A stretch of 64,000 nucleotides of DNA from Metallibacterium scheffleri (GTDB lineage Bacteria > Pseudomonadota > Gammaproteobacteria > Xanthomonadales > Rhodanobacteraceae). Each line of letters begins with the position of its first letter. The stretch's first letter is position 1. The stretch is taken from positions 310,001 to 374,000 of the forward strand of contig NZ_LDOS01000005.1 of assembly GCF_002077135.1 (NCBI RefSeq), read 5' to 3'. The notes under the pieces are model-generated. The model saw only the letters and a program-made list of their open reading frames with translations. It searched no databases and was not told where the DNA came from. Shown in pieces: positions 1 through 64,000 of the stretch. A program made the position numbers and the translations under genes.

Positions 1-740
1 GATTGATCAGGTAATGCGCCCTGCCCGTCCCCGATCGCATCGCCTGGCTGTCCAAACGGAGTCCATGCAGCTGGGGGTGGCGCTGCTCCCGCTGCGGCTT
101 CCCCGTCGTCGTCGCCTTGGTCACCCTGCTCAGCGTCCGGGTCGACGCCGACATCGAGCTTGCTCTTCCGCATCAGCTCGGCGCCCATCACTTCGCCTTG
201 ATCGTTCGCGACCGGCGCCACTGGATAGCGATCAAGCCAGGTGATCTCGAACCCCGACTCGACCAGCACCTTGGCTGCCGTTTCGAACGGTCCATCTTTG
301 ACGATGACGTGCTTGAGTTTGACGCCCGTCTTTTTCCCGCCAAGCACGCCCGTGGTGGTCGGAATCAGGCCCACGGCCTCCATCGTGTCCGCCCAATGCT
401 TGTTGTGGTATCCCTTCCTGCCGGCTTTCCCGGCGGTAAACGTGCTGACGTGGACCATCTCGCGAACCAGCGTGCCGAGCACGTGAATCAGACTGCGCGT
501 GGCAAAGGTCGCAGGATTGAGCCCGATCTCGTGCGTTGTCGTTTCGTCCCTACGAATGAAACGCTGAGCGGAGAAATAGCCCTCGGTATTGGGGCGCCGG
601 TTGAGCGTGATGACGGGCTCCGGCAACACATCGCCGAACAGCTCACGGTTAAAATAACGGTAGGCTCTGACGAGCTGCTGGACCAACTCTTCGGTCGGGG
701 ACGTCACGACGACGCGGGTCTGGATACCTGGATCAGCCAT
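1..740 (-). CDS. SprT-like domain protein, C-terminus off the window
   Basis: Starts at ATG 740 and stays open to the left edge (at least 246 residues). Residues about 15-140 look like the SprT-like zinc metalloprotease fold: an N-terminal AYRYFNRELFG helix, then a helix normally carrying HExxH, then GYHNKHW. In this copy the first zinc ligand of the motif is Arg93 (LVREMVH, R93 E94 H97), so the classical site is incomplete. The tail from about 190 is acidic and then Ala/Pro/Gly-rich. The start overlaps the stop of the upstream DUF3857 gene by 8 bases, so the two are translationally coupled. The family assignment rests on pattern, not on a search; peptidase activity is doubtful. Confidence 0.7.
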   Translation of the reverse strand, partial: MADPGIQTRVVVTSPTEELVQQLVRAYRYFNRELFGDVLPEPVITLNRRPNTEGYFSAQRFIRRDETTTHEIGLNPATFATRSLIHVLGTLVREMVHVSTFTAGKAGRKGYHNKHWADTMEAVGLIPTTTGVLGGKKTGVKLKHVIVKDGPFETAAKVLVESGFEITWLDRYPVAPVANDQGEVMGAELMRKSKLDVGVDPDAEQGDQGDDDGEAAAGAAPPPAAWTPFGQPGDAIGDGQGALPDQ

Positions 741-2613
741 GCCCGCGCTCCACGGCCGGTTTTGCCGCGGGAAGTTCAATCTGCACCCGGGCATTGAGAT
801 CTTCTCGAACTGACCGCGCCAAGCTCCAGAGCGCCCTCTGTTGCTTTGGGTCGCAACGTGATGGATTTGCAGTCAGATCGAGAGTTCGATCGACATACAG
901 CACGTGTCCGTGATCACCGACCTGATAGGTTGCTGTGTATCGGCCGACTCCGCCTGGCGCGATGACTTCGATGTCGTGCGGAGCCCGAATGGATCGGGCG
1001 CCGATCACGTTGATCTTGGTCTGCTCCTCGCGCAGGGTGCTTTGACAAAGGCCCGGCCCTGTTTGCGACAGGAAGTCCGCCATGGGGTGCAGGCTGACAG
1101 CTGGGCGCGGAATGCTGATCGAGAACCTCGAACCCGGCACAACATAGCTCGGATCGTTGATGCCAGCGCCATATACAAAGCGGACGTTTGGTGTGTTGAG
1201 ATCGCTGCTCGTGTGAATGGCCACATCGGTAGCCAGGACGCCGGCATAGCGAGTTATCCGATCGCGGAGACTCCGCAACGGACGCGTGAGGAACGCAAGC
1301 CGGCTCGCCTCTCCGAGTGCGCCGTAGTCGGCGATGACTGCAGTGCCAGAAAGATCGCCGTTTGGGCTGATGGTCAAACTGGTGCGCACGGCATCGGCCA
1401 TGGAGTCGATGGGATGAAATGGAATGCGGAGCAAGTCCACCCCACCATTCGGACCCACGCTGTAGCCGAACTTGCCGGCATCGCCCGGAGCGACTTCACC
1501 GATCGATATGAAGGGCGATCCGATGTCGAGCGGATTGCTGTTGTTGTTCGCGGCCAGCATGACCTTCCCCAGAAAGGCCGGCATCGGCTGCACCACCGGA
1601 TGCCAAAACAACGGCAGTCGTGGGACCATGACCAAACTGGTCGAAATGGCTTTGGCGCGCATGAGCGCCTGCAGCAGGATGACTCGATCCTGCGGGCTGC
1701 CATAGCGCGACAGGAGTATCTGCTGTGCGGACCGTGGCGTGGTGTTTTCCAGATCGAGCGGCAGATCGACCAGTCGGATGTGATCGTTGATCCAGGCGTA
1801 GTAGCGACGCATCAGGCTTGCGGGGTCGATGTCTCCTTGGCCCAGGGTGTCGGCCAGGTGTTGCAGTTCCAGGGTCATGCGCTCGGCCTTTTGAAGCTTG
1901 GCTGCGTAGGCCTTGATTTCCCTGTGTACCGATGGATAGATGCTGATCGCGAGGTACGGGCTCTTTTGCATCCGTTCGGACGGCGATGCAACGTCCACCA
2001 GCGGCGCCACATGGCGGATGCGGAAGATGACGTTCTGGTGGTCCCCATGCTGCTTGCGGAGCAGCGATCCGTTGTTTCCCTCGACGTAGAGTTTGAGTCC
2101 GGCCGGGAACTGCACATCGACTTGTGCCGATGCGATGGGCTGCGTCCTGTCGAACAGTCGGAACAGCCCGAACGCACCGGGGAGATCATGAATCGAGGTC
2201 ACCCGCTCATACTCGGCTTGAACGATCGTTCCCGGCACAACGTGGCGAAAGCGCACTTCGGCGACGCGTTGGGTCGCATATGCCGGCGCGGCCGACGCAG
2301 AGATCGGCTTGAGTACGTTGACGCGCGGTATTTCATACCCTGATCCAGGTGTGATTTCCGATGACGCCAGCACGCTAACCTGTTCCCATCCTGAATTGAA
2401 CGGGATCGCAAGCCGCTTGAGCGCGGCCGCACCGTCCGAAGTCGTGGCCTGCTCGCGGAGGAAACGGGTTTCGACCACACGGCCATCAGCGTGCAGGACG
2501 ATGTGCGTGGTGTCCCTGAGAATCATGATGGCACCTGGCGGGGCGGCTCGCGCTGCCGTACCACAGAGGCCAATGGTGGCCAACAGGAGAATCCAGGCTT
2601 GGAACGACTTCAT
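733..2613 (-). CDS. Exported DUF3857 / transglutaminase-like protein
   Basis: 626 residues. A signal peptide (MKSFQAWILLLATIG... cut near ARA-APP) sends it out of the cytoplasm. Residues about 40-250 resemble DUF3857; about 255-340 resemble a transglutaminase-like core. The family normally shows GDCKD with the catalytic Cys; here the same place reads GSPQDR, so the nucleophile is missing and a structural or binding role is more likely. The C-terminal part is beta-rich and of unknown role. It is first in a two-gene operon with the SprT-like gene. Upstream, a TAGCCT -10-like box (near 2718-2723) and an AAATGCC...GGCATTT hairpin (2679-2700) lie in a non-coding leader. Confidence 0.65.
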   Translation of the reverse strand: MKSFQAWILLLATIGLCGTAARAAPPGAIMILRDTTHIVLHADGRVVETRFLREQATTSDGAAALKRLAIPFNSGWEQVSVLASSEITPGSGYEIPRVNVLKPISASAAPAYATQRVAEVRFRHVVPGTIVQAEYERVTSIHDLPGAFGLFRLFDRTQPIASAQVDVQFPAGLKLYVEGNNGSLLRKQHGDHQNVIFRIRHVAPLVDVASPSERMQKSPYLAISIYPSVHREIKAYAAKLQKAERMTLELQHLADTLGQGDIDPASLMRRYYAWINDHIRLVDLPLDLENTTPRSAQQILLSRYGSPQDRVILLQALMRAKAISTSLVMVPRLPLFWHPVVQPMPAFLGKVMLAANNNSNPLDIGSPFISIGEVAPGDAGKFGYSVGPNGGVDLLRIPFHPIDSMADAVRTSLTISPNGDLSGTAVIADYGALGEASRLAFLTRPLRSLRDRITRYAGVLATDVAIHTSSDLNTPNVRFVYGAGINDPSYVVPGSRFSISIPRPAVSLHPMADFLSQTGPGLCQSTLREEQTKINVIGARSIRAPHDIEVIAPGGVGRYTATYQVGDHGHVLYVDRTLDLTANPSRCDPKQQRALWSLARSVREDLNARVQIELPAAKPAVERGHG

Positions 2614-2823
2614 GGGGTGGTCCGCGTTGAGCTATGTGCATCCTACGAACTCGCGGACCCACCCCTGGGCATGAAATGCCCTCTCAGAGGCATTTTCTGG
2701 GTACCGCTGTCAGGCTAAACCGCGCGCGATATTCTTCACGAAGTGTTAAAAGGCACACAGGCGCTGGCGTATCGGCAAGCCGGCCTCTTCTTCGACCCAC
2801 ACACGACAAAAGGACGATGATCT
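2614..2823. promoter_or_regulatory. Divergent intergenic region
   Basis: Separates the leftward DUF3857 gene from the rightward 418-residue gene. On the minus strand a TAGCCT hexamer and a short hairpin (AAATGCC...GGCATTT, then C) precede the DUF3857 start. On the plus strand AAGGACG (about 2811-2817) gives the ribosome binding site for the ATG at 2824. No protein-coding evidence is visible inside. Confidence 0.4.
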
Positions 2824-4080
2824 ATGCGCAATTCCCTCCCACCTCCAGGGCACCTCGCGCTTCTGCTCCGCATGCGTGATGGTGGGTACGCGTACGACAC
2901 CCTCAAAGATCTCTCAACGTGCAAGGAGCGTCCCAACCTTGCCGACGCCGAGATGGCGCTGGCGGCGCGCGAAGATGAACTCAGCATGCTGGCCGTCGCG
3001 ACGTTCGGTTACTCGACCCCAGCAGTTCTGTTGGCCTACCAACGCGCCACCAGTGATGTCGTGCGCCTATCTGCTGCAGGCAACGGTTTTGCCGCGGGCA
3101 CCGGCTGGTGCGGGAGCGTTCTCGACCTCGAGCAGGCGGGTGCACTGCTGCGCGCGTCGCCTGGTGCCCTCGGCGTGTTTGCGTCAAATCCGCGCATGAC
3201 ACCAGAAGGCTTGCTCGATTTGTGCTCTGGTCAAGGACCTGCGGCAATTGACCTACGTGGCCGCTTGAGCGAGTTATATGCAGGGCTGGCAAATAACCCG
3301 TCAATTCCGTCCATCGTCGTGAACGGTTGCACATCGAATCCGCCGTCTCTTGCTGTTAGATCCTTGCTCTCTTCCATAGCAGGATGCCCGCTTGATACTG
3401 TACACGCTGAGGCCATTTGCGACCTTCTCGAAAGGATTTGGCGCAACTTTCATACCGGCGTGATGCTTCCGCAGTCAGACGCTCAAGCGGCAATTTCCCA
3501 CTGGTTTTGTGCGGCTGATGAAGCTCATACAGGCTCGGCCGCATTTGAGGTTCGCCTCTATCTGAACGCGCTCTCGGATGACTCGGTAGAACCACGGCGC
3601 GGTGATGACATGGCCAAGCGTGCTGCTGCCATGATGCGTGCTTTGCTGTGGTGTGACGAGGGCATGATCGAACGGCTTTACAACCTTGACCCACATGCGT
3701 TCGTAATCGCACTCCGACATACGCCTGTTGCGCAGTTCTCAGACCAAGCGCAGTCTGAGTTGGCTCATCTGCACAAGCGTTCGACTGACCTTGACGTCTT
3801 TTTTACAGCCCAGCAGGCGATTTTCGAGGATGCGACGCCTGACGCAATGCTGAAGCCATTATCACGCGGCGAGTTCCGGGCGGCCGCAAGATGGCTTGAT
3901 TCAGCACTGCGCAAGCTGGCGCCAAACCTCCAGTTGTCGTTGCTTAGAGCGGCATCTGACCTGCAAGAAAGCAAAGGCGTATCGCGGACCAACTCCTTCC
4001 TCTTCGCTGTGTTCGGATTCTTGGTTATTGTTCAGTTGTTGCTGACCATTCTCGTGCTTGGAGACCTCTATCACTTCTAG
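2824..4080 (+). CDS. Unknown protein with C-terminal membrane anchor
   Basis: 418 residues, not recognised. Mostly helical, with several Cys residues and a repeated leucine-rich, HEAT-like feel (for example RSLLSSIAGCPLDT, SLLRAASDLQESK), but I cannot assign a domain. Residues about 392-414 (FLFAVFGFLVIVQLLLTILV) form one clear transmembrane helix at the very C-terminus, which suggests a tail-anchored cytoplasmic protein. ATG 2824 has AAGGACG upstream. The following gene starts about 60 bases downstream, so the two are probably co-transcribed. Confidence 0.6.
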   Translation: MRNSLPPPGHLALLLRMRDGGYAYDTLKDLSTCKERPNLADAEMALAAREDELSMLAVATFGYSTPAVLLAYQRATSDVVRLSAAGNGFAAGTGWCGSVLDLEQAGALLRASPGALGVFASNPRMTPEGLLDLCSGQGPAAIDLRGRLSELYAGLANNPSIPSIVVNGCTSNPPSLAVRSLLSSIAGCPLDTVHAEAICDLLERIWRNFHTGVMLPQSDAQAAISHWFCAADEAHTGSAAFEVRLYLNALSDDSVEPRRGDDMAKRAAAMMRALLWCDEGMIERLYNLDPHAFVIALRHTPVAQFSDQAQSELAHLHKRSTDLDVFFTAQQAIFEDATPDAMLKPLSRGEFRAAARWLDSALRKLAPNLQLSLLRAASDLQESKGVSRTNSFLFAVFGFLVIVQLLLTILVLGDLYHF

Positions 4081-4141
4081 GCCTTGCGCGACGCGTGAAG
4101 TGGTGTATGAGGGTTGTGACTCCCTACACGTGTCAGCGCCC

Positions 4142-5488
4142 ATGAACAGCACCGCCACCCGTGCCAACACCCGTGCCAACACCTCCATCGCGGACATCAA
4201 TGCGGTGCTGCGATCGTGCGGGATCGGCAATATCACCCAGCATGAACTGGCAATGGTGAGCGCACAGATCGACTTGGTCCGTTTCAACACGACGCTGGCG
4301 GCCATCCGCGGACCGAAATGCATCACGCGGGATCGGGCCGCCCAATTCATGCGAACCACCGTCGACAAGGCGCGCGTCGCGATTGCTGGCGGTGCCGAAG
4401 TGCCGGCGGCGCCATGGCCCGATCTGAGCGCGAAAACGGTCGCCCTTTCGAGCCTCCGTGATGTGAATACCACGCTGTCGACCATCGGTCTTCCGAGTCT
4501 GCGCCCTGAGCATGTCGAGCCGCTGCTGAGGAACTATGGGCGAACCGAGATTCTTCGGCTGATGAACCTTGCCGTCGCCGGCGGTGAGACGGGCGACCAG
4601 GCCAGGAGGACTCTGCGCTCGATGATCTCTGAGACCGTTTCAGCAGCTGGCAATGGATCCGCTGGCCGCGCTCAACAACAGACAGCACAAGTGCGGACGC
4701 TCCCCGTGGCGCGGGCGGCGGCGGACGAAATCCCGGCCGAGGTTGATGTTGAACGCGGCGACGACGCCACCCTCGCCCGATCGCAACCCGCTTCGAGAGG
4801 GCAGGTACAGAACACTGCAGGTCAACGCGAATCGGCGCGTCAATCGGACTCGGGTGAGCATGGTCAAGCAATCGCGCGGCGCGACACTGGCACCCATGAA
4901 CGGCGCGCCACCGCGCAGGTTGTGGATGCCGGATCAGCTGATTCGCACCGCTCCAGTCAGGATCGCGTGCAGTGCAAAGCCTATGGCAACCGGGCGGCCA
5001 TCACGGTCGAGACGGCCGAGACTGAGGCCGGCATCCCAACAGTGCGCTTCGAGTTCGCTCCAGTGCAAGGCAACGGCGATTCCGGTCATCCCGATGATGC
5101 GTCGACCGACAAACCGGGCAAAGCGTATGACTGGAGCAAGAAGCTGATCATCCAACTCACTGCAGATGAGGTTCCTCAGCTGCTGGCCGTCTTATATGGC
5201 TTCGCGCCCAGCGCCCAGTTCTCCAACCACGGACAGTCGAAGGTGAAATGGATGTCTCTGGAAAACCAGGAGAAGTCCATCTACATGCGCGCCGGCGACA
5301 AGGACGTGCCCATCCTGGTGATCCCCGTCAGTTCGCCGAACTCGATCATGCAGATCGCCAACATCGCGATGCTGGTTGCGCGCAAGCGCAACCGCGCTCT
5401 GAGTGGCGATGACATCCGTTTGCTGGTCAAGAACCAGGTGGCTCAGCGAATCAAACCCGTGCAGCAGAGCCGCCCCGGAGTCCGCTGA
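4142..5488 (+). CDS. Unknown protein with conserved-looking C-terminal domain
   Basis: 448 residues from ATG 4142; a TTG at 4058 inside the previous gene is the longer alternative. The middle (about 170-310) is low-complexity, Gln/Arg/Ala-rich and probably disordered. The last 130 residues are compact (YDWSKKLIIQLTADEV... MQIANIAMLVARKRN) and alternate strand and helix, somewhat like a PC4/Whirly-type nucleic-acid-binding fold; this resemblance is only an impression. A strong terminator follows directly. No function is claimed. Confidence 0.6.
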   Translation: MNSTATRANTRANTSIADINAVLRSCGIGNITQHELAMVSAQIDLVRFNTTLAAIRGPKCITRDRAAQFMRTTVDKARVAIAGGAEVPAAPWPDLSAKTVALSSLRDVNTTLSTIGLPSLRPEHVEPLLRNYGRTEILRLMNLAVAGGETGDQARRTLRSMISETVSAAGNGSAGRAQQQTAQVRTLPVARAAADEIPAEVDVERGDDATLARSQPASRGQVQNTAGQRESARQSDSGEHGQAIARRDTGTHERRATAQVVDAGSADSHRSSQDRVQCKAYGNRAAITVETAETEAGIPTVRFEFAPVQGNGDSGHPDDASTDKPGKAYDWSKKLIIQLTADEVPQLLAVLYGFAPSAQFSNHGQSKVKWMSLENQEKSIYMRAGDKDVPILVIPVSSPNSIMQIANIAMLVARKRNRALSGDDIRLLVKNQVAQRIKPVQQSRPGVR

Positions 5489-5490
5489 CG

Positions 5491-5530
5491 CAAAAAAACC
5501 CCGGCCGAAGTGCGCCGGGGTTGATGTTTT
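5491..5530. terminator. Bidirectional intrinsic terminator
   Basis: AACCCCGGC (5497-5505) pairs with GCCGGGGTT (5514-5522), with an A-run on the left and a T-rich stretch (TTGATGTTTTCC) on the right. It sits between two convergent transcription units, the plus-strand gene ending at 5488 and the primase operon ending at 5566, and can serve both. Confidence 0.85.
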
Positions 5531-5565
5531 CCTGTTGTTGTTGTCGAAAGTCTTTGTCTTTTGTC

Positions 5566-6720
5566 TCAGCCTGCTTGCCTTGGCTTGAACTGCACCACGT
5601 TCGACTGCCTTGCTCGCGCAAAGCTGGGAACGTGGTTGATCGCGTCCTTGCCAAACTGGTTGTAGACATCCAACCAGTCGACCGACTTCGCGCCCGATGG
5701 TACGGGTCCAACCGGTAGATCCAGCCGCGTCTGAATGCCTTTGGCCTTGAGCGCTTCCTGCAGCGCGCTGGCAGCCTCCTGGCCGCCACCGCTGACGTCA
5801 TTGTCAGCAAAGATCGCAACGCCTCTCACGCCTTCCGGTGGAAGAAATGAGCGCATGAGCGACGAGCTGACAACGGACCAGCAGGTGTACCCGGTGAAGG
5901 CGTGGACCGCGAGCGCGGTCTCAAGCCCTTCGGCTACTGCGAGAACGCCCTTGATCGCCGGACCGAGTCGAATGGCGCCCGTGTGAATGCTGACGGACGA
6001 GGGCCGACTCATCATCTTCTTCGGCTCAGGAACAGGCGCCTTTCCGCGCCCATCCTTGGACAGGTAGGTCCGATGGAGCGCGAGGGTCATCCCCTCTCTC
6101 GACTGCACCCGAGCAACGATCGCCGGGAACACGTCGCACTCGCCCGTCTCGGAATCCCACCACTCGAGTTCTGGAATGAACCTGAGCGCGCCGTCGATGC
6201 CATCGTCGCGAGTCGGCTGCTGCAGTCCACGCGACTCCAGGTAACGCCAGGCAAGTGCTGCGGATGGGTGCCAGACCGGCACGCCGCCGTCCCACACTCT
6301 CCGCATCTTTGCAACGGCGTCCAGATCCTTCTGAAGATCTTCATTGGTCTTTGCCTTTACCCTGGGTTCCACGCGACTGACTGGCGGCGCATAGGCCGTC
6401 TGACCCTCGCGTAGAACCTCGGGGGCCACGATTGACGCGACCGCCTCCAACATCTGCGGAAACCGCCAACCGCGCAGCCACATCAGAACTGCAAAGCCAT
6501 CGAGATATTTTCCTGCGAATTCCCTGCAGGTGTTGCAGACACCGAGCCCATTCGTTGCGGTTCGATGCAGACGGAAACCGTCTTTGCCACCGTGAACAGG
6601 GCAAGGAACGTGACGTCCCTTGACCCTGACCGCGGCTTCCAGCTCAGGCGCCAGTCGGGCGTAGATCTCTTCCCACCGCCCTTCCGCGCGCCTGCGCACG
6701 GTTGTCACATCGATTTTCAT
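5566..6720 (-). CDS. Toprim primase with zinc ribbon
   Basis: 384 residues. An N-terminal zinc ribbon like that of phage P4/T7-type primases is visible: C40-x2-H43 and C62-x2-C65. A Toprim domain lies at about 250-345, with the catalytic Glu in AEGLETALA and the DxD-type acid cluster in IFADNDVSGGG. It should make RNA primers for replication of the element; no fused helicase domain is present. ATG 6720 overlaps the stop of the vWA gene by 4 bases (ATGA), so it is the last gene of the AAA/vWA operon. Confidence 0.85.
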   Translation of the reverse strand: MKIDVTTVRRRAEGRWEEIYARLAPELEAAVRVKGRHVPCPVHGGKDGFRLHRTATNGLGVCNTCREFAGKYLDGFAVLMWLRGWRFPQMLEAVASIVAPEVLREGQTAYAPPVSRVEPRVKAKTNEDLQKDLDAVAKMRRVWDGGVPVWHPSAALAWRYLESRGLQQPTRDDGIDGALRFIPELEWWDSETGECDVFPAIVARVQSREGMTLALHRTYLSKDGRGKAPVPEPKKMMSRPSSVSIHTGAIRLGPAIKGVLAVAEGLETALAVHAFTGYTCWSVVSSSLMRSFLPPEGVRGVAIFADNDVSGGGQEAASALQEALKAKGIQTRLDLPVGPVPSGAKSVDWLDVYNQFGKDAINHVPSFARARQSNVVQFKPRQAG

Positions 6721-8663
6721 GCCACCCTCCGCATGCTCCCTTTCAGGAGGTTGAACATCGCCACCGGAAGTTCATCGAGGCTATTCACCACGATGTTTTT
6801 CGCAAACAGGCATGTGACGGCTGGATGCTGGATGCCGACGCCGATCACTTCGATCGCTGACTTCGCGTACAGCTTGATCAGCTCGCGCACGCTGTGCGCA
6901 TCATTGGGATCGCCATCGGTAACGACCATCAGCATCTTGCGTTCTTCCTTGCGTGTGGCAAGCCTTGTTGCAGCCCAGATCATGGCTTCCGCCATTGGCG
7001 TACCCCCGCGCGGGTTGATCGCATACCGGCCAGAGGCTGGTCGTGGTTGCTCATCGAAATCCTTGAGCACCACGATCTCCGGAAATGCTGCGGCGGCGAC
7101 CTTGCACCCGTGGATCTGATGCACACCTGCTGAGATCGCAAGCGCAGCCTTCCTGGCCTCGTAGATTCGATTCGCTGTCGCCATCGAACCCGATACGTCC
7201 ATGAGTACCATCACCGCAGTATTGACCTCACACACCTTGCGCTCCCGCTTGAAGATCCGTCCGTCCGTGAACAGCCGGTGTGCTGCACCGCCATCGACCC
7301 TGCGACCGGAGACCTTCAGCACATCCCGCTTGCGTGCCTGAGCCTCCATCGCCGATGCCAACTTGGCGCGGAGCTGTGCAGAGCTGGCCATCGTGTCGTC
7401 GAAATCCGGCGCTTTTCCGCGATCCGGCCGGACGACATCGAGTGTGCGCCCGAAGACAGGTCCGTGCCCTGTCGTCGCGGCCTCGCTGACAACTTCCTGC
7501 GTGGCCTGCTGGCTCAGCTGCTCGGCGGCGATGTCGCCGATGTCCGTCGGCTTGAAATCGCCACTTTGCGCGTCGAGTGCCTGGCGCAGCGCCTGGCGAT
7601 TGGGGCCGTTCGAGCGTTCGGATTGCGCCGGCTGCTCTTGCCCGTTGTCGCCATGCCCTGCACCGCTGTTTGCGGGGACGTCCATGGTCCCAGTGGCACT
7701 CGATGGATCACCGTCTTGCGACGAATCTCCACCGCCCTGATTGGCTCCCGATAAATCGTCTGCAGCACCATCCTGGGTGCCGTGGTCACTGTCGCCTGAC
7801 GCGCTTGCGTCCTGCTGTGAACCATCAGCGTGATCGGATTCATCACTCTGGTCAGATCCACCTGACGCGTCGTCGTCACCGGCTGTGGCGCTTGCGTCCT
7901 GCTGTGAATCATCGCTTTGGTCGGATTCACCGCGTTGACCCGATTCGGTTATCGCGTCCTGATCGTCATCGTCAGCGCCCTCATCTTGCTGAGATTGCGG
8001 CTGCTCGGGTGGTTTCTCTTTCGAAAGATCACCCAACAGGCCGACGAAACGTCGGGCCAGACCCAAGGCCTCACTTGTACTGGTGAGTTGATAGACCCCA
8101 TCGAGCAAAGCGTCGAGCCTGAGCATTCCGGCATCCCCTACCAACGCCTGCATCTGCGTTTCGTAGATGGATGCCGTTTGGGCCACATTCTGGCCCAGCG
8201 CCTCTGTCCTGAGCCTCGTAAGAAGCCAGTACGCGATGCACTGTGCCGGGTGCTGGCCGGCGCGGATTTGCTCTTCCGTGCCAAACCCGCCTTGGCGATC
8301 GATGTGTTCCGCAAGATCCGCAAGGGTCTTGCGTGCGCCCGGGTAGGTTGCGATCCGGGCCGCTTCCATGCGCACATCTTCGATGACGTTCAACAGCTCG
8401 AGCTCGAGCTGCGTGTCACACATCCCGTACACCGGAATCGATGTTTCGACGATGTGTCCCGTTTCGTGCATCAGATAGCCCATTGCAAGCGTGCGCAGGG
8501 TGTCCGTGCATGCGGTCGGCATGGCGGGCAGGTTGATCCTCTGCCCCCGGGCGAATGCCCGGTCGCCACCGATCGTCACCTTGATGCCCTGGCTCTCGCC
8601 GAAGGCAATTGCGAGGATGGGAAGGGATCCGAGGATCCCCTCCTGAAGCTTGTTCTGGTGCAT
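6717..8663 (-). CDS. CobT-like vWA protein with zincin-type motif
   Basis: 648 residues. C-terminal von Willebrand A domain (about 455-648) with the MIDAS motif DVSGSM, the NPRGGTP threonine loop and VTDGDPND. The N-terminal 130 residues carry H66-E67-T-G-H70 followed by NVIEDVRME (E95), the arrangement of a zincin metal site. Between them is a very acidic Ser/Asp/Gln repeat (about 210-330). Relatives occur beside CobS-like AAA+ ATPases on mobile elements; despite the cobaltochelatase name there are no cobalamin genes here, so a chaperone-like or DNA-related role is more likely (inference). GGAGAACGTC precedes ATG 8663. Confidence 0.8.
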   Translation of the reverse strand: MHQNKLQEGILGSLPILAIAFGESQGIKVTIGGDRAFARGQRINLPAMPTACTDTLRTLAMGYLMHETGHIVETSIPVYGMCDTQLELELLNVIEDVRMEAARIATYPGARKTLADLAEHIDRQGGFGTEEQIRAGQHPAQCIAYWLLTRLRTEALGQNVAQTASIYETQMQALVGDAGMLRLDALLDGVYQLTSTSEALGLARRFVGLLGDLSKEKPPEQPQSQQDEGADDDDQDAITESGQRGESDQSDDSQQDASATAGDDDASGGSDQSDESDHADGSQQDASASGDSDHGTQDGAADDLSGANQGGGDSSQDGDPSSATGTMDVPANSGAGHGDNGQEQPAQSERSNGPNRQALRQALDAQSGDFKPTDIGDIAAEQLSQQATQEVVSEAATTGHGPVFGRTLDVVRPDRGKAPDFDDTMASSAQLRAKLASAMEAQARKRDVLKVSGRRVDGGAAHRLFTDGRIFKRERKVCEVNTAVMVLMDVSGSMATANRIYEARKAALAISAGVHQIHGCKVAAAAFPEIVVLKDFDEQPRPASGRYAINPRGGTPMAEAMIWAATRLATRKEERKMLMVVTDGDPNDAHSVRELIKLYAKSAIEVIGVGIQHPAVTCLFAKNIVVNSLDELPVAMFNLLKGSMRRVA

Positions 8664-8672
8664 GACGTTCTC

Positions 8673-9647
8673 CTAGAACAGGATGGCGGCTTGCACCGAC
8701 GTCGGCGATTCGTCCGCGAGCCTTTCGGCTGGGCTTTCTTCGCCAGCCGGTTGGGCCTGTGGAGTGGTCTGGACTTCATCGACGGTGATGGCCGCCAACT
8801 CATCCGTGTTGAACGCCGCACCCTGGGCGATGATCCGCTCGGGATTGGTCAGCATGGTCAGCAGGCCGCGGAGCGTGAGCGCTTCGCGATCTCCCAACCT
8901 GCGGCTCGACTGGCCGCCGATGCTCTCGGTCACCACGCCGATCAGGTGAGCCACCGATTCGATGGCAGGCTCGACGATGATCAGTCCCTTGAGCTTGGCG
9001 CCCAAGGCCATGACCGCCATGACTGCTGAGCTGGTGACATAGGCTTTCGCCTCGAATCGTTCGTCCAGCAGTTGCTGCGCCGTCTTCGCGACATCGCCAA
9101 GAATTGCTCCAAGCAGACTGCCTTGGGTGATGGCCATGCCTTCGTTGATCGGATCGTCCGGGTTATCGCTTGCCGGCTTCAACCGATAACACACGTGGCT
9201 GAAGCGGTAACGAGCCCTGACCTCGGAAGGTTCTGGGCGATCCCGGCGCAGAACAGCGACCCATTCCGGGTGCTTTTCTTCCCATTCCCGATAGTAGTCA
9301 TCGAGATTGCGGCAGAGGCTATCGGCCGCATCGGTGTACTCGGAAGCGATCTTCCGCAACGCCATGTCAAGATCCGCGACCGCGGATCGCGGTACGCCGA
9401 ATCCCTTCAAAAGCTGGAACCCGACGCGCCCGCACTCAGCATCCGCACGCTTTCGCAGCGTGTTGAACACCTGATTGTGGGCCGGGCTGCAGAAGTGGCG
9501 CACCCCGCCACTGAGCACGTCTGACGGCGGCATGTTCTTGGTGTCGTAATCGACGCCGCGCGATGCCCTTCCGCACAGACTTGAGGCACACGCCTCGAAT
9601 TGGACCAGGATGAGGTCATCCAGGTTCGTCACTGCGTTCGTATTCAT
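8673..9647 (-). CDS. DUF3150 family protein
   Basis: 324 residues, matching by pattern the DUF3150 proteins that accompany CobS/CobT-like pairs on integrative elements. Mostly helical, with a central coiled-coil-like stretch (DLDMALRKIASEYTDAADSLCRNL) and an Ala-rich C-terminal third. The last residues are AAILF, nearly the same as the last residues of the unrelated protein two genes upstream in mRNA order (TAILF). GGAGCAATCC precedes ATG 9647. It sits inside the AAA/vWA operon, 9 bases from the vWA gene. Confidence 0.75.
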   Translation of the reverse strand: MNTNAVTNLDDLILVQFEACASSLCGRASRGVDYDTKNMPPSDVLSGGVRHFCSPAHNQVFNTLRKRADAECGRVGFQLLKGFGVPRSAVADLDMALRKIASEYTDAADSLCRNLDDYYREWEEKHPEWVAVLRRDRPEPSEVRARYRFSHVCYRLKPASDNPDDPINEGMAITQGSLLGAILGDVAKTAQQLLDERFEAKAYVTSSAVMAVMALGAKLKGLIIVEPAIESVAHLIGVVTESIGGQSSRRLGDREALTLRGLLTMLTNPERIIAQGAAFNTDELAAITVDEVQTTPQAQPAGEESPAERLADESPTSVQAAILF

Positions 9648-9672
9648 GGATTGCTCCGGAGAATGCGAGACG

Positions 9673-9698
9673 CAACGACCCCCTCGCGGGGATCGTTG
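9673..9698 (-). promoter_or_regulatory. Intra-operon hairpin before the DUF3150 RBS
   Basis: CAACGA-TCCCC-GCGA-GGGG-GTCGTTG forms a long stem with a GCGA tetraloop about 25 bases before the GGAG of the DUF3150 gene. No U-run follows, so it is not a classical terminator. It belongs to the set of strong pre-RBS hairpins seen through this region. Confidence 0.5.
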
Positions 9699-9725
9699 GC
9701 CCCGCTGGGGTGGTTGAAGGGTGGA

Positions 9726-10316
9726 TCAGAAGAGAATCGCCGTCATGCGCGAGTCTTCGGATCTCACCACGCCGGGCTCGATGAAGCCCTGTTGGACGAT
9801 GGCCTCATACAGCTCGGGCGGAAGCGCCTTTGCTGCGGCCGAAACGGCGGACGCATCCATGGCGGCATTGTTGGACAGATTGCCGTCATACATCTTGGCA
9901 ATGCCCTTCTGTGCCATCAGGATCATCAGCGCGGAGTGAGCCGAACCGAGTTCGGTCGTGCTCCGGGCGGAAAATCCGTTTTGCTGTCTGAGCGGGCTTG
10001 TTGCCAGTTGCTTCAACAGCTCCTTCGCGGCCTGCTCTTCTTGAATGACCGCGAACACGATCGGCTTCGCGCCTTCCTGTCCGTCACTGTCTTCCTGATT
10101 GACCAGGATAAAGCCGTTGGCCTTCAGTTCGAGACACGACCGCTGAAACTGTGCCTCGACGCCGCCCGCGCAAAGCGATGCGGGTATCCGCTTCGGCCTT
10201 CCAAGCGTTTTGCTGGTGGCTTCCTTTTCGCTCACGGTCACCGAGTCGGTTTCCATCACCACCGTGGCGATGCGGTGCTTCTGATCGTTCTTCAGCTCGA
10301 ATTGGTATCTCTTCAT
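9726..10316 (-). CDS. Unknown protein of the AAA/vWA operon
   Basis: 196 residues, not recognised. The first 60 residues (MKRYQFELKNDQKHRIATVVMETD...) look like a small beta sheet; the rest alternates helices and is rich in Ala. It ends in RMTAILF. GAGGTG precedes ATG 10316. Placed between the CobS-like ATPase and DUF3150 genes with only 9 bases to the former, so it is probably part of the same machine. Confidence 0.65.
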   Translation of the reverse strand: MKRYQFELKNDQKHRIATVVMETDSVTVSEKEATSKTLGRPKRIPASLCAGGVEAQFQRSCLELKANGFILVNQEDSDGQEGAKPIVFAVIQEEQAAKELLKQLATSPLRQQNGFSARSTTELGSAHSALMILMAQKGIAKMYDGNLSNNAAMDASAVSAAAKALPPELYEAIVQQGFIEPGVVRSEDSRMTAILF

Positions 10317-10325
10317 GACGACACC

Positions 10326-11294
10326 TCATGCGGCCTTGGACGGATCGCTCACACCGAACACCTGGGTGATCATTTCGTGGATCGAGATCATCACCGCTGG
10401 GCTGGTCCCGTTGGCGAGTGCCAAATCCACGGCGTAGAGCACTGGCGTTTTCCCGCGCTTGGAGATTTCCTGGTACATCACAGCCAGGTTCACCCAGCGA
10501 GTCAGCGTGCGCGTGCTCATGGTCACGTCCATGCCCTTTCCTGCCTCGAAGGCGGAACGGATCATGTTGGCGACCTTGACGAACGAGTCGGCGACCTGGT
10601 CCTGGATCTTGAAGGCACCCACCAGGATGCTCCTCTCGACCTCGGGATCCGGGTATCCGACCACCAACTTCTGGAAGCGATCGCGGAACGCCAGGTTCTG
10701 CACACGGGTTCCCACGTACAGACCGGTTTCGTCGCCGCCTCCCGCGGTGTTGCTGGTCACGATGAAACAGAAGCCCTTGCGGGCCTTGACCAGTTCGTTC
10801 GTTTGCTTGATCAGAACGAACCCCCTCTCGAGGATGTCGTTCAGACCGGTCAGCGTGCCTGGATCGAGCAGGTCGATCTCATTGAGCAGGAAAGGGACAC
10901 CCGCCCGCATCGCGACCGTCAGTGGACCGTCGAGCGTGATGGTCGATCCGCCGGTGGCCACTGTCTGGTAAATGAGGTCATCAACCTCGAGACGATCATG
11001 TCCTGTCACCGAGATCAGCGGTACGCCGAGGCGCGCGCAGACCTGCTCGGGCAGCGACGTCTTACCGCTACCCGTGGGCCCGATGAGTTGCAGCCCTTCG
11101 GTGGCACCTTCCTTCCAGACGGACCGAAGGAAGTTGATCATGACCAGCAGGTTGTCCCGGCTGAAGACGTAGTTGTTCTTCAGGTCGGGGATGAAGTCGG
11201 CCAGTTCTCCGGCTTCCGGAACTTCCATCGGGATAGCAGGAAGCGTGGTGCCGTGAACATTGAACTGGTCCGGCTGCAAGTTGATTTGCTTCAT
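10326..11294 (-). CDS. CobS/MoxR-like AAA+ ATPase
   Basis: 322 residues from ATG 11294, chosen over an upstream in-frame start because GAGGATC lies just before it. Walker A GPTGSGKT (72-79), Walker B FLLNEID (135-141), and a sensor-1-like IVTSNTAGG. This is the MoxR/CobS branch of AAA+ proteins, which works with a vWA partner; the CobT-like vWA gene lies two genes downstream. Known members remodel protein complexes using ATP; the target here is unknown. Confidence 0.85.
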   Translation of the reverse strand: MKQINLQPDQFNVHGTTLPAIPMEVPEAGELADFIPDLKNNYVFSRDNLLVMINFLRSVWKEGATEGLQLIGPTGSGKTSLPEQVCARLGVPLISVTGHDRLEVDDLIYQTVATGGSTITLDGPLTVAMRAGVPFLLNEIDLLDPGTLTGLNDILERGFVLIKQTNELVKARKGFCFIVTSNTAGGGDETGLYVGTRVQNLAFRDRFQKLVVGYPDPEVERSILVGAFKIQDQVADSFVKVANMIRSAFEAGKGMDVTMSTRTLTRWVNLAVMYQEISKRGKTPVLYAVDLALANGTSPAVMISIHEMITQVFGVSDPSKAA

Positions 11295-11311
11295 GGTGTG
11301 ATCCTCTGAAA

Positions 11312-11336
11312 GGGCACACCCCCAACGGGGGTGCCC
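11312..11336 (-). promoter_or_regulatory. Pre-RBS hairpin of the AAA+ gene
   Basis: GGGCACCCCC-GTT-GGGGGTGTGCCC folds into a nearly perfect stem ending about 5 bases before the TTTCAGAGGATC ribosome binding region. The TTTCAGAGGA segment recurs before several other genes of this region. Confidence 0.5.
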
Positions 11337-11343
11337 GTTGGGC

Positions 11344-11880
11344 TTAGATGGCCATCGCCAGCTGATTGGCGTTTTCACGCTCTTCAGACTGCTCCTGGCC
11401 AACGAATTTCTTGATCAGGTCGCGGTAATTGCGACCCACGAAATGCCGGATGGCATCCGGTTCGAATCCGCCTACGCGACAGCAGAACTCGAACGAGAAC
11501 GGCGCCTTTGCATTGGCCGCTGGCGCCATCCAACACAGCACCTCCCGACGCGTATCGTCGGTCTTTGCGTCGCGCAGCGATTCCAGTGCGGTTTGCACCA
11601 TCGCATCACAGAGCCGCGTGATGTCGTCATCGGTCCAGCGGACCATGTCAGCGCACAGAGCGATGCTCTTCTTGCGCTGTTCGACTTGCGTTGCGGCCTC
11701 GACAGACCGCGTGCCGTCCTGGCTACCGAATGGCAGATCCAGCTGCGTGATGACCTCGCGCAGCAATGAAGTTCGGAAGCTCAACAGAGCCTCGCGACGC
11801 AGTCGACGACGTTCACGCGCGTTGCGAAAAGCCGTGGCTGCCGACTCGAGGAACTCGAGCGGATCGAAGTTGAACAACAT
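11344..11880 (-). CDS. Unknown protein, first gene of the AAA/vWA operon
   Basis: 178 residues, not recognised. Highly charged, with an Arg-rich stretch at 19-33 (RNARERRRLRREALL) and a C-terminal block FVGRNYRDLIKKFVGQEQ. GGGAGGCC precedes ATG 11880. It is preceded by the longest regulated leader of the window and followed by the CobS-like gene 50 bases on, so it opens the six-gene operon. Confidence 0.6.
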   Translation of the reverse strand: MLFNFDPLEFLESAATAFRNARERRRLRREALLSFRTSLLREVITQLDLPFGSQDGTRSVEAATQVEQRKKSIALCADMVRWTDDDITRLCDAMVQTALESLRDAKTDDTRREVLCWMAPAANAKAPFSFEFCCRVGGFEPDAIRHFVGRNYRDLIKKFVGQEQSEERENANQLAMAI

Positions 11881-12176
11881 GATTGGCCTCCCGCCGGCGT
11901 GCGCACGGAAGACCCTTGCGGGCATCGTGTGCGCCCGCAGGCTGATGAAAAACCGGAAGCGCTCCGGCTAGCGTGTTGACGCAATCTGCGTCAGCAACGC
12001 TCGAGGCCAGGCCATGACCTCACGCATGCGTCCTCACAGGAAAAGGCGCAGGCGTCAGGTAACAACCTGTAGCGTGCTGTTGGTTGGGCAACACGCAGAA
12101 GAAATCGACCGTGCATCGGGCCGGGACCGGCGCGTTAGCGCAGCTAAAGCATGCTTCAGTTCGCGTCTTAGTGCAA
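11881..12176 (-). promoter_or_regulatory. Promoter and structured leader 'a' of the AAA/vWA operon
   Basis: Read on the minus strand: -35 TTGCAC (12171-12176), 17-base spacer, -10 CATGCT (12148-12153), then 14 bases, then the box GCGCCGGT...CCGATG (12108-12133). About 120 bases on come two hairpins: GACGCA-GAT-TGCGTC (11978-11992), linker AACACGCTAG, CCGGA-GCGCT-TCCGG (11953-11967), followed by TTTTTC. A third, GGGCGCAC...GTGCGC hairpin (about 11890-11936) lies directly before the RBS and is nearly identical to the one in leader b. The same parts recur in leaders b to g. Confidence 0.6.
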
Positions 12177-12293
12177 GGCGCAGCGGCGTGCAAGCGCCCG
12201 ATAGACGATTGCCGCTGTCAATGGATGGCTGTGCCGAAGCACCAGCCGAAGCCACTCCAGCTTGCACTGCACTGATCTCGATTTCATTTTCAT
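12168..12293 (-). CDS. Possible 41-residue basic protein
   Basis: A short reading frame from ATG 12293 (second ATG at 12287): MKMKSRSVQCKLEWLRLVLR..., ending at TAA 12168. It is Arg/Leu-rich with several Cys and would be very basic. The region before it is purine-rich (GAAGAAAAAA) and a poor ribosome binding site. It overlaps the -35 region of leader a. It may be only a spacer between the 109-residue gene and leader a. Confidence 0.2.
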   Translation of the reverse strand: MKMKSRSVQCKLEWLRLVLRHSHPLTAAIVYRALARRCALH

Positions 12294-12324
12294 TTTTTTC
12301 TTCGTCAATTTGTATCTCCAGTTT

Positions 12325-12360
12325 CAGTGCGCCACAGGATGATTCCCCTGTGGCGCACTG
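12325..12360 (-). promoter_or_regulatory. Strong hairpin after the 109-residue gene
   Basis: CAGTGCGCCACAGG pairs perfectly with CCTGTGGCGCACTG across a 7- to 8-base loop. It lies 22 bases after the stop of the gene at 12382. No U-run follows on the minus strand, so it may stabilise mRNA ends or act with the hairpin family of this region. Confidence 0.45.
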
Positions 12361-12381
12361 CATGACTATTTATGCTGGATT

Positions 12382-12711
12382 TCAGCCGTTGATATTCGCG
12401 TCTTCTTCCAGCATGTCTTCGTAGTCGTCCGGATCCTGGTAGTAGCCCGTTTCACCACCGGAAACCCAGGGTTTCTCGGTCACAAGATAGCCAAGCTTGT
12501 TGACGATATGGAATCCCGCAGCAATCACCCAGATACCATCCTCGCCCTCGACCACGGTCCACACGCTGTGTGCGTCCAGGTCCTTCACGTCGTTATAGTC
12601 CCTCAGATACGAGCCCTGCCCCTCCTGGCCAGGCGTCTCGACTGGGCCATACCGCTCCCAGAATTCGTGTTCCTTCATCGTCTCGTCGACGACCGTGCTA
12701 TGCGTGTGCAT
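12382..12711 (-). CDS. Small acidic protein of unknown function
   Basis: 109 residues from ATG 12711 (GGGAG seven bases upstream). Acidic, aromatic-rich, with a region VWTVVEGEDGIWVIAAGFHIVNKLGYLVTEKPW that resembles small plasmid- and phage-borne proteins of unknown role. The C-terminus YYQDPDDYEDMLEEDANING is strongly acidic. It overlaps the upstream gene by 14 bases. Confidence 0.6.
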   Translation of the reverse strand: MHTHSTVVDETMKEHEFWERYGPVETPGQEGQGSYLRDYNDVKDLDAHSVWTVVEGEDGIWVIAAGFHIVNKLGYLVTEKPWVSGGETGYYQDPDDYEDMLEEDANING

Positions 12712-12952
12712 CGGCAATCTCCCGTTCAACGAGTTCAGCGAGTTCCATGCCTGATACAGGCTGGTGCCTCTGCAGGCGATCCTGCATCGAACCCACAAGC
12801 GATTCGAGCTGACTTGTTTGAATCCAGCGCACAAGAAACGATTTGTCCGGTTCGGCACAACGCAACAGCGCCATGTCGCCATCGATGCGAATCGGTTCCG
12901 CGTGCATCGCGACTCGATCGCCCTGGTAACCATCATTGAGGTAGATGATCAT
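12698..12952 (-). CDS. Small unknown protein
   Basis: 84 residues from ATG 12952, which has GGAGGG just upstream; a further ATG at 12964 lacks this. Sequence MIIYLNDGYQGDRVAMHAEPIRIDG... suggests a compact beta-rich N-terminal half and a helical C-terminal half. It is the second gene of a three-gene operon (97, 84 and 109 residues). Confidence 0.55.
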   Translation of the reverse strand: MIIYLNDGYQGDRVAMHAEPIRIDGDMALLRCAEPDKSFLVRWIQTSQLESLVGSMQDRLQRHQPVSGMELAELVEREIADAHA

Positions 12953-12964
12953 GCATCCCTCCAC

Positions 12965-13258
12965 TCAAGCCACGGCCTGAACGGATGGATGCGCCTGCTG
13001 GTGCAGGAGCCTCGTTTCCGCGAACTCGGTTCCCATCAGCTCGACGAGGCCATTGCAGTAGAAACTGTCGCCTCGACGCATCCCGGCCAGCACTCGACCA
13101 ACCGACTCTTCAGTGATCGCATGCTGCCGCATGATTGGCGTGATCTCGCTGGTGCGCGAAATGACGCCGATGAGTTTTCCCTCGATCCGCACGACGCAGG
13201 ATTGCTTGATGCGCCGGCGAACGGACCCGACTTGAATCGTGTCGACGTTCTTCGACAT
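12965..13258 (-). CDS. Small unknown protein
   Basis: 97 residues from ATG 13258, the first gene after leader c. MSKNVDTIQVGSVRRRIKQSCVVRIEGKL... reads like a small beta barrel followed by helices; no family recognised. Its stop is 12 bases before the next start, so the three small genes form one operon. Confidence 0.6.
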   Translation of the reverse strand: MSKNVDTIQVGSVRRRIKQSCVVRIEGKLIGVISRTSEITPIMRQHAITEESVGRVLAGMRRGDSFYCNGLVELMGTEFAETRLLHQQAHPSVQAVA

Positions 13259-13555
13259 GGAACACCCCGGGCTTGACGCCCTCTGAAATGCCGGAATCGC
13301 TCCGGCCAGCGTGTGGCGCATTGCGCGCAACAGGCTGTGAGTCCACAAAGGGCTCGCGCGAACGCGCACGAACACATACGCGCTCGCGCAAGACCTTGGT
13401 GTTGGATGCACGGTAACCGTGCATGCAGAGGCGGATGAACAACACCCTGCAGGGCGGCTCCGACCGCGTGGAGCCTATTTCGAAAAGCGCCAATCGCGGG
13501 CGGTTCGCGGCCTCATCGGCAAGTTCAGGCTACTGCCTGGACTGCCTTCCGTCAA
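13259..13555 (-). promoter_or_regulatory. Promoter and structured leader 'c'
   Basis: Minus strand: -35 TTGACG (13550-13555), 17 bases, -10 TAGCCT (13527-13532), then GCCGATGAGGCC. The promoter overlaps the stop of the PLD-like gene. Further on, an inverted repeat TGCACGG-TTA-CCGTGCA (near 13399-13415) and, near the gene, hairpin one (about 13315-13331), linker ACACGCTGG, hairpin two CCGGA-GCGAT-TCCGG (13291-13305) and ATTTC. No protein-coding evidence in this 293-base stretch. Confidence 0.6.
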
Positions 13556-14493
13556 TGCCGCCAGTGATGCCAACTTCGCCGGTATCGGGCATGTCCACCG
13601 TTCGCAGGCGCAGCCGACAGCGGGACAGCCGTATTCCAGTCGGCGGCGAACTGGGCTCTCGCGGGCGTGACGGTGGCTCCTGTCAGGACAACACCCATTT
13701 CCCGATTGCGATCGAGGGACGACACCGAGAAGTTCTGGCTCCCGATGAATGTCCATTGCTGACCCAGAATCATCTTCGCGTGCATGTATCCCGCTGACTT
13801 TGGCATCAGACGCACCTGGACGCCATGCGCGGCCAAGGCTTGGGCGTTCCGCCGGTCTTCCGAGGAGATCGATTCGGGCAGGATGACTTGGGCTTGCGCG
13901 CCCTTTGCCTCGATCGTCCGCAGGATCTGTCGATCCGAACCCATTTCCTCGCTCTCGATCTCGACCTGGCCAGGCTGAGCGATCATGGTCTCGATCGCTT
14001 GGGTCGCACCAGGCGAGAGAACCAGCCATTTCCTCACGGCGGATGGGGCACTCGTGTTGGTCCAGTCAGCATCGAACACCGCTCGCGCCGATTGTACGAT
14101 CGCTGGCTGCCGCGTCACCCAAAGGTATTCCCGATTCCGGTTGAAGGCAGACCAGTCGAAATTGGCCGTCCCGATCTCGCAGGCGTGAGCACTGCAGACG
14201 TATTTGGCATGGTCAAACACATAGCGCGCTTCGAAGCGTGCAGGCGCTTGCTCGACGCTGGCGCCCGTTGCGCGGGCAGCAGCAAACTCGCGCCGGACTT
14301 TTGCGGGAGCCATCTTGTAGGGCCTGCCGTCCAAGATGATTCGGACGTGGACTCCGCGGTGAACTGCGTCTTGCAGCGCGTGCAGGATCCCTCGGTCAGC
14401 CAAGTAGTAGACGTTCAGATCGATGCTGTGCTGCGCCTGCTGGATGACCTGAACAACAGGTGCGTCACCTGCGGTTGGCTGGATGTAGAGCAT
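13552..14493 (-). CDS. Phospholipase D-like protein with degenerate HKD motifs
   Basis: 313 residues from ATG 14493 (GGAG seven bases upstream); a further ATG at 14529 lies inside a hairpin and is unlikely. Two PLD repeats are clear: HAKYVCSAHACEIGTANFD and HAKMILGQQWTFIGSQNFS, each followed by N-R-N-R-E. In both, H and K are present but the Asp four positions after the Lys (HxKxxxxD) is replaced, by Ala and Gln. Relatives with full motifs are nucleases or phospholipases; activity is uncertain here. Confidence 0.75.
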   Translation of the reverse strand: MLYIQPTAGDAPVVQVIQQAQHSIDLNVYYLADRGILHALQDAVHRGVHVRIILDGRPYKMAPAKVRREFAAARATGASVEQAPARFEARYVFDHAKYVCSAHACEIGTANFDWSAFNRNREYLWVTRQPAIVQSARAVFDADWTNTSAPSAVRKWLVLSPGATQAIETMIAQPGQVEIESEEMGSDRQILRTIEAKGAQAQVILPESISSEDRRNAQALAAHGVQVRLMPKSAGYMHAKMILGQQWTFIGSQNFSVSSLDRNREMGVVLTGATVTPARAQFAADWNTAVPLSAAPANGGHARYRRSWHHWRH

Positions 14494-14512
14494 GTCCGGA
14501 CTCCATTCCAAG

Positions 14513-14542
14513 AACCCCACGGTGCACATGCGCCGTGGGGTT
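14513..14542 (-). promoter_or_regulatory. Pre-RBS hairpin of the PLD-like gene
   Basis: CCCCACGG (14515-14522) pairs with CCGTGGGG (14533-14540), extended by AA/TT. It is followed on the minus strand by TTCTTGGAATGGAG, the RBS of the PLD-like gene. It could act as a weak terminator or translational element between the 63-residue gene and the PLD gene. Confidence 0.5.
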
Positions 14543-14547
14543 GTGGT

Positions 14548-14739
14548 TTACCGTTTACTGTAGCGGGGTGTGGCCGCGCCGAGGTCCATCTGCGGACCCA
14601 GCCTGGTCCCCTTCGAAAGCTTGATTCCTTGCTTCAGGCGTTCGGGGTTGCCGCGCACCGGCAATCCAGTCCACACCTCTGGAATGACCGTGATATGGTC
14701 CTTTTCGAGATACTTTTCGACTGCTGCCTTAGAACTCAT
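14548..14739 (-). CDS. Small unknown protein (63 residues)
   Basis: MSSKAAVEKYLEKDHITVIP..., basic, with GGGAGCC before ATG 14739. No family recognised. Lies 11 bases after the membrane protein gene and ahead of the PLD-like gene in the same direction. Confidence 0.55.
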   Translation of the reverse strand: MSSKAAVEKYLEKDHITVIPEVWTGLPVRGNPERLKQGIKLSKGTRLGPQMDLGAATPRYSKR

Positions 14740-14750
14740 GGTTGGCTCCC

Positions 14751-15428
14751 TCAGACGTAGAAGAAGATCAAGGCCTCAATGACACTGCCTTTGATGAGTA
14801 TGCTACTCGCATCGGGCACTTTGACAAGTTTGCCCTGAGCGTCTTCTTCCCATGTTTCCTCGAGGTACAGGTCCCGATAGCCACCCGAATGGGACAGCTT
14901 CGATTGGGAACCGAACCGACCGTAGAGCATGCCTTCCGTGGTTCTGACCCCAATGATCAGCGTCTTGTCTTCTCGTTTGCAAATGTTGAGACTGGCAAAG
15001 ATCGCCTGATCGGTAGCCTGGTCGCTGACCTGCGCAAGGTTCTTGAGTTTGCGCCGCAGAAACCCACTGATCGACCAACCCTGCCTCTGCGCCAAGCCGA
15101 TGATGCAGCCATAAACGCCTGGCAACACAACGAACGTTAGCCACGCCGTGAATCCTTGGATGGCGCTTCCAAAGAGCATGAGTGGGCTTTTGTACAGGAC
15201 CGGCTTTTCTACCATGCCATAAATCAAATCCGCATGGCCAGTAGGAACGAAGATCAGAACGGTGAATGCCAACACCATGAACGACCTGATCAGAATCCTG
15301 ATTGACTCGGCTGCATCGACCGGAACTGATGCCTGTCCGATCGTGAACCTTCTCACGCTGCTGTAGATAAAGCCCGGGAGCACCAGCACTAGAAGGTACG
15401 GAATACCCAAGTTGAAGATGTTTTCCAT
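14751..15428 (-). CDS. Membrane protein, DUF6338-like
   Basis: 225 residues. Three hydrophobic segments (about 8-24, 47-62, 84-110) followed by a cytoplasmic domain with a small beta-rich part (DKTLIIGVRTTEGMLYGRFG) ending LIKGSVIEALIFFYV. The order, N-terminal LLVLVLPGFIYSSVRR and the C-terminal domain resemble DUF6338 membrane proteins; this is by eye only. ATG 15428 is preceded by GAGGTAATC. Confidence 0.55.
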   Translation of the reverse strand: MENIFNLGIPYLLVLVLPGFIYSSVRRFTIGQASVPVDAAESIRILIRSFMVLAFTVLIFVPTGHADLIYGMVEKPVLYKSPLMLFGSAIQGFTAWLTFVVLPGVYGCIIGLAQRQGWSISGFLRRKLKNLAQVSDQATDQAIFASLNICKREDKTLIIGVRTTEGMLYGRFGSQSKLSHSGGYRDLYLEETWEEDAQGKLVKVPDASSILIKGSVIEALIFFYV

Positions 15429-15443
15429 GATGATTACCTCAGC

Positions 15444-15532
15444 CGTGCGCGCCGTGGTGAAGGAAGCCACCGCGCGCACGCCGCGGTGGTAACTTGACGG
15501 GTGCGCCCATCCCTCGCGGGATCAGTGCGCCC
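15444..15532 (-). promoter_or_regulatory. Two hairpins before the DUF6338-like gene
   Basis: Upstream to downstream on the minus strand: GGGCGCACTGATCCC... pairing with ...GGATGGGCGCACC around a GCGA loop (15500-15532), then CGTGCGCGC...GCGCGCACG (15444-15480). The first is of the GGGCGCAC type also found before the genes at 11880 and 16856. No promoter of the shared type was found just upstream. Confidence 0.5.
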
Positions 15533-15607
15533 GCAAGGGTTTCTTGCTGCATGTCTGTCGCAATTTGAAAGACATTCCCGTGCAGCTTTGCTGTCAGTCA
15601 GCAAGGC

Positions 15608-15892
15608 TCACGGAAACTGTAGATCGCTTTCGCATACGGGAAGCGGGTTGAACCCACTCGTCCAATAGCGGCGTCCGGTCGCGTAAAGCGCATCCTTCGC
15701 GCCGTCCCGCGCATAAATTGATTTCACGGTCGTGTCGAACGTCAGACCGTATTCGTTCGTGTAAATCACCCTGTCACCGGCCTTGAATCGCAGAGGCAGC
15801 CCATTTTCAGGTGCAAATGGCTTCTGCGTGTCATGCTCGGCAACGACCTCATCGATCCACTCGAAGTGAGTGCTCACGGCATTCTCCCGCAT
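15608..15892 (-). CDS. Small unknown protein (94 residues)
   Basis: MRENAVSTHFEWIDEVVAEH..., with a central LRFKAGDRVIYTNEYGLTFDTTVKSIY that looks like a small SH3-like or KOW-like barrel. It shares this style (GxRI/VxY...VxVKTxxGRxY) with the 63-residue protein encoded just upstream, so the two may be related. No family assigned. Confidence 0.55.
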   Translation of the reverse strand: MRENAVSTHFEWIDEVVAEHDTQKPFAPENGLPLRFKAGDRVIYTNEYGLTFDTTVKSIYARDGAKDALYATGRRYWTSGFNPLPVCESDLQFP

Positions 15893-15918
15893 GATTGAAT
15901 CCGATATGCACGGCTCGG

Positions 15919-15946
15919 CGCCACCACCCCGCAAGGGGTGATGGCA
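15919..15946 (-). promoter_or_regulatory. Hairpin between two small genes
   Basis: GCCATCACCCC-TTGC-GGGGTGGTGGC folds into an 11-base stem with a short loop between the 63- and 94-residue genes, about 30 bases before the start at 15892. Confidence 0.45.
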
Positions 15947-15969
15947 CCAAGGGCGGTGGCGCATGCCGC

Positions 15970-16161
15970 TTACTCCACAATTTCGCAGATGTATTGCGGC
16001 AGCAAGCGATACGTGCGCCCCGCGTCCGTCTTGACGGTGATGACCTTGCGGCCCACCCTGATGACTTGCGCATAGCGCTGCCCCTGCATCCATTGATCGG
16101 TTGCCGGGTGCAGCTGGATGCGCTGGCCAATCTGGAAGGCGTCGAGCGAGTAGAGCGTCAT
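15970..16161 (-). CDS. Small unknown protein (63 residues)
   Basis: MTLYSLDAFQIGQRIQLHPATDQ... then YAQVIRVGRKVITVKTDAGRTYRL, a likely small beta barrel. Its start overlaps the stop of the 232-residue gene (TCATG/ATGA at 16158-16161), so translation is coupled. Confidence 0.6.
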   Translation of the reverse strand: MTLYSLDAFQIGQRIQLHPATDQWMQGQRYAQVIRVGRKVITVKTDAGRTYRLLPQYICEIVE

Positions 16162-16856
16162 GCCAGCGCTTCCTGATGTTTCGCTTCGCTTTGCCAGCCG
16201 AAGGACGGCTCGACGGCGTCCAGGAACCAACCCGCCCCCGGCTTGCCAGGGAAGTAAGGCTCGATGCCATAGACGTTGCCCCACTCGCCCCCGAAAACAT
16301 CAGCGAGAATGTGCGCCGTCGCATGCGCGTACAACGAGAGCATGAACCCGAAGCGACTTTCTTCGAGCGTACCGCTTGGCGCTTCGGCGATGATGCCGGC
16401 ACGCCGCGCGGTATAGAGCAACACGCGACGTTTCGGGTCATCGATGAGCCGTTCCGACTTGGTGATCACGTTGAACGATATTTCGGCGTCCACGTAATCG
16501 CCTAGTGGTGCGGCATTGTGCAAGACCCGCTCGATGACCGACTCATACTCAGGCGTCGAGAACGGTTGCAGGTTGGCTGTCGCGATGCGCCCTTGGCGAA
16601 CACGGTCGAGTGCACGCGAATAGTAAGCGCGGATATCACCGTCGTTGCCGACGGCCGCGAGCGTGACGAACTTGCGCCCCGTCCGTTGCCCGGCGAATAC
16701 ATTCTCCTGCTCGGTGAAGAGGAAGCAGGCGCGACCTTGATAGCCATTGCGCAGATCAGGGATCCATCCGGGGATGAACTCCAGGATTTCACGCTGGGCG
16801 CGCTGGGAATTCACCGCGACCAGAAGATGGCGGTGTTCGATGCTCTGAATGAACAT
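16158..16856 (-). CDS. Unknown protein, leader b operon
   Basis: 232 residues from ATG 16856 with CGGGAG upstream. Not recognised. It has a mixed alpha/beta N-terminal half (MFIQSIEHRHLLVAVNSQRAQREILEFIPG) and a C-terminal half with aromatic-rich FGGEWGNVYGIEPYFPGKPGAGWF. It opens the three-gene operon (232, 63 and 94 residues) behind leader b. Confidence 0.6.
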   Translation of the reverse strand: MFIQSIEHRHLLVAVNSQRAQREILEFIPGWIPDLRNGYQGRACFLFTEQENVFAGQRTGRKFVTLAAVGNDGDIRAYYSRALDRVRQGRIATANLQPFSTPEYESVIERVLHNAAPLGDYVDAEISFNVITKSERLIDDPKRRVLLYTARRAGIIAEAPSGTLEESRFGFMLSLYAHATAHILADVFGGEWGNVYGIEPYFPGKPGAGWFLDAVEPSFGWQSEAKHQEALA

Positions 16857-17161
16857 GATGATCTCCCGCCGACGTGCGCACGGAAGACCCTTGCGGGCAT
16901 CGTGTGCGCCCGCGGGCATTGAAAGACCGGAATCGCTCCGGCTGGCGTGTGGCACGATGCGTGCCGACAGCCGTAGAGGCGCAGAGGCCTCACGCAAACC
17001 GCATGGCCGCGTTTTGCGTCAAGTCTCTGAAGGCAGGCGCAGTCAGCCAAGCTTAGCCGTGGCTGGATACGAACGCTGCAGGACGGAAATCAACCGTGCA
17101 TCGGGCCGGGACCGGCGCTGGCGCGCAGATCTAGGCTAAGGCTGCGCATGCTTCTTGTCAA
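16857..17161 (-). promoter_or_regulatory. Promoter and structured leader 'b'
   Basis: Minus strand: -35 TTGACA (17156-17161), 17 bases, -10 TAGCCT (17133-17138), 14 bases, then GCGCCGGT...CCGATG (17093-17118), whose 26 bases are identical to those in leader a. About 130 bases on: hairpin GGCACG-CAT-CGTGCC (16951-16965), linker ACACGCCAG, hairpin CCGGA-GCGAT-TCCGG (16927-16941), then TCTTTC. Last, a GGGCGCAC...GTGCGC hairpin (about 16870-16915) almost identical to that of leader a, then the RBS. Confidence 0.65.
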
Positions 17162-17232
17162 ACCAGCCGATTTGCCTCTCAGAGGCGCATTTGCCGTCGG
17201 TGGTGATGCGGGCCGCGCATACGATTCCGGCC

Positions 17233-17985
17233 ATGCCAAACCAAATTCGAATCTTCGCTTTTGCGGCCATGATGGTGCTCTGCGGGTCGGCGTTCTGCAC
17301 GCCAGCAATCACCATCCCGCCGGCTGTTCTGCAAGCGGTGCACGCGCTGGATCCCGCGGCGCATATCGCGGCCTCGCGCGCCGGCCCAGTGCCAGGCCTT
17401 TTCGAGATCTCGACCGGTCGCACGCTTCTTGAGGTTTCAGACAATGGACGGTATGTGTTCGAGGGTCATCTATTCGACCTGAAACGCGGTGTGGATCTCG
17501 CAACGTTGGAGGCTAATGGCTGGCGTTCCAGGATCGTTGCCGGGATGCCCAATTCCAGCTTCATCACGTTTGCGCCAGCGCGCCCGCGATTCGTCGTCAC
17601 GGTCTTCACCGATCCATCATGCGCTTACTGCCAGATCATGGCCGGCCAGATCCATGGCTACCTTGCAGCAGGGATCGAACTTCGCTTCGCTGCCTATCCT
17701 GCCGAGATGGGCGCAAGCACCGGCAATCCGATCCTTGCTCGCATCTGGTGCGCACGCAATCCTCAATCAACCTTCATTTCCGCCTTCACACGTCGAGTTG
17801 CGCCGCCGGCGACCAGCTATTGCGGCGGCGTGCTGACGACTGACGAAGCTGCGGCGGCGCGCCTGCAACTCCCGGGTACGCCATCTCTGATCGGACCCCA
17901 CGGGGCTCTACTTGGCGGCTATCTGAGCCCCCGCACTTTGTTGGCAAAACTTGTCCTTGATGCCACCGCGCACGAGGCGCTCTGA
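17233..17985 (+). CDS. DsbC/DsbG-like thiol:disulfide protein, exported
   Basis: 250 residues from ATG 17233. A signal peptide (RIFAFAAMMVLCGSAFC) is followed by a DsbC-type N-terminal region and a thioredoxin-like domain with the active site C130-A-Y-C133 (DsbC has CGYC). A second pair, IWCARN and TSYCGG, matches the structural disulfide of DsbC. It should act on disulfides in the periplasm. Related proteins are common in conjugative elements, where they help fold transfer or surface proteins (inference). Divergent from leader b. Confidence 0.8.
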   Translation: MPNQIRIFAFAAMMVLCGSAFCTPAITIPPAVLQAVHALDPAAHIAASRAGPVPGLFEISTGRTLLEVSDNGRYVFEGHLFDLKRGVDLATLEANGWRSRIVAGMPNSSFITFAPARPRFVVTVFTDPSCAYCQIMAGQIHGYLAAGIELRFAAYPAEMGASTGNPILARIWCARNPQSTFISAFTRRVAPPATSYCGGVLTTDEAAAARLQLPGTPSLIGPHGALLGGYLSPRTLLAKLVLDATAHEAL

Positions 17986-17987
17986 TT

Positions 17988-18179
17988 GTGAGCCATATCT
18001 TTGCCATCCTCATTGCACTGTTGCTGCTTATTTCTTCGCTCGGCTATCGCGTTGGAATACGCGGTAATGCCCAAGAAGTAGGCGCAAGCGTCAACAAGAT
18101 CGACGTTGCGAACGCTCTTGTAATTGGTTCCTTCCTCTTTCTCTACTCGCAGCTGGTCTGGCTGCTACCTTGTCACTGA
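17988..18179 (+). CDS. Small two-helix membrane protein
   Basis: 63 residues from GTG 17988, 3 bases after the DsbC-like gene. Two hydrophobic segments (MSHIFAILIALLLLISSLGY and NALVIGSFLFLYSQLVWLL) with a short loop. Probably co-translated with the DsbC-like gene; function unknown. Confidence 0.55.
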   Translation: MSHIFAILIALLLLISSLGYRVGIRGNAQEVGASVNKIDVANALVIGSFLFLYSQLVWLLPCH

Positions 18180-18194
18180 CCCGGTGCGCGACAA

Positions 18195-18214
18195 TCCCCG
18201 CCGTTCAGGGCGGG
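18195..18214 (+). repeat. GC hairpin resembling an IS200/IS605 end
   Basis: CCCCGCC-GTTCA-GGGCGGGG followed by AAGGATAG resembles the hairpin commonly found at the right end of IS200/IS605-type elements beside tnpB. No transposase gene is adjacent here, so it may be a solo remnant or chance. Confidence 0.3.
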
Positions 18215-18282
18215 GAAGGATAGCGCGGACTGTTCGCACTCCCTGAGACGCCACGAGGGTAGAGGACTTTCACCTCCAAGCA

Positions 18283-18335
18283 GGTGCGCCCTGCCGGGCG
18301 CACCAAAAAAACCCCGGGTTTGATCCCGGGGTTTA
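18283..18335. terminator. Palindrome plus bidirectional terminator
   Basis: GGTGCGCCC-TGCC-GGGCGCACC (18283-18304) is directly followed by an A-run, AACCCCGGG (18310-18318), TTTGAT, CCCGGGGTT (18325-18333) and TTATG. The second hairpin is a classical bidirectional terminator between the convergent DsbC-like unit and the ribonucleotide reductase operon. The first is of the GGGCGCAC type seen in the leaders. Confidence 0.8.
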
Positions 18336-18364
18336 TGAATAATGTTCTTGCGTGCGTTAGTTAG

Positions 18365-19489
18365 TTAACCACATCGTGATGCCGCGCATACAGCGCATTG
18401 TTCGCATCCAGATGACGCAACTACAGAACCGACCGCGCCACATTCCGTGCAGTCTTTGCCTTTTGGCATTGTTTGCGAAGAGCGCTCCTTCATTGCCTGG
18501 TTATTGATCACCGAGAGCACCGTCTTCCCTAACGGCCGGCCGTGTTCATCGCAGTAGCCAAGAACCTTGAATCGGTACTGGATCAATGCGGCGATGTAAG
18601 CTACGGTCGATGGATACCATGCCGACCTCTCGGCGCCAGGAACCTGGGCCATGAAGCCACCCATTGGTTCCGCTGCATCGATCAGCTGATCCGTCTTGCG
18701 TAGAATCCATCCCGGATCGACGATCCGCATGTCAAGACTGAGCGATTTGCACAAACCATCGAGCGATCGCGGATAGTTGCCTGACAGCCACAAACTGAAT
18801 GGGCGGCGTTGAGCATTCGGAAGCATGGCCTCCTTCAGAAACAGGCAGAAGTCATCGCCCGTCCCATGATTGGTTACATCCACCGTCCATGAGAGCGTGC
18901 CCTCGGCCGTCGTCTTCGGCTCCTTGGCCGACATCAGTGCGTCGATCAGTGGGTGCTCCGAACCTTCGTCCGAGAACGCACCCAACTCTTCGCAGCGATA
19001 CAGAACAAGTCGAGCAAAGGCCGCGACTGCGCTCGGTACGCGTGTCTCTATACCGTTGGGCATCGTGATCACGAACGGCTCGCCTGGGCACTTGGCCAAG
19101 GACTCGAGCTTGCGCCGCAGCCACTCCCGGTCCAGCGTCCGCATGTCCATGCTGATCGACTGTGCCAACGCGGACAGCCCGCGTGGCGCTTCACCCATCG
19201 CCCACACCTCGAACGGCGACATATGCCCGTTCTCGATATGACCGATGGTTACCGCGAACGAGCCACCTGGTGCGTCCACCATGTAGGTCCATGACGGATT
19301 ACCGCCGGGTGGTCGCGGTCGCTTTTCCCACCGAAGAACACCCGAAATCTCGGGAACCTTGGGAATCGTCAGACGACGATCTTCGGCCGCAACGAAAGAT
19401 TGAACTGCAGCGAACCCTTTTTTAATGGTTCCTGCGGCCTTCTCCACGATGCGGTACGACTTGATCGCCGCCGAGATCTTGATTGTCAT
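18365..19489 (-). CDS. Class II ribonucleotide reductase tail protein (NrdJ C-terminal/TSCPD-like, zinc ribbon)
   Basis: 374 residues from ATG 19489 with a perfect AGGAGG. Two similar units are visible (about 60-150, PSWTYMVDAPGGSFAVTIGH...FEVWAMGEAPRG...; and about 195-290, LSWTVDVTNHG...FSLWLSGNYPRS...), each like the TSCPD domain of B12-dependent reductases. The end, CTECGAVGSVVASSGCEQC then CAASRCG, matches the Cys-rich tail of NrdJ that re-reduces the active site. The gene follows nrdJ exon 2 in the same direction, so here the tail is a separate polypeptide, comparable to the NrdJa/NrdJb split known in Pseudomonas. Confidence 0.7.
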   Translation of the reverse strand: MTIKISAAIKSYRIVEKAAGTIKKGFAAVQSFVAAEDRRLTIPKVPEISGVLRWEKRPRPPGGNPSWTYMVDAPGGSFAVTIGHIENGHMSPFEVWAMGEAPRGLSALAQSISMDMRTLDREWLRRKLESLAKCPGEPFVITMPNGIETRVPSAVAAFARLVLYRCEELGAFSDEGSEHPLIDALMSAKEPKTTAEGTLSWTVDVTNHGTGDDFCLFLKEAMLPNAQRRPFSLWLSGNYPRSLDGLCKSLSLDMRIVDPGWILRKTDQLIDAAEPMGGFMAQVPGAERSAWYPSTVAYIAALIQYRFKVLGYCDEHGRPLGKTVLSVINNQAMKERSSQTMPKGKDCTECGAVGSVVASSGCEQCAVCAASRCG

Positions 19490-19500
19490 GAAGCCCTCCT

Positions 19501-19521
19501 GCGGGGCGCTCTGCGCCCCGC
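19501..19521 (-). promoter_or_regulatory. Hairpin just before the tail-protein RBS
   Basis: GCGGGGCG-CAGAG-CGCCCCGC ends directly at the AGGAGG of the reductase tail gene. Being so close, it could gate ribosome access or set the ratio between the two reductase subunits. Confidence 0.5.
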
Positions 19522-19535
19522 TATTGGTGGTTGGA

Positions 19536-20716
19536 TCAGAATCGACCATAGACCCCTTCCTTCAGCGCTTCGTACAGATTCGCTGCAGTGTGGGAATCAC
19601 CGTCGTACTCGATGATGTCGTTACCCTTGGCCTGGACCTCAGTGCCGTCTTCAAGCGTGAAGACGTACTGCGTATTGGCCAGGTCCGACTCTCGAACAAG
19701 CACGCCCTGGAATGCCTCTGGGTTGAATCGGAACGTTGTGCATCCCTTCAGCCCACGCTCCGCTGCATAGAGGTAGACGTCTTTGAACTCTTCGAACGCG
19801 ATGTCCGTTGGGACATTCACAGTCTTGGAGATCGCGGAATCCACCCACATCTGAACGGCCGCCTGCACGTCGATATGCTGCTTTGGCGCCACCGTATCCG
19901 CCGACACGAAGTAGCTCGGGAGCTTGTTCTTCGGATCATTGGCATCCGGCGAGGCATTGGGATTGACCAGTGCCCTGTACGCCAGCAGCTCGAAGCTGCA
20001 CACATCGACCTTCTCCTTGGTCTTGCGCCCCTCTCTGATCACATTGCGTGAGTAGAGGTGCGCGAAGCTTGGCTCGACGCCATTGCTGGCGTTATTGCCG
20101 AAGGAGAGCGCGATCGTGCCGGTGGGCGCGATCGAAGTGTGATGCGTGAAACGCGCGCCGACCTCGGCCAACTGCTCGACCAGATCCGGCTCACGCAACG
20201 CGATGCGCTGCATGTAGCGGCTGTACTTCGCATGCAGAATGCGTCCATGCAGTCTGTCGCCGACCTTGTAGCCATCGGCAACCATTTCCGGACGCTTGCA
20301 CAGCATCTCCTGTGTGACTTCGAACTCTTGCAGAAGGATGGGGGCCGGACCCTTTTCCTTGGCCAGATCCAGGGCAACTTTCCACCCCGTGATCGCCATT
20401 TCGTAGGCCACATCCGCCGCGAACTCGGCCGAAGCCTTACTCCCGTACGGAATGCCAAGCAGCGCCAGCGTTGAGCCGAGGCCCAGAAAACCCATGCCAT
20501 GACGCCGCTTGGAAAGGATCTCCCGCTGCTGGCTTTCGAGGACGAGACCGTTGATCTCGACCACGTTGTCCAGCATGCGCGTGAAGATCGCGACCACCTC
20601 ACGGAACTTGTCCCAATCGAACGACGCCTGCGGCGTGAACGGATCGAGCACGAACCTTGTCAGATTCACCGAGCCAAGCAGACAACTCCCCGCAGGGGGA
20701 AGCGGCTGCTCTCCAC
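19536..20716 (-). CDS. nrdJ: Class II ribonucleotide reductase, exon 2
   Basis: The 3' part of the split gene, encoding GEQPLPPAGSCLLGSVNLT... to ...EGVYGRF. It includes the GSVNLTRFV finger loop, the GFLGLGSTLALLGIPYGS helix and the APTGTIALSFGNNASNGVEPSFA active-site region of adenosylcobalamin-dependent reductases. Without splicing, translation of this part could only start at internal codons (for example GTG 20669), giving a protein without the catalytic cysteine. Joined to exon 1 it gives 713 residues. Downstream lies the tail-protein gene. Confidence 0.85.
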
Positions 20717-20989
20717 CATCGCTGTTACTTTCGGCACTGCGCGTTGCGCGCTTCGCCTACTGACCGGCTTTCGCCGGCGGGAAGTCCACTTCGGACTTCC
20801 TCTCCCCTTTCATCGAACGCACGTTATCGGGGAGGTCTGACTGTCGCATACCGGCTTCGCCGGCCTCTCTCGCTCAGTCGATCACGCTGCACGGCCTTTC
20901 GGCCTGCTTGCGCCCTGTCGCCCGCGTGTCGGGCTTCCAAGTGATCAGAGAGAGTTTTCCTCACGCTCTCGCGCAAGGCCGCATGGTCT
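20717..20989 (-). ncRNA. Group I intron (273 nt, no ORF) inside nrdJ
   Basis: Removing these bases joins ...AACCCGT to GTGGAG..., giving N-P-C-G-E-Q, the reductase motif with the thiyl-radical Cys. The 5' exon ends in U and the intron ends in G, as group I introns require. CCAUGCGG at intron positions 5-12 pairs with all eight bases CCGU|GUGG of the joined exons: the P1 half has the G.U wobble at the splice site and the other half is P10. P2 is CCUUGCGC-GAGA-GCGUGAGG; P3 CUCUCUC/GAGAGAG (20948-20954 and 20865-20871); P7 UCGACUG/CAGUCA with one bulged base (20875-20881 and 20838-20843); P8 CCGGC-GAA-GCCGG; P9 hairpins follow, several with GAAA loops. No endonuclease gene fits inside. Confidence 0.88.
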
Positions 20990-21950
20990 ACGGGTTGGTG
21001 GCTCGGATATGCTCGCAGAACCAGTTGTTGTTCAGCTCGTTGACGCGATCGATCAGGATGAAACCTGGTTCGGCGTAGTCATAGGTGCTGGACATGATCT
21101 GGTTCCAGAGCTTGGTCGCCTTGATGGTGTCGTAAATCCGGCACGCCACCAGGCCATCCTCTCGCACGACGTAGTCATCCTTGACCGGCCATTCACGCCA
21201 CAGCACTTGCGTCGGATCGTCGAGATCCAGCTTGTGCCTTTCGGCGGCCAGAACAGGAAACGTCAACGGCCATTCGGCATTCATCTTGACGGCGTTGATG
21301 AAGTCATCGGTGATCAGCAGCGACAGGTTGAAGTTGCGCAGCCTGCCGTTTTCCCGTTTGCACCGGATGAAGTCGCGCGCGTCGGGGTGGCCCACGTCGA
21401 ACGTGGCCATCTGTGCGCCACGGCGCGCTCCTGCGGAACTCACCGTCGCACACACGCGATCGAAGATGTCCATGAAGGACAACGGGCCGCTGGTGCTGGC
21501 CCCCGCTCCCGCTACCATCGCGCCCTTGGGGCGGAGGGTGCTGAAGTCGTACCCGATGCCAGCGCCACTTTTCAGCGTGAGGCCGGCCTGGTGCGCCTTC
21601 GCCAGGATGTCATCCATGGAGTCATGGATGGTCTCGCTGACGGTGCAGTTGATCGTCGAGGTCTTCGGCTTGTACGCCGATGCCCCAGCGTTGCTCATGA
21701 TCCGTCCGGCCGGTGTGGCCCCATTCTCGAGCGCCCAAAGGAACGCTTTGAACGTCGGTTCTCGGCGGTTTTCGCGTTCGACGTCCGCCAGTGCGCGAGC
21801 CACACGAACGTAGCTGTCGTGCACGGTGGTATCGACCGGAACGCCATCGAGATCCTTGAGACGGTACTTCTTGTCCCAGATGTCTTCCGATGCGGGTTGC
21901 AATGGAAGTTCCAGCCGGGCTTTGATCTTCTGCTGGTGTTGTACGTGCAT
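20990..21950 (-). CDS. nrdJ: Class II ribonucleotide reductase, exon 1
   Basis: Encodes 320 residues plus the T of a split codon, from ATG 21950 (CAGGAGCAG upstream) to ATNP. It reduces ribonucleotides to deoxyribonucleotides using adenosylcobalamin. Clear NrdJ features: TPAGRIMSNAGA, the cysteine in STINCTVSETIHDS (disulfide partner), KSGAGIGYDFSTLRPKG and the GARRGAQMATFDVGHPDARDFI block. The frame ends at TAG 20988-20990 formed by the first intron bases, so the gene cannot give full-length protein without splicing. Likely supplies dNTPs for replication of the element. Confidence 0.88.
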
Positions 21951-21978
21951 TGCTCTGCTCCTGTAGTGCGCCCCAACC

Positions 21979-22023
21979 GGGGCACACCGAAACCCCGATG
22001 ACATCGAGGCTTGGGTGTGCCCC
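21979..22023 (-). promoter_or_regulatory. Leader hairpin of nrdJ
   Basis: GGGGCACACC (22014-22023) pairs with GGTGTGCCCC (21979-21988), ten pairs, about 35 bases before the nrdJ start. A second GC-rich hairpin (about 22056-22085) lies further upstream. No cobalamin riboswitch consensus could be recognised in this 170-base leader. Confidence 0.5.
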
Positions 22024-22119
22024 GGAAAGGGCAATCACCCACCAGAGGCAAAGCTCCCCCATCGGGGAGTGTTGCCCCGGTGGGGTTGAAGGAAAGCGGT
22101 ATTGCGCTAGGCTGTGGCC

Positions 22120-22299
22120 ATGAAGACCGAACCCAGCAACCGCCGCTTTGAAACCCTCGATGGCGGTCTCGATGCCTACGCGAGTGAATTGCTTCGTCTT
22201 GCGACGAAACCTACGCGCGAGTTCGAGGAAGCCATCCAGCGGTTGACTGCGAAGCCTGTTCTCAGCGTCGTGCCCGGCGAGCCGCATACGCGGCGCTGA
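22120..22299 (+). CDS. Small protein, possibly from a leaderless mRNA
   Basis: 59 residues, MKTEPSNRRFETLDGGLDAY... EEAIQRLTAKPVLSVV. A promoter-like TTGAAG (22086-22091), 16 bases, TAGGCT (22108-22113) ends six bases before the ATG, so transcription would start at about the start codon. It is the only plus-strand gene in this block and its 3' end overlaps the tail of the minus-strand 77-residue gene by 38 bases. Function unknown. Confidence 0.45.
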   Translation: MKTEPSNRRFETLDGGLDAYASELLRLATKPTREFEEAIQRLTAKPVLSVVPGEPHTRR

Positions 22300-22495
22300 C
22301 CGAAGCGACGTTGACCCTGACCGCCTGCTCTTCCGCAATCCTGCGGATGTAATACCTCGCGTCCCTGCGCCCATCCGAATCGCTCGGATACAGGCCGGCC
22401 ATGATCTCGAGATGCTTGCGGCGTTCCGCGAGCTGATGATCGCTCGCTGTATCCAGGAACTTGAAGAAGTCCCTGATTTCGTCTCTTGACAACAT
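22262..22495 (-). CDS. Small unknown protein (77 residues)
   Basis: MLSRDEIRDFFKFLDTASDH... RDARYYIRRIAEEQAVRV, helical and charged. ATG 22495 has GGAGGG upstream; longer in-frame extensions run into the hairpin leader and look non-coding. No family recognised. Confidence 0.6.
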   Translation of the reverse strand: MLSRDEIRDFFKFLDTASDHQLAERRKHLEIMAGLYPSDSDGRRDARYYIRRIAEEQAVRVNVASVSAAYAARRARR

Positions 22496-22748
22496 GCAAC
22501 CCTCCTGCCCATCGGGCCACTGATGAGGACGCATGCGCCCGACGGGCGATCTGTGCGCCCTCGGGTCTGAATTGCTGGATGCCGTCCAGCTACGGTTCGC
22601 GGTTGCCCGCAGAAATCGTCTCGTGCTGCTGATGCCTGCGCACGCACGCATGCCCACGCATCAACATCACCGCGGTTATCCACTCGCGATCATGCGGCCC
22701 CGCAGTTTCCTGCGGAGCCGCACGTCGTGACCTCATGCTGCCCTCCAC
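22496..22748 (-). promoter_or_regulatory. Hairpin-rich leader of the 77-residue gene
   Basis: 253 bases without a convincing gene. It holds a GCGGC...GCCGC hairpin (22694-22721), ATTTCTGCGGG, and before the RBS a block GGGCGCACAGATCGCCCG...CGGGCGCATGCG (about 22514-22560) of the GGGCGCAC type. I could not find a promoter of the shared kind. Confidence 0.4.
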
Positions 22749-22967
22749 TCAAGCCGCCAGAGGCAGGGAGTCACCGCTGGCGAGCAAAGTAAGTTGGGCT
22801 GCGATGTAGGCGCGCTGGAAGCGCTGGGCCCAAGCGGGCTTCCGCTCGCAAAGCTGAAGCCATCGACGCGCCTTTTCAGGCGTATCCACGGCGTCCAGCT
22901 CAGGATCGGACGTCAGGCCCAGATGTGCCTCCAGGTCCTCACGGGTGACGCTGCTGCTCTTGCTCAT
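22749..22967 (-). CDS. Small unknown protein (72 residues)
   Basis: MSKSSSVTREDLEAHLGLTS... PEKARRWLQLCERKPAWAQRFQRAYIAAQL. Helical, with TTCAGAGGACG before ATG 22967, the same type of ribosome binding region as the AAA+ gene. No family recognised. Confidence 0.6.
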   Translation of the reverse strand: MSKSSSVTREDLEAHLGLTSDPELDAVDTPEKARRWLQLCERKPAWAQRFQRAYIAAQLTLLASGDSLPLAA

Positions 22968-22993
22968 GACACGTCCTCTGAATGGCCCCTACC

Positions 22994-23040
22994 GGGGCAC
23001 GTCGAAGCGGCCGTTTGGCACAGTCGCTTCGACGTGCCCC
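22994..23040 (-). promoter_or_regulatory. Sixteen-pair perfect hairpin
   Basis: GGGGCACGTCGAAGCG (22994-23009) is the exact reverse complement of 23025-23040, with a 15-base loop. It lies about 27 bases before the start of the 72-residue gene and starts 18 bases after the previous gene. No U-run follows. Confidence 0.55.
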
Positions 23041-23058
23041 GGCGGAAGCCAGGTCGCG

Positions 23059-23256
23059 TCATGGGCCACCGCACAAGGCGGTGAAAGAGTCAGTAGCGGC
23101 CCGCAGGCCCATACGGATCTCGATCGCGCGGCACGCGATCAGACCATCCACAGTGTCGCCGTCGGTCAGGCGCCACAGTGGTTTAGTGAGCCAAAGCGCA
23201 TTGCGCACGGGCTCGTTCTGGACCCTTGAATGGATGCAGATCAATAGCCGACTCAC
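23059..23256 (-). CDS. Small unknown protein with uncertain start
   Basis: From GTG 23256: VSRLLICIHSRVQNEPVRNALWLTKPLW..., 65 residues. The frame is open up to TTG 23340, but that stretch is the two-hairpin leader d. A ten-codon frame (MAMFRPPGR plus stop) ends in TGA overlapping this GTG (GTGA), so translation may be coupled to a mini-ORF. No family recognised. Confidence 0.45.
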   Translation of the reverse strand: MSRLLICIHSRVQNEPVRNALWLTKPLWRLTDGDTVDGLIACRAIEIRMGLRAATDSFTALCGGP

Positions 23257-23505
23257 CTGCCAGGTGGCCGGAACATCGCCATGAAGGCGAAAGGAAATCC
23301 CGATTGCCGATCGGGTGCGGAGACGCGCGTGGCGCGTCAATAAACCCGTGCGTATGAACGCCTCGCCACAACCTTCTCTGCGGAAAAGGCTTGGGCCAGG
23401 CGCCCTGGGTCTTTATGCGTCGATGACGCTTGGAAACAGGCTCATCGGGAGCTTACCGGCGCTTGCGCGCAGCTTTAACCTATCCACGATCCAGCCCGGA
23501 GTCAA
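23257..23505 (-). promoter_or_regulatory. Promoter and structured leader 'd'
   Basis: Minus strand: -35 TTGACT (23500-23505), 17 bases, -10 TAGGTT (23477-23482), 14 bases, GCGCCGGT...CCGATGAGCC...GTTTCC (23432-23462). About 95 bases on: hairpin GACGCGC-CAC-GCGCGTC (23322-23338), linker TCCGCA, hairpin CCCGAT-TGCCG-ATCGGG as read on the plus strand (23299-23315), then ATTTCC. Confidence 0.65.
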
Positions 23506-23593
23506 GCCGCTTCGCACGACACGCTCATGGCGTGCCGGCGAAGGGCCTGTTGGGTTTGGTCTCCGGTGCTTGACCGGCTAATAGTTCAGATTG

Positions 23594-23863
23594 TCAGACG
23601 TGCTCGACGCCCAACGTCGTGCGAACCGCATCGAGGACGATCTGGCTGCCGTCGAGCATGTGCTCGCGGCTATCGTCTTCGATGATGGCGTGGATCCGAC
23701 TCGCAACCCTGTGGTCACTGGCCAGATCGGCCAACAGATGTTCGGCCACGTGACGGTCGGCTGTGTCGCCGCAGACCACACCCGTCAGGGCTTCCAGCAT
23801 CATTCGATTCGCGCGGCGCAGTTCCTCGAGTTCGTCGCGTCGCTCGTGGGCTTGGATGCCCAT
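23594..23863 (-). CDS. Small unknown protein (89 residues)
   Basis: MGIQAHERRDELEELRRANRMMLEALTG..., helical with a charged coiled-coil-like N-terminus, ending VRTTLGVEHV. GCGGAG lies before ATG 23863. No family recognised. Confidence 0.6.
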   Translation of the reverse strand: MGIQAHERRDELEELRRANRMMLEALTGVVCGDTADRHVAEHLLADLASDHRVASRIHAIIEDDSREHMLDGSQIVLDAVRTTLGVEHV

Positions 23864-23898
23864 GTGTTTTCTCCGCTTTCCTGCGGGTGATGACAGTT

Positions 23899-23925
23899 CC
23901 CAGTGGCGCGCAAGGCGCCACTGGG
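23899..23925 (-). promoter_or_regulatory. Hairpin between small genes
   Basis: CCCAGTGGCGCC and GGCGCCACTGGG-like arms (CCCAGTGGCGC...GCGCCACTGGG) form an 11-base stem in the 71-base gap between two small genes, about 35 bases before the next start. No U-run follows. Confidence 0.5.
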
Positions 23926-23934
23926 ATTGCCGGA

Positions 23935-24174
23935 CTAGATGAAGCTGCTGTTGAGCATCTCCATCTCGGCCGCCGCGGCGACCAGATCGGGCAGTTCGTC
24001 GGTGATCCGAGGAAACTGCTCCGCGACCCCAAGCACCTGCTCGGGATACTTGGTGCCCACCGCGGTCAGTTCAGCTCGCGATGCGAGCTTGCCGAAACCG
24101 ATGATCTCGGCTTCGATGCCGGTGATGGCCGGCGTGGTGATGGCTCTTGCGAGACTTACGGCTACTGTGCTCAT
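23935..24174 (-). CDS. Small unknown protein (79 residues)
   Basis: MSTVAVSLARAITTPAITGIEAEIIGFG... VAAAAEMEMLNSSFI. ATG 24174 has GGGAGG upstream. Alternating hydrophobic pattern, no clear membrane helix. No family recognised. Confidence 0.6.
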   Translation of the reverse strand: MSTVAVSLARAITTPAITGIEAEIIGFGKLASRAELTAVGTKYPEQVLGVAEQFPRITDELPDLVAAAAEMEMLNSSFI

Positions 24175-24291
24175 GGTTGAACCTCCCGGCCCAACGATGC
24201 ACACAAAGACCTCATCGGGTCAGTGTGGCCCGAAGGGTCGACTTGAAATACCTGTGATCGCCACAGGCAAGCGCTCCCGCGTAGGTGCGGG
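24175..24291 (-). promoter_or_regulatory. Structured leader 'g'
   Basis: Minus strand: hairpin CCCGC-ACCTA-CGCGGG (24276-24291), linker AGCGCTTG, hairpin CCTGTG-GCGAT-CACAGG (24251-24267), then TATTTC, then a larger GGGCC...GGCCC fold (about 24189-24231) before the RBS. The second hairpin keeps the GCGAT loop of leaders b, c and e while its stem is fully different, which is covariation. No matching promoter was found just upstream, so this one may be internal to an operon. Confidence 0.6.
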
Positions 24292-24358
24292 GATGTTCAC
24301 TGAAACACCAACGCGGCCTTGACTAAGGCCCGGACGTTCAGGCGTATGCAGGCTACGG

Positions 24359-24493
24359 CTAGCAGTGCAACCTGTGCTTCAGGCGGGCCAGGACTTTTGG
24401 CGTTGCTTCCGTCACAAAACTTGTGATGACGAAAAATAGGATCATGCCGGCCATCGCACCGATAAAGGTGAAAAGGATTGTCCACACGGTCAT
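24359..24493 (-). CDS. 44-residue single-span membrane protein
   Basis: MTVWTILFTFIGAMAGMILF... TPKVLARLKHRLHC: one transmembrane helix (about 5-27) and a basic tail. GGAGGAAGTGAT precedes ATG 24493, and the start lies 1 base after the stop of the 62-residue membrane protein. Likely a co-translated pair, in the style of small holin-like or regulatory membrane proteins; function unknown. Confidence 0.55.
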   Translation of the reverse strand: MTVWTILFTFIGAMAGMILFFVITSFVTEATPKVLARLKHRLHC

Positions 24494-24494
24494 A

Positions 24495-24683
24495 TCACTT
24501 CCTCCCGCCAAGCATGTCCATTGCCCACGCTACCACGAACGATGCAACGTAACCAGCCGAAGCAGCGGCGGCTGCCATCGTGGTGCCATGCCACACACCC
24601 CATCCGAAGATAGCGGCTGCTATCCATTTTGCGTCTCGGCGAATGGTGTCCGCCATAGCGCGCATCGTAAATTTGTACTTCAT
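24495..24683 (-). CDS. 62-residue membrane protein
   Basis: MKYKFTMRAMADTIRRDAKWIAAAIFGW... with two hydrophobic stretches (about 21-34 and 37-56). AGGAGG lies seven bases before ATG 24683. Paired with the 44-residue membrane protein directly downstream. Function unknown. Confidence 0.6.
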   Translation of the reverse strand: MKYKFTMRAMADTIRRDAKWIAAAIFGWGVWHGTTMAAAAASAGYVASFVVAWAMDMLGGRK

Positions 24684-24728
24684 TGCGACCTCCTATGGTT
24701 GATTGACCCAGAAGGCGCGCACCAGCCC

Positions 24729-24757
24729 CCCAGTGGGGTGATGTCACCCCGACTGGG
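24729..24757 (-). promoter_or_regulatory. Hairpin between membrane-protein genes
   Basis: CCCAGTCGGGGTGA and TCACCCCACTGGG pair over 13 bases with a 2-base apex, in the gap between the 167- and 62-residue genes and about 45 bases before the AGGAGG. Confidence 0.5.
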
Positions 24758-24770
24758 AAGTTGATGTTGT

Positions 24771-25274
24771 TCATGCGAGTTCTCCTTCGAGGCGCATGAC
24801 TTCTTCGAGCCGATCAGCCAGTTTTCTGGCCTCGACATGACGCCGGCGCTCCTTGCGGAGCTGTGCGTCGAACTTCTTGTTGATCTTCCGGTGGAGATTC
24901 CACCGAGAATCTTCTTCAGCCCAACGAACGGCGTGAACGAGTCCACGCGCGTTGTGAGCGCCGCCGTGCCACATGGTGGCAATGGCGGTCTTCACCGTGG
25001 CCAAAGACGTTGCCTTGACTTCGGTGGTGGTCTGCATGACGGGCTCCGCTGATGTTGCAGCGGGTGGCGTCATGTCGACCACTTCTTGAGGCATGGTGGC
25101 GGTAAAGAGATCACCGATCGCTCGGAGATCTGCATCACTCAGCGCCTTGCGACGCTGACCGCTACCGATACCGCCTTTGCTGCTGCCGGCGTTACCGATG
25201 GCCTTGATGACCTCGACAACGATTCCGGACACAGCGACCAGAAGGAACAGAAACACGAATGTGCCGCCATTCAT
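24771..25274 (-). CDS. Membrane-anchored protein with basic helical domain
   Basis: 167 residues from ATG 25274 (TTGGAGG upstream). One N-terminal transmembrane helix (FVFLFLLVAVSGIVVEVI) then a soluble, Arg/Lys/Glu-rich helical region (about 110-165, likely coiled coil). Not recognised. It is the first gene behind leader f and precedes the two tiny membrane proteins, so the three may work together at the membrane. Confidence 0.6.
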   Translation of the reverse strand: MNGGTFVFLFLLVAVSGIVVEVIKAIGNAGSSKGGIGSGQRRKALSDADLRAIGDLFTATMPQEVVDMTPPAATSAEPVMQTTTEVKATSLATVKTAIATMWHGGAHNARGLVHAVRWAEEDSRWNLHRKINKKFDAQLRKERRRHVEARKLADRLEEVMRLEGELA

Positions 25275-25584
25275 AAGTACCTCCAAGAAATCCAGGAAAC
25301 GGCCCTGGTGCCGACTGGGAGCGGATGCTCCGAGTGATCCGTGCGACGGCGAACCGCCTTGCCGCGTCGGCCTGTGCAGCAGGCGGACATGGCAAAACGG
25401 CTGAAGGCATTCAGCAGGACGCAGGAACTTTGGAAGAAGGAAGCGATGGTGCGCTGAGGAACATGCGCCGCCACATTGCGTAGCGGACTGGAGCGCTCTC
25501 AGACCATCATGGAAACAGGCTCATCGGGAGCTTACCGGCGCCGAGGCGCAGGGCTACGTTAGCGCTCACCTTCCCCTGTGTCAA
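25275..25584 (-). promoter_or_regulatory. Promoter and structured leader 'f'
   Basis: Minus strand: -35 TTGACA (25579-25584, overlapping the stop of the S49 peptidase), 17 bases, -10 TAACGT (25556-25561), 14 bases, GCGCCGGT...CCGATGAGCC...GTTTCC (25511-25541), whose 31 bases are identical to leader d. About 180 bases on: hairpin GGAGC-ATCC-GCTCC (25315-25328), linker, hairpin CCAGG-GCCGTTT-CCTGG (25289-25305), ATTTC, then TTGGAGG. No protein-coding evidence in this 306-base gap. Confidence 0.65.
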
Positions 25585-26597
25585 CGAAGCGCAACGACGT
25601 GCTCCTGCGCTTCAGCACGAAGGGCGTGTATCCAGGTCGACATCGAGAGCAGGTTTCGGACGTTGAGTTGCGGTTGATAGGTGTGCACCTGCAGCTTTGG
25701 GAACTGTTCGTGCTCGATGTTCTCGAGGATGCCCACGCCATCGATCAAGCCGAGTTTCTTGGCCTGCCCAGCCATCCACACCCGCCCTGACCACAAACCT
25801 GGTGTGCTCAGCACAAGATGCGGCCGATGTTTGATGACCGAGATCTTGAACACTTCAAATGCCTGATGATCGAGCTTGGCGATAAACGCTTTCTGCGCTG
25901 GCGTGTCCGGCTGCCACGGCGAGAGCGCAGCCTTGATCGGACCCGACGCGTAGGTGTAGTTGTCCACGCCAACCTTGGAAAGCAGCTTGTTGAACTTGAA
26001 CCCCTCGATGATGATGCCGATCGACCCGACCATCGATTCCGGGCTCGCGTAGATTTTCTGCGCGTGGATCGCGATCAGGTACGCCGCGCTGGCGCCCAGG
26101 CCGTCGATGACCGCGATCACCGGCCTGGTCTGCGGCTTCTGGTTCCTGCTGTGACTGCCTGGCATCTTGCGGCATCGCTGCAGCGCGGCCCCAATGCGTT
26201 CGGCATCGGTCGGCGAGCCGCCGGGCGAGTTGATGTGGACGATCAGCGCCTTGACTTCGTGCTCTCCGCATAGTTGGTCGATTTCCGGCACCAAATTGTG
26301 CGCGTTGGCCTGATGGGCGCCACCGATCGCGCCATCGATGTCGACCACGGCCACCGTTGGCTTGATCGGCTCCGGATGGAACCCCAGCACCTTGCCGTAG
26401 AAGAAGATCCAGACGAAGAATACAAGCAGCGCGAACACCGCAATGGCGGCTCGTTTGATCAGCGCCCAGCGCCCAGCGCTGCGATGTTCGTGCGCGATGA
26501 TATCGAGCGCCTTGCTCAGCGAAGGCTCCAGACGCTCCAGCACCTCTGCGAGGCGATCATGTCCCGGCTGCTTGGGCTCTTGCTCGTGCTGGTTCAC
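25581..26597 (-). CDS. S49-family (SppA-like) membrane peptidase
   Basis: 338 residues. One transmembrane helix (about 52-70), then a ClpP-like fold: VVDIDGAIGG, VKALIVHINSPGGSPTDAERI, VIAVIDGLGASAAYLIA with the likely nucleophile Ser, and ASPESMVGSIGIIIEGF. SppA proteins cut signal peptides or small membrane proteins; element-borne copies are of unknown purpose, and the small membrane proteins nearby are possible substrates (inference). It overlaps the RecG-like gene by 4 bases (ATGA). Confidence 0.75.
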   Translation of the reverse strand: MNQHEQEPKQPGHDRLAEVLERLEPSLSKALDIIAHEHRSAGRWALIKRAAIAVFALLVFFVWIFFYGKVLGFHPEPIKPTVAVVDIDGAIGGAHQANAHNLVPEIDQLCGEHEVKALIVHINSPGGSPTDAERIGAALQRCRKMPGSHSRNQKPQTRPVIAVIDGLGASAAYLIAIHAQKIYASPESMVGSIGIIIEGFKFNKLLSKVGVDNYTYASGPIKAALSPWQPDTPAQKAFIAKLDHQAFEVFKISVIKHRPHLVLSTPGLWSGRVWMAGQAKKLGLIDGVGILENIEHEQFPKLQVHTYQPQLNVRNLLSMSTWIHALRAEAQEHVVALR

Positions 26598-28603
26598 AGA
26601 TCTACTCCGGTACGCTGCAACCAGCGTGTGACAATGGGCTCTGCACCCTCAAGATTGGCTGTGTCGATCTCGCGCTGGAAAAGAATCGACATGGCACCGC
26701 CCGATTGTCTGACGCCGCTTGGCATCAGCTCGCCGGGGCCGCGCAGGCGTAGATCCTCGCGGGCGATCTCGTAGCCGTCTGTGGTCTTTTCCATGACCTG
26801 CAGCCGTTGAAGGGTCTTTTCCTTGGGCTTGCTGGTCAGCAGCATGTCGAAGCTGCCTGCGCCGCCCTCGCGCGCGAGTCGCCCGCGGAACTGATGCAGC
26901 GTCGTCAGACCGAAGCGCTCGGGATGCACAACAACGACACGCCGAAGGCGCGGGATGTTGATGCCGACCTCGATGACGCTGGTGCAGATGCCAATCGAGG
27001 CCTCGTCGTTGATGATGGCATGCAGGTTTTCCGAGAGTTCCGTTTCGGCAAGGCGCCCGTTGAGGATGCGCACCCGCCCAGGGAAAGCCGCTTCCCATTT
27101 CTCCCGCGCGTCTTCGATGTTGCGCAACGCGGTTTGCCGTGTGCCGCGGTCAATCGCCGGGTAAACCACCAGCACACGGTCGCCGGCGGCGATGGTCTCG
27201 CGCACCTGCGCGTAGAGTTGCCGCATCTGATCCGGCATCCACACCTGTGTCTTGATCGCTTTGGCGGCGTGCCCCTGCTGCAGGTGGTGCGTTTCGATCA
27301 CGCCGAATCTGGCCAGCGCCAGCGTCCTCGGGATCGCGGTTGCCGTCACATCCAGGATGTGGGTCTGCTCCTTGAGCAATGCTCGCCTCTGCTCGGCACC
27401 GAGCTTTTGCTGTTCATCGGAGATCACCAGTTCGTACTGCCGGTGTTGCTGCCGAGAAAGCAGCGCCGTGGTTCCGATCAGGATGCAAGTGCCTTCGGCT
27501 GCTGCCTGCTTCATGCCCCCGGTGACAAGCGCCGCAGGCACATCCTGGAAATGGGCCGTAGCGGTCTCGTACACCTGCTCGGCCAGCACGGCGTTGGGCA
27601 ACATGATCGCCACCGTGCCGCCTTGCCTGGCCACCGCCACGGCGAGCGTCAGGTAGCAGAGCGTCTTTCCCGATCCGACGTCGCCGCTGAGCAGCATCAT
27701 GCTGGCCTTGGGTCTCGAGAAAACTTCTTCCATCTTGAGGATGGATTGCCACTGGGATGCCGTTGGCGGGAACGGCCATTGCTTGACCACCCCTTTCAGG
27801 TCCAACGCCAGAGGATCGCGCGGTTGGCCCTGCTGCCCTTGATGCTGCTCAAGCAGATTGCGCACCGTGATCATCGCCGCGATACGCTCCATCGCGGCGA
27901 TCGCCGCCTCACCGGTGCCAGGATCCATCGGGCAGTGCGCACGGACGATCAGTCTCTGCAGTGTGTCGATGCCCGCTGGCGCTTTGGCGGCCCCGAGTAC
28001 CTCGGCCTCGTCCGCAAGATCCTGGAGGTTGTCCAGGATGCGCGCTGCCGCGACGTCCAGATGGCGGCGCAGCATCGTCATCACGCGCATGCGCACCAGG
28101 TCTGGATTGATCGTCTTGCTGCCCGGGTACCGTGGCCGGCACCGCCCGATCCATGCGCTCTCTATTGGCGCGCTCGCGGCAAGATACCAACGGCCTTTGA
28201 ACGCCCGTAGCTGTCCTGACACCGAAATGGCCTGACCTTGAACGATCTTGCCGATCTTGCTGCGGACATCACCAAACCATGTGAGGGTGACATCGGTGCC
28301 ATCGTGCATGCGCACGTCAAACATGGTCCGCGGTGTGCGCCCACCATCGAATCGTGTAGATGGACGCGAACGCACCATCGCGGTGATATTCATCTGCGCG
28401 CCATCCTCAAAACTCTCCGCGTCGTTGGCGATGACTCGAAAATCGTCAAAGCCGACTGGAAGCAGGAGTGCAACGTGCCATGGCTCGCGCAAGCCCCAAT
28501 CCGCAAGCCTGCCGAGAGGACTGTCGGTGACGGGTCCGCCGTTCGGCGCAGCCTTCGGGTCTTGATCGGCCGATTGTCGGTTGGCTTCGAGGACTGCGCT
28601 CAT
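26594..28603 (-). CDS. RecG-like DNA helicase
   Basis: 669 residues from ATG 28603 (a TTG at 28615 is possible). N-terminal wedge/OB region, then superfamily-2 helicase motifs: GDVGSGKT (Walker A), SDEQQKLGAEQR in place of the usual DEQHRFG, TATAIPRTL, and C-terminal SVIEVGINIPRLRRVVVVHPERFGLTTLHQFRGRLAREG. Ends with the RecG-type DLRLRGPGELMPSGVRQSG block. It should remodel forked DNA during replication or repair of the element. Probably starts the operon with the S49 peptidase. Confidence 0.85.
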   Translation of the reverse strand: MSAVLEANRQSADQDPKAAPNGGPVTDSPLGRLADWGLREPWHVALLLPVGFDDFRVIANDAESFEDGAQMNITAMVRSRPSTRFDGGRTPRTMFDVRMHDGTDVTLTWFGDVRSKIGKIVQGQAISVSGQLRAFKGRWYLAASAPIESAWIGRCRPRYPGSKTINPDLVRMRVMTMLRRHLDVAAARILDNLQDLADEAEVLGAAKAPAGIDTLQRLIVRAHCPMDPGTGEAAIAAMERIAAMITVRNLLEQHQGQQGQPRDPLALDLKGVVKQWPFPPTASQWQSILKMEEVFSRPKASMMLLSGDVGSGKTLCYLTLAVAVARQGGTVAIMLPNAVLAEQVYETATAHFQDVPAALVTGGMKQAAAEGTCILIGTTALLSRQQHRQYELVISDEQQKLGAEQRRALLKEQTHILDVTATAIPRTLALARFGVIETHHLQQGHAAKAIKTQVWMPDQMRQLYAQVRETIAAGDRVLVVYPAIDRGTRQTALRNIEDAREKWEAAFPGRVRILNGRLAETELSENLHAIINDEASIGICTSVIEVGINIPRLRRVVVVHPERFGLTTLHQFRGRLAREGGAGSFDMLLTSKPKEKTLQRLQVMEKTTDGYEIAREDLRLRGPGELMPSGVRQSGGAMSILFQREIDTANLEGAEPIVTRWLQRTGVDL

Positions 28604-28640
28604 GCCCAGATTCAAGCACCAGTTTGCGCTGGCGCAAGCT

Positions 28641-28916
28641 CTACTTCACGACCGAAAGGATGATGTTGCGTGACTTGAGTCTTTTGCTGGTCACATTGGA
28701 TGGCTGCAACACGTAGCTTTGTGTCTTTGTCATGCGGCGACCATGCTGAACTTGCTCCATGACGCAAAGCGTCCCCAGGTCGCCGATGGCGATTGGCGCA
28801 CCATTGCGTAGCTCTGAGGCGCATGCGATCGAGAGCGCATCGATGACTTTGCGAATGAGCTGGGGATGCAGGTCTGTCATCCCTTCGATCCGTGTGATCA
28901 GGCTTTTGTAATCCAT
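28641..28916 (-). CDS. HU/IHF-like DNA-binding protein
   Basis: 91 residues with the HU pattern: N-terminal helices (MDYKSLITRIEG...LIRKVIDALSIACASELRNG), the IAIGDLGTL turn and a basic arm region ending ...KRLKSRNIILSVVK. It bends DNA. The arm is shorter in Arg/Pro than in classic HU. Just upstream of the RecG-like gene in the same direction. Confidence 0.75.
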   Translation of the reverse strand: MDYKSLITRIEGMTDLHPQLIRKVIDALSIACASELRNGAPIAIGDLGTLCVMEQVQHGRRMTKTQSYVLQPSNVTSKRLKSRNIILSVVK

Positions 28917-29019
28917 GGTCTTGGTTGCGGCCGATACTGTGACGAATCCTATGCGAGGTTCATGCTGTGACTGGGGAGGAATACTCCTCTGAGAGGCGTT
29001 TACGAGCTCCCCTTGTGGC

Positions 29020-29299
29020 TTGAAAGACCTGCGCGGTTGCTGTAGGTTTGCGCTGCTGCATACGTAGCCGGTATCCCCGACCGATTCCGGGTGAGATCTT
29101 CAGGACGCCGATGGCGTCCATCGCTGTACGTCGGCGCACCCTGTGCGTCTTGTTGTGTTCCTGCGACCGTTTGCGCATGCGCTTGCCACCCGAGAGCATG
29201 CGCAAGCGGTGCCGCACGTGCTGCGGTCCTCTACCCGATCCAGGCCCTTGCGCCTGCTTCGCTACCCGGAGCGATTCCGGGATTTCTGAGGATCACGCC
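29020..29299 (+). promoter_or_regulatory. Promoter and structured leader 'e'
   Basis: Plus strand: -35 TTGAAA (29020-29025), 17 bases, -10 TAGGTT (29043-29048, the same as leader d), then GCCGGTATCCCCGACCGATT (from about 29066). Near the gene: hairpin CAGGC-CCTTGC-GCCTG (29241-29256), linker CTTCGCTA, hairpin CCCGGA-GCGAT-TCCGGG (29265-29281), ATTTC, TGAGGA, ATG. It is the only plus-strand copy of the leader. An inner inverted repeat TTGCGCATGC...GCATGCGCAA lies at about 29171-29210. Confidence 0.65.
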
Positions 29300-29593
29300 A
29301 TGAAATACATGGTCTATGACAACGAGGGCGCAACCCTCGATCGCTACACCATCTTTCCGCGCGACAAGGAGTGGGACGCGCAGGCCAGGAAGATAACCCC
29401 GCATCGCTACTTGCGTCCGTGCCTGAGTCTCAGCGGCCATCCGGTGCCGTGGCATCCCCAGGGCGTGAGTCAGTTCACAACCGGAGCCCCCGGTTCTCAC
29501 CTTGGCAAGCAGATCAAGCTGCATGACCTGCCGGTGGACATCCGCGCGCACGCGCTGAAGCGGCTCGCTCCGGAGGTGAAGCATGAGTGCTGA
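29300..29593 (+). CDS. Small unknown protein (97 residues)
   Basis: MKYMVYDNEGATLDRYTIFP... HPVPWHPQGVSQFTTGAPGSHLGKQIKLHDLPVDIRAHALKRL. TGAGGATCACGCC precedes the ATG. Style resembles small plasmid proteins of unknown role. Overlaps the next gene by 11 bases. Confidence 0.6.
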   Translation: MKYMVYDNEGATLDRYTIFPRDKEWDAQARKITPHRYLRPCLSLSGHPVPWHPQGVSQFTTGAPGSHLGKQIKLHDLPVDIRAHALKRLAPEVKHEC

Positions 29594-30626
29594 TGTCAGC
29601 CTGAGCCGCCGCGTAGCGGCATTCCCGCACGATGCCGGTGTGCTGTATGCGGCAATCGAGCGCCACTATGATGTCAAGGACGGCCCCGGCCGGGCACGTG
29701 AATCGATCGGTGCGTTCGGTTCATACGAAGCCTGCATGGAATGGATCTTCAAAGCGGTATCGTCTGTAGCATCCGGCATGCTGCTGAGCGCGAACCGCCG
29801 TGAATTCGATCCCGCCGAATACTTGGCTTCGTGGAAGCACGCTTTCAGGAATCCGACTCAACTGGTGGACCAGACGCTCACGATCCACGCGGATCGTTCG
29901 CTCCCTGGACTCTACTGTCTGGATGAACAGGCGCAGGTCGATGCGTTGCTGCAACGGATGCGGAATGCCGGCTTTGCCGCTTTCGCCGATGACTTGGCGC
30001 AGGGCCGCAACGTGTGCTTCCGACTTGGCGAGAACATCCCGCTGGCCGAAACGGTGATCGGGGATACCTCGGGTACTCATCTGGCGCCTTGGCGGGTCGA
30101 TCTGCAACCGATCGACGACGGCACGGTCCATCCTGAACTCGCTCACCCGGATCCGTCGTTTGCTCTTGCAAGCATGCACGTGCCCGCGCTGCATTGGTAT
30201 TGTCTTGATGGCTTTGAGCGCATCTGCTTTACGAGTGATGTGACCTGCAGTCCTTTGATTGGATGGGACTACTCGATCAAGCAGGATCTCATCAAGCGTT
30301 ATGCGCAACCGGCGGAAACCTTGGAAGGTCGCGGCGAAGAGGTGATCCGCGAGGTTTGTTCTGCAATGGCCTCATTGCCTCACCCTGCGCCGACAGGAAG
30401 TCACCTGCGGTGTAGACTCGTTGATGTAGCCGAACTCCAAGCGCCCTGGCACAGGGATGACTGGTATCGGGTGTTCGACAAGCTGCGCATGAAGGGCCGC
30501 ACCACCGCCGATTTTTCGGTTGGCGACGCAGTTGAAGCCGACTGCATCGTGGCTGTCAACGCGCTCGCTCGGCGTGGCTTTTGTGCCATCACTGAAACAC
30601 CGCATTTCGCATCCAAAGCGGCGTAA
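29583..30626 (+). CDS. Unknown protein (347 residues)
   Basis: No family recognised. Mixed alpha/beta, soluble, with several Cys and Trp residues (WYCLDGFERICFTSDVTC). GGAGGTGAAGC precedes ATG 29583 inside the tail of the previous gene, so the two are coupled. Followed by an intrinsic terminator. Confidence 0.55.
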   Translation: MSADVSLSRRVAAFPHDAGVLYAAIERHYDVKDGPGRARESIGAFGSYEACMEWIFKAVSSVASGMLLSANRREFDPAEYLASWKHAFRNPTQLVDQTLTIHADRSLPGLYCLDEQAQVDALLQRMRNAGFAAFADDLAQGRNVCFRLGENIPLAETVIGDTSGTHLAPWRVDLQPIDDGTVHPELAHPDPSFALASMHVPALHWYCLDGFERICFTSDVTCSPLIGWDYSIKQDLIKRYAQPAETLEGRGEEVIREVCSAMASLPHPAPTGSHLRCRLVDVAELQAPWHRDDWYRVFDKLRMKGRTTADFSVGDAVEADCIVAVNALARRGFCAITETPHFASKAA

Positions 30627-30730
30627 CACAGTTAGAGAACTCAAGGCCATGCCTTCGCGTTCGATGAGTGCATGAAGTTACGATGCGCAGCAGTAGCTTC
30701 GGCTTCGTTCTGACGTTGCGCGAAGTACCA

Positions 30731-30767
30731 ACCGGGGCGGCCACTATAGGCGCTCCGGTTTTATTTT
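30731..30767 (+). terminator. Intrinsic terminator
   Basis: ACCGGGGCG (30731-30739) pairs with CGCTCCGGT (30751-30759), followed by TTTTATTTTG. It closes the two-gene unit behind leader e, about 105 bases after the stop. Confidence 0.8.
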
Positions 30768-30821
30768 GCCCCTCCACCGGTGTGCTACGCTGATATTCAA
30801 TGAATGCAGAAGGTGTCTGGT

Positions 30822-31361
30822 ATGGCCAGTCCTATTTCAGAAACGGAACTCGAGAACGGCGCATCCGAGTCGGTATTCGACATCAGCCCTTCACAGGCTA
30901 TCTATGCGCCTTATTACGCGGCGCATGGACTTGCTTTCATCCTGATCATTTTCGCCGGTGTCCAGTCCATGCGTCTCTTCCCGACGTATGCGCACACGCT
31001 CTGGTGGTGCGAGATCATCGCGAGTGCGCTGGTGATCCTTGGCGTCTTCACGCACGCGATCTCGGTGACCTTCACACGCTACACGCTGGACTCGAAACGC
31101 TTGACGATGCGCCATGGGTTTGTTGGCCGCAGCATCAAGAGCCTCGAACTTTTCCGCATTCAGGATGTGAATTTCATGCAGAGCTGGTGGCAGGAACTCC
31201 TTGGCATCGGTTCGCTGGTTATCCTCACCAGCGACCAGTATCACCCACGCGAGATCTTGGTTGGCGTGCGTAACGGGGCCGAACTGCGCGAACAACTCAC
31301 CGGCGCGGCGACAGCGATCCGTCGTAGCACCGGGATCCGTGAGATCACGGTCGGAAAATAG
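30822..31361 (+). CDS. Membrane protein with bacterial PH-like domain
   Basis: 179 residues from ATG 30822 (AGAAGG upstream). Two transmembrane helices (about 31-53 and 62-84) followed by TFTRYTLDSKRLTMRHGFVGRSIKSLELFRIQDVNFMQSWWQELLGIGSLVILTSD, the pattern of bPH_2/YdbT-type domains. Likely an inner-membrane protein with its PH-like domain in the cytoplasm. Function unknown. Confidence 0.7.
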   Translation: MASPISETELENGASESVFDISPSQAIYAPYYAAHGLAFILIIFAGVQSMRLFPTYAHTLWWCEIIASALVILGVFTHAISVTFTRYTLDSKRLTMRHGFVGRSIKSLELFRIQDVNFMQSWWQELLGIGSLVILTSDQYHPREILVGVRNGAELREQLTGAATAIRRSTGIREITVGK

Positions 31362-31409
31362 CGGCTCGGAAACCGACCTCCGGCCCGGCGCGGTACCCCT
31401 TGCGCGGCG

Positions 31410-31863
31410 GTCCCCGTGTGTTATTTTGGGGGAACTCAGGCGCCAGATCGACTACGCCCCGAAGGAAGTCCCCTTGGGGGACAAGGCCCGCTGGGCCGGG
31501 CGCCAGCTCAGTGTGGTCGATCGCTGGTACCCATCGAGCAAGACCTGCTCGGTGTGCGGAGCGGTCAACAACGCGCTGCAGCTCCACCAGCGCCGCTGGA
31601 CCTGTCCAGCCTGCGACATTGAGCACGACCGCGACGACAACGCGGCCATCAATATCGAGCGCGAAGGTCTGCGCTTGATCGCTTCAAATACCCCGATGAG
31701 CGGGGGAATCAACGCGCGGGGAGATCTCGGCGCGGTGGCGGAAGCGCAGGTCATCGCGCTGCCGCAGCACCGCCGGTCGCTGAACCGCGAACGTGTCGCC
31801 AGGCGCTGTGCGCCGAACCGCCCGAAGCGCCGGTCTGGAACCGACGGCAAGGGCGGGGCGTGA
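31410..31863 (+). pseudogene. tnpB 3' remnant (IS200/IS605 family)
   Basis: Only the C-terminal part of a TnpB nuclease is left: LGELRRQIDYAPKE..., then KARWAGRQLSVVDRWYPSSKTCSVCGAVNNALQLHQRRWTCPACDIEHDRDDNAAINIEREGL. This holds the zinc-ribbon CxxC pairs and the last catalytic Asp (DRDDNAAINI). The N-terminal two thirds, including the other RuvC acids, are absent, and a nine-residue insertion sits before KARW. Non-functional. Confidence 0.75.
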
Positions 31864-32055
31864 GACTCGGAGGAATGACTGGTGCTGGGATCCCTCCGGC
31901 TGCGGATGAAGACGCATGACGTGACGACCCCGTCACGCCGGCCCGCGCCGGCACGGCACGCCCGAGCCGATACGATCCGCGCTGCTCCGACGATGCCCTT
32001 GCCGCATCCGCCCGTGCGCGTATCGTCATCGACGGCCTCCCGCTGGATTCTGACC

Positions 32056-32643
32056 ATGAGCACACCGCGCCGTGACACCCCGACCTTCCCTGCACGCATT
32101 GCTGCCGGCACGACATTCACTCGAAAAAGCCGCCGGGTGGTCGTGCAGCGCATCGTGGACCGCCACTTGTTGAAGGTCGCCGCGGTCGAAGGCGAACCGC
32201 TTCCAATGCCCTTCATGCACCGCACAGAGGCCCGCGACCTGGCGTATGACGACGCGGCCCGGGCCATCGTCGAGCATGTCGTGCAGCGCTACCGCAACGG
32301 CGCCTTGGCCGGCGACACGATCGATCGCATCCGGCCGTTCTGCCGGACGGTGGAAGCCGGCGGCCCGGCCACTGGCGAAGGTGTCGTGTCCTTTTTCAAC
32401 GACATCGGTGTCCCCCTTCCTCGGCGGATGGCCGATGCCCTTCCGCACGCGTTCTTGTATGGCAACCTCAGTCTGGACGATGGCTGGGTCGAAGCGTACA
32501 CGACGTCCCGGGCGCGCTATGCGCTGGATGTCGTCCTGCACGTGGCGCAGCAGATGCGTGCCGTGGAGAAGGAGCGGATGGACCAGGTGGTGGAGGCGAT
32601 GTGCGCCACGGCGTCCCCCCGCGGCGTCGCACTGCTGCTGTGA
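32056..32643 (+). CDS. Unknown protein (195 residues)
   Basis: From ATG 32056: MSTPRRDTPTFPARIAAGTTFTRKSRRVVVQRIVDRHLLKVAAVEG..., then a helical C-terminal part ending ATASPRGVALLL. The N-terminus has a KOW/Tudor-like feel (VVVQRIVDRHLLKVAAVEGEPLPMPF). No family assigned. Convergent with the HD-GYP gene, 12 bases apart. Confidence 0.5.
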   Translation: MSTPRRDTPTFPARIAAGTTFTRKSRRVVVQRIVDRHLLKVAAVEGEPLPMPFMHRTEARDLAYDDAARAIVEHVVQRYRNGALAGDTIDRIRPFCRTVEAGGPATGEGVVSFFNDIGVPLPRRMADALPHAFLYGNLSLDDGWVEAYTTSRARYALDVVLHVAQQMRAVEKERMDQVVEAMCATASPRGVALLL

Positions 32644-32655
32644 GGCGATCGCCCG

Positions 32656-33291
32656 TCACAGCGCACTGAGCAGCAGATCGACCAGATCCGGATCGAGTCG
32701 ACGCCCCGCTTCGTTCTTCATGACTTCCATCGCGTGTTCCAGGGCATGCGGTTCCTTGTACGCGCGACGGGTCCGCAGCGCATCCCAGGTGTCCGCCACG
32801 GCGAGAATGCGCGCGCGCAACGGAATACCGTGACCCACCAGGCCCGCCGGATAGCCGCGCCCGTCCCAGGCTTCATGGTGATGCCGAACTGCTTCTGCCA
32901 CGCTGTGCGCGTCCACTAGCGCCGGTATCTGCCCGACCATCGCCTGTCCGATCTCCGGGTGCCGCCGGATCACCTTCCATTCGTCAATGTCCAGCGGTCC
33001 CGGCTTGTTGACCGTGGCTTTCGGCAGCTTGAGCTTGCCGAGATCGTGGTACAGCCCAGCCAGGTGAAGGCCATGCAGCTGCGCATCGTCCAGCCGCCGC
33101 GTCGCCCGTCCGAGCTGGACCGCGATATGGGCGACGCGCGCGCCGTGGTCGAGGACTTCGTAGTCGACCAAATCCAATTCACGCGCGAGCAGAACGCAGA
33201 CGAGCCGCAAGGTCGCGCCATCGATGCGACAGGCGTCCGAGCCATGAATCTCCCGGATTGCTCGTTTCCAGTCATGACGTTCACAATTCAT
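32656..33291 (-). CDS. HD-GYP domain phosphohydrolase
   Basis: 211 residues from ATG 33291. The core matches HD-GYP: HLAGLYHDLGKLKLPKATVNKPGPL, WKVIRRHPEIGQAMVG, and AVRHHHEAWDGRGYPAGLVGHGIPLRARILAVADTWDALRTRRAYK, with the HD pair, the HHE and the GYP. Such domains usually hydrolyse cyclic di-GMP. There is no fused receiver or sensor domain, so control must come from elsewhere. Confidence 0.85.
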   Translation of the reverse strand: MNCERHDWKRAIREIHGSDACRIDGATLRLVCVLLARELDLVDYEVLDHGARVAHIAVQLGRATRRLDDAQLHGLHLAGLYHDLGKLKLPKATVNKPGPLDIDEWKVIRRHPEIGQAMVGQIPALVDAHSVAEAVRHHHEAWDGRGYPAGLVGHGIPLRARILAVADTWDALRTRRAYKEPHALEHAMEVMKNEAGRRLDPDLVDLLLSAL

Positions 33292-33392
33292 CCCCAGCCT
33301 GTCCCCGCGCGGCGCCATGCACCCCGAAGCACGTCCCATGCCATCCGAGGGCGGCGCTTCGCCTGTACCCCCATCCTGCCCGCCAAACCGGG

Positions 33393-33749
33393 TCAGCCAG
33401 ACCCCGGCGGATAGGAGATCCCGCCGCCGTAGCGATCTTCGGCCTCCGCCTCCGCACGAAGGTCTTCGACCGTCGGTTCAGGCGCGTAACCGCAGGCCAG
33501 ATGCGCGCGATACCACCCTAAGATGAAGGCCACGGCGCTGTCCTCCGAAGCCATCACGGTGTCCATGTCGATGCCGGATGCCTCGCAAATGCGCTGTAGT
33601 GGATCGACCGTGAAACTGACATGCCCGTCGGCGTCACGGGCCACCCGAAGGTCGGCAAACGCGACGCCCTCCGGGATCTTCACTTTGATGACCTGCATGC
33701 GCGGATGCTCGATCGGGTCCATGCCTGAATCATCCTCGCCTGCGCCCAT
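33393..33749 (-). CDS. Small unknown acidic protein
   Basis: 118 residues from ATG 33749, which overlaps the stop region of the recJ fragment (TGAATG); ATG 33722 (MDPIEHPRMQV...) is an alternative start giving 109 residues. VKIPEGVAFADLRVARDADGHVSFTVDPLQRICEASGID looks like a compact alpha/beta domain; the tail is acidic. No family recognised. Confidence 0.5.
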   Translation of the reverse strand: MGAGEDDSGMDPIEHPRMQVIKVKIPEGVAFADLRVARDADGHVSFTVDPLQRICEASGIDMDTVMASEDSAVAFILGWYRAHLACGYAPEPTVEDLRAEAEAEDRYGGGISYPPGSG

Positions 33750-34395
33750 TCATGCCATGACCGCCACATCGCGCACCAGCCGGTCGTACCCCGGCCCCAT
33801 CGCATAGTCACTGCGCGCCAGCTCGTACATCAGCTCGACCCGCTGGCCCGGGCGCAAACCCAGGGTGGCCGCCGACGCGGCCCCGTTGAACCACACCACC
33901 CGCACGCACGCCGGGGGCTTGAAGGTGACGTGCAGGGTCAGATGCGGACTGTCCGGCTTCATCGGCTGGCACCGCTCGATGACGGCCTGATCACAGAAGA
34001 CCGGCGACGGGAAACCCTTGCCGAACGGCTCCAGTGCTTCGACTTCCGCCAGGACCTTCCGCGGATCAAGCCCGGCGAGACTGCCGTCGTGCAGGTCCCA
34101 CGGACGCTCGACGCCGACCATGGCCGCGCCGACAGCCTCCTGCCAGGCCAGATCAAACGCCGCCACCTGCGCCAGAGGCATGCGCACGCCCGCCGCCATC
34201 GCATGCCCGCCATAGCGCAGACCGATCTCCGGGTGTTTGCCGGCGATCCGATCCAGAACCGCCTTGATGTGGACACCCTCCACCGATCGGACCGACCCGG
34301 TCATGCAGCCCTCGCCCTCTTCCGACACCGAGAGACAGATGGCCGGCACGCCATACCGCTCTACCAGCTTGCTCGCGATGAACCTAATAAGAACC
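33750..34395 (-). pseudogene. recJ: recJ 3' fragment (RecJ C-terminal domains)
   Basis: Encodes only the DHHA1 and C-terminal OB parts of the single-strand exonuclease: IASKLVERYGVPAICLS...GSVRSVEGVHIKAVLDRI...LRYGGHAMAAGVRMPL, then FGKGFPSPVFC and the OB-like end. RecJ is normally about 570 residues and its catalytic DHH motifs are missing. Homology stops at about 34385-34395; the frame continues to 34454 into unrelated sequence. The cut probably marks an insertion or deletion junction. Confidence 0.75.
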
Positions 34396-34638
34396 CGTTC
34401 GTACTTCGAGTGTCGTAAAACGAGCCTCAGTGGCGAAATCATGGGGTGTGGCATGCTTTCATCTCGACTTTCGAAGCATGCTAGCGGGCGACAGCCACTC
34501 CGGAAAGTGGACGCGATTTGCCGGCTCTACCTCGCCGGACTCGGCCTGACGGGAGCGCGCTGCGCCCCATGTCTGGGGACGCCACCTCGGTACTTCTGAG
34601 ATTCACTCAATGTCGGCCCCGTGCCCCAGTAGGCGGAA

Positions 34639-35793
34639 TTACGCGTACTGGTCGACGATGAATTTCGCCCGCGCGTACAACTCATCAAAGGTAAGCACGT
34701 CTGGGTGGTGGGTGTGGCGCCGAAACAACTCGAAAGCGCGGAACTTCTCCTCATTCACCCCGTGCTCGCCCACGAACTCATCCAGTCGGCCGATAACCAG
34801 AAAGGAAGTGGGTGCGTAGTTGAAGGCTTTTTCACCGGTGGGTTCGCCCAGCGGATTCTTGCCGACCAGCTTGGTGCGGATAGTGTCGGCCGCCAGCGCC
34901 ACCGATGTCTGCACTTGCGCCACGCCCCCGGCCAGCTCGACCGAGGGCGCCCAGCACCCCGGACGGTAAGGGCGCGCTCCGAGCAGCGCTGTGCGATGGG
35001 TCTTGATCTCGACAAAGCACAAGCTCGAGATCACGCCGCGCGTTTTGAGCAAGGCGTCGGCGCGCTTGCCCGGTCCGGCCACCGAGTGACCGTGGACCAC
35101 CTGCTCAAGCTTCTTATCGTCCAGTCCCGACAGCGGCAGGTAGGTCAACCCGTAGCCGAAGATCCACGGGTTCTTCTCGAAGAAGCGCTGCCAGACGGCC
35201 TCGTCGGTCAACTCATACTTTGCCTTGACCTGATCGAAGCAGTCCGGCTCTTCCAGCAAGCGCCGGAACCGATCAAGCTCGCGCTTCCGGTAACCCACCG
35301 CGATCAAATCTTCCTTTGTCACCGCAGAGCGCACGATCTCGGCGAACAGCGCCTGGTTGTCTTGAACCATTGCCTGCGCCTGGGCGTTGGACAAAACCAC
35401 GCGACGCAGGGCCTCGTCCGTTATCTTCAGCGGCGCGCCACTGGAAAGCGGCATTGCCTGAATATGGTTCAGGAATTCAACGAGCTGCCCAATCTCGTCG
35501 CCGACAAACGAGAAGCTGGCGTTGTGCGGCTTTTCGGTGGCGACGGTGTAGCCCTGGAACGTGAGTACGAAAATGCCGCGGTCGTCTTCGAAGAACTTGG
35601 CCGTGATGCAGGTCTTCGCATCCTCGTGGTGGCGCAGCACCAATTCGCCCTTGATCTGCGCGAAGGCATACGTCTCGGGCTGCTCCAGTGCCTTGGTCGC
35701 TATGCGTACGCGCCGGTTCGAGTTGCCGAAGGCCTTTAAACTCGGGCTGACGTAGGTCTTGCCCGGCTTGGGGTCTTGGTAGCTGTCCTCCAT
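34639..35793 (-). CDS. sduA: Shedu anti-phage nuclease (DUF4263)
   Basis: 384 residues from ATG 35793 (GGAGAG upstream). The C-terminal half is the DUF4263 PD-(D/E)XK nuclease: WQRFFEKNPWIFGYGL, RADALLKTRG (D246) and CFVEIKT (E262, K264), then SVELAGGVAQVQTS and NYAPTSFLVIGRLDEF. This is the single-gene Shedu defence system, which nicks DNA of invading phage. The N-terminal half is the variable sensing region. It starts inside the tail of the upstream fragment described next. Confidence 0.85.
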   Translation of the reverse strand: MEDSYQDPKPGKTYVSPSLKAFGNSNRRVRIATKALEQPETYAFAQIKGELVLRHHEDAKTCITAKFFEDDRGIFVLTFQGYTVATEKPHNASFSFVGDEIGQLVEFLNHIQAMPLSSGAPLKITDEALRRVVLSNAQAQAMVQDNQALFAEIVRSAVTKEDLIAVGYRKRELDRFRRLLEEPDCFDQVKAKYELTDEAVWQRFFEKNPWIFGYGLTYLPLSGLDDKKLEQVVHGHSVAGPGKRADALLKTRGVISSLCFVEIKTHRTALLGARPYRPGCWAPSVELAGGVAQVQTSVALAADTIRTKLVGKNPLGEPTGEKAFNYAPTSFLVIGRLDEFVGEHGVNEEKFRAFELFRRHTHHPDVLTFDELYARAKFIVDQYA

Positions 35794-36191
35794 CGGGCTC
35801 TCCGGCGCGGTCGACGCGATGCCGCGCACTCGCGCCTTAGCCTACCCTCTCTGTAAGTCCGAGCAAACTTTCCGATTGTCTTCTTGGCGTCTGCCGCGCG
35901 AAACGGTTTTACTTCGGCGGCCTTGGAATACTTCACCTGGACGACCACCACGCGACGAGCTTGAGTGATGGCTGGTCGCCGGCCAAAGTACAACACCGCG
36001 TCGGCGATCTCGTTTCCTTCCGCCGAGACGCCTGCCTGATCCTCGTGGGCAAACCCCTCAATCGCGATGCCGACGAGATCGTCCTTAGGTAACAGCAGCC
36101 CAAGGCACTTTCGCGCTACCCACGCCTCATGGAATTCGTGGCCGTCACGAGATGCCCGGACGCTGTCGAACGTCTTGCGTACTCTTGCCAT
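35736..36191 (-). pseudogene. 5' fragment of a large nuclease-type defence gene
   Basis: From ATG 36191: MARVRKTFDSVRASRDGHEFHEAWVARKCL..., with GNEIADAVLYFG...RVVVVQVKYSKA, a PD-(D/E)XK (Mrr/Cap4-like) nuclease core (D...QVK), and FRAADAKKTIGKFARTYR. In my recollection such N-termini belong to very large ATP-binding defence proteins of the STAND/Avs kind. After about 35860 the frame turns into Arg/Ala/Ser-rich sequence typical of an unselected frame, and Shedu begins within it. So the gene seems cut by a deletion and joined to sduA. Confidence 0.55.
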
Positions 36192-36787
36192 CGCTGTCCC
36201 GCCGGAGTTCTCCCACAAGGATACCGGGATGCTGCAAGTACTGGCGCAAATGGCCGGGGGAGCGCTGCTCGTGCCCAATGACGAAAGGCCCCGTAATGGG
36301 GCCCTCCGAACGTCGGCGCTTGATGAGTGGTGACTCGGCGCTCCCGCGGGAGACGCGTTGGCCTGGACGATGGCGAAAGAATAGCCACGGCTGCGCTGGG
36401 TGGTCAGTAATCCAACACCGGATTTGCAGGTAAGAAATTTCCGACGTCGTTGAGGGATAGTGCCTCACTTTGAAATTTTGGTGCTACTGAAAACCGGATG
36501 GCGTCGGGGGGATCATAGGCCGCCTGTCTGTTTCTGAAAATGGCCACCCCTACCGTGTTCGGCGCGTAAGTTGCCCATGTGGCCGCTTCTTGAGCTACCG
36601 CGCAACAGTCCAAAGGTCACCAGACACCCGGGATCAAGCGCCACGAGCGCAGACAGTAAGCCCGATAGCTCTCACCACGATACCGGTCTCCGAAAACTGT
36701 TCGCCGTCGGGTGCTACTCAGTCAAGATCTCTGAACGCTGCATCGCTCCCATCCCTCGCCTACACTGGCCCCAGAGCGAAGGGGCAT
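36192..36787. other. Intergenic region, no gene seen
   Basis: Nearly 600 bases between the leftward fragment and the rightward restriction-modification gene. It holds a short inverted repeat near 36285-36310 (GGCCCCGTAATGGGGCC) that could end transcription, and is less GC-rich around 36460-36500. No coding or RNA gene is supported. Confidence 0.4.
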
Positions 36788-40333
<3,546 letters not shown>

Positions 40334-40637
40334 GTGGCGAATTCCAAACGCTTAGCCGGTGTGCTCTGTCCCTGAGACTTTATTGTTGCGGATTCTCGCA
40401 GGACCTGACCGCCACGCTGGCTATATTGTTGGCCTGAACAGCTGGCCAGCGAAGGCCGCGCAGCCGTGTCAGACTTAACCGCGTGCAACTGACAGCGAAC
40501 CGAACAGAACAAAGGAGACGTTGCAACTGGCGGGGCCGAGAGGCACCGTGCGGCCCAAAGCAGACATAGCAAAATGGTGGCAGGAGCAGTCCGTGCGCTC
40601 ACCATATGCCTAGCCGCGAGGGCTCAGTCCCGGAGCA
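40334..40637. other. Intergenic region, no gene seen
   Basis: 304 bases between convergent genes. Slightly less GC-rich, with no clear terminator hairpin and no convincing reading frame. Confidence 0.4.
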
Positions 40638-42437
40638 TCACTCTGCTACAGAGTTATAGTTAAACCGATATCTGCGCAGTACATCCGTTGGAACATACTC
40701 GTCACCCAAACCATTTCGTCGACCACGTTCGGCAATGAGGTGCAGGTTCTTCCTCGCCCGCGAAGCGATCACGTATAGGAGGCGCTTTGCGCTGTTGCTT
40801 CCATCAGTATCCGCAAAATGCGGGACCATGCCTTCCAGCAGCGCATAGGCAATGACCGTATCGTACTCATCCCCTTTGATGCCGTGGATGGTTGATAGGG
40901 TGATTCCGGAGCGGTCACGGAAAACACGCCGGAACGCAGCGATCTCCCGGATGAACTGCGTGCCTTCCTTTCTAAGCCGTTCGATCCGGGCGGTAGAGCT
41001 CTCGAAGAACGAAACGTACTGATCTTGAAGTGCTGGAAAGGCAGTGAAATCGACGCCGAGTGCGGAAAACAGAGTTCCAAAGTACAGTTCTACGTACTTC
41101 AATCCATCGGTCTCGGCCAAGCAAATGTTGTTGGCTTCCCTCAGAAGTCGCTTGGGCGTCATCTCTGCCCTCGACACCCCGGCAGCATCCAGTTCAATGA
41201 GGACTTCCTTGGCCCAGCGCAGCCTGCGGACATACAACTCGGGCGATGCGCTGGTCAGTGCGATGCGAGCGAGCTTGTACCAGAAATTGTCGGGGTCTCG
41301 GGCGAAAGGCACCATCCCTGGGCCGTCGAACTCGTACTCAGGCAGTCGGTTCACCAGTCGCCGGGTCATGCCTGCCAGGTGCACCCACTGCGGCGCGAGA
41401 ATGCATATCTCTGAAGGCTCGATCCCCAGTGTGTCGATGTTGTAGCGGATCAGCGCCACTAGTTGGTCTTCCAGGTCATCCTTACTGGTCGTCGCGTTGT
41501 AGGTGATGATGCTGGGGTATGCCTTGTGCTTGGACGCGGCCTCTATCGATGAACCGTAGAGGCCGTAATGGCCGAAGTAGTTGATGATGCGTTCCGAGGA
41601 TCGGTAATTGTAGGTGAGCTCGGCTTCCTTGAAGGCGACACCCGACAGCGCAGCGAATTCCTTGGGGGTGATCGCGAACCCTCCAAGCGACTGGAAGATG
41701 GCCTGGTTGGGATCGCCGACAACGAACGCCCTGGTCTGTCCTGCGCCTGCAGCCAGAATCTTGGAGACGATCGAGTACTGGATTTCCTTGGTGTCCTGAT
41801 ACTCGTCGATGAGGATCAAGGGGAAGATGCCGGACAGGAGCTTCGCGATCGACGGGTTCTCCGAGATCAGCTCGTAGGCGTAGTAGAGCATGAGCTCGAA
41901 GTCGATCTTCCGGTCCTTCGAGAGCGCACGGAAATAGCCCTCGAGAATCTCATCGATGGCGCCGTGCTTGCGCGAATCGCGGCAGGTCAGCGTGTACCCA
42001 TCCTTGGTGAAGTAGAAGCCGCAGTCCCAATAGGTCACCTTGGGCGAGCGATAGGGCGCGCACAGATCGGTCAGTAGCTTCTCGGAGTCGTTGGTGCTGG
42101 CCACCGAGAATCCGTGCTTCAACTTGTCGTGATAGATCCCATAGGGTCGCAGTATCCATTCCAGGCAGAAGGAGTGGATCGTGCCAATCCAGAGGCGGGA
42201 CGCATCGACACCCAGTCGCTCGATGCGTCCCTTGATTTCGTCCGCCGCCCGGTGCGTATAAGTGATGGCCACGAGGCATTGCCGCGGCGACTCCAACTTC
42301 GACAGTTCTTCGGCAATCTTGAATGTCAGTGTCCTAGTCTTCCCGCTGCCGGGGCACGCGACCAAGAAGACGCTGCCGGCCTCGCGGATGGCCTCCTTTT
42401 GCGGCTCATTCAGATCGTGGTTGACCCAAACTGTCAC
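40638..42437 (-). CDS. gajB: UvrD/Rep-like helicase, Gabija GajB
   Basis: 599 residues from GTG 42437, one base after the gajA stop. Superfamily-1 helicase motifs: ACPGSGKT (27-34), AITYTHRAADEI, LILIDEYQDT, GDPNQAIFQ, YNYRSSERI, STIHGIKGDEYDTVIAY. In Gabija, GajB senses DNA ends or nucleotides and works with the GajA nuclease. Its size (about 500-600 residues) and its place right after gajA fit that system. Confidence 0.85.
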   Translation of the reverse strand: MTVWVNHDLNEPQKEAIREAGSVFLVACPGSGKTRTLTFKIAEELSKLESPRQCLVAITYTHRAADEIKGRIERLGVDASRLWIGTIHSFCLEWILRPYGIYHDKLKHGFSVASTNDSEKLLTDLCAPYRSPKVTYWDCGFYFTKDGYTLTCRDSRKHGAIDEILEGYFRALSKDRKIDFELMLYYAYELISENPSIAKLLSGIFPLILIDEYQDTKEIQYSIVSKILAAGAGQTRAFVVGDPNQAIFQSLGGFAITPKEFAALSGVAFKEAELTYNYRSSERIINYFGHYGLYGSSIEAASKHKAYPSIITYNATTSKDDLEDQLVALIRYNIDTLGIEPSEICILAPQWVHLAGMTRRLVNRLPEYEFDGPGMVPFARDPDNFWYKLARIALTSASPELYVRRLRWAKEVLIELDAAGVSRAEMTPKRLLREANNICLAETDGLKYVELYFGTLFSALGVDFTAFPALQDQYVSFFESSTARIERLRKEGTQFIREIAAFRRVFRDRSGITLSTIHGIKGDEYDTVIAYALLEGMVPHFADTDGSNSAKRLLYVIASRARKNLHLIAERGRRNGLGDEYVPTDVLRRYRFNYNSVAE

Positions 42438-42438
42438 G

Positions 42439-44577
42439 TTAGCCGACCTTGTTGAGAATCCGATTGATCGGATCGGAGGTGAAGGTCACCAGCATCAGTG
42501 CCTTGATTGCGGCCAGGTCCATTTCCCCTGACCTGAACATCGCCAGGGCATCGCGGGCGTCTTGGATGACATCCGGCGTCGACATGCCTGATGTCTCGAT
42601 GCATGCCAGGCGGAAGCTAAGAATGTGGAACCAGACGTCCGTCGACAGGGCGGGGCGCAGTAAATGGATCGCTTCCACGATGTAGTCAGGGATGATGACC
42701 TCGTGATCGATCTGGTTGCCGAGCGCGATGGCGAACCACCCTTTCCCTTCGTAGTTCGCCATCAGCAATGCACGCTTGCCAAAAACGGCGATATCCTTGG
42801 ACTCTAGCTCGGTCTTGGCTTTCGCTATCGTTGCCGGATCCTTATAGACGCCGGCAATCGTTCCAATGACCCGTTCGGCGTTGCCGGCGTCAACGAAATC
42901 GACTTCGAAGGTGTGGGGAGCATAGAAGCACTCGACCCATGGGTTGCCATGGGAGAAGGCGTCCAATGCCGCTTTTCGTGCGAGGCCCTTGGTCTGCGCG
43001 CTGGCGCACCTGGACTTGAACTTGGAGAGCGCGGCGTCGTCGGCCGGTGCAGGCGTGGTATCGAAGAAGGTCGCGTCCGAATCGGTGACGATCGCGCATC
43101 GCTTCTTGATTCGATCATCGTGGAAAAGCACGGCGACGTTCTGAAATCCCGTACTGCGGATGTTGATCAAACTGATGCCCAGCTCGTCAAGCGTGATGCC
43201 AAGCACCTTCTTGACCAATATGGGGATGAGGATCTCCTCGGCGTCACCCTCCACCAGCATGACGCTTTTGGCGAAAAGCAGATTGCTGCGAACCGCGTCC
43301 AGGTAGCGCTGGATATTGCCTATGTCTACGGGATCAAGGCCGGTAGTTGGCTGGTAGGTCTCGCACCCCTTGCCAACCCTGCTGAGGATGTTCATGTTCT
43401 CGACGTTGCTGGCTTCGGAGATATGGGTGGAATGGGTCGAATAGATGATCTGGGTATCGGCGAAGTTCAGGCGATCGAACAGGGTTTTCTGGATATGGGT
43501 GTGGATGTGGGCCTCCGGCTCCTCGATCAGCAGGAAGTTGGCGAATGACTGGTTGGCTTTTTGATACTTGAACTCGAGCAGCTTCAATGTCAGGTAGATC
43601 AGATTCGCACCACCGAGGCTGAGCTCGTGAACCGCGCCCTCATAGCCGTTTCCCGTCTCGCCCACGAACAGCTTGAGCGACTGAAAGAGTTTGTCGGCCT
43701 CGTCGGAGAGGTCGGATCGGATCGACAGCGACGAAGGCGAATAGGACTCGCCCGCTGCTTCTTTGATAGTGCCAACGATGTCCGAGCGTACCGTCTGGAC
43801 GTCGTCGAGTCTTTCGATGGCGTCGTTCAGTTCCCTGACCTTCTCAGTTATGGGCAGGAATGTGACGGGATCGATCTCGCCGCTCTTGCGCTTGAGCAGG
43901 TTGAGCAGCGGATTGGTTCGATTGTTCTGGAACTCGGCGATGACGTCCCTGAGTGCCTGCACGAAGGTGAAGGAGATCTCTTTCGAGACCGACAACATGA
44001 CGGAGACACGCGACCCGACCGCGGGGTGGTCAAGTTCCTTGCCGAACTTGGCGCTCTTGAAGTCGCCGACGATCTCGGCATAGGTGACAGGGTCGTTGAA
44101 GTCCGCCTCGCTTCTCCCGGTGAAGATGGTCTCGTAGTCCTCGATTGAAATCCCGGAAAGGATGGCGGCCATCCCGTCGCGGTCCCCTTCGGTCAGCTCC
44201 GACAGGCGAAGCCGGACATCGACTTTCGGCCGGAAGATAAGGTTGTATGTGGCCTTGGAGACGGCGCCGGCGCCGATGCTGCCGGTGCCATGCAGAAAGA
44301 GCGACTGAATGGCCTCGTCTTGCGAGACCTCCTGGAACTCGATGCTGATGATGATCCAGTGGCCCTGCCATTGCTCAAGGCCTCGATGGAAGTCCTTCTC
44401 GTCGAGCCGATGCGCTGAGCGCAGAAGGTTGTCGTCCAGCAGAAGTCGGATCGCCCGAAACAGATTGGTTTTCCCAGAGCCGTTCTCGCCGATGATGGTG
44501 TTAATACCCTTGTTGAAGATCAGCTTCGCATTGGCGAAATTGCGATAGTTGACGAGGCTGATCTTTGAAATATGCAT
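42439..44577 (-). CDS. gajA: OLD-family ATPase-nuclease, Gabija GajA
   Basis: 712 residues from ATG 44577. N-terminal SMC-like ATPase: GENGSGKT (30-37), the signature-like VHELSLGGANLIYL, LLIEEPEAHIHTH and IIYSTHSTHIS. C-terminal Toprim nuclease: VMLVEGDAEEILIPIL and AIVTDSDATFF. This class 2 OLD layout with a UvrD-like gene next door is the Gabija anti-phage system. An upstream promoter region separates it from the divergent H-NS remnant. Confidence 0.88.
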   Translation of the reverse strand: MHISKISLVNYRNFANAKLIFNKGINTIIGENGSGKTNLFRAIRLLLDDNLLRSAHRLDEKDFHRGLEQWQGHWIIISIEFQEVSQDEAIQSLFLHGTGSIGAGAVSKATYNLIFRPKVDVRLRLSELTEGDRDGMAAILSGISIEDYETIFTGRSEADFNDPVTYAEIVGDFKSAKFGKELDHPAVGSRVSVMLSVSKEISFTFVQALRDVIAEFQNNRTNPLLNLLKRKSGEIDPVTFLPITEKVRELNDAIERLDDVQTVRSDIVGTIKEAAGESYSPSSLSIRSDLSDEADKLFQSLKLFVGETGNGYEGAVHELSLGGANLIYLTLKLLEFKYQKANQSFANFLLIEEPEAHIHTHIQKTLFDRLNFADTQIIYSTHSTHISEASNVENMNILSRVGKGCETYQPTTGLDPVDIGNIQRYLDAVRSNLLFAKSVMLVEGDAEEILIPILVKKVLGITLDELGISLINIRSTGFQNVAVLFHDDRIKKRCAIVTDSDATFFDTTPAPADDAALSKFKSRCASAQTKGLARKAALDAFSHGNPWVECFYAPHTFEVDFVDAGNAERVIGTIAGVYKDPATIAKAKTELESKDIAVFGKRALLMANYEGKGWFAIALGNQIDHEVIIPDYIVEAIHLLRPALSTDVWFHILSFRLACIETSGMSTPDVIQDARDALAMFRSGEMDLAAIKALMLVTFTSDPINRILNKVG

Positions 44578-44865
44578 GATCCGTTCTCTAGTCTATCGAA
44601 GTTTCGTGGCGTCTCGGGCGGACAGGCGCCATCCAAGCCTAAAGGTTACGCCTGGCGGCGACTTTACCTGATGGCACGCATTGATGAGCGAATCAGAAAT
44701 GCGTGCTATCCGCTTAGGGCCGAGGCGCGACAGTCACAGCCTTCAACCCGTAGCAAGGAGCGACCACGCACGCTGGCGTCATGGCGAGCTGAGTGGCACA
44801 GTGCGACCCTACAGGGTCAGTATTCCCCGCTGGAATTCATCGAACACAAAACTCAAGGAACTCAC

Positions 44866-45051
44866 ATGGCACTGGATCTGAAGGGCTTCAACCACGTCCA
44901 GCTGCACGAGCTGATTGCAAAGGCCAGGCAGCGCGAGGTTGATCTGCGCAAGGAAAAGCTCGATGACCTTCGCGAGCGCATTGCGGCACTTCTCACGAAG
45001 GATGGCCTCACCCACGCCGACGTGTTTCCTAAGAGATCGTTAACAAATTAG
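44866..45051 (+). pseudogene. H-NS family gene, 3'-truncated by an IS
   Basis: From ATG 44866: MALDLKGFNHVQLHELIAKA... ERIAALLTKDGLTHADVF, the N-terminal oligomerisation helix of an H-NS-like silencer. After DVF the frame reads PKRSLTN and stops at 45049-45051, 11 bases before the transposase gene. The C-terminal DNA-binding domain is lost and was not found beyond the IS. The remnant could still oligomerise with intact H-NS (inference). Confidence 0.65.
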
Positions 45052-45061
45052 GTATGCACTT

Positions 45062-46240
45062 CTATGCAGGCTTGATGGTGTAGTTCCAGTCGCCGTGGAA
45101 GGCGTTGCGGTCGATGGGAATGGCGGCGAAGTCGGCGTCCGAGACACCCACCCCCTTGGGATAGAGGCCGGCGTCGAGTTCGGCGTGCACGGTCAAGCCG
45201 CTGCGCGTGCGGGTGTTGGCGATCAGATTCACGATGACCTCATGGCTGATCAAGGGGCGGCCGCGCCAGTTCATGGTGATGAACGAGAACAGGCGGTGCT
45301 CAATCTTGTTCCACTTGCTGGTGCCTGGCGGGAAGTGGCAGACGTGGATGGTCAACCCCGTCTCCTGCGCGAGGCGACTCAACTCCAGCTTCCACAGGCG
45401 CACCCGATGCCCGTTGCTGCCGCCCCCATCGGCGGTAATGGTCAGTTGCCGGGCCTCGGGGTAAAGCGGGCAGCCCATGGCAAACCACCAACGCCGGATC
45501 GTCTGCACCGCAAACGCCGAGGTGTCGTGATCGGTGCCCACGCTCACCCAACCCGCGTCCGCCCCGATGTCATACACCCCGTAGGGATTGGCGCGCCCCA
45601 GGTCGGGATCCACAAAGTCGTGCACCTTGACCTGTACCGGTTCGCCGCTGGGGTGCCACTCGCGCCCGTTGTTTTTGTACGGCCCCACCAACTCCTTCTT
45701 CTTCGTGTCCACCGAGATCGCCGGTTGCCCCGCCTCCAGGGCTGCACTCACCGTGGCATTGATGAACTCGAACTGGGCGTTGCGATCCGGGCTCTGATGC
45801 CCCTCAATGACCTTGGCGTTGCCTTGCAAGCTGTAGCCCTGGGCCTTGAGCAGCCGCCCTACCACGACGTGGCTCACCACGTGGCCGCGCGCCTGGAGTT
45901 CATCGGCCAGCACCCGCAAACTCTTGCAACTCCATAGCAAGGGAGATTGCGGATCGCCGCGCGTCGCCGGGCAGACCAGGTCGAGTAACTCGGGCACCAG
46001 CGTGCTGTCCTTCTCGGCAAGCCTTTTGCGCCCTGCGCCAGGAGCTCGCACCCGAGCCCCTGCGTTTCCATCTCCCGGGGCCGCATCCCCGCGCGTAGCA
46101 AGCGCCCCAACCTCCTGCAGCCCGGAGAGCACCGTACGACGCGAGACCCCCGTCGCCGCCGCGACATGGGAGATGCCGCCGCGCCCCAGCACCAGCGCCT
46201 CGACGCCCACAAACAGTCGGCGCTGGCGCTCATCAAGCAC
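45062..46240 (-). mobile_element. ISAzo13-family transposase
   Basis: 392 residues from GTG 46240; the frame stays open about 80 bases further upstream (...STIKRRWEVLRGV) without a usual start codon, so the annotated N-terminus may be short. DDE-type: SVDTKKKELVGPYKNNGREW, DIGADAGWVSVGTDHDTSAFAVQTIRRWW, TADGGGSNGHRVRLWK, FPPGTSKWNKIEHRLFS are characteristic of ISAzo13. It lies against the broken H-NS gene. I could not match its terminal inverted repeats by eye. Confidence 0.85.
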
Positions 46241-46345
46241 TCCGCGCAGAACCTCCCATCGCCGCTTGATCGTGGATTTGCGTGCGCCGGAGCATCGTGA
46301 TCGCTGAACCGAGGCGATGAATCACACCTTCGCGTTTTGCGGTGA

Positions 46346-47203
46346 TCAGGTCACCGAAATCGCGCGCAAGATGCGCTCTTCCGCCAGCCTGAGCGGATCA
46401 TCGCAAATCACACGAAGTCGCTTGCCCGACTTTTGCGGGAGCTTTGCCGCAGGATCAGCATCGAGCATCATGAGATGGGCTCGCATCTTCTTGATGGGGT
46501 ACATGTAACACGATCCATCCAGGTACACGCGCTGCCAGTAGATTCGGTCAAGGCACGCGAACAGATGCTCCCAGCGGTATCGCAGTGGCCAGTGGGTGTA
46601 AAGGACTCTGGGCAAGATGTCGAACGCGCAGGCCGAAGGTAGGTGGTGTTGCGGATCGTCCTCAAGCATCTCACCCTTCCGCGCCAGACAGAGCAGCACG
46701 ATGAGGGCATCGAGCGAGTACTGATTGCGGATGGCCAGCGTTTGATCGCGTTCCGGCAGCGTATGGCAAAACCGGCCCATGATGTCCGGGACCGAATTGA
46801 AAAACAGGATGCGCCTGATCGGTTTTGGTGATGTTTCCAACAGTCGGTGGATTCGTTGCATAGGTGGCGGCTCGGGCGCCAAAAGCTCCCACAACGGCAA
46901 GTCCCGCCAGAAGCCCAACCGGACGCTGCCGCCCGAGCGTTCAATCACGCGCGCAGCCGTTTCATCGCTCGGAAGTGCCCTACCTTGGCGCCAGCGCCGG
47001 TATTTGTTGGAAATCGACGGGTCGCCATCACGTCCATAGGGCCTACGGCCATCGACGCGCCACTCCAGTTCCTTCGGCGAATCCGTGCCGAAATGCGCGG
47101 CCAGCGCTGCGTAGCACGCCGCTCCGCGAACCCGCTTCACTTCTTTTTTGTGGCCAACCCAGCCGTCAGTGGGCGGTAGCGGAGCCTGGAATCCGATAGG
47201 CAT
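46346..47203 (-). CDS. Unknown protein (285 residues)
   Basis: Not recognised. N-terminal part (about 25-80) has a CYAALAAHFGTDSPKELEWRVDGRRPYGRDGDPSISNKYRRWRQG block, which suggests a DNA- or peptide-binding helical region; the rest is helical with many Arg, Trp and Tyr. Divergent from the small plus-strand gene at 47342, between two insertion elements. Confidence 0.5.
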   Translation of the reverse strand: MPIGFQAPLPPTDGWVGHKKEVKRVRGAACYAALAAHFGTDSPKELEWRVDGRRPYGRDGDPSISNKYRRWRQGRALPSDETAARVIERSGGSVRLGFWRDLPLWELLAPEPPPMQRIHRLLETSPKPIRRILFFNSVPDIMGRFCHTLPERDQTLAIRNQYSLDALIVLLCLARKGEMLEDDPQHHLPSACAFDILPRVLYTHWPLRYRWEHLFACLDRIYWQRVYLDGSCYMYPIKKMRAHLMMLDADPAAKLPQKSGKRLRVICDDPLRLAEERILRAISVT

Positions 47204-47341
47204 TCCCCATCGTTGCGGAAATGTCCGCCGTTGTCACGCTGGGTCTTGGTTGTGCGGGGGTGTATCGCTTTGGACGTGACCCGTACACTTTGCACGCGCG
47301 GAGGTGAAACCCCATCATCGGCGCAACCAGCCCAGTCCGCG

Positions 47342-47671
47342 ATGGTCCCGCCGATGGTTTCACTGATGTGCCCGCGCCCGGTCGATGTCTGTCATTCCAC
47401 AGCGCTTGAGTCCTACGAGGTGTTCGAAGCGCGGCTGATCCGCGCACTGGGCGCCACGGTCGGTGGCGGTGGGTTATCGCGGGCGCTGGGGTACCCCACG
47501 CAGGATGCGTTCCGGAAAGCCCACCAGCGCGGGCGGGTACCGATCGCGACCTTCGAAGTCAGGGGACGCCGAGGGCGTTTTGCGATGGTGGTCGACATCG
47601 CCGCGTGGCTGTGGCGCGAGCGCGATGAACACTGCCGCCCCAGCACGACGATTCGAGGAGGTGCACCTTGA
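47342..47671 (+). CDS. Small unknown protein (109 residues)
   Basis: MVPPMVSLMCPRPVDVCHST... then ALESYEVFEARLIRALGATVGGGGLSRALGYPTQDAFRKAHQRGRVPIATFEVRGRRGRFAMVVDIAAWLW. The central part looks like a small winged or helix-turn-helix fold (GGLSRALGYPTQDAFRKAHQRGRVPI). Start codon uncertain (ATG 47342, 47354 or 47366). Divergent from the 285-residue gene. Confidence 0.5.
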   Translation: MVPPMVSLMCPRPVDVCHSTALESYEVFEARLIRALGATVGGGGLSRALGYPTQDAFRKAHQRGRVPIATFEVRGRRGRFAMVVDIAAWLWRERDEHCRPSTTIRGGAP

Positions 47672-47906
47672 ACCTATGATCTGAACGTCACGGCTGTTTT
47701 TTAGGCGCAAAAACGAGAACGCCTCGGAGTTCACTAGGCTCCAAGGCGTCCGGGTATTGCCGCTTACTGTGTCTGCAATACTCCCCGACTCCCCAGTCGA
47801 TGTCAAGCCCTTCGGCCGTTCCGGCCCGGGTCGCCTGTTCCCCCAATCCTGGTCCGCCGGAGCTGCAGCCGCTCCCTGGGTGGTGGGCCGTCTTGGGAGT
47901 TTTTCT

Positions 47907-49439
47907 ATGAACGATTTGCGGACGGCCATCCGGCTGGCGCTTTCGACGTCCCTCAGTAACCGGGAAATCGGACGGCAGCTGCGCGTGGCCTACAACACTA
48001 TCCGGCGTTACCGTCAGGTCGCCGAGGCCAACCACTATCAACTCGACGCGTTACTCGAACTGGATGACGCGGCGCTGCAGGCCAAGTTCGGCAAGCGCAC
48101 GCCGAGCGGCGCGATCAAGCGCCTGCCCGACTGGACGTACATTCACCGCGAACTGCAGCGCAAAGGCGTGACACGTACGCTGCTTTGGCTGGAGTACAAG
48201 GAGGAGGAGCCCGCCACGGCCTACGAGATGAGCCGGTTCAACGAACTCTATGTGGCGTGGGCCGGTCGGCATGCGCTGTCAATGCGTCAGCAGTACGAAC
48301 CGGGCGAGCGCGGCTTCGTGGATTTCTCCGGAACACGGATGCAGTGGGTCGATCCGGCCACCGGCGAAATCCACGTCGTGGAAATTTTCGTGGCGACGGC
48401 GGGTGTGGCCGGGTTGCTGTTCGCACTGGGCGTTCCCTCACAGAAGCAGGAGCACTGGATTCGCGCGCACAGCGAGTGGTACGAAGCGCTGGGCGGCGTG
48501 CCGAAGATCACGGTGCCGGACAACCTCAAATCCGCCGTGCTGAAGGCCGGCCGAGACGCAATATTGAACCCGGCCTACCTCGACATGGCCGAACATTACG
48601 GCACGTTGCTGCTACCGGCGCGTGCGCGACGCCCCAGGGACAAACCCACGGTAGAGGGAGCTGTGCTGATCTTCCTGCGCTGGGGAATCGCTCGACTGCG
48701 CAACCGCGTATTCCATTCCTTGGCCGAGCTCAATGCGGCGATCGCCGAATGCGTGGACATCGTCAATAACAGGGTGATGCGCCACTACCAGCAGAGCCGA
48801 CGCGAGCGGTTCGAAGCGATCGACCGGCCGGCATTGCTGCCGCTGCCGCGGCGCTACGAGTACGGGGATTGGTTCGGGCCCTTGCACGTGCCGCCGGATT
48901 ACCACATCAGCGTCAAGGGGCATTTCTACTCGGTGCCGTATCGGCTGGTGCAGCAGGAGGTTTACGCGCGTTCTACGCCAACCACGGTCGAGATCCTGTG
49001 TGGCAGGAAGCGGGTCGCTTCGCACGTCCGTTCCGAAGTCGTCGGTGGCAAGACCACCGATCGGGAGCACATGCCGGAACACCACCGAGCATGGGCCGAC
49101 CACACGCCGGACCGTTACCTGCAGTGGGCGCAAAGTGTAGGGCCCCAAGCGTTGGCGGTGGTGCAAAAGCTCCTCACCGACGCGCGTCATCCGGCGGGCG
49201 CGCTGAACGCCTGCGCCGGGTTGCAAAAGTTGTCTCGCACGCACGGTCAGGAACGGTTTGAGCTTGCGTGCGCGAAGGCGCTGGCGATCCAGTCGCCAAC
49301 CCTGAAGAGCATCCGGTCGATCCTGCAAAATCATCTGGAAAGCGTATCCGACGCGAAAACCGCGAGCCGCCTCCCGCCGCACGAGAACTTGCGCGGTGCC
49401 GCCTACTACGGAAATCAGGAGGCAGGCCATGCTGGTTAA
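47907..49439 (+). CDS. istA: IS21 transposase IstA
   Basis: 510 residues from ATG 47907. N-terminal helix-turn-helix (LSNREIGRQLRVAYNTIRRYR), DDE integrase core with GFVDFSGTRMQWVDPATGE, VPDNLKSAVLKAGRD and KPTVEGAVLIF, and a C-terminal region with YHISVKGHFYSVPYRLVQQEV typical of IstA. Together with IstB it moves the element. Its stop overlaps the istB start. Confidence 0.9.
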   Translation: MNDLRTAIRLALSTSLSNREIGRQLRVAYNTIRRYRQVAEANHYQLDALLELDDAALQAKFGKRTPSGAIKRLPDWTYIHRELQRKGVTRTLLWLEYKEEEPATAYEMSRFNELYVAWAGRHALSMRQQYEPGERGFVDFSGTRMQWVDPATGEIHVVEIFVATAGVAGLLFALGVPSQKQEHWIRAHSEWYEALGGVPKITVPDNLKSAVLKAGRDAILNPAYLDMAEHYGTLLLPARARRPRDKPTVEGAVLIFLRWGIARLRNRVFHSLAELNAAIAECVDIVNNRVMRHYQQSRRERFEAIDRPALLPLPRRYEYGDWFGPLHVPPDYHISVKGHFYSVPYRLVQQEVYARSTPTTVEILCGRKRVASHVRSEVVGGKTTDREHMPEHHRAWADHTPDRYLQWAQSVGPQALAVVQKLLTDARHPAGALNACAGLQKLSRTHGQERFELACAKALAIQSPTLKSIRSILQNHLESVSDAKTASRLPPHENLRGAAYYGNQEAGHAG

Positions 49440-50175
49440 CCAGACCCACCAATCCCTGCAGACCTTGCGCCTGCCCGGCATGGCGCAGGCGTATCAGGAT
49501 CAGTTGAACAACCCCGCGGTGCAGTCGATGGGTTTCGATGATCGTCTCGGCCTGCTGGTCGATGCCGAACTGGCCCAGCGCGAAAACCGCCGTGTCAGTC
49601 GGCTGCTCAAGGCCGCCAGGCTGAAGATCCCCAACGCCTGCCCGGAAGACATCGACTTCTCCGCCCGGCGTGGCCTCGACAAACGGCAGGTCATGGACCT
49701 CTTGACCTGCCAGTGGATCCCGCGTGGCCAGCATTTAGTGATCACCGGCGCGACTGGCACCGGCAAGACCTGGCTGAGCTGCGCCTTGGGCTTGGAGGCG
49801 GTGCGCAAGGGCTATCCGGTGTGGTATCAGCGCTTGCCGCGACTGTTGGAGGACATGGAAGTTGCGCATGCCGACGGCAGCTTGCCGGCGTTGCGGACCA
49901 AACTCGCCAAGGCGCGTCTGCTGATCCTCGACGACTGGGGTGTCGCACCGGTCGGCGATCGCGGGCGGCAGGATTTGCTCGAAGTGATCGACGACCGGGT
50001 TCCAGGCGGATCGGTGCTGATCACTTCGCAGTTGCCGACCAGGGCCTGGTATGACTACCTGGGCGAACCTACCATCGCCGACGCCGTGCTCGACCGTCTG
50101 TTGCACAACAACCACGTCCTTGAACTCAAGGGTGACTCGATGCGACGCAAGAACGGCCGATCCTCCGAAACGTGA
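49429..50175 (+). CDS. istB: IS21 helper ATPase IstB
   Basis: 248 residues from ATG 49429 with AGGAGG just upstream. AAA+ ATPase related to DnaC: GATGTGKTWLSCALG (Walker A), LLILDDWGVAP (Walker B) and ITSQLPTRAWYD. It chooses and prepares the target for IstA. Intact in length. Confidence 0.92.
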   Translation: MLVNQTHQSLQTLRLPGMAQAYQDQLNNPAVQSMGFDDRLGLLVDAELAQRENRRVSRLLKAARLKIPNACPEDIDFSARRGLDKRQVMDLLTCQWIPRGQHLVITGATGTGKTWLSCALGLEAVRKGYPVWYQRLPRLLEDMEVAHADGSLPALRTKLAKARLLILDDWGVAPVGDRGRQDLLEVIDDRVPGGSVLITSQLPTRAWYDYLGEPTIADAVLDRLLHNNHVLELKGDSMRRKNGRSSET

Positions 50176-50396
50176 CGGGCGCTGATCACTGGTCCCGGGA
50201 ATATGCCGGGACCGGTCAACGTGATCGACTTGCCGAGGCGTATCAGGGTGGCACTTTGTGGGATATGGCGAAATACGCACAGAGGCTCTACGACAAAGTT
50301 GACTGCGTGCCGCACGGGATCGGGCTGTAGTAGCAGGAAGGCCCAAATCCTCGGCTGATGGGTACCAACTGAACAAGGTTACCGCGAGAAATCAGA

Positions 50397-50413
50397 GTAT
50401 GATTGAATCATAC
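50397..50413. promoter_or_regulatory. Palindromic operator of parDE
   Basis: GTATGATT-G-AATCATAC is a perfect 17-base palindrome, 18 bases before parD. It contains a TATGAT -10-like hexamer. Autoregulation by the ParD ribbon-helix-helix dimer binding here is the natural reading. Confidence 0.75.
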
Positions 50414-50430
50414 ACGCCGGAGATTGCGAG

Positions 50431-50709
50431 ATGCGCTCCACCCAACAATTCAGCATCACGCTGCCGAACGAGATGGCTGATGCCGTGAAGGCCAAGGTCG
50501 CCGGCGGCGAGTACGCCACCGAAAGCGAAGTGATCCGCGAAGGCCTGCGCAGCTTGATGGCGCGAGACCGGGCCATTGAGCGATGGCTGCGCACAGAAGT
50601 CGTGGCCGCTTACGACGAACTCAGGGCCGATCCGTCGAAGGCGCTCACCCCGGACCAGGTACGCGCGGCGCTCGCGGAAGCTCGCAACCGGCGTGTCGCG
50701 CGCGGATGA
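50431..50709 (+). CDS. parD: ParD-type antitoxin
   Basis: 92 residues. N-terminal ribbon-helix-helix (STQQFSITLPNEMADAVKAKVAGGEYATESEVIREGLRSL) for DNA binding, and a C-terminal helix that would wrap the ParE toxin. Stop overlaps the parE start (ATGA at 50706-50709). Confidence 0.88.
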   Translation: MRSTQQFSITLPNEMADAVKAKVAGGEYATESEVIREGLRSLMARDRAIERWLRTEVVAAYDELRADPSKALTPDQVRAALAEARNRRVARG

Positions 50710-51035
50710 CGTACACCGTCACGTTGTCACCGAAGGCTCGTGACCAGCTCATCGCGTTGAATGCTTACATTGCCGAAGCCGCTTCGCCGCAAATCGCAGA
50801 TCGGTACACGGATGCCATCGCGGAGTTTTGCTTCTCGCTCGCCACGTTCCCGGAACGCGGCACGCGTCGTGACGATATTCGTTCGGGTGTACGTGTGACC
50901 AACTACCGCAAGCGGGCTGTGATCGCGTTTGCCGTCGACACCCGTACCAAACAGGTGTCCATCCTCGGCGTGTTCTACGGCGGGCAGGACTACGCGTCTG
51001 CGCTACCTGATGTCATTGACGACGGCGGCACTTGA
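50706..51035 (+). CDS. parE: ParE-type toxin
   Basis: 109 residues: MTYTVTLSPKARDQLIALNAYIAEAASPQIADRYTDAI... GTRRDDIRSGVRVTNYRKRAVIAFAVD...VSILGVFYGGQDY. This is the RelE/ParE fold; ParE proteins block DNA gyrase. Coupled to parD. Full length. Confidence 0.88.
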   Translation: MTYTVTLSPKARDQLIALNAYIAEAASPQIADRYTDAIAEFCFSLATFPERGTRRDDIRSGVRVTNYRKRAVIAFAVDTRTKQVSILGVFYGGQDYASALPDVIDDGGT

Positions 51036-51146
51036 TCCGCAGCGTGCGGCCAGCCCTATGGTCAGTTTCCGCATTGGCCCCAAGGCGACATTCGATGTAC
51101 GAATCCCATTGCCGCGAAGCAGCTGTTGCGGTAGCCGCATCGAAAC

Positions 51147-54100
51147 TTATACAGCGCCCTCGATACGGTTTGCACGACGTTGACGGATTCGCGCTCGCAT
51201 CCGGTCGAGGTACAGGTACACGACGGGCGTGGTGTACAGCGTCAGCAGTTGGCTGAGAATCAGGCCGCCGATGATCGTGATACCGAGTGGGCGGCGGAGC
51301 GCCGATCCAGTGCCACTCCCTGCCGCGAGCGCAACGCCGGCAAGCAAGGCTGCGGTCGTGGTCATGAGAATCGGGCGGAATCGCAGCAGGCAGGCCTCGC
51401 GAATGGCCTGCAAGGGGGCCTGCCCGCGTTCGCGTTCGGCAACGATCGCGAAGTCGACCAACATGATGCCGTTCTTCTCGACGATGCCGATCAACAGGAT
51501 CAAGCCGATCATGCCGATCACCGACAGGTCCATGTGCACCGCGTAAAGCGCGAGCAGTGCGCCGAGACTCGCCGACGGCAGCGTCGACAGGATCGTCAGC
51601 GGGTAAATGAAGTCCTCGTACAGGATGCCCAGCACGATGTAGACGGCCAGCAGGGACAGCACGACCATGAACGGCATGCTGGCGAGTGATTTCTGGAACG
51701 CGCCGGCGTTGCCGGTGAACGTGCCGGACACGCTCTCGGGCAGGTGGATATCGCGCGCGGCTTGCCGGATAGCGGTCACCGCCTGTCCAAGCGATGCCCC
51801 CGGGACGAGATTGAACGACAGGTTCACGGCCGGAAACTGGCCCTGGTGGACGATGGAAAGCGGACCTGTGGTGTCGGTATTGATGGTTACGAACGTGGAC
51901 AGCGGGACGGTTGCGCCCGTCGTCGTGGACGTCACATACAGATCGTTGAGCGACGTTAGACGATGGAGCTGAGTCGGCGTCACTTCGAGGATCAGCGGGT
52001 AGGTACTGACCTGCGTGAAGTACTGGCTGATCTGGCGCTGGCCATAGGCGTCGTCCAACGTGTTGTCGATGGCGTCGACGGACACTCCGAGGCTCGCAGC
52101 CTTGGCCCGGTTGATGTCGACGGTGAGTTGGGGGGCGGAATCCTGCAGGTCGCTCGCGACGCCCTCGATCTCGGGCAGCTTGCGCATTGCAGCAAGCATA
52201 CTGCCCGACCAATGCCGCAGTTGGTCGAAGTCGGCGTCCTGCAGCGTGAACTGGAAATTGCCCCGCGACGTACGCCCACCGACGGTGATGTCCTGGGTCG
52301 CATGCATGTGCAGCGTCGCGTCGTTCACATCGTGCAGCGCGTGCTGCAACCGCTCGATGATGCGCGGCGCCAAAAGGCTGCGCTCGGATCGTGGTTTCAG
52401 GACGATGAAGTAGCGCGCGGTGTTCTGGGTTTGCGCAAACCCGTTGCCGCCGGTGCTGCCGGTCCACGAGGCGACTCCCGCCACGGCAGGGTCGCGGCCG
52501 ACAATGGCGTCGATCTGGCGCTCCAACCTACGCATTTCCCGCGGCGACACGCTTTGCGAAGCATCCGCCAAGGCCCCAATGAGACCGGTGTCCTGCACAG
52601 GGAAGAACCCTTTGGGAATGGACCATGCCAGGATCAGTGTCAGCGCCACGGTCGCGAGGAACGCGGCGAGCATCCAACGCGCGTGCGTCAGCGCCAAGTC
52701 AAGGGTTTTTCGATAGCCGGCCGTCAACCACTCGAAGCCAGTTTCGATCCGGCGATACCACACGCCATGTGAGCTGCGCACCGGTTGGATCCAGCGCGCA
52801 CATAGCATCGGCGCGAGAGTCAGTGACACGACGGCCGAGACCACGACCGCAGCAACCACCGTGAACGCGAACTCGCGAAACAGGCGCCCGACGATGCCGC
52901 TCATGAACGCGATCGGCAGCAGTACGGCCACCAGCGACAGGCTCATCGAGAGCACGGTGAACCCGATCTCGCGCGCGCCGTTCAAGGCAGCAGCACGCGG
53001 CGCTTCGCCCGCTTCAATGTGACGGTAGATGTTCTCGATCACCACGATCGCATCGTCCACCACAAATCCCACCGCGATCGTCAGCGCCATCAGCGACAGG
53101 TTGTCCAGGCTGAAGCCGAACAGCCACATCAGCGCGAATGCCCCGAGCAGTACCACCGCGATCGTGATTCCGGGAATCACGGTCGCCCGGAGGTTGCGCA
53201 GGAACAACGCCACGACCATCACCACCAGCACGATGGTGAGTCCGAGCGTGAACTCGACATCGCGCACCGACGCCCGGATGGTGGTCGTGCGGTCCAGCAC
53301 GGTCTGGACGTCCACGCCCGCAGGGAGATTGGCAGTCAGCTCCGGCAACCGCGCCTTGATCCGGTCCACGGTATCGATGACGTTGGCACCGGGCTGGCGG
53401 TAGATCGTCAGCAGGATCGCGGGCTGGCCGTTGTAATACGCTGCCGCGGTGCGATCGGCCGCGGCGGAAATGGCGCGTCCCACGTCTTCGACGCGAACCG
53501 GCGCACCATTCCGATAGGCGATGACCACCTGCTGGAATTTTTGCGCCTCGGTGAGTTGGTCGTTGGCGGCAATCGCGAAACCCGTCGTCGCGGTATCGAG
53601 CGCGCCCTTGGCGGCATCGGTGCTGGCCGCAACCAACGCCTGCCGCACCTGCTCAAGGGTCAAACCCAGCGACGCGAGCTTGGCGGGGTTGACCTGCACC
53701 CGGATGGACGGTTGCTGTTCGCCGCCAAGGGCTACTTGGGCCACTCCCGATACCTGCGAAATCGAGCGCGCGAGGAGGTTGTCGACGTCGTCATCGACTG
53801 TGGTGAGCGGCAGCAAGCGTGAGGTCGCGGCCAAGATCAGGATCGGAGCGTCGGCGGGGTTGAGCTTTTTCCACGTTGGCGGAGTCGTCATCGTGGTGGG
53901 CAGCGACTTGCTGGCAGCGGTCAGGGCCGCCTGCACGTCCTGCGCAGCCGAGTCGATGTTGCGGTCGAGATCGAACTGGACCGTGATCGACGTCGCACCC
54001 TGTGCGCTGAACGAGGTCATGTCGCTGACGCCGGCGATCTGACCGAGCTGGCGTTCCAGCGGCGTGGCCACGGACGCAGCCATCGTTTCGGGGCTGGCGC

Positions 54101-54257
54101 CGGGCAGCGTTGCCGTCACCTGGATGGTCGGAAAGTCGATCGACGGCAGCGGCGCGACCGGCAGGTGTGGAAACGCAATGAATCCCAGCAACACGATCGC
54201 GGCCATCAGCAACGTGGTAGCAACCGGCCTAGTGATGAATGGTGCAGAGAGATTCAT
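51147..54257 (-). CDS. RND efflux pump inner-membrane protein (MdtB/C-like)
   Basis: 1036 residues with the AcrB-family layout: N-terminal helix (ITRPVATTLLMAAIVLLGFIAF), two periplasmic loops and two sets of six helices. FVVDDAIVVIENIYRHIE is the proton-relay helix 4 region, and the GIVEKNGIMLVDFAI helix is present in the second half. It exports drugs or metabolites with a periplasmic adaptor and an outer-membrane channel. The adaptor gene is not adjacent but lies beyond a LysR gene, at 56728. Probable substrates unknown. Confidence 0.9.
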   Translation of the reverse strand: MNLSAPFITRPVATTLLMAAIVLLGFIAFPHLPVAPLPSIDFPTIQVTATLPGASPETMAASVATPLERQLGQIAGVSDMTSFSAQGATSITVQFDLDRNIDSAAQDVQAALTAASKSLPTTMTTPPTWKKLNPADAPILILAATSRLLPLTTVDDDVDNLLARSISQVSGVAQVALGGEQQPSIRVQVNPAKLASLGLTLEQVRQALVAASTDAAKGALDTATTGFAIAANDQLTEAQKFQQVVIAYRNGAPVRVEDVGRAISAAADRTAAAYYNGQPAILLTIYRQPGANVIDTVDRIKARLPELTANLPAGVDVQTVLDRTTTIRASVRDVEFTLGLTIVLVVMVVALFLRNLRATVIPGITIAVVLLGAFALMWLFGFSLDNLSLMALTIAVGFVVDDAIVVIENIYRHIEAGEAPRAAALNGAREIGFTVLSMSLSLVAVLLPIAFMSGIVGRLFREFAFTVVAAVVVSAVVSLTLAPMLCARWIQPVRSSHGVWYRRIETGFEWLTAGYRKTLDLALTHARWMLAAFLATVALTLILAWSIPKGFFPVQDTGLIGALADASQSVSPREMRRLERQIDAIVGRDPAVAGVASWTGSTGGNGFAQTQNTARYFIVLKPRSERSLLAPRIIERLQHALHDVNDATLHMHATQDITVGGRTSRGNFQFTLQDADFDQLRHWSGSMLAAMRKLPEIEGVASDLQDSAPQLTVDINRAKAASLGVSVDAIDNTLDDAYGQRQISQYFTQVSTYPLILEVTPTQLHRLTSLNDLYVTSTTTGATVPLSTFVTINTDTTGPLSIVHQGQFPAVNLSFNLVPGASLGQAVTAIRQAARDIHLPESVSGTFTGNAGAFQKSLASMPFMVVLSLLAVYIVLGILYEDFIYPLTILSTLPSASLGALLALYAVHMDLSVIGMIGLILLIGIVEKNGIMLVDFAIVAERERGQAPLQAIREACLLRFRPILMTTTAALLAGVALAAGSGTGSALRRPLGITIIGGLILSQLLTLYTTPVVYLYLDRMRARIRQRRANRIEGAV

Positions 54258-54414
54258 GCTGGACGGCGCCTAGCCCGCGAAGCCGGTCGTGCGAGCAACA
54301 CGCGGGGTGCCACCAAGAAACAGCGTTACTATCGGTAGATTGGATTCCGGCATGGCGTCGTCAAACTCAAAGATCGGTGTAATGTAAGACGATCACGCGG
54401 TGATCGTGACTAAT

Positions 54415-54429
54415 TTAGTCGATGGCTAA
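54415..54429. promoter_or_regulatory. LysR-type box upstream of the RND and lysR genes
   Basis: TTAG-TCGATGG-CTAA is a perfect T-N11-A dyad within the divergent region, 158 bases from the RND start and 28 bases from the LysR start. The surrounding GATCGTGA...TTAGT.GATGGCT is repeated before the adaptor gene at 56889. Confidence 0.6.
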
Positions 54430-54456
54430 GCAAAATAAAAACTATTGGTTGAGTAC

Positions 54457-55380
54457 ATGAGCGAGCATCTGCCATCGCTGAATCGATTGCGTGCCTTCGA
54501 GGCTGCGGCGCGGCTTGGCAGCTTTGCTGCGGCTGCCGTCGAGCTGCATGTGACGCCTGCCGCAATCAGTCAGAAGGTGCGCTTGCTGGAGGACGGGCTC
54601 GGGTTCCCGCTGTTCAAGCGTCACGCCAACGCACTGGAACTGACCGATCAGGGGCGCGCGTACCAGCCGGGTCTGCAAAGCGCGTTTGCAGCCATTACGC
54701 GTCTGACCGACGAAGTGCGGGCGATGCGGGCGGGCCCGGTGCTGACGGTTGGCGTCGCCCCGGCACTGGCCATGCACTGGCTGATCCCTCGCCTTGCAAC
54801 GTTCAACCGCGACCACCCGGATATCGAGGTGCGCATCGCGACGGGCGGTCTCATGAATCCGTTGCGCGACGACTGGACCTGCACCGTGCGGCGCGGCAAC
54901 GGGGATTGGCCGGGCTATACGGCCGAGGAATTGTTCCCGAGCACGCTGGTTGCGGTGTGTACGCGTGCACTGGCCAGGCAATTGCACAAACAGCGGGACC
55001 TGCGCAAGGTTCCTGTCGTCGTGGTGGCACACCTGCGTAGTCAGTGGGATTGGTGGTTCAAGGCGTCTGGCGTCAAATCCAGCGGCGCGTTGCGAGAGGT
55101 ATCGTTCGGTAGTTCGGCGATGGCGGTGCAGGCCGCACTTGATGGCGTCGGCGTCCTCGTGGCCCAGCTTCCGTATATCAGCGATGCGCTGGCGTCGGGG
55201 CTGTTGGTTGCCCCGTTCGGGGTTCCGCGCCAGCGTTACGAAAATTGGTATCTCGCGTTCCGGGCGGTACGCACCGAAGACGCGGCATTGGGCGCCTTTC
55301 GCCAGTGGCTTCACAGCGAAGCGCAGCGCCAAATGGAAAGATACCCCATCGCACCGGCCGCCGACCAGGCGATCAAATGA
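54457..55380 (+). CDS. LysR-type regulator (GcvA-like)
   Basis: 307 residues from ATG 54457. N-terminal winged helix: SLNRLRAFEAAARLGSFAAAAVELHVTPAAISQKVRLLEDGLGFPLFKRH, then a periplasmic-binding-type effector domain. It is transcribed away from the RND gene and sits between it and the adaptor gene. It probably controls both through the shared boxes and binds its own promoter (inference). Confidence 0.88.
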   Translation: MSEHLPSLNRLRAFEAAARLGSFAAAAVELHVTPAAISQKVRLLEDGLGFPLFKRHANALELTDQGRAYQPGLQSAFAAITRLTDEVRAMRAGPVLTVGVAPALAMHWLIPRLATFNRDHPDIEVRIATGGLMNPLRDDWTCTVRRGNGDWPGYTAEELFPSTLVAVCTRALARQLHKQRDLRKVPVVVVAHLRSQWDWWFKASGVKSSGALREVSFGSSAMAVQAALDGVGVLVAQLPYISDALASGLLVAPFGVPRQRYENWYLAFRAVRTEDAALGAFRQWLHSEAQRQMERYPIAPAADQAIK

Positions 55381-55465
55381 TCGTTGCCTCGTGCGCGGCG
55401 ATCCCGGCACGGCGGCGGGTTAGCAGGCTTCAATGCCGCACTATGCGGCGGATTGCGCACGCGGC

Positions 55466-56728
55466 TCATAGCCGCGCCGCGTTCGTGTACGTCCGCGCGC
55501 TTTTGCGTCCAGCAGCCGGCAATGCCGAAGTGTCGGCGGGAGCAATCGGCACCACCCGGCTACCCTCCTTGAGGCGAAACTGACCGGACGTAACCACCAC
55601 TTCCCCGGCCATCAGCCCCTTGGTGATGACCTGTCCGGCGTCACCCGCGTCACCGCTAGCGGTGACCGCCTGTACCCGAACGTACCGGGCCGGGTGCTGG
55701 CCGCCGGTTTTGGCGAGCGTATCTTGGGGCTTGCTGCCTTGCTGGACGTTGCGGCCGGTCGGCTTCTTGCCGGTGACGACCCACACGTAGTCTCCATCCG
55801 GTCCGTGCTGCAATGCGGTGGTCGGCACCACCAGCGCACCAGCCTCCGCACCGAGCTCCAGGCGCACGTTGACGTACTGCCCGGGGTACAGCCGGCCGTT
55901 CGCATTCGGAAACTCGGCCTTCAACTGGAAGGTATCCGTACCCGGGTCGATCCGGTTGTTGACGACTTTGAGCGCGCCGTCGCCCGCCACCGCCTGGTTC
56001 GATGCGTCGATGGCCGCCACCTTCAGCGGCGCTTTCGCCTGAGCGCCCCGGACTTCGTCAAGGTACTTGCCGGGCAGCGTGAACAACACGTCGATCGGGT
56101 GCATCTGGGTGATGGTGACGATCGTCGAGCTGGGGGTCACGACGTTGCCTGGCGTCACTTGGCGAATGCCCGCCACACCATCGATGGGGGAAGTGATGCG
56201 GGTGAATCCGAGCTGCACCCGTACGTCCTTGATTGATCCGTTGTCGGCCGCAACGGCCGCCTGGTACTGCAACACGGTGTTGTGCTGCGTGATGCGGTCG
56301 ATCTGAGCGACATACGGCGCGTACCGCGGGTTCTCCGAGCGTTCTAGGTTGGCCTTTGCCGTCTTCAACTGCGCCTCGTCTTGCTGCAGCTTTCCGGTGG
56401 CCTGGTCCAGCTCCCCCTGCAGCGTACGTGGATCGATTTGTGCGATGACCTGACCTTGCGTGACTGGATCGCCTTCCGTGAAATCCAGTTGCATCAACTC
56501 GCCCCCAACCTGGGGTTGCACGTTGACGGAATTGATCGGGGTGACCGTGCCATGGTTCGTGAGGTAGATCGGCACGTTCTCCATTGCGACCGGTACCATC
56601 GTGACGGGTACAGGCGCACTCTTGCCGAACCCGGCTTGCGCGTTGCCATGGCCGGCGAAGACGTGCCAGACGACCAGTGCCGCGATGACAATGACGATGC
56701 CTGTCAGGATCCACTTGGTTCGCGACAT
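55466..56728 (-). CDS. RND efflux periplasmic adaptor (MdtA-like)
   Basis: 420 residues. N-terminal membrane anchor (WILTGIVIVIAALVVWHVFAG), lipoyl-type halves (VNVQPQVGGELMQLDFTEGDPVTQGQVIAQIDPRT and FTRITSPIDGVAGIRQVTPGNVV), an alpha-helical hairpin between them and a beta-barrel domain (LYPGQYVNVRLELG). It would link the RND protein at 51147-54257 to an outer-membrane channel; no channel gene is present in the window. Confidence 0.88.
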   Translation of the reverse strand: MSRTKWILTGIVIVIAALVVWHVFAGHGNAQAGFGKSAPVPVTMVPVAMENVPIYLTNHGTVTPINSVNVQPQVGGELMQLDFTEGDPVTQGQVIAQIDPRTLQGELDQATGKLQQDEAQLKTAKANLERSENPRYAPYVAQIDRITQHNTVLQYQAAVAADNGSIKDVRVQLGFTRITSPIDGVAGIRQVTPGNVVTPSSTIVTITQMHPIDVLFTLPGKYLDEVRGAQAKAPLKVAAIDASNQAVAGDGALKVVNNRIDPGTDTFQLKAEFPNANGRLYPGQYVNVRLELGAEAGALVVPTTALQHGPDGDYVWVVTGKKPTGRNVQQGSKPQDTLAKTGGQHPARYVRVQAVTASGDAGDAGQVITKGLMAGEVVVTSGQFRLKEGSRVVPIAPADTSALPAAGRKSARTYTNAARL

Positions 56729-56888
56729 TCGACTACGATCCCCGATACAACGACCTGAAAAGCACGCTGCCTACTGCGTCCGCATGCTCACGACGAAGGT
56801 GCTATGGCTGCGCGAGGCCAGCCATTTCCAATGCCACCGCGCCAAAGCCGTTGCACTGTAAGCCTTTCGCTCGTTGATCGTGAGCAAC

Positions 56889-56903
56889 TTAGTTGATGGC
56901 TTG
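56889..56903. promoter_or_regulatory. Second LysR-type box, upstream of the adaptor gene
   Basis: TTAG-TTGATGG-CTTG lies 161 bases from the adaptor start, in the same orientation and at almost the same distance as the box before the RND gene (158). Flanking bases GATCGTGA and AGTTGATGGCT match the first copy. Confidence 0.55.
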
Positions 56904-57417
56904 GCGCAAGAAAACCTAGTGGTCAACACCACGGCGGATCACCCGACCTTCTGATGCGGAGCTGTGGGTGAAAGCAATGATCGCGGGCTTCACCGACACG
57001 CTCGACAACGCGACTACGTTTGCCGATCACGTTCGGTTCAATGATCACCCGACATCGGTCTGGTTGATAAATTGAATCGGTGTACGCAGTGGATTCGCCT
57101 TGCATCCTGCAAGACTAGCCCTCACACTCTGATTGAGCAAGTTATTTGTTAACTATCGCTAAGTATCCTCCGGCAAAGCCGGAGGCTTTACGATGGCTGG
57201 CCCCTCAAAGGGGCCTTTTCGCCATCGGTCAAAATCAAAAGCTAAAAGCTGCGTGGGTGAAACCGACCGCCGGAACGGTCGAACCTTGGTGAGTCCCCCG
57301 GCAGAGCCGGGGGTTTACCTGAGCGAAATCAAGCGTGTCACAGCGAGCCCCCTGTTGATGGAGCAGCCATTGTCCCACGGCGCGCATTGAAAACTGACAC
57401 AGCCTGCGCGCTTTGCA
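56904..57417. other. Intergenic region with three GC hairpins
   Basis: About 500 bases with no convincing gene. CCTCCGGC-AAA-GCCGGAGG-CTTTA (57167-57190), GGCCCC-TCAAA-GGGGCC-TTTT (57199-57219, terminator-like) and CCCCCGGC-AGA-GCCGGGGG-TTTAC (57295-57318). The first and third are variants of the same repeat, of a kind often seen near IS200/IS605 ends. Confidence 0.4.
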
Positions 57418-57711
57418 TTGATCAACCAGCGCCGACGATCTGCATCGTCATATCAATCTGTTGAGGCGGCGTCGAACCTTGGTCAGCCGTCACCGCGCGC
57501 AATGGCCCGGGACTGGTCAATCACGAGCGCGCAACAACAGGCGCAGCGGCAGGCCGAGCAAGCCCAGCAGATCGAGGCGGGCAAACAGCGGGCGCGGGAA
57601 GCGTTCGAGCGTTTCAAAGCCGAGCGGTTATCCCCGTCTGCTGTGGGCACCCCTGTGGTCACTCCTGGCCGCTCTGAAGTCCAATTGAAAGGCAACTGCG
57701 GCCGAACTCTA
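57418..57711 (+). pseudogene. Possible relaxase C-terminal scrap
   Basis: The frame holds MARDWSITSAQQQAQRQAEQAQQIEAGKQRAREAFERFKAERL, a Gln/Arg-rich helix like the C-terminal tails of MobA/TraA relaxases. No catalytic relaxase motif is present, and the frame runs into the end of the AbiEii-like gene on the other strand. Low certainty. Confidence 0.25.
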
Positions 57712-59127
57712 GTTGGTCCGCACGTAGATGCCCGTTCGACCGGGGCACGGGTAGCCGCGCGGATTCTTGTGCGCGTTGAGTGAGCTGTCCATGCTTTTGC
57801 GATCGAACGACTTGCCGCACACAGGGCAGCGGTAGATATAGACCGGGGCGTTGCTTGAGGGACGCGCTACGCGACGGACCATCGGTCGCCCAAACGACAG
57901 GCCACCGTTGTCTGTGCGTGCCGTTTGAGGGATGGAGAGCGGTCCTGCGGTCGTCAGCTCGATAAGGTAGCGAGGGCTGAAGGACTGGTTCGTGACGGAC
58001 GCGCCCTGGATGCGGTCGATCCGGTACGAGCGGGGCTCTCCGGAATCGCTGCGGGTCGCGTACAAAACGAAATTGCCGTCGCGTGTTTCCCGAAGGGAGT
58101 AGGGCTCGATGCGCCGCGTGCCACCGTCGTATGAAAGATCGACACAGAGGTGGTTGGCCGCAGCAAAGCGGATGATCTCCAGCGGACCACGGGTCCGCAT
58201 AGGAATGCCGCGTGGCAGCTCGCGCGTGCGAATGGTGGTTTCGGTTGCGCCGGCTGTGATTGCCACAGGCTGAGGCACTTCCTCGCCACCCATGATCCAG
58301 ACAAACATCTCCGGCAAAGCCGCCCAGAATTCTGCGACGGGCGGAAGCACCGGAAGCTGGTGCCCCAGCATGTTGTCCCACATAGCTTCCAGATCGCTCC
58401 GGTGCGGCTCAAGGCTTGCGAGCGAGGGCAGGGCGATGCCCTTGTAGGCGCACTTTTTCGTCAGGACATCAAGGAGCAGCGCTGCTGATGGCCGCGTATC
58501 GCCATGGCGATAGAGGTTGATCACGTCATAGAGATCGCGAGGCCGCGTACGCTCGCCGAGGGCGCGGATCTTTTCGCCGAACGCTTCTTCATACGCGTAG
58601 CTGTTGATCCACATTCCGCCTTCGGGGCTGTCCGCATACGGGTGAAACACGCCGCGCCGGACAGATGGAAGCACGAGCACTTCATCGGCCGTCAGATCGA
58701 GCTTGATCTTCGGCCAGCCGCCAGAGCCCGATGTTGGAGAGACTGGTCCGCGGTAGCCGACCTTACCCTGGCACGAGAGACGACCACGCGGGTTCGTGTA
58801 GATGTCGAATGACAGCTGATCCGCCGGGATGGTGAGGCCTGATTCGTCGGACACCCATTCGACGACTTCACTGAGCACGCGCCGCAGAAAGTCCTCTTGA
58901 AGACCGGCTTCATCGCGGAGCGTGAAGTCCAGGTCTTCAGAGAAACGGTAAGTCTCGAAGTAGCATTTCTTCAGGCACGTTCCGCCCTTGAAGACCCACG
59001 AATCCGTCAGCTCCGGGTGCGTGTGAATCCCTGCCAGCAGCCAGCCCAAGACGTAGTCCTTCTCGACGACGCTTGGCAGCAAACCGAGCGACGACGCCGT
59101 CTCAAGAATCTCGCGTCTGTCGATCAT
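57709..59127 (-). CDS. AbiEii-like nucleotidyltransferase toxin with WYL and zinc-finger parts
   Basis: 472 residues from ATG 59127 (GGAGAG upstream). N-terminal nucleotidyltransferase: FKGGTCLKK (48-54) and RFSEDLDF (61-68), as in AbiEii/MenT toxins. About 305-400 reads like a WYL ligand-binding domain (PLEIIRFAAANHLCVDLSYDGG, then RIEPYSLRETRDGNFVLYA and YRIDRIQGASVT). The end has a C2HC finger: CPVCGKSFDRKS...LNAHKNPRGYPCPG. AbiEii proteins are usually about 300 residues, so the extra parts are unusual. The start overlaps the antitoxin gene by 4 bases. Confidence 0.75.
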   Translation of the reverse strand: MIDRREILETASSLGLLPSVVEKDYVLGWLLAGIHTHPELTDSWVFKGGTCLKKCYFETYRFSEDLDFTLRDEAGLQEDFLRRVLSEVVEWVSDESGLTIPADQLSFDIYTNPRGRLSCQGKVGYRGPVSPTSGSGGWPKIKLDLTADEVLVLPSVRRGVFHPYADSPEGGMWINSYAYEEAFGEKIRALGERTRPRDLYDVINLYRHGDTRPSAALLLDVLTKKCAYKGIALPSLASLEPHRSDLEAMWDNMLGHQLPVLPPVAEFWAALPEMFVWIMGGEEVPQPVAITAGATETTIRTRELPRGIPMRTRGPLEIIRFAAANHLCVDLSYDGGTRRIEPYSLRETRDGNFVLYATRSDSGEPRSYRIDRIQGASVTNQSFSPRYLIELTTAGPLSIPQTARTDNGGLSFGRPMVRRVARPSSNAPVYIYRCPVCGKSFDRKSMDSSLNAHKNPRGYPCPGRTGIYVRTN

Positions 59128-59921
59128 GCAAGTCTCTCCTTCCAGCGGGCAGGGACCCACAGATTCCACGCGGTGACAAGATGGCTACAGTCGAGTCCCG
59201 GATCGAGCTTGGTATAGCCTTTGGTCAAGCGCGTGCGGCAAGCAGCGGCTAGCTTTTCGTCCTGGAGCTGCGCCTCTGCCAGAAAGCCGAGGCGCTTGAA
59301 GATTGCGCCGTTGCCGAATTTCTCGGCGTAGGCGATCAGCAGTTCCAGATCGGCGTTGCGCAGCTTCCGAAACGCGGAAAGACAGTCGGCGACATGATCG
59401 ATGCCGCCACCGGTCTGCGGTAACGCCAGCATGTCGATGAGCGTGCGTGCAGGGTCAGAGAGGTTGACGCGCGTGGTGCCGCGCCAGACCGGTTTGACGC
59501 CGAAGAATCGCTTCGGCGCAATGTGATGGGCTAGGAACGTCACGCCCTGTGCGGTTACCCGTTGCTCATCAATGCGCCGTATTGCGAAGATCATTGTTTC
59601 GTTGAACAGCTGCTCGGTGAGGTCCCAGTGATGGGCGGCGGTCCAGCCGCCGATGTAGGACTCGCCAAAGAGGGACGGCACCAGCACCCACGGATCACTG
59701 ACGATCTGATCGCTCGTCGCAAGATCGATCGGGACGGGGACATACAGGCCTTGGCCGATGCGGCGCATCCAGCCCTGGCCGGCCCAGCGCGACATCAGCT
59801 TCGCAGCCGCGTTTCGGTCAAGGTCGAGCGCCTGCGCTGCGGTCTCTATCGAGACCACATCATTTGTGGCGCGGAGCACGACGGCCAGACGCGCCCTGTT
59901 GGCTGGCAAGATCTCGCTCAT
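59124..59921 (-). CDS. AbiEi-type antitoxin
   Basis: 265 residues from ATG 59921. N-terminal winged helix (VVSIETAAQALDLDRNAAAKLMSRWAGQGWMRRIGQGLYVPVP) and a C-terminal AbiEi domain (IGGWTAAHHWDLTEQLFNETMIF... NLSDPARTLIDMLALP... GGGIDHVADCLSAF). It represses its own operon and opposes the toxin. The region upstream is AT-rich (GTAACACGTTAAATT), fitting a promoter with operator. Confidence 0.82.
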   Translation of the reverse strand: MSEILPANRARLAVVLRATNDVVSIETAAQALDLDRNAAAKLMSRWAGQGWMRRIGQGLYVPVPIDLATSDQIVSDPWVLVPSLFGESYIGGWTAAHHWDLTEQLFNETMIFAIRRIDEQRVTAQGVTFLAHHIAPKRFFGVKPVWRGTTRVNLSDPARTLIDMLALPQTGGGIDHVADCLSAFRKLRNADLELLIAYAEKFGNGAIFKRLGFLAEAQLQDEKLAAACRTRLTKGYTKLDPGLDCSHLVTAWNLWVPARWKERLA

Positions 59922-60011
59922 GACTACATAGTAACACGTTAAATTCTCACAATAAAGGAATTTCATGTACTCATGTGTAGCGTTTTGGCCCGCTTGGCGC
60001 GCGCGGCCTGC

Positions 60012-60230
60012 TCAACGGGCGATCCACGCAAACAGAGCCATGCCGAGGATCAGCAGCAGCACGAGCGATCCGAACGGGTTCTGCTCCAGAACATCGATCT
60101 GATGCGTGTCAAACGGCTCAAATCGCGGAATGTAATAGCTTAGACGTGCCCGAAACGCCTGTTTCCGACGTGTGATGCCGACTTCTCGCCCCTGCCCCTC
60201 TGGACGTCGGTAAGCGTGTGCCCACGCCAC
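60012..60230 (-). CDS. Possible small membrane protein
   Basis: Up to 72 residues from GTG 60230. The last 21 residues (FGSLVLLLILGMALFAWIAR) form a clear membrane helix; the preceding RLSYYIPRFEPFDTHQIDVLEQNP looks coding. No good ribosome binding site is visible. Could be a remnant. Confidence 0.35.
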   Translation of the reverse strand: MAWAHAYRRPEGQGREVGITRRKQAFRARLSYYIPRFEPFDTHQIDVLEQNPFGSLVLLLILGMALFAWIAR

Positions 60231-60269
60231 CTTGCGCGGTGGCGCGGTGGCGTGGTGCGCGTGGTGCGA

Positions 60270-60421
60270 TCAGGCAGCAGGCTGCCAGGAGGTCGGCAGC
60301 AGGGTGCCGAGGTCACGATCGAGCGTGGTCGGCAGGCGCGTCAGCACCTCGGTCAGCCACGCATGCGGGTCGTGACCGTTGGCCTTGGCGGTGGCCAGCA
60401 GACTCATGATTGCGGCAGCGC
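60270..60421 (-). pseudogene. IS66 transposase 3' scrap
   Basis: Encodes only QRAAAIMSLLATAKANGHDP...WLTEVLTRLPTTLDRDLGTLLPTSWQP, the IS66 C-terminal domain, ending at TGA 60270-60272. An in-frame stop lies just upstream. The rest of the element is absent. Confidence 0.75.
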
Positions 60422-60484
60422 GCTGTCAGTCCACTATCCGGCGTCAAGCGCCTTGTCCACCACACGAAACAGCGCAGACCCGGC

Positions 60485-60639
60485 ATAGGCGGCCCTCCAC
60501 TATATCGCGGTAGTTCGGGTCGCTACGCTCGGCGCCGAGTATGTCGGCCGCGATGTCGTGGCCGTGCAGAACGACGTAACCGAGTGCCTCCGACCCACGC
60601 CAGGGCGGCTTCGACAATGGATTGGGTGAAGCTGCTCAT
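60485..60639 (-). pseudogene. hsdR 5' scrap (type I restriction subunit)
   Basis: From ATG 60639: MSSFTQSIVEAALAWVG, then after a frame change EALGYVVLHGHDIAAD..GAERSDPNYRD. Together this is the start of HsdR. A lost codon, a frameshift and truncation make it non-functional. It ends near the IS66 scrap. Confidence 0.7.
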
Positions 60640-60762
60640 GTCATCGCCAGGTTGCAAACATCATTGCCCGCTCAACGTAGCCCCGGAGCTCGCCATCGTT
60701 GATCACCACGCAGGCGTAATTTCAGGGTTGCGCATCGAGTTCGAAGACCCGATGCTGCGAGT

Positions 60763-62022
60763 ATGAACATCCAATTCATACACACGGCGGACGTACATCT
60801 CGACCGCGGGCTCAAAGGCCTGACGGTCCAGGGCGACAGCGCACCGGAGCTGCTTACCGCCACACGAACAGCGTTCGTCCGCTTGGTCGACGTGGCGATC
60901 GATACCAAGGTCGCCTTCATGATCATCGCTGGCGACCTCTATGACAGCGACTGGAACGATTTCCAGACGGGCTACTTTTTCATTGGCGAGATGGGTAGGC
61001 TTCAAAAAGCTGGGATTCGCGTGATCCTACTCTACGGCAACCACGACGCCGAGCAGGACATGACCAAGAAGCTGGCCCTGCCTGACAACGTGCTTCGGTT
61101 CGACTCGTCCAAACCTTCTTCAATCCCGCTTGAGGATCTCAAGATAGTGCTGCACGGGCAGAGCTTTCGCCGGGCGGCCACGACCGACAACCTTGCTGCG
61201 AAATATCCGCCTCCGGTGCCGGGCTGGGTGAACATCGGCGTGCTGCACACCGCGCTGCAGGGCAAGCCTCCGCATAGCCCCTATGCACCATGTAGCTTGG
61301 ATGAGCTGAAGAACAAGGGCTATGCCTACTGGGCCCTTGGGCATGTCCACCAATACGAGATCCTCGCGGAGGATCCGTGGATCGTGTTCCCTGGGAACCT
61401 GCAAGGTCTGCACGTCAACGAGCCCGGCGCGCGCGGCGCGGTCATCGTGCCAATCGATGATGGTGCCGTGGGCCGGCCCGAAAGACTGTGCGTGGACGTT
61501 CTGCGCTGGACTACGGTCGAGGTCGATGCCGCGGGGGCTGCAGGCATCGACCAAGTGGCGCCGTTGATTGGACAGGCGCTGCGAAAGACTGTCGGCGAAG
61601 CAGAAGGTCGATATGTCTGCTGCCGGGTAGTTCTGACCGGCCGCACTGCCGCACATGGCGAATTGTTCGCTCGCGGCCAGCAGTTGGCGGCCGAGGTCAA
61701 GGCACAAGCCATCGCGGCAGCACCGGACAAGCTCATCATCGAAAAGATCAAGGTTCAGACGCAGCCGATGCTGAGCCCCGAGGAAATCGCGGCACGCGGC
61801 GACGCCGTGGCGGAGCTGCAAAAGATCTTCGACGGCGCACCGACGGACCAAGCTTTCCTGGAATCGCTCAGGAGCGATCTCGAGGTCTTGGTTGGCAAGT
61901 TACCGCCGGAACTCGCCGACCAGGATCTGCCGGCGGTCCAGTGCGTGAAGGAAGGGCGGCTTTTCGATCTGATTGCAACGGTGGCTCCTGGTGTGCTCGA
62001 TCGCGTTTCACGGGAGAGCTAA
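60763..62022 (+). CDS. SbcD/YhaO-like metallophosphoesterase
   Basis: 419 residues from ATG 60763. Mre11-type motifs: FIHTADVHLDRG, IIAGDLYDSDW, LLYGNHDAEQD, IGVLHTA, YAYWALGHVHQYEIL. Such proteins are Mn-dependent DNA exo/endonucleases that work with an SMC-like ATPase; the next gene provides it, 2 bases after the stop. C-terminal capping domain of about 150 residues. Confidence 0.85.
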   Translation: MNIQFIHTADVHLDRGLKGLTVQGDSAPELLTATRTAFVRLVDVAIDTKVAFMIIAGDLYDSDWNDFQTGYFFIGEMGRLQKAGIRVILLYGNHDAEQDMTKKLALPDNVLRFDSSKPSSIPLEDLKIVLHGQSFRRAATTDNLAAKYPPPVPGWVNIGVLHTALQGKPPHSPYAPCSLDELKNKGYAYWALGHVHQYEILAEDPWIVFPGNLQGLHVNEPGARGAVIVPIDDGAVGRPERLCVDVLRWTTVEVDAAGAAGIDQVAPLIGQALRKTVGEAEGRYVCCRVVLTGRTAAHGELFARGQQLAAEVKAQAIAAAPDKLIIEKIKVQTQPMLSPEEIAARGDAVAELQKIFDGAPTDQAFLESLRSDLEVLVGKLPPELADQDLPAVQCVKEGRLFDLIATVAPGVLDRVSRES

Positions 62023-62024
62023 GG

Positions 62025-64000
62025 ATGCGCATCCGCCGGCTTGACCTGACTCGTTACGGCAAGTTCACCAACCAGTCGCTAGATCTGCCTCGCGGCGAGT
62101 CCGACTTTCATCTGATCTATGGCTCCAATGAGGCCGGCAAGTCCACAATCCGCAGTGCTGTTGTGGACCTGCTCTACGGGATCAACCGTACGTCACCGTT
62201 CAACTTCGTCCACGAATACTCCGAGATGTGTATCGGCGCATTGGTCGAGACCAACGGCGGGTCCTTGGATTTCCGGCGCCTGAAGCGCAACAAGGGTTCG
62301 CTGGTGGATCCGGGGGGCAAGCCCTTGCCCGATAATGTCTTGGTGCCATTTCTGGGCGGGACCGATCAGGACTTCTTCTTGCGCATGTTTGCGCTAGACC
62401 ACCAGAACATGGTCAGCGGGGGGCGCGACATATTGAACAGCTCCGGCGACCTGGGTCAGATGTTGTTCCAGGCCGCCGCAGGCCTCGGCAGTCTTCAGGC
62501 CATCAAGGAAAAGCTGGAGGCCGAAGCTGAAGGCCTCTGGGGCCCAAGAGCTAAGGAAAGTAGGGCGTATTACCAAGCGCTCGGCCGAATGGATGAAGCC
62601 AAGTCCCGGTTGCACGAGGTCCGCGTCACCAGTCTCAAATGGACGACGGCCCGGCGCGCATTGGACACCGCCGACGGCGAGCTAGCCGCAGCGGAAGGCC
62701 GGCGCGGGGAACTCCAGAGCTTGTGCAACCGGTTCGAGCGGGTGCAGCGCGTATCGCCCCTGCTGGCGCAGTTGCACGATGCCCAGAAGCGCATCGATGC
62801 CATGGGGCCGGTCATTCGGCTGCCCGTCGACGCTGCTGCGACGCTGGCCGCCACCGAGATCGTAATCCAGACGGCGGATGCCCAGGTGCAGATTCACCGG
62901 AAGACCGGCGAAGACGCCACGCGCGATCAGGCGAACTTCGCGCCGAACGCACCGATCGTGGCTCACGATGCCGAAATCCGGCGTCTGGCGGGGCTGGTCG
63001 CGAGCGTGCAGCTGGCAGAGCGCGACATCCCCAAGCGGGAAGGCGAAGTCACCGAACAGGAACAACTGCTCCTAGATGCGGCGGCCCAGGTCGGGTGGCG
63101 AAATATCGCACGAGAAGACGTACCTGGACGGCTTCCGAGCAAGCTCCTGCGCGCTGAGATTGAGGAGTTGCTTGCGCGCCATTCGAGCCTCAGGAATGCC
63201 ATGGATCTGCGAGCCCACGACTTGACACAATCGCAGACGGTGCTGCAGGCGATTGACGAAGAGGAAGCGGCGCTCCCAGATGCTACTGAGTACCCCGCGT
63301 TGGCTGCTGCGCTGAAGCCGGCACAGTCCCTTAACCCTGATGAGCGCAACGATGAACTCGTCGGGGAGGTAGCTGCCGCAACACGCAAACTCAACGAGGC
63401 GCTATCGGATCTTGCGCCGTGGAGCGGCGATGCTGCGGCTCTTGCCTCAATGCGACTCCCTGAAATTGCCGAGATACAGCGACTGCTGGATACCCGCAAG
63501 CGACTCGAAGCAGAGTTAGACAAAGTGCAGCAGGGTATCGATGATCGGCAGCTCTCCCTGGCAGGACTGGACACCGAACTGATACAGGAGCGGCGCGATC
63601 ACCGTATCGCGACGGCTAAAGAGTTGTCTATTGCGCGCCAGCAGCGTGATGCCACCTTCGGCCGGATCGTTGTCGGCGAGTTGACCCCTGCATCCGCCGC
63701 GACAATGTACGGCAAAGAAGTGGAGGCAGCTGACGTCTTGGCCGATCGACGCTACGAGGACGCCGAAGACACGGCGAGGGTCCAGGCGCTTGCCAATCAG
63801 TCTGAGAAACTGCGCGCCGAGATCGATCGGCTCATGGAACAGGGCGGACGCTGTGCACGGCAGTTGGCAGACCTGCTAAGTGACTGGGAAGCCCGTGGCT
63901 CGGAGCTAGGTTTGGCCGAGATCTCACTGGACCGCGTCACCTCCTGGACACAGCAGCGCACCGTGGCCCTGACCGTCGCTAGTGAACTGGAGGTATCCCG
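62025..64000 (+). CDS. YhaN-like SMC/Rad50-type ATPase, C-terminus off the window
   Basis: From ATG 62025 (TAAGG overlap with the previous stop region). GSNEAGKSTIRSAVVDLLYG is the Walker A of the YhaN/AAA_27 branch; MFALDHQNMVSGGRDIL follows. From about residue 180 the sequence is long coiled coil. At least 658 residues are present and the frame is open to the right edge; the Walker B and signature motifs should lie beyond. Pairs with the SbcD-like protein for DNA-end processing or repair. Confidence 0.85.
   Translation, partial: MRIRRLDLTRYGKFTNQSLDLPRGESDFHLIYGSNEAGKSTIRSAVVDLLYGINRTSPFNFVHEYSEMCIGALVETNGGSLDFRRLKRNKGSLVDPGGKPLPDNVLVPFLGGTDQDFFLRMFALDHQNMVSGGRDILNSSGDLGQMLFQAAAGLGSLQAIKEKLEAEAEGLWGPRAKESRAYYQALGRMDEAKSRLHEVRVTSLKWTTARRALDTADGELAAAEGRRGELQSLCNRFERVQRVSPLLAQLHDAQKRIDAMGPVIRLPVDAAATLAATEIVIQTADAQVQIHRKTGEDATRDQANFAPNAPIVAHDAEIRRLAGLVASVQLAERDIPKREGEVTEQEQLLLDAAAQVGWRNIAREDVPGRLPSKLLRAEIEELLARHSSLRNAMDLRAHDLTQSQTVLQAIDEEEAALPDATEYPALAAALKPAQSLNPDERNDELVGEVAAATRKLNEALSDLAPWSGDAAALASMRLPEIAEIQRLLDTRKRLEAELDKVQQGIDDRQLSLAGLDTELIQERRDHRIATAKELSIARQQRDATFGRIVVGELTPASAATMYGKEVEAADVLADRRYEDAEDTARVQALANQSEKLRAEIDRLMEQGGRCARQLADLLSDWEARGSELGLAEISLDRVTSWTQQRTVALTVASELEVS

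Follow-up and report, generated by a model that had tools for sequence, protein, structure and literature searches.

How can a class II ribonucleotide reductase (RNR) be produced from a gene whose reading frame is closed inside the codon for its catalytic cysteine? This question is raised by nrdJ in a 64,000-nucleotide stretch of Metallibacterium scheffleri DNA that is referred to here as the window. Exon 1 of this gene has its ATG at 21950 and ends with ...ATNP and the first base of the Cys codon, its reading frame being closed by a TAG that consists of base 20990 and the AG of an insert, and the frame resumes at 20716. A preliminary description of the locus had placed an insert of 273 nt between the two exons and had interpreted it as an ORF-less group I intron.

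The interrupted gene and its surroundings

Both the size and the place given for the insert were reproduced (Table 1), and joining the exons at CCGT|GTGG indeed yields a NrdJ of 713 residues without internal stop, in which NPCGEQ is restored and TG|T becomes the cysteine codon. Pfam Ribonuc_red_lgN and Ribonuc_red_lgC match the ORF at 20988-22034 on the side of exon 1 and Ribonuc_red_lgC matches that at 19536-20669 on the side of exon 2, the RNR barrel PF02867 being found on both exons (E 2.3e-51 and 3.8e-57). The best matches among solved structures were the B12-dependent RNR chains 1XJK/1XJE with NPC at 320-322, and the NPC cysteine of the window NrdJ aligns to residue 322 of Thermotoga NrdJ 1XJE, which we take to be the radical cysteine. 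RNR barrel, NPC motif and class II kin together place the protein among the class II enzymes. Comparison with intronless homologues, which had been named as a means of checking the interruption, revealed an unbroken NPC codon in 13 NrdJ rows without intron, among them those of L003, L004, L006, CRP-403 and CRP-804.

Table 1. Predicted features of the nrdJ locus in the window, in the order of the reverse strand, on which they all lie.
Feature	Position	Strand	Basis
nrdJ exon 1 (class II ribonucleotide reductase)	20990..21950	-	frame, junction; Pfam
Group I intron, 273 nt, no protein family over it	20717..20989	-	structure, relatives, guide pairing
Internal guide sequence CCAUGCGG: P1 with CCGU, P10 with GUGG	20979..20986	-	8/8 pairs
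P2 hairpin, GAGA loop	20959..20978	-	sequence, fold
P3 5' strand CUCUCUC	20948..20954	-	pairs with 20865-20871; covariation
P4-P5-P6 domain (CUUG/CAGG, GCCCG/CGGGC, GCGC/GCGU with P6a)	20884..20941	-	covariation
P7 5' strand, one bulged C (U-c-GACUG)	20875..20881	-	G-C pair 84/84
P3 3' strand GAGAGAG	20865..20871	-	covariation
P8 hairpin	20851..20863	-	covariation
P7 3' strand CAGUC-A	20838..20843	-	covariation
P9 stem-loop	20802..20834	-	covariation
P9.1 hairpin (label coined here)	20780..20800	-	covariation
P9.2 hairpin, GAAA loop (label coined here)	20763..20778	-	covariation
Family 3' signature GGUCAGUAG-hairpin-GAAAGUAACAG and terminal G	20717..20765	-	sequence
nrdJ exon 2, starts GTGG, completes the TG|T Cys codon (NPCGEQ)	19536..20716	-	Pfam, junction
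Conserved gene directly 3' of nrdJ, no Pfam family	18365..19549	-	homologues in L164, L161, L162

Elsewhere in the window, a Gabija anti-phage pair was recognized by PADLOC profiles as the adjoining genes for GajB (40638-42437, minus strand, E 6e-249) and GajA (42439-44577, minus strand, E 0), and next to this pair lies a large MmeI-like type IIG restriction-methylase gene (36590-40333, plus strand, PADLOC 1494 bits). Genes for a Toprim/primase, a CobT-like VWA protein and a DUF3150 protein occupy 5566-9647 on the minus strand; they have homologues in L164 and L161, and that for DUF3150 also in L162. L164, a Rhodanobacter plasmid with the same nrdJ intron, additionally carries a PRTRC gene set at 37-43 kb.

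Architecture of the insert and its relatives

The guide CCAUGCGG pairs with all eight bases of CCGU|GUGG as had been claimed, two of the pairs being wobbles. The P2 hairpin with its GAGA loop, P3, P7 with a one-base bulge, P8 and the P9 hairpins were confirmed in the order of a group I intron, and P4, P5 and P6 could be added to them. The folding energy of the insert is beyond chance, with an MFE z-score of -4.3 and none of 100 shuffles as good. The three antisense ORFs over the intron revealed no protein family and no homing endonuclease, a sub-threshold DUF match (E 0.027) being found in one instance. Neither of two subgroups is indicated: introns of subgroup IA are marked by extra P7.1/P7.2 hairpins between P7 and P3, where the window intron has only AGC, and those of subgroup IC1/IC2 by a P5abc extension, where P5 of the window intron is a 5-bp hairpin (20920-20934).

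The Rfam covariance search, which the preliminary description had proposed for identification of the intron, gave no RF00028 match, either at gathering over the window or at E<=10 over 20500-21200. The sole relaxed Rfam match in the latter stretch, HOXB13-AS1_1 (13.6 bits, opposite strand), was dismissed as chance. Since the gathering score of RF00028 (50 bits) is missed by the T4 introns of td (40.3 bits) and nrdB (35.7 bits) as well, the failure is a test of the model and not of the kind of intron. No Rfam match at gathering was obtained in eleven loci, comprising relatives and the non-members L127 and L128, and at E<=1 RF00028 was detected in two of ten loci, one of the matches falling on the family member L079 (E 0.0004). 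Phage introns are in general poorly served by the Rfam group I model, which a Bastillevirinae paper calls incomplete (PMC11878797).

By blastn, the insert was found again in two plasmids, one of Rhodanobacter and pTK9001 of Thioalkalivibrio, where it occupies the same codon. A search for the 3' signature GGTCAGTAG-N-GAAAGTAACAG matched at least 120 viral stretches and 27 stretches in bacterial and archaeal genomes, and an intron model, R1, was built here from relatives, the P7 pairing being absent from it. Two viral contigs obtained as pattern matches, L127 and L128, were rejected as introns, having neither the 3' signature nor an R1 match, and L011, L133, L149, L156 and L159 were rejected as family members, with R1 E 0.001 not being reached.

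In 22 aligned intron cores, 94.6% of 1127 cells are paired over 52 pairs from P3 to P9, including the P3/P7 pseudoknot, and 35 of these pairs are doubly changed; none of 500 shuffles paired to this level and slid controls remained at 37-43%. P7 is paired at 100% in these cores, two of its six pairs being doubly changed. For 95 R1 matches, 95.4% of 3814 cells are paired, a value biased towards R1 because the rows were aligned to it, and neither any of the 500 shuffles nor any slid control reached this covariation. Depending on the pair, P7 shows a standard pair in 80/83 to 84/84 of the R1-matched rows; its guanosine-site G-C pair is present in all 84 rows with letters, its end pairs covary, and its bulge base is C in 77 rows, A in five and T in three, with a gap in the remaining ten. 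Taken together, the P3-P8 core order with the P3/P7 pseudoknot and the G-C pair and single-base bulge of P7 are those of a group I intron.

Seven introns at the NPC codon and the case for splicing

Related introns in the same T|G phase interrupt at least six further genes, located on two plasmids, in two bacterial genomes (G311 and G089), on the phage contig L040 and in Roseobacter phage CRP-118. R1 was searched in samples of the class (369 genomes), order (299) and phylum (398), which overlap: in the class sample only G311 and G089 were matched beyond the genome of the window itself, both in nrdJ and at the same codon, and the order and phylum samples yielded no additional genome. The insertion point, T|GN of the NPC cysteine codon, is identical in all seven, with intron lengths of 273, 267, 293, 288, 287, 307 and 172 nt. 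The U that ends the 5' exon and the G that ends the intron, both pointed out earlier for the window, are kept in 7/7 introns, the U being paired with a G of the guide. Guide and exons pair at 8, 8, 8, 7, 7, 7 and 7 of eight bases; the P10 pairs amount to 4/4 in three introns and 3/4 in four, these four diverged cases having one mismatch each. In CRP-118, where the codon is TGC and the next base is different, two P10 pairs have changed on both sides with pairing kept (U-A to C-G and G-C to U-A), and in G089 a pair is kept after one guide-side P10 change (G-U to G-C).

The split ribonucleotide reductase gp44/gp45 of CRP-118 (OR420741) is like that of the window in that an intron of the same family (R1 104.6 bits) lies at the same T|G of the NPC codon. 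It differs in that its 172-nt intron lacks the 3' signature domain and in that it encodes a diverged phage NrdJ (NPCSEI). The annotation of this phage lists two reductase genes, gp44 and gp45, with no intron marked, and precise empty sites with an uninterrupted codon are offered by its close relatives CRP-403 and CRP-804.

Two other explanations of the interrupted gene were weighed against splicing. Removal of the insert at another level, as an intein, by translational bypass or by a different kind of ribozyme, is scarcely credible, despite the fact that an insert without Rfam match would fit it: a stop codon forms immediately at the 5' junction in five of the seven introns and the lengths are 0, 1 or 2 modulo 3, which excludes an intein; all translational bypass gaps are, to our knowledge, far shorter than 172-307 nt; and the group I core with its P3/P7 pseudoknot covaries. 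Intein and bypass were thus ruled out by stops, length and structure. It is also very unlikely, if somewhat less so, that the intron is dead or dying and the nrdJ of the element a pseudogene kept by chance. The copy of the element would be dispensable in such a case, given the second, intronless nrdJ on contig C2 of the same genome, which is 70% identical to that of the window and has an empty site with a 7/8 match to the window guide, and given the class I RNR small subunit on contig C1; a class III RNR gave no match in this genome. The gene tables of PLSDB, which are incomplete, moreover contain no feature over the nrdJ stretch in the intron-bearing Rhodanobacter plasmid or in pTK9001. What speaks against decay is that the two exons have kept an open reading frame and show purifying selection, the exons of the window and of its nearest counterpart on the Rhodanobacter plasmid (L001) sharing 70.3% DNA identity with Ka 0.229, Ks 1.30 and Ka/Ks of about 0.18, and that conservation in this comparison is higher for the intron core (84.5% identity over 206 positions) than for the exons. 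The same holds, by a smaller margin, for the window and Thioalkalivibrio (L002), with 67.1% identity for the intron core and 63.9% for the exons, and all seven introns have retained the guide, the splice-site U and the terminal G. Since the intron is conserved at least as well as the exons and the exons are under purifying selection, the insert is most simply one that is removed.

The covarying P3/P7 core, the wobble between guide and splice-site U, the terminal G, the pairing of P1 and P10 and the selection on intron and exons all argue for a cis-splicing group I intron, which almost certainly interrupts the catalytic-cysteine codon of the nrdJ of a mobile element; the resemblance of the window to plasmid backbones suggests such an element. 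That the codon for the catalytic cysteine of a class II RNR holds a group I intron without ORF, as proposed earlier, is upheld by comparative structure, by pairing at seven sites, by selection and by intronless homologues. Following this reading, guanosine bound to P7 would attack the 5' splice site after CCGU, and the freed exon would then attack after the terminal G and be joined to GUGG, generating the UGU cysteine codon. The immediate stop at the 5' splice site (T+AG) would bar ribosomes from the intron, and translation of the unspliced message would result in an enzyme truncated just before the radical cysteine, so the reductase of the element itself would need splicing. The earlier suggestion that dNTP supply depends on splicing can hold at most for this enzyme: with the intronless nrdJ on C2 and the class I subunit on C1, dNTP supply of the genome need not depend on the window intron.

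Probable spread of the intron, its wider family and known systems

In the best intron tree, the five plasmid and bacterial introns form one clade (98/96) and those of CRP-118 and L040 stand apart; the five-intron clade, of whose rows four are unusual in base composition, is absent from the purine/pyrimidine tree. The five bacterial introns are likely to represent one lineage. The corresponding five NrdJs were rejected as one clade by the AU test (p 3.6e-38), and for the three plasmid NrdJs as one clade the rejection was marginal (p 0.033). Placing the intron as a label on a NrdJ tree of 20 rows, of which the intronless ones were hand-picked, required six changes, at least three of them forced by well-supported branches. 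That nrdJ genes from different lineages contain the intron implies that it has moved from one nrdJ allele to another, which we regard as likely on these comparisons. The alternative, a single ancient insertion behind all seven NPC-codon introns followed by many losses instead of repeated arrival, appears rather improbable. It would be in line with the compatibility of the seven introns as one clade in the AU test (p 0.11) and with the gene just downstream of nrdJ that is common to the window, L164, L161 and L162, but it is disfavoured by the NrdJ exons of the five plasmid and bacterial cases and by the label changes just described, as well as by the intronless close relatives of CRP-118 and by the separate position of the CRP-118 and L040 introns.

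As regards the route of such movement, the homologues of the downstream gene in L164, L161 and L162 are 47-54% identical to that of the window and all lie just 3' of nrdJ, and since these elements have further backbone genes in common with the window, their nrdJ alleles could meet. Scanning of 10 neighbouring ORFs detected no homing endonuclease family, and the intron may be late-stage or trans-mobilised, as the preliminary description suggested from its small size and lack of a homing endonuclease. The intron might have spread between nrdJ alleles by means of an endonuclease from elsewhere or by reverse splicing. The latter is possible in view of the fit of the guide to eight exon bases: because the guide alone reads eight bases across a highly conserved codon, spread may proceed by reverse splicing.

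Judged by R1, the window intron is a member of a phage-rich family. At E<=0.01, R1 gave 148 matches in the 100 viral loci searched of at least 120 found, and E<0.001 was reached by 23 of the 27 loci from bacterial and archaeal genomes. At least two R1 matches were present in 20 of 63 aligned loci. The genes interrupted were assessed from 111 3'-exon fragments, among which tape-measure phrog_4211 was matched by 34, major-head phrog_1357 by 34, major-head phrog_283 by 11 and RNR phrog_367 by three; these counts are rough lower bounds, given per family and not as unions, the frames were picked by length with at least one of them, that of L001, being wrong, and the non-members L011, L149 and L156 are included. 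The preference for nucleotide-metabolism genes that had been put forward as generally known is therefore not found in this family, where tape-measure and major-head genes are the commonest hosts and phrog_367 accounts for 3/111 fragments. Endolysin, with nine matches, had been considered as a third host gene, and this count was dropped as two of the nine are tape-measure fragments. Tail and head families did not occur together in any of 14 fragments viewed singly.

Several loci show the arrangement of the family members within genes. In L077 (6054-6989, minus strand), three R1 matches lie between four coding stretches of one gene, the last of which matches major-head phrog_283, and in L028 (5993-7742, plus strand) a phrog_283 head gene contains three family introns separated by coding stretches. 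The viral contig L020 has five R1 matches within 2.4 kb (2274-4680, minus strand) and two more at 13701-14182. In L165, which is Podoviridae ctn9Y15, a family intron at 2491-2710 interrupts the P22-like coat gene, for which the annotation gives two coat genes plus a hypothetical protein, and the member at 5671-6058 of L123 is, with 388 nt, longer than its kin, its core insertion possibly encoding a protein. Among five tape-measure fragments viewed singly, two have a 3' exon that starts at phrog_4211 position 772 and two have one that starts at position 722 (the four being from L009, L134, L021 and L022), a hint that insertion sites are fixed in the tape-measure gene too.

Capsid and tail genes with introns have been described before (PMC3706429), also from crAss-like phages (PMC7886860). 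Splicing was demonstrated by RT-PCR for the intron in the minor-tail gene of mycobacteriophage BAKA, which has 265 bp and no endonuclease, and for the capsid intron of LittleE, which carries an endonuclease gene; their type is called unclear, most likely group I, by the authors (PMC3706429). R1 matched BAKA weakly (28.4 bits, E 1.5e-7), with an alignment that overruns the published intron end, and LittleE with 24.0 bits. Both introns resemble that of the window in the U before and the G at the end of the intron and are located in virion genes, the commonest hosts of the family. Moreover, the BAKA end AGTAACAAACCG is similar to the AGTAACAGNNNG ends of the window family, and its published 3' end comes after an AGUAACA motif as in the window intron. 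On the other hand, both are very divergent and their hosts are not RNR genes, and LittleE differs further by its endonuclease gene.

RNR genes are well known to harbour group I introns, and for phages these are reported from T4 nrdB and nrdD, Twort nrdE and SPbeta nrdE/nrdF (PMC3653736); unlike the window intron, these reside in class I or III genes, and several are listed with endonucleases. No part of the T4 td/nrdB region was matched by R1, and its match within 50 kb of Twort is doubtful (11.9 bits, E 0.044 and 0.017). The group I introns of bacterial nrdE, nrdF and recA covered in the Hausner review (PMC3984707) and that of Salinibacter nrdA (PMC3019208) are comparable to the window intron in that they interrupt protein genes of DNA metabolism, many with an in-frame stop after the upstream exon, and, as described in these sources, differ from it in not being in class II genes. 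A search of the open-access literature, as far as its text could be matched, returned no recognizable description of an intron in the nrdJ NPC codon, and the over 100 RNR introns curated in RNRdb (PMC2795772) may include some. The kind of intron is already known; the surprise is how far this unlisted lineage extends.

Tentatively, and with less than even confidence in the picture as a whole, the family may be viewed as a group I subgroup centred on phages, whose compact introns often lack an ORF, mostly escape Rfam and reside mainly in tape-measure and capsid genes; such introns would have repeatedly entered the radical-cysteine codon of class II RNRs and may spread by guide-directed reverse splicing without an endonuclease. 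The hosts of the radical-cysteine-codon introns would then comprise phages, plasmids and other bacterial genomes, with several introns per gene occurring elsewhere in the subgroup. Apparently new are the occurrence of related introns at one active-site codon in diverged class II enzymes of plasmids, bacteria and phages and a guide RNA that spans a catalytic codon and co-varies with the exon in CRP-118. As the family is abundant in viral contigs and the standard library fails to detect it, annotations would show the virion and nucleotide genes that it interrupts as split or missing. Furthermore, the empty sites in close relatives provide a clean comparative system for the spread of introns without endonucleases.
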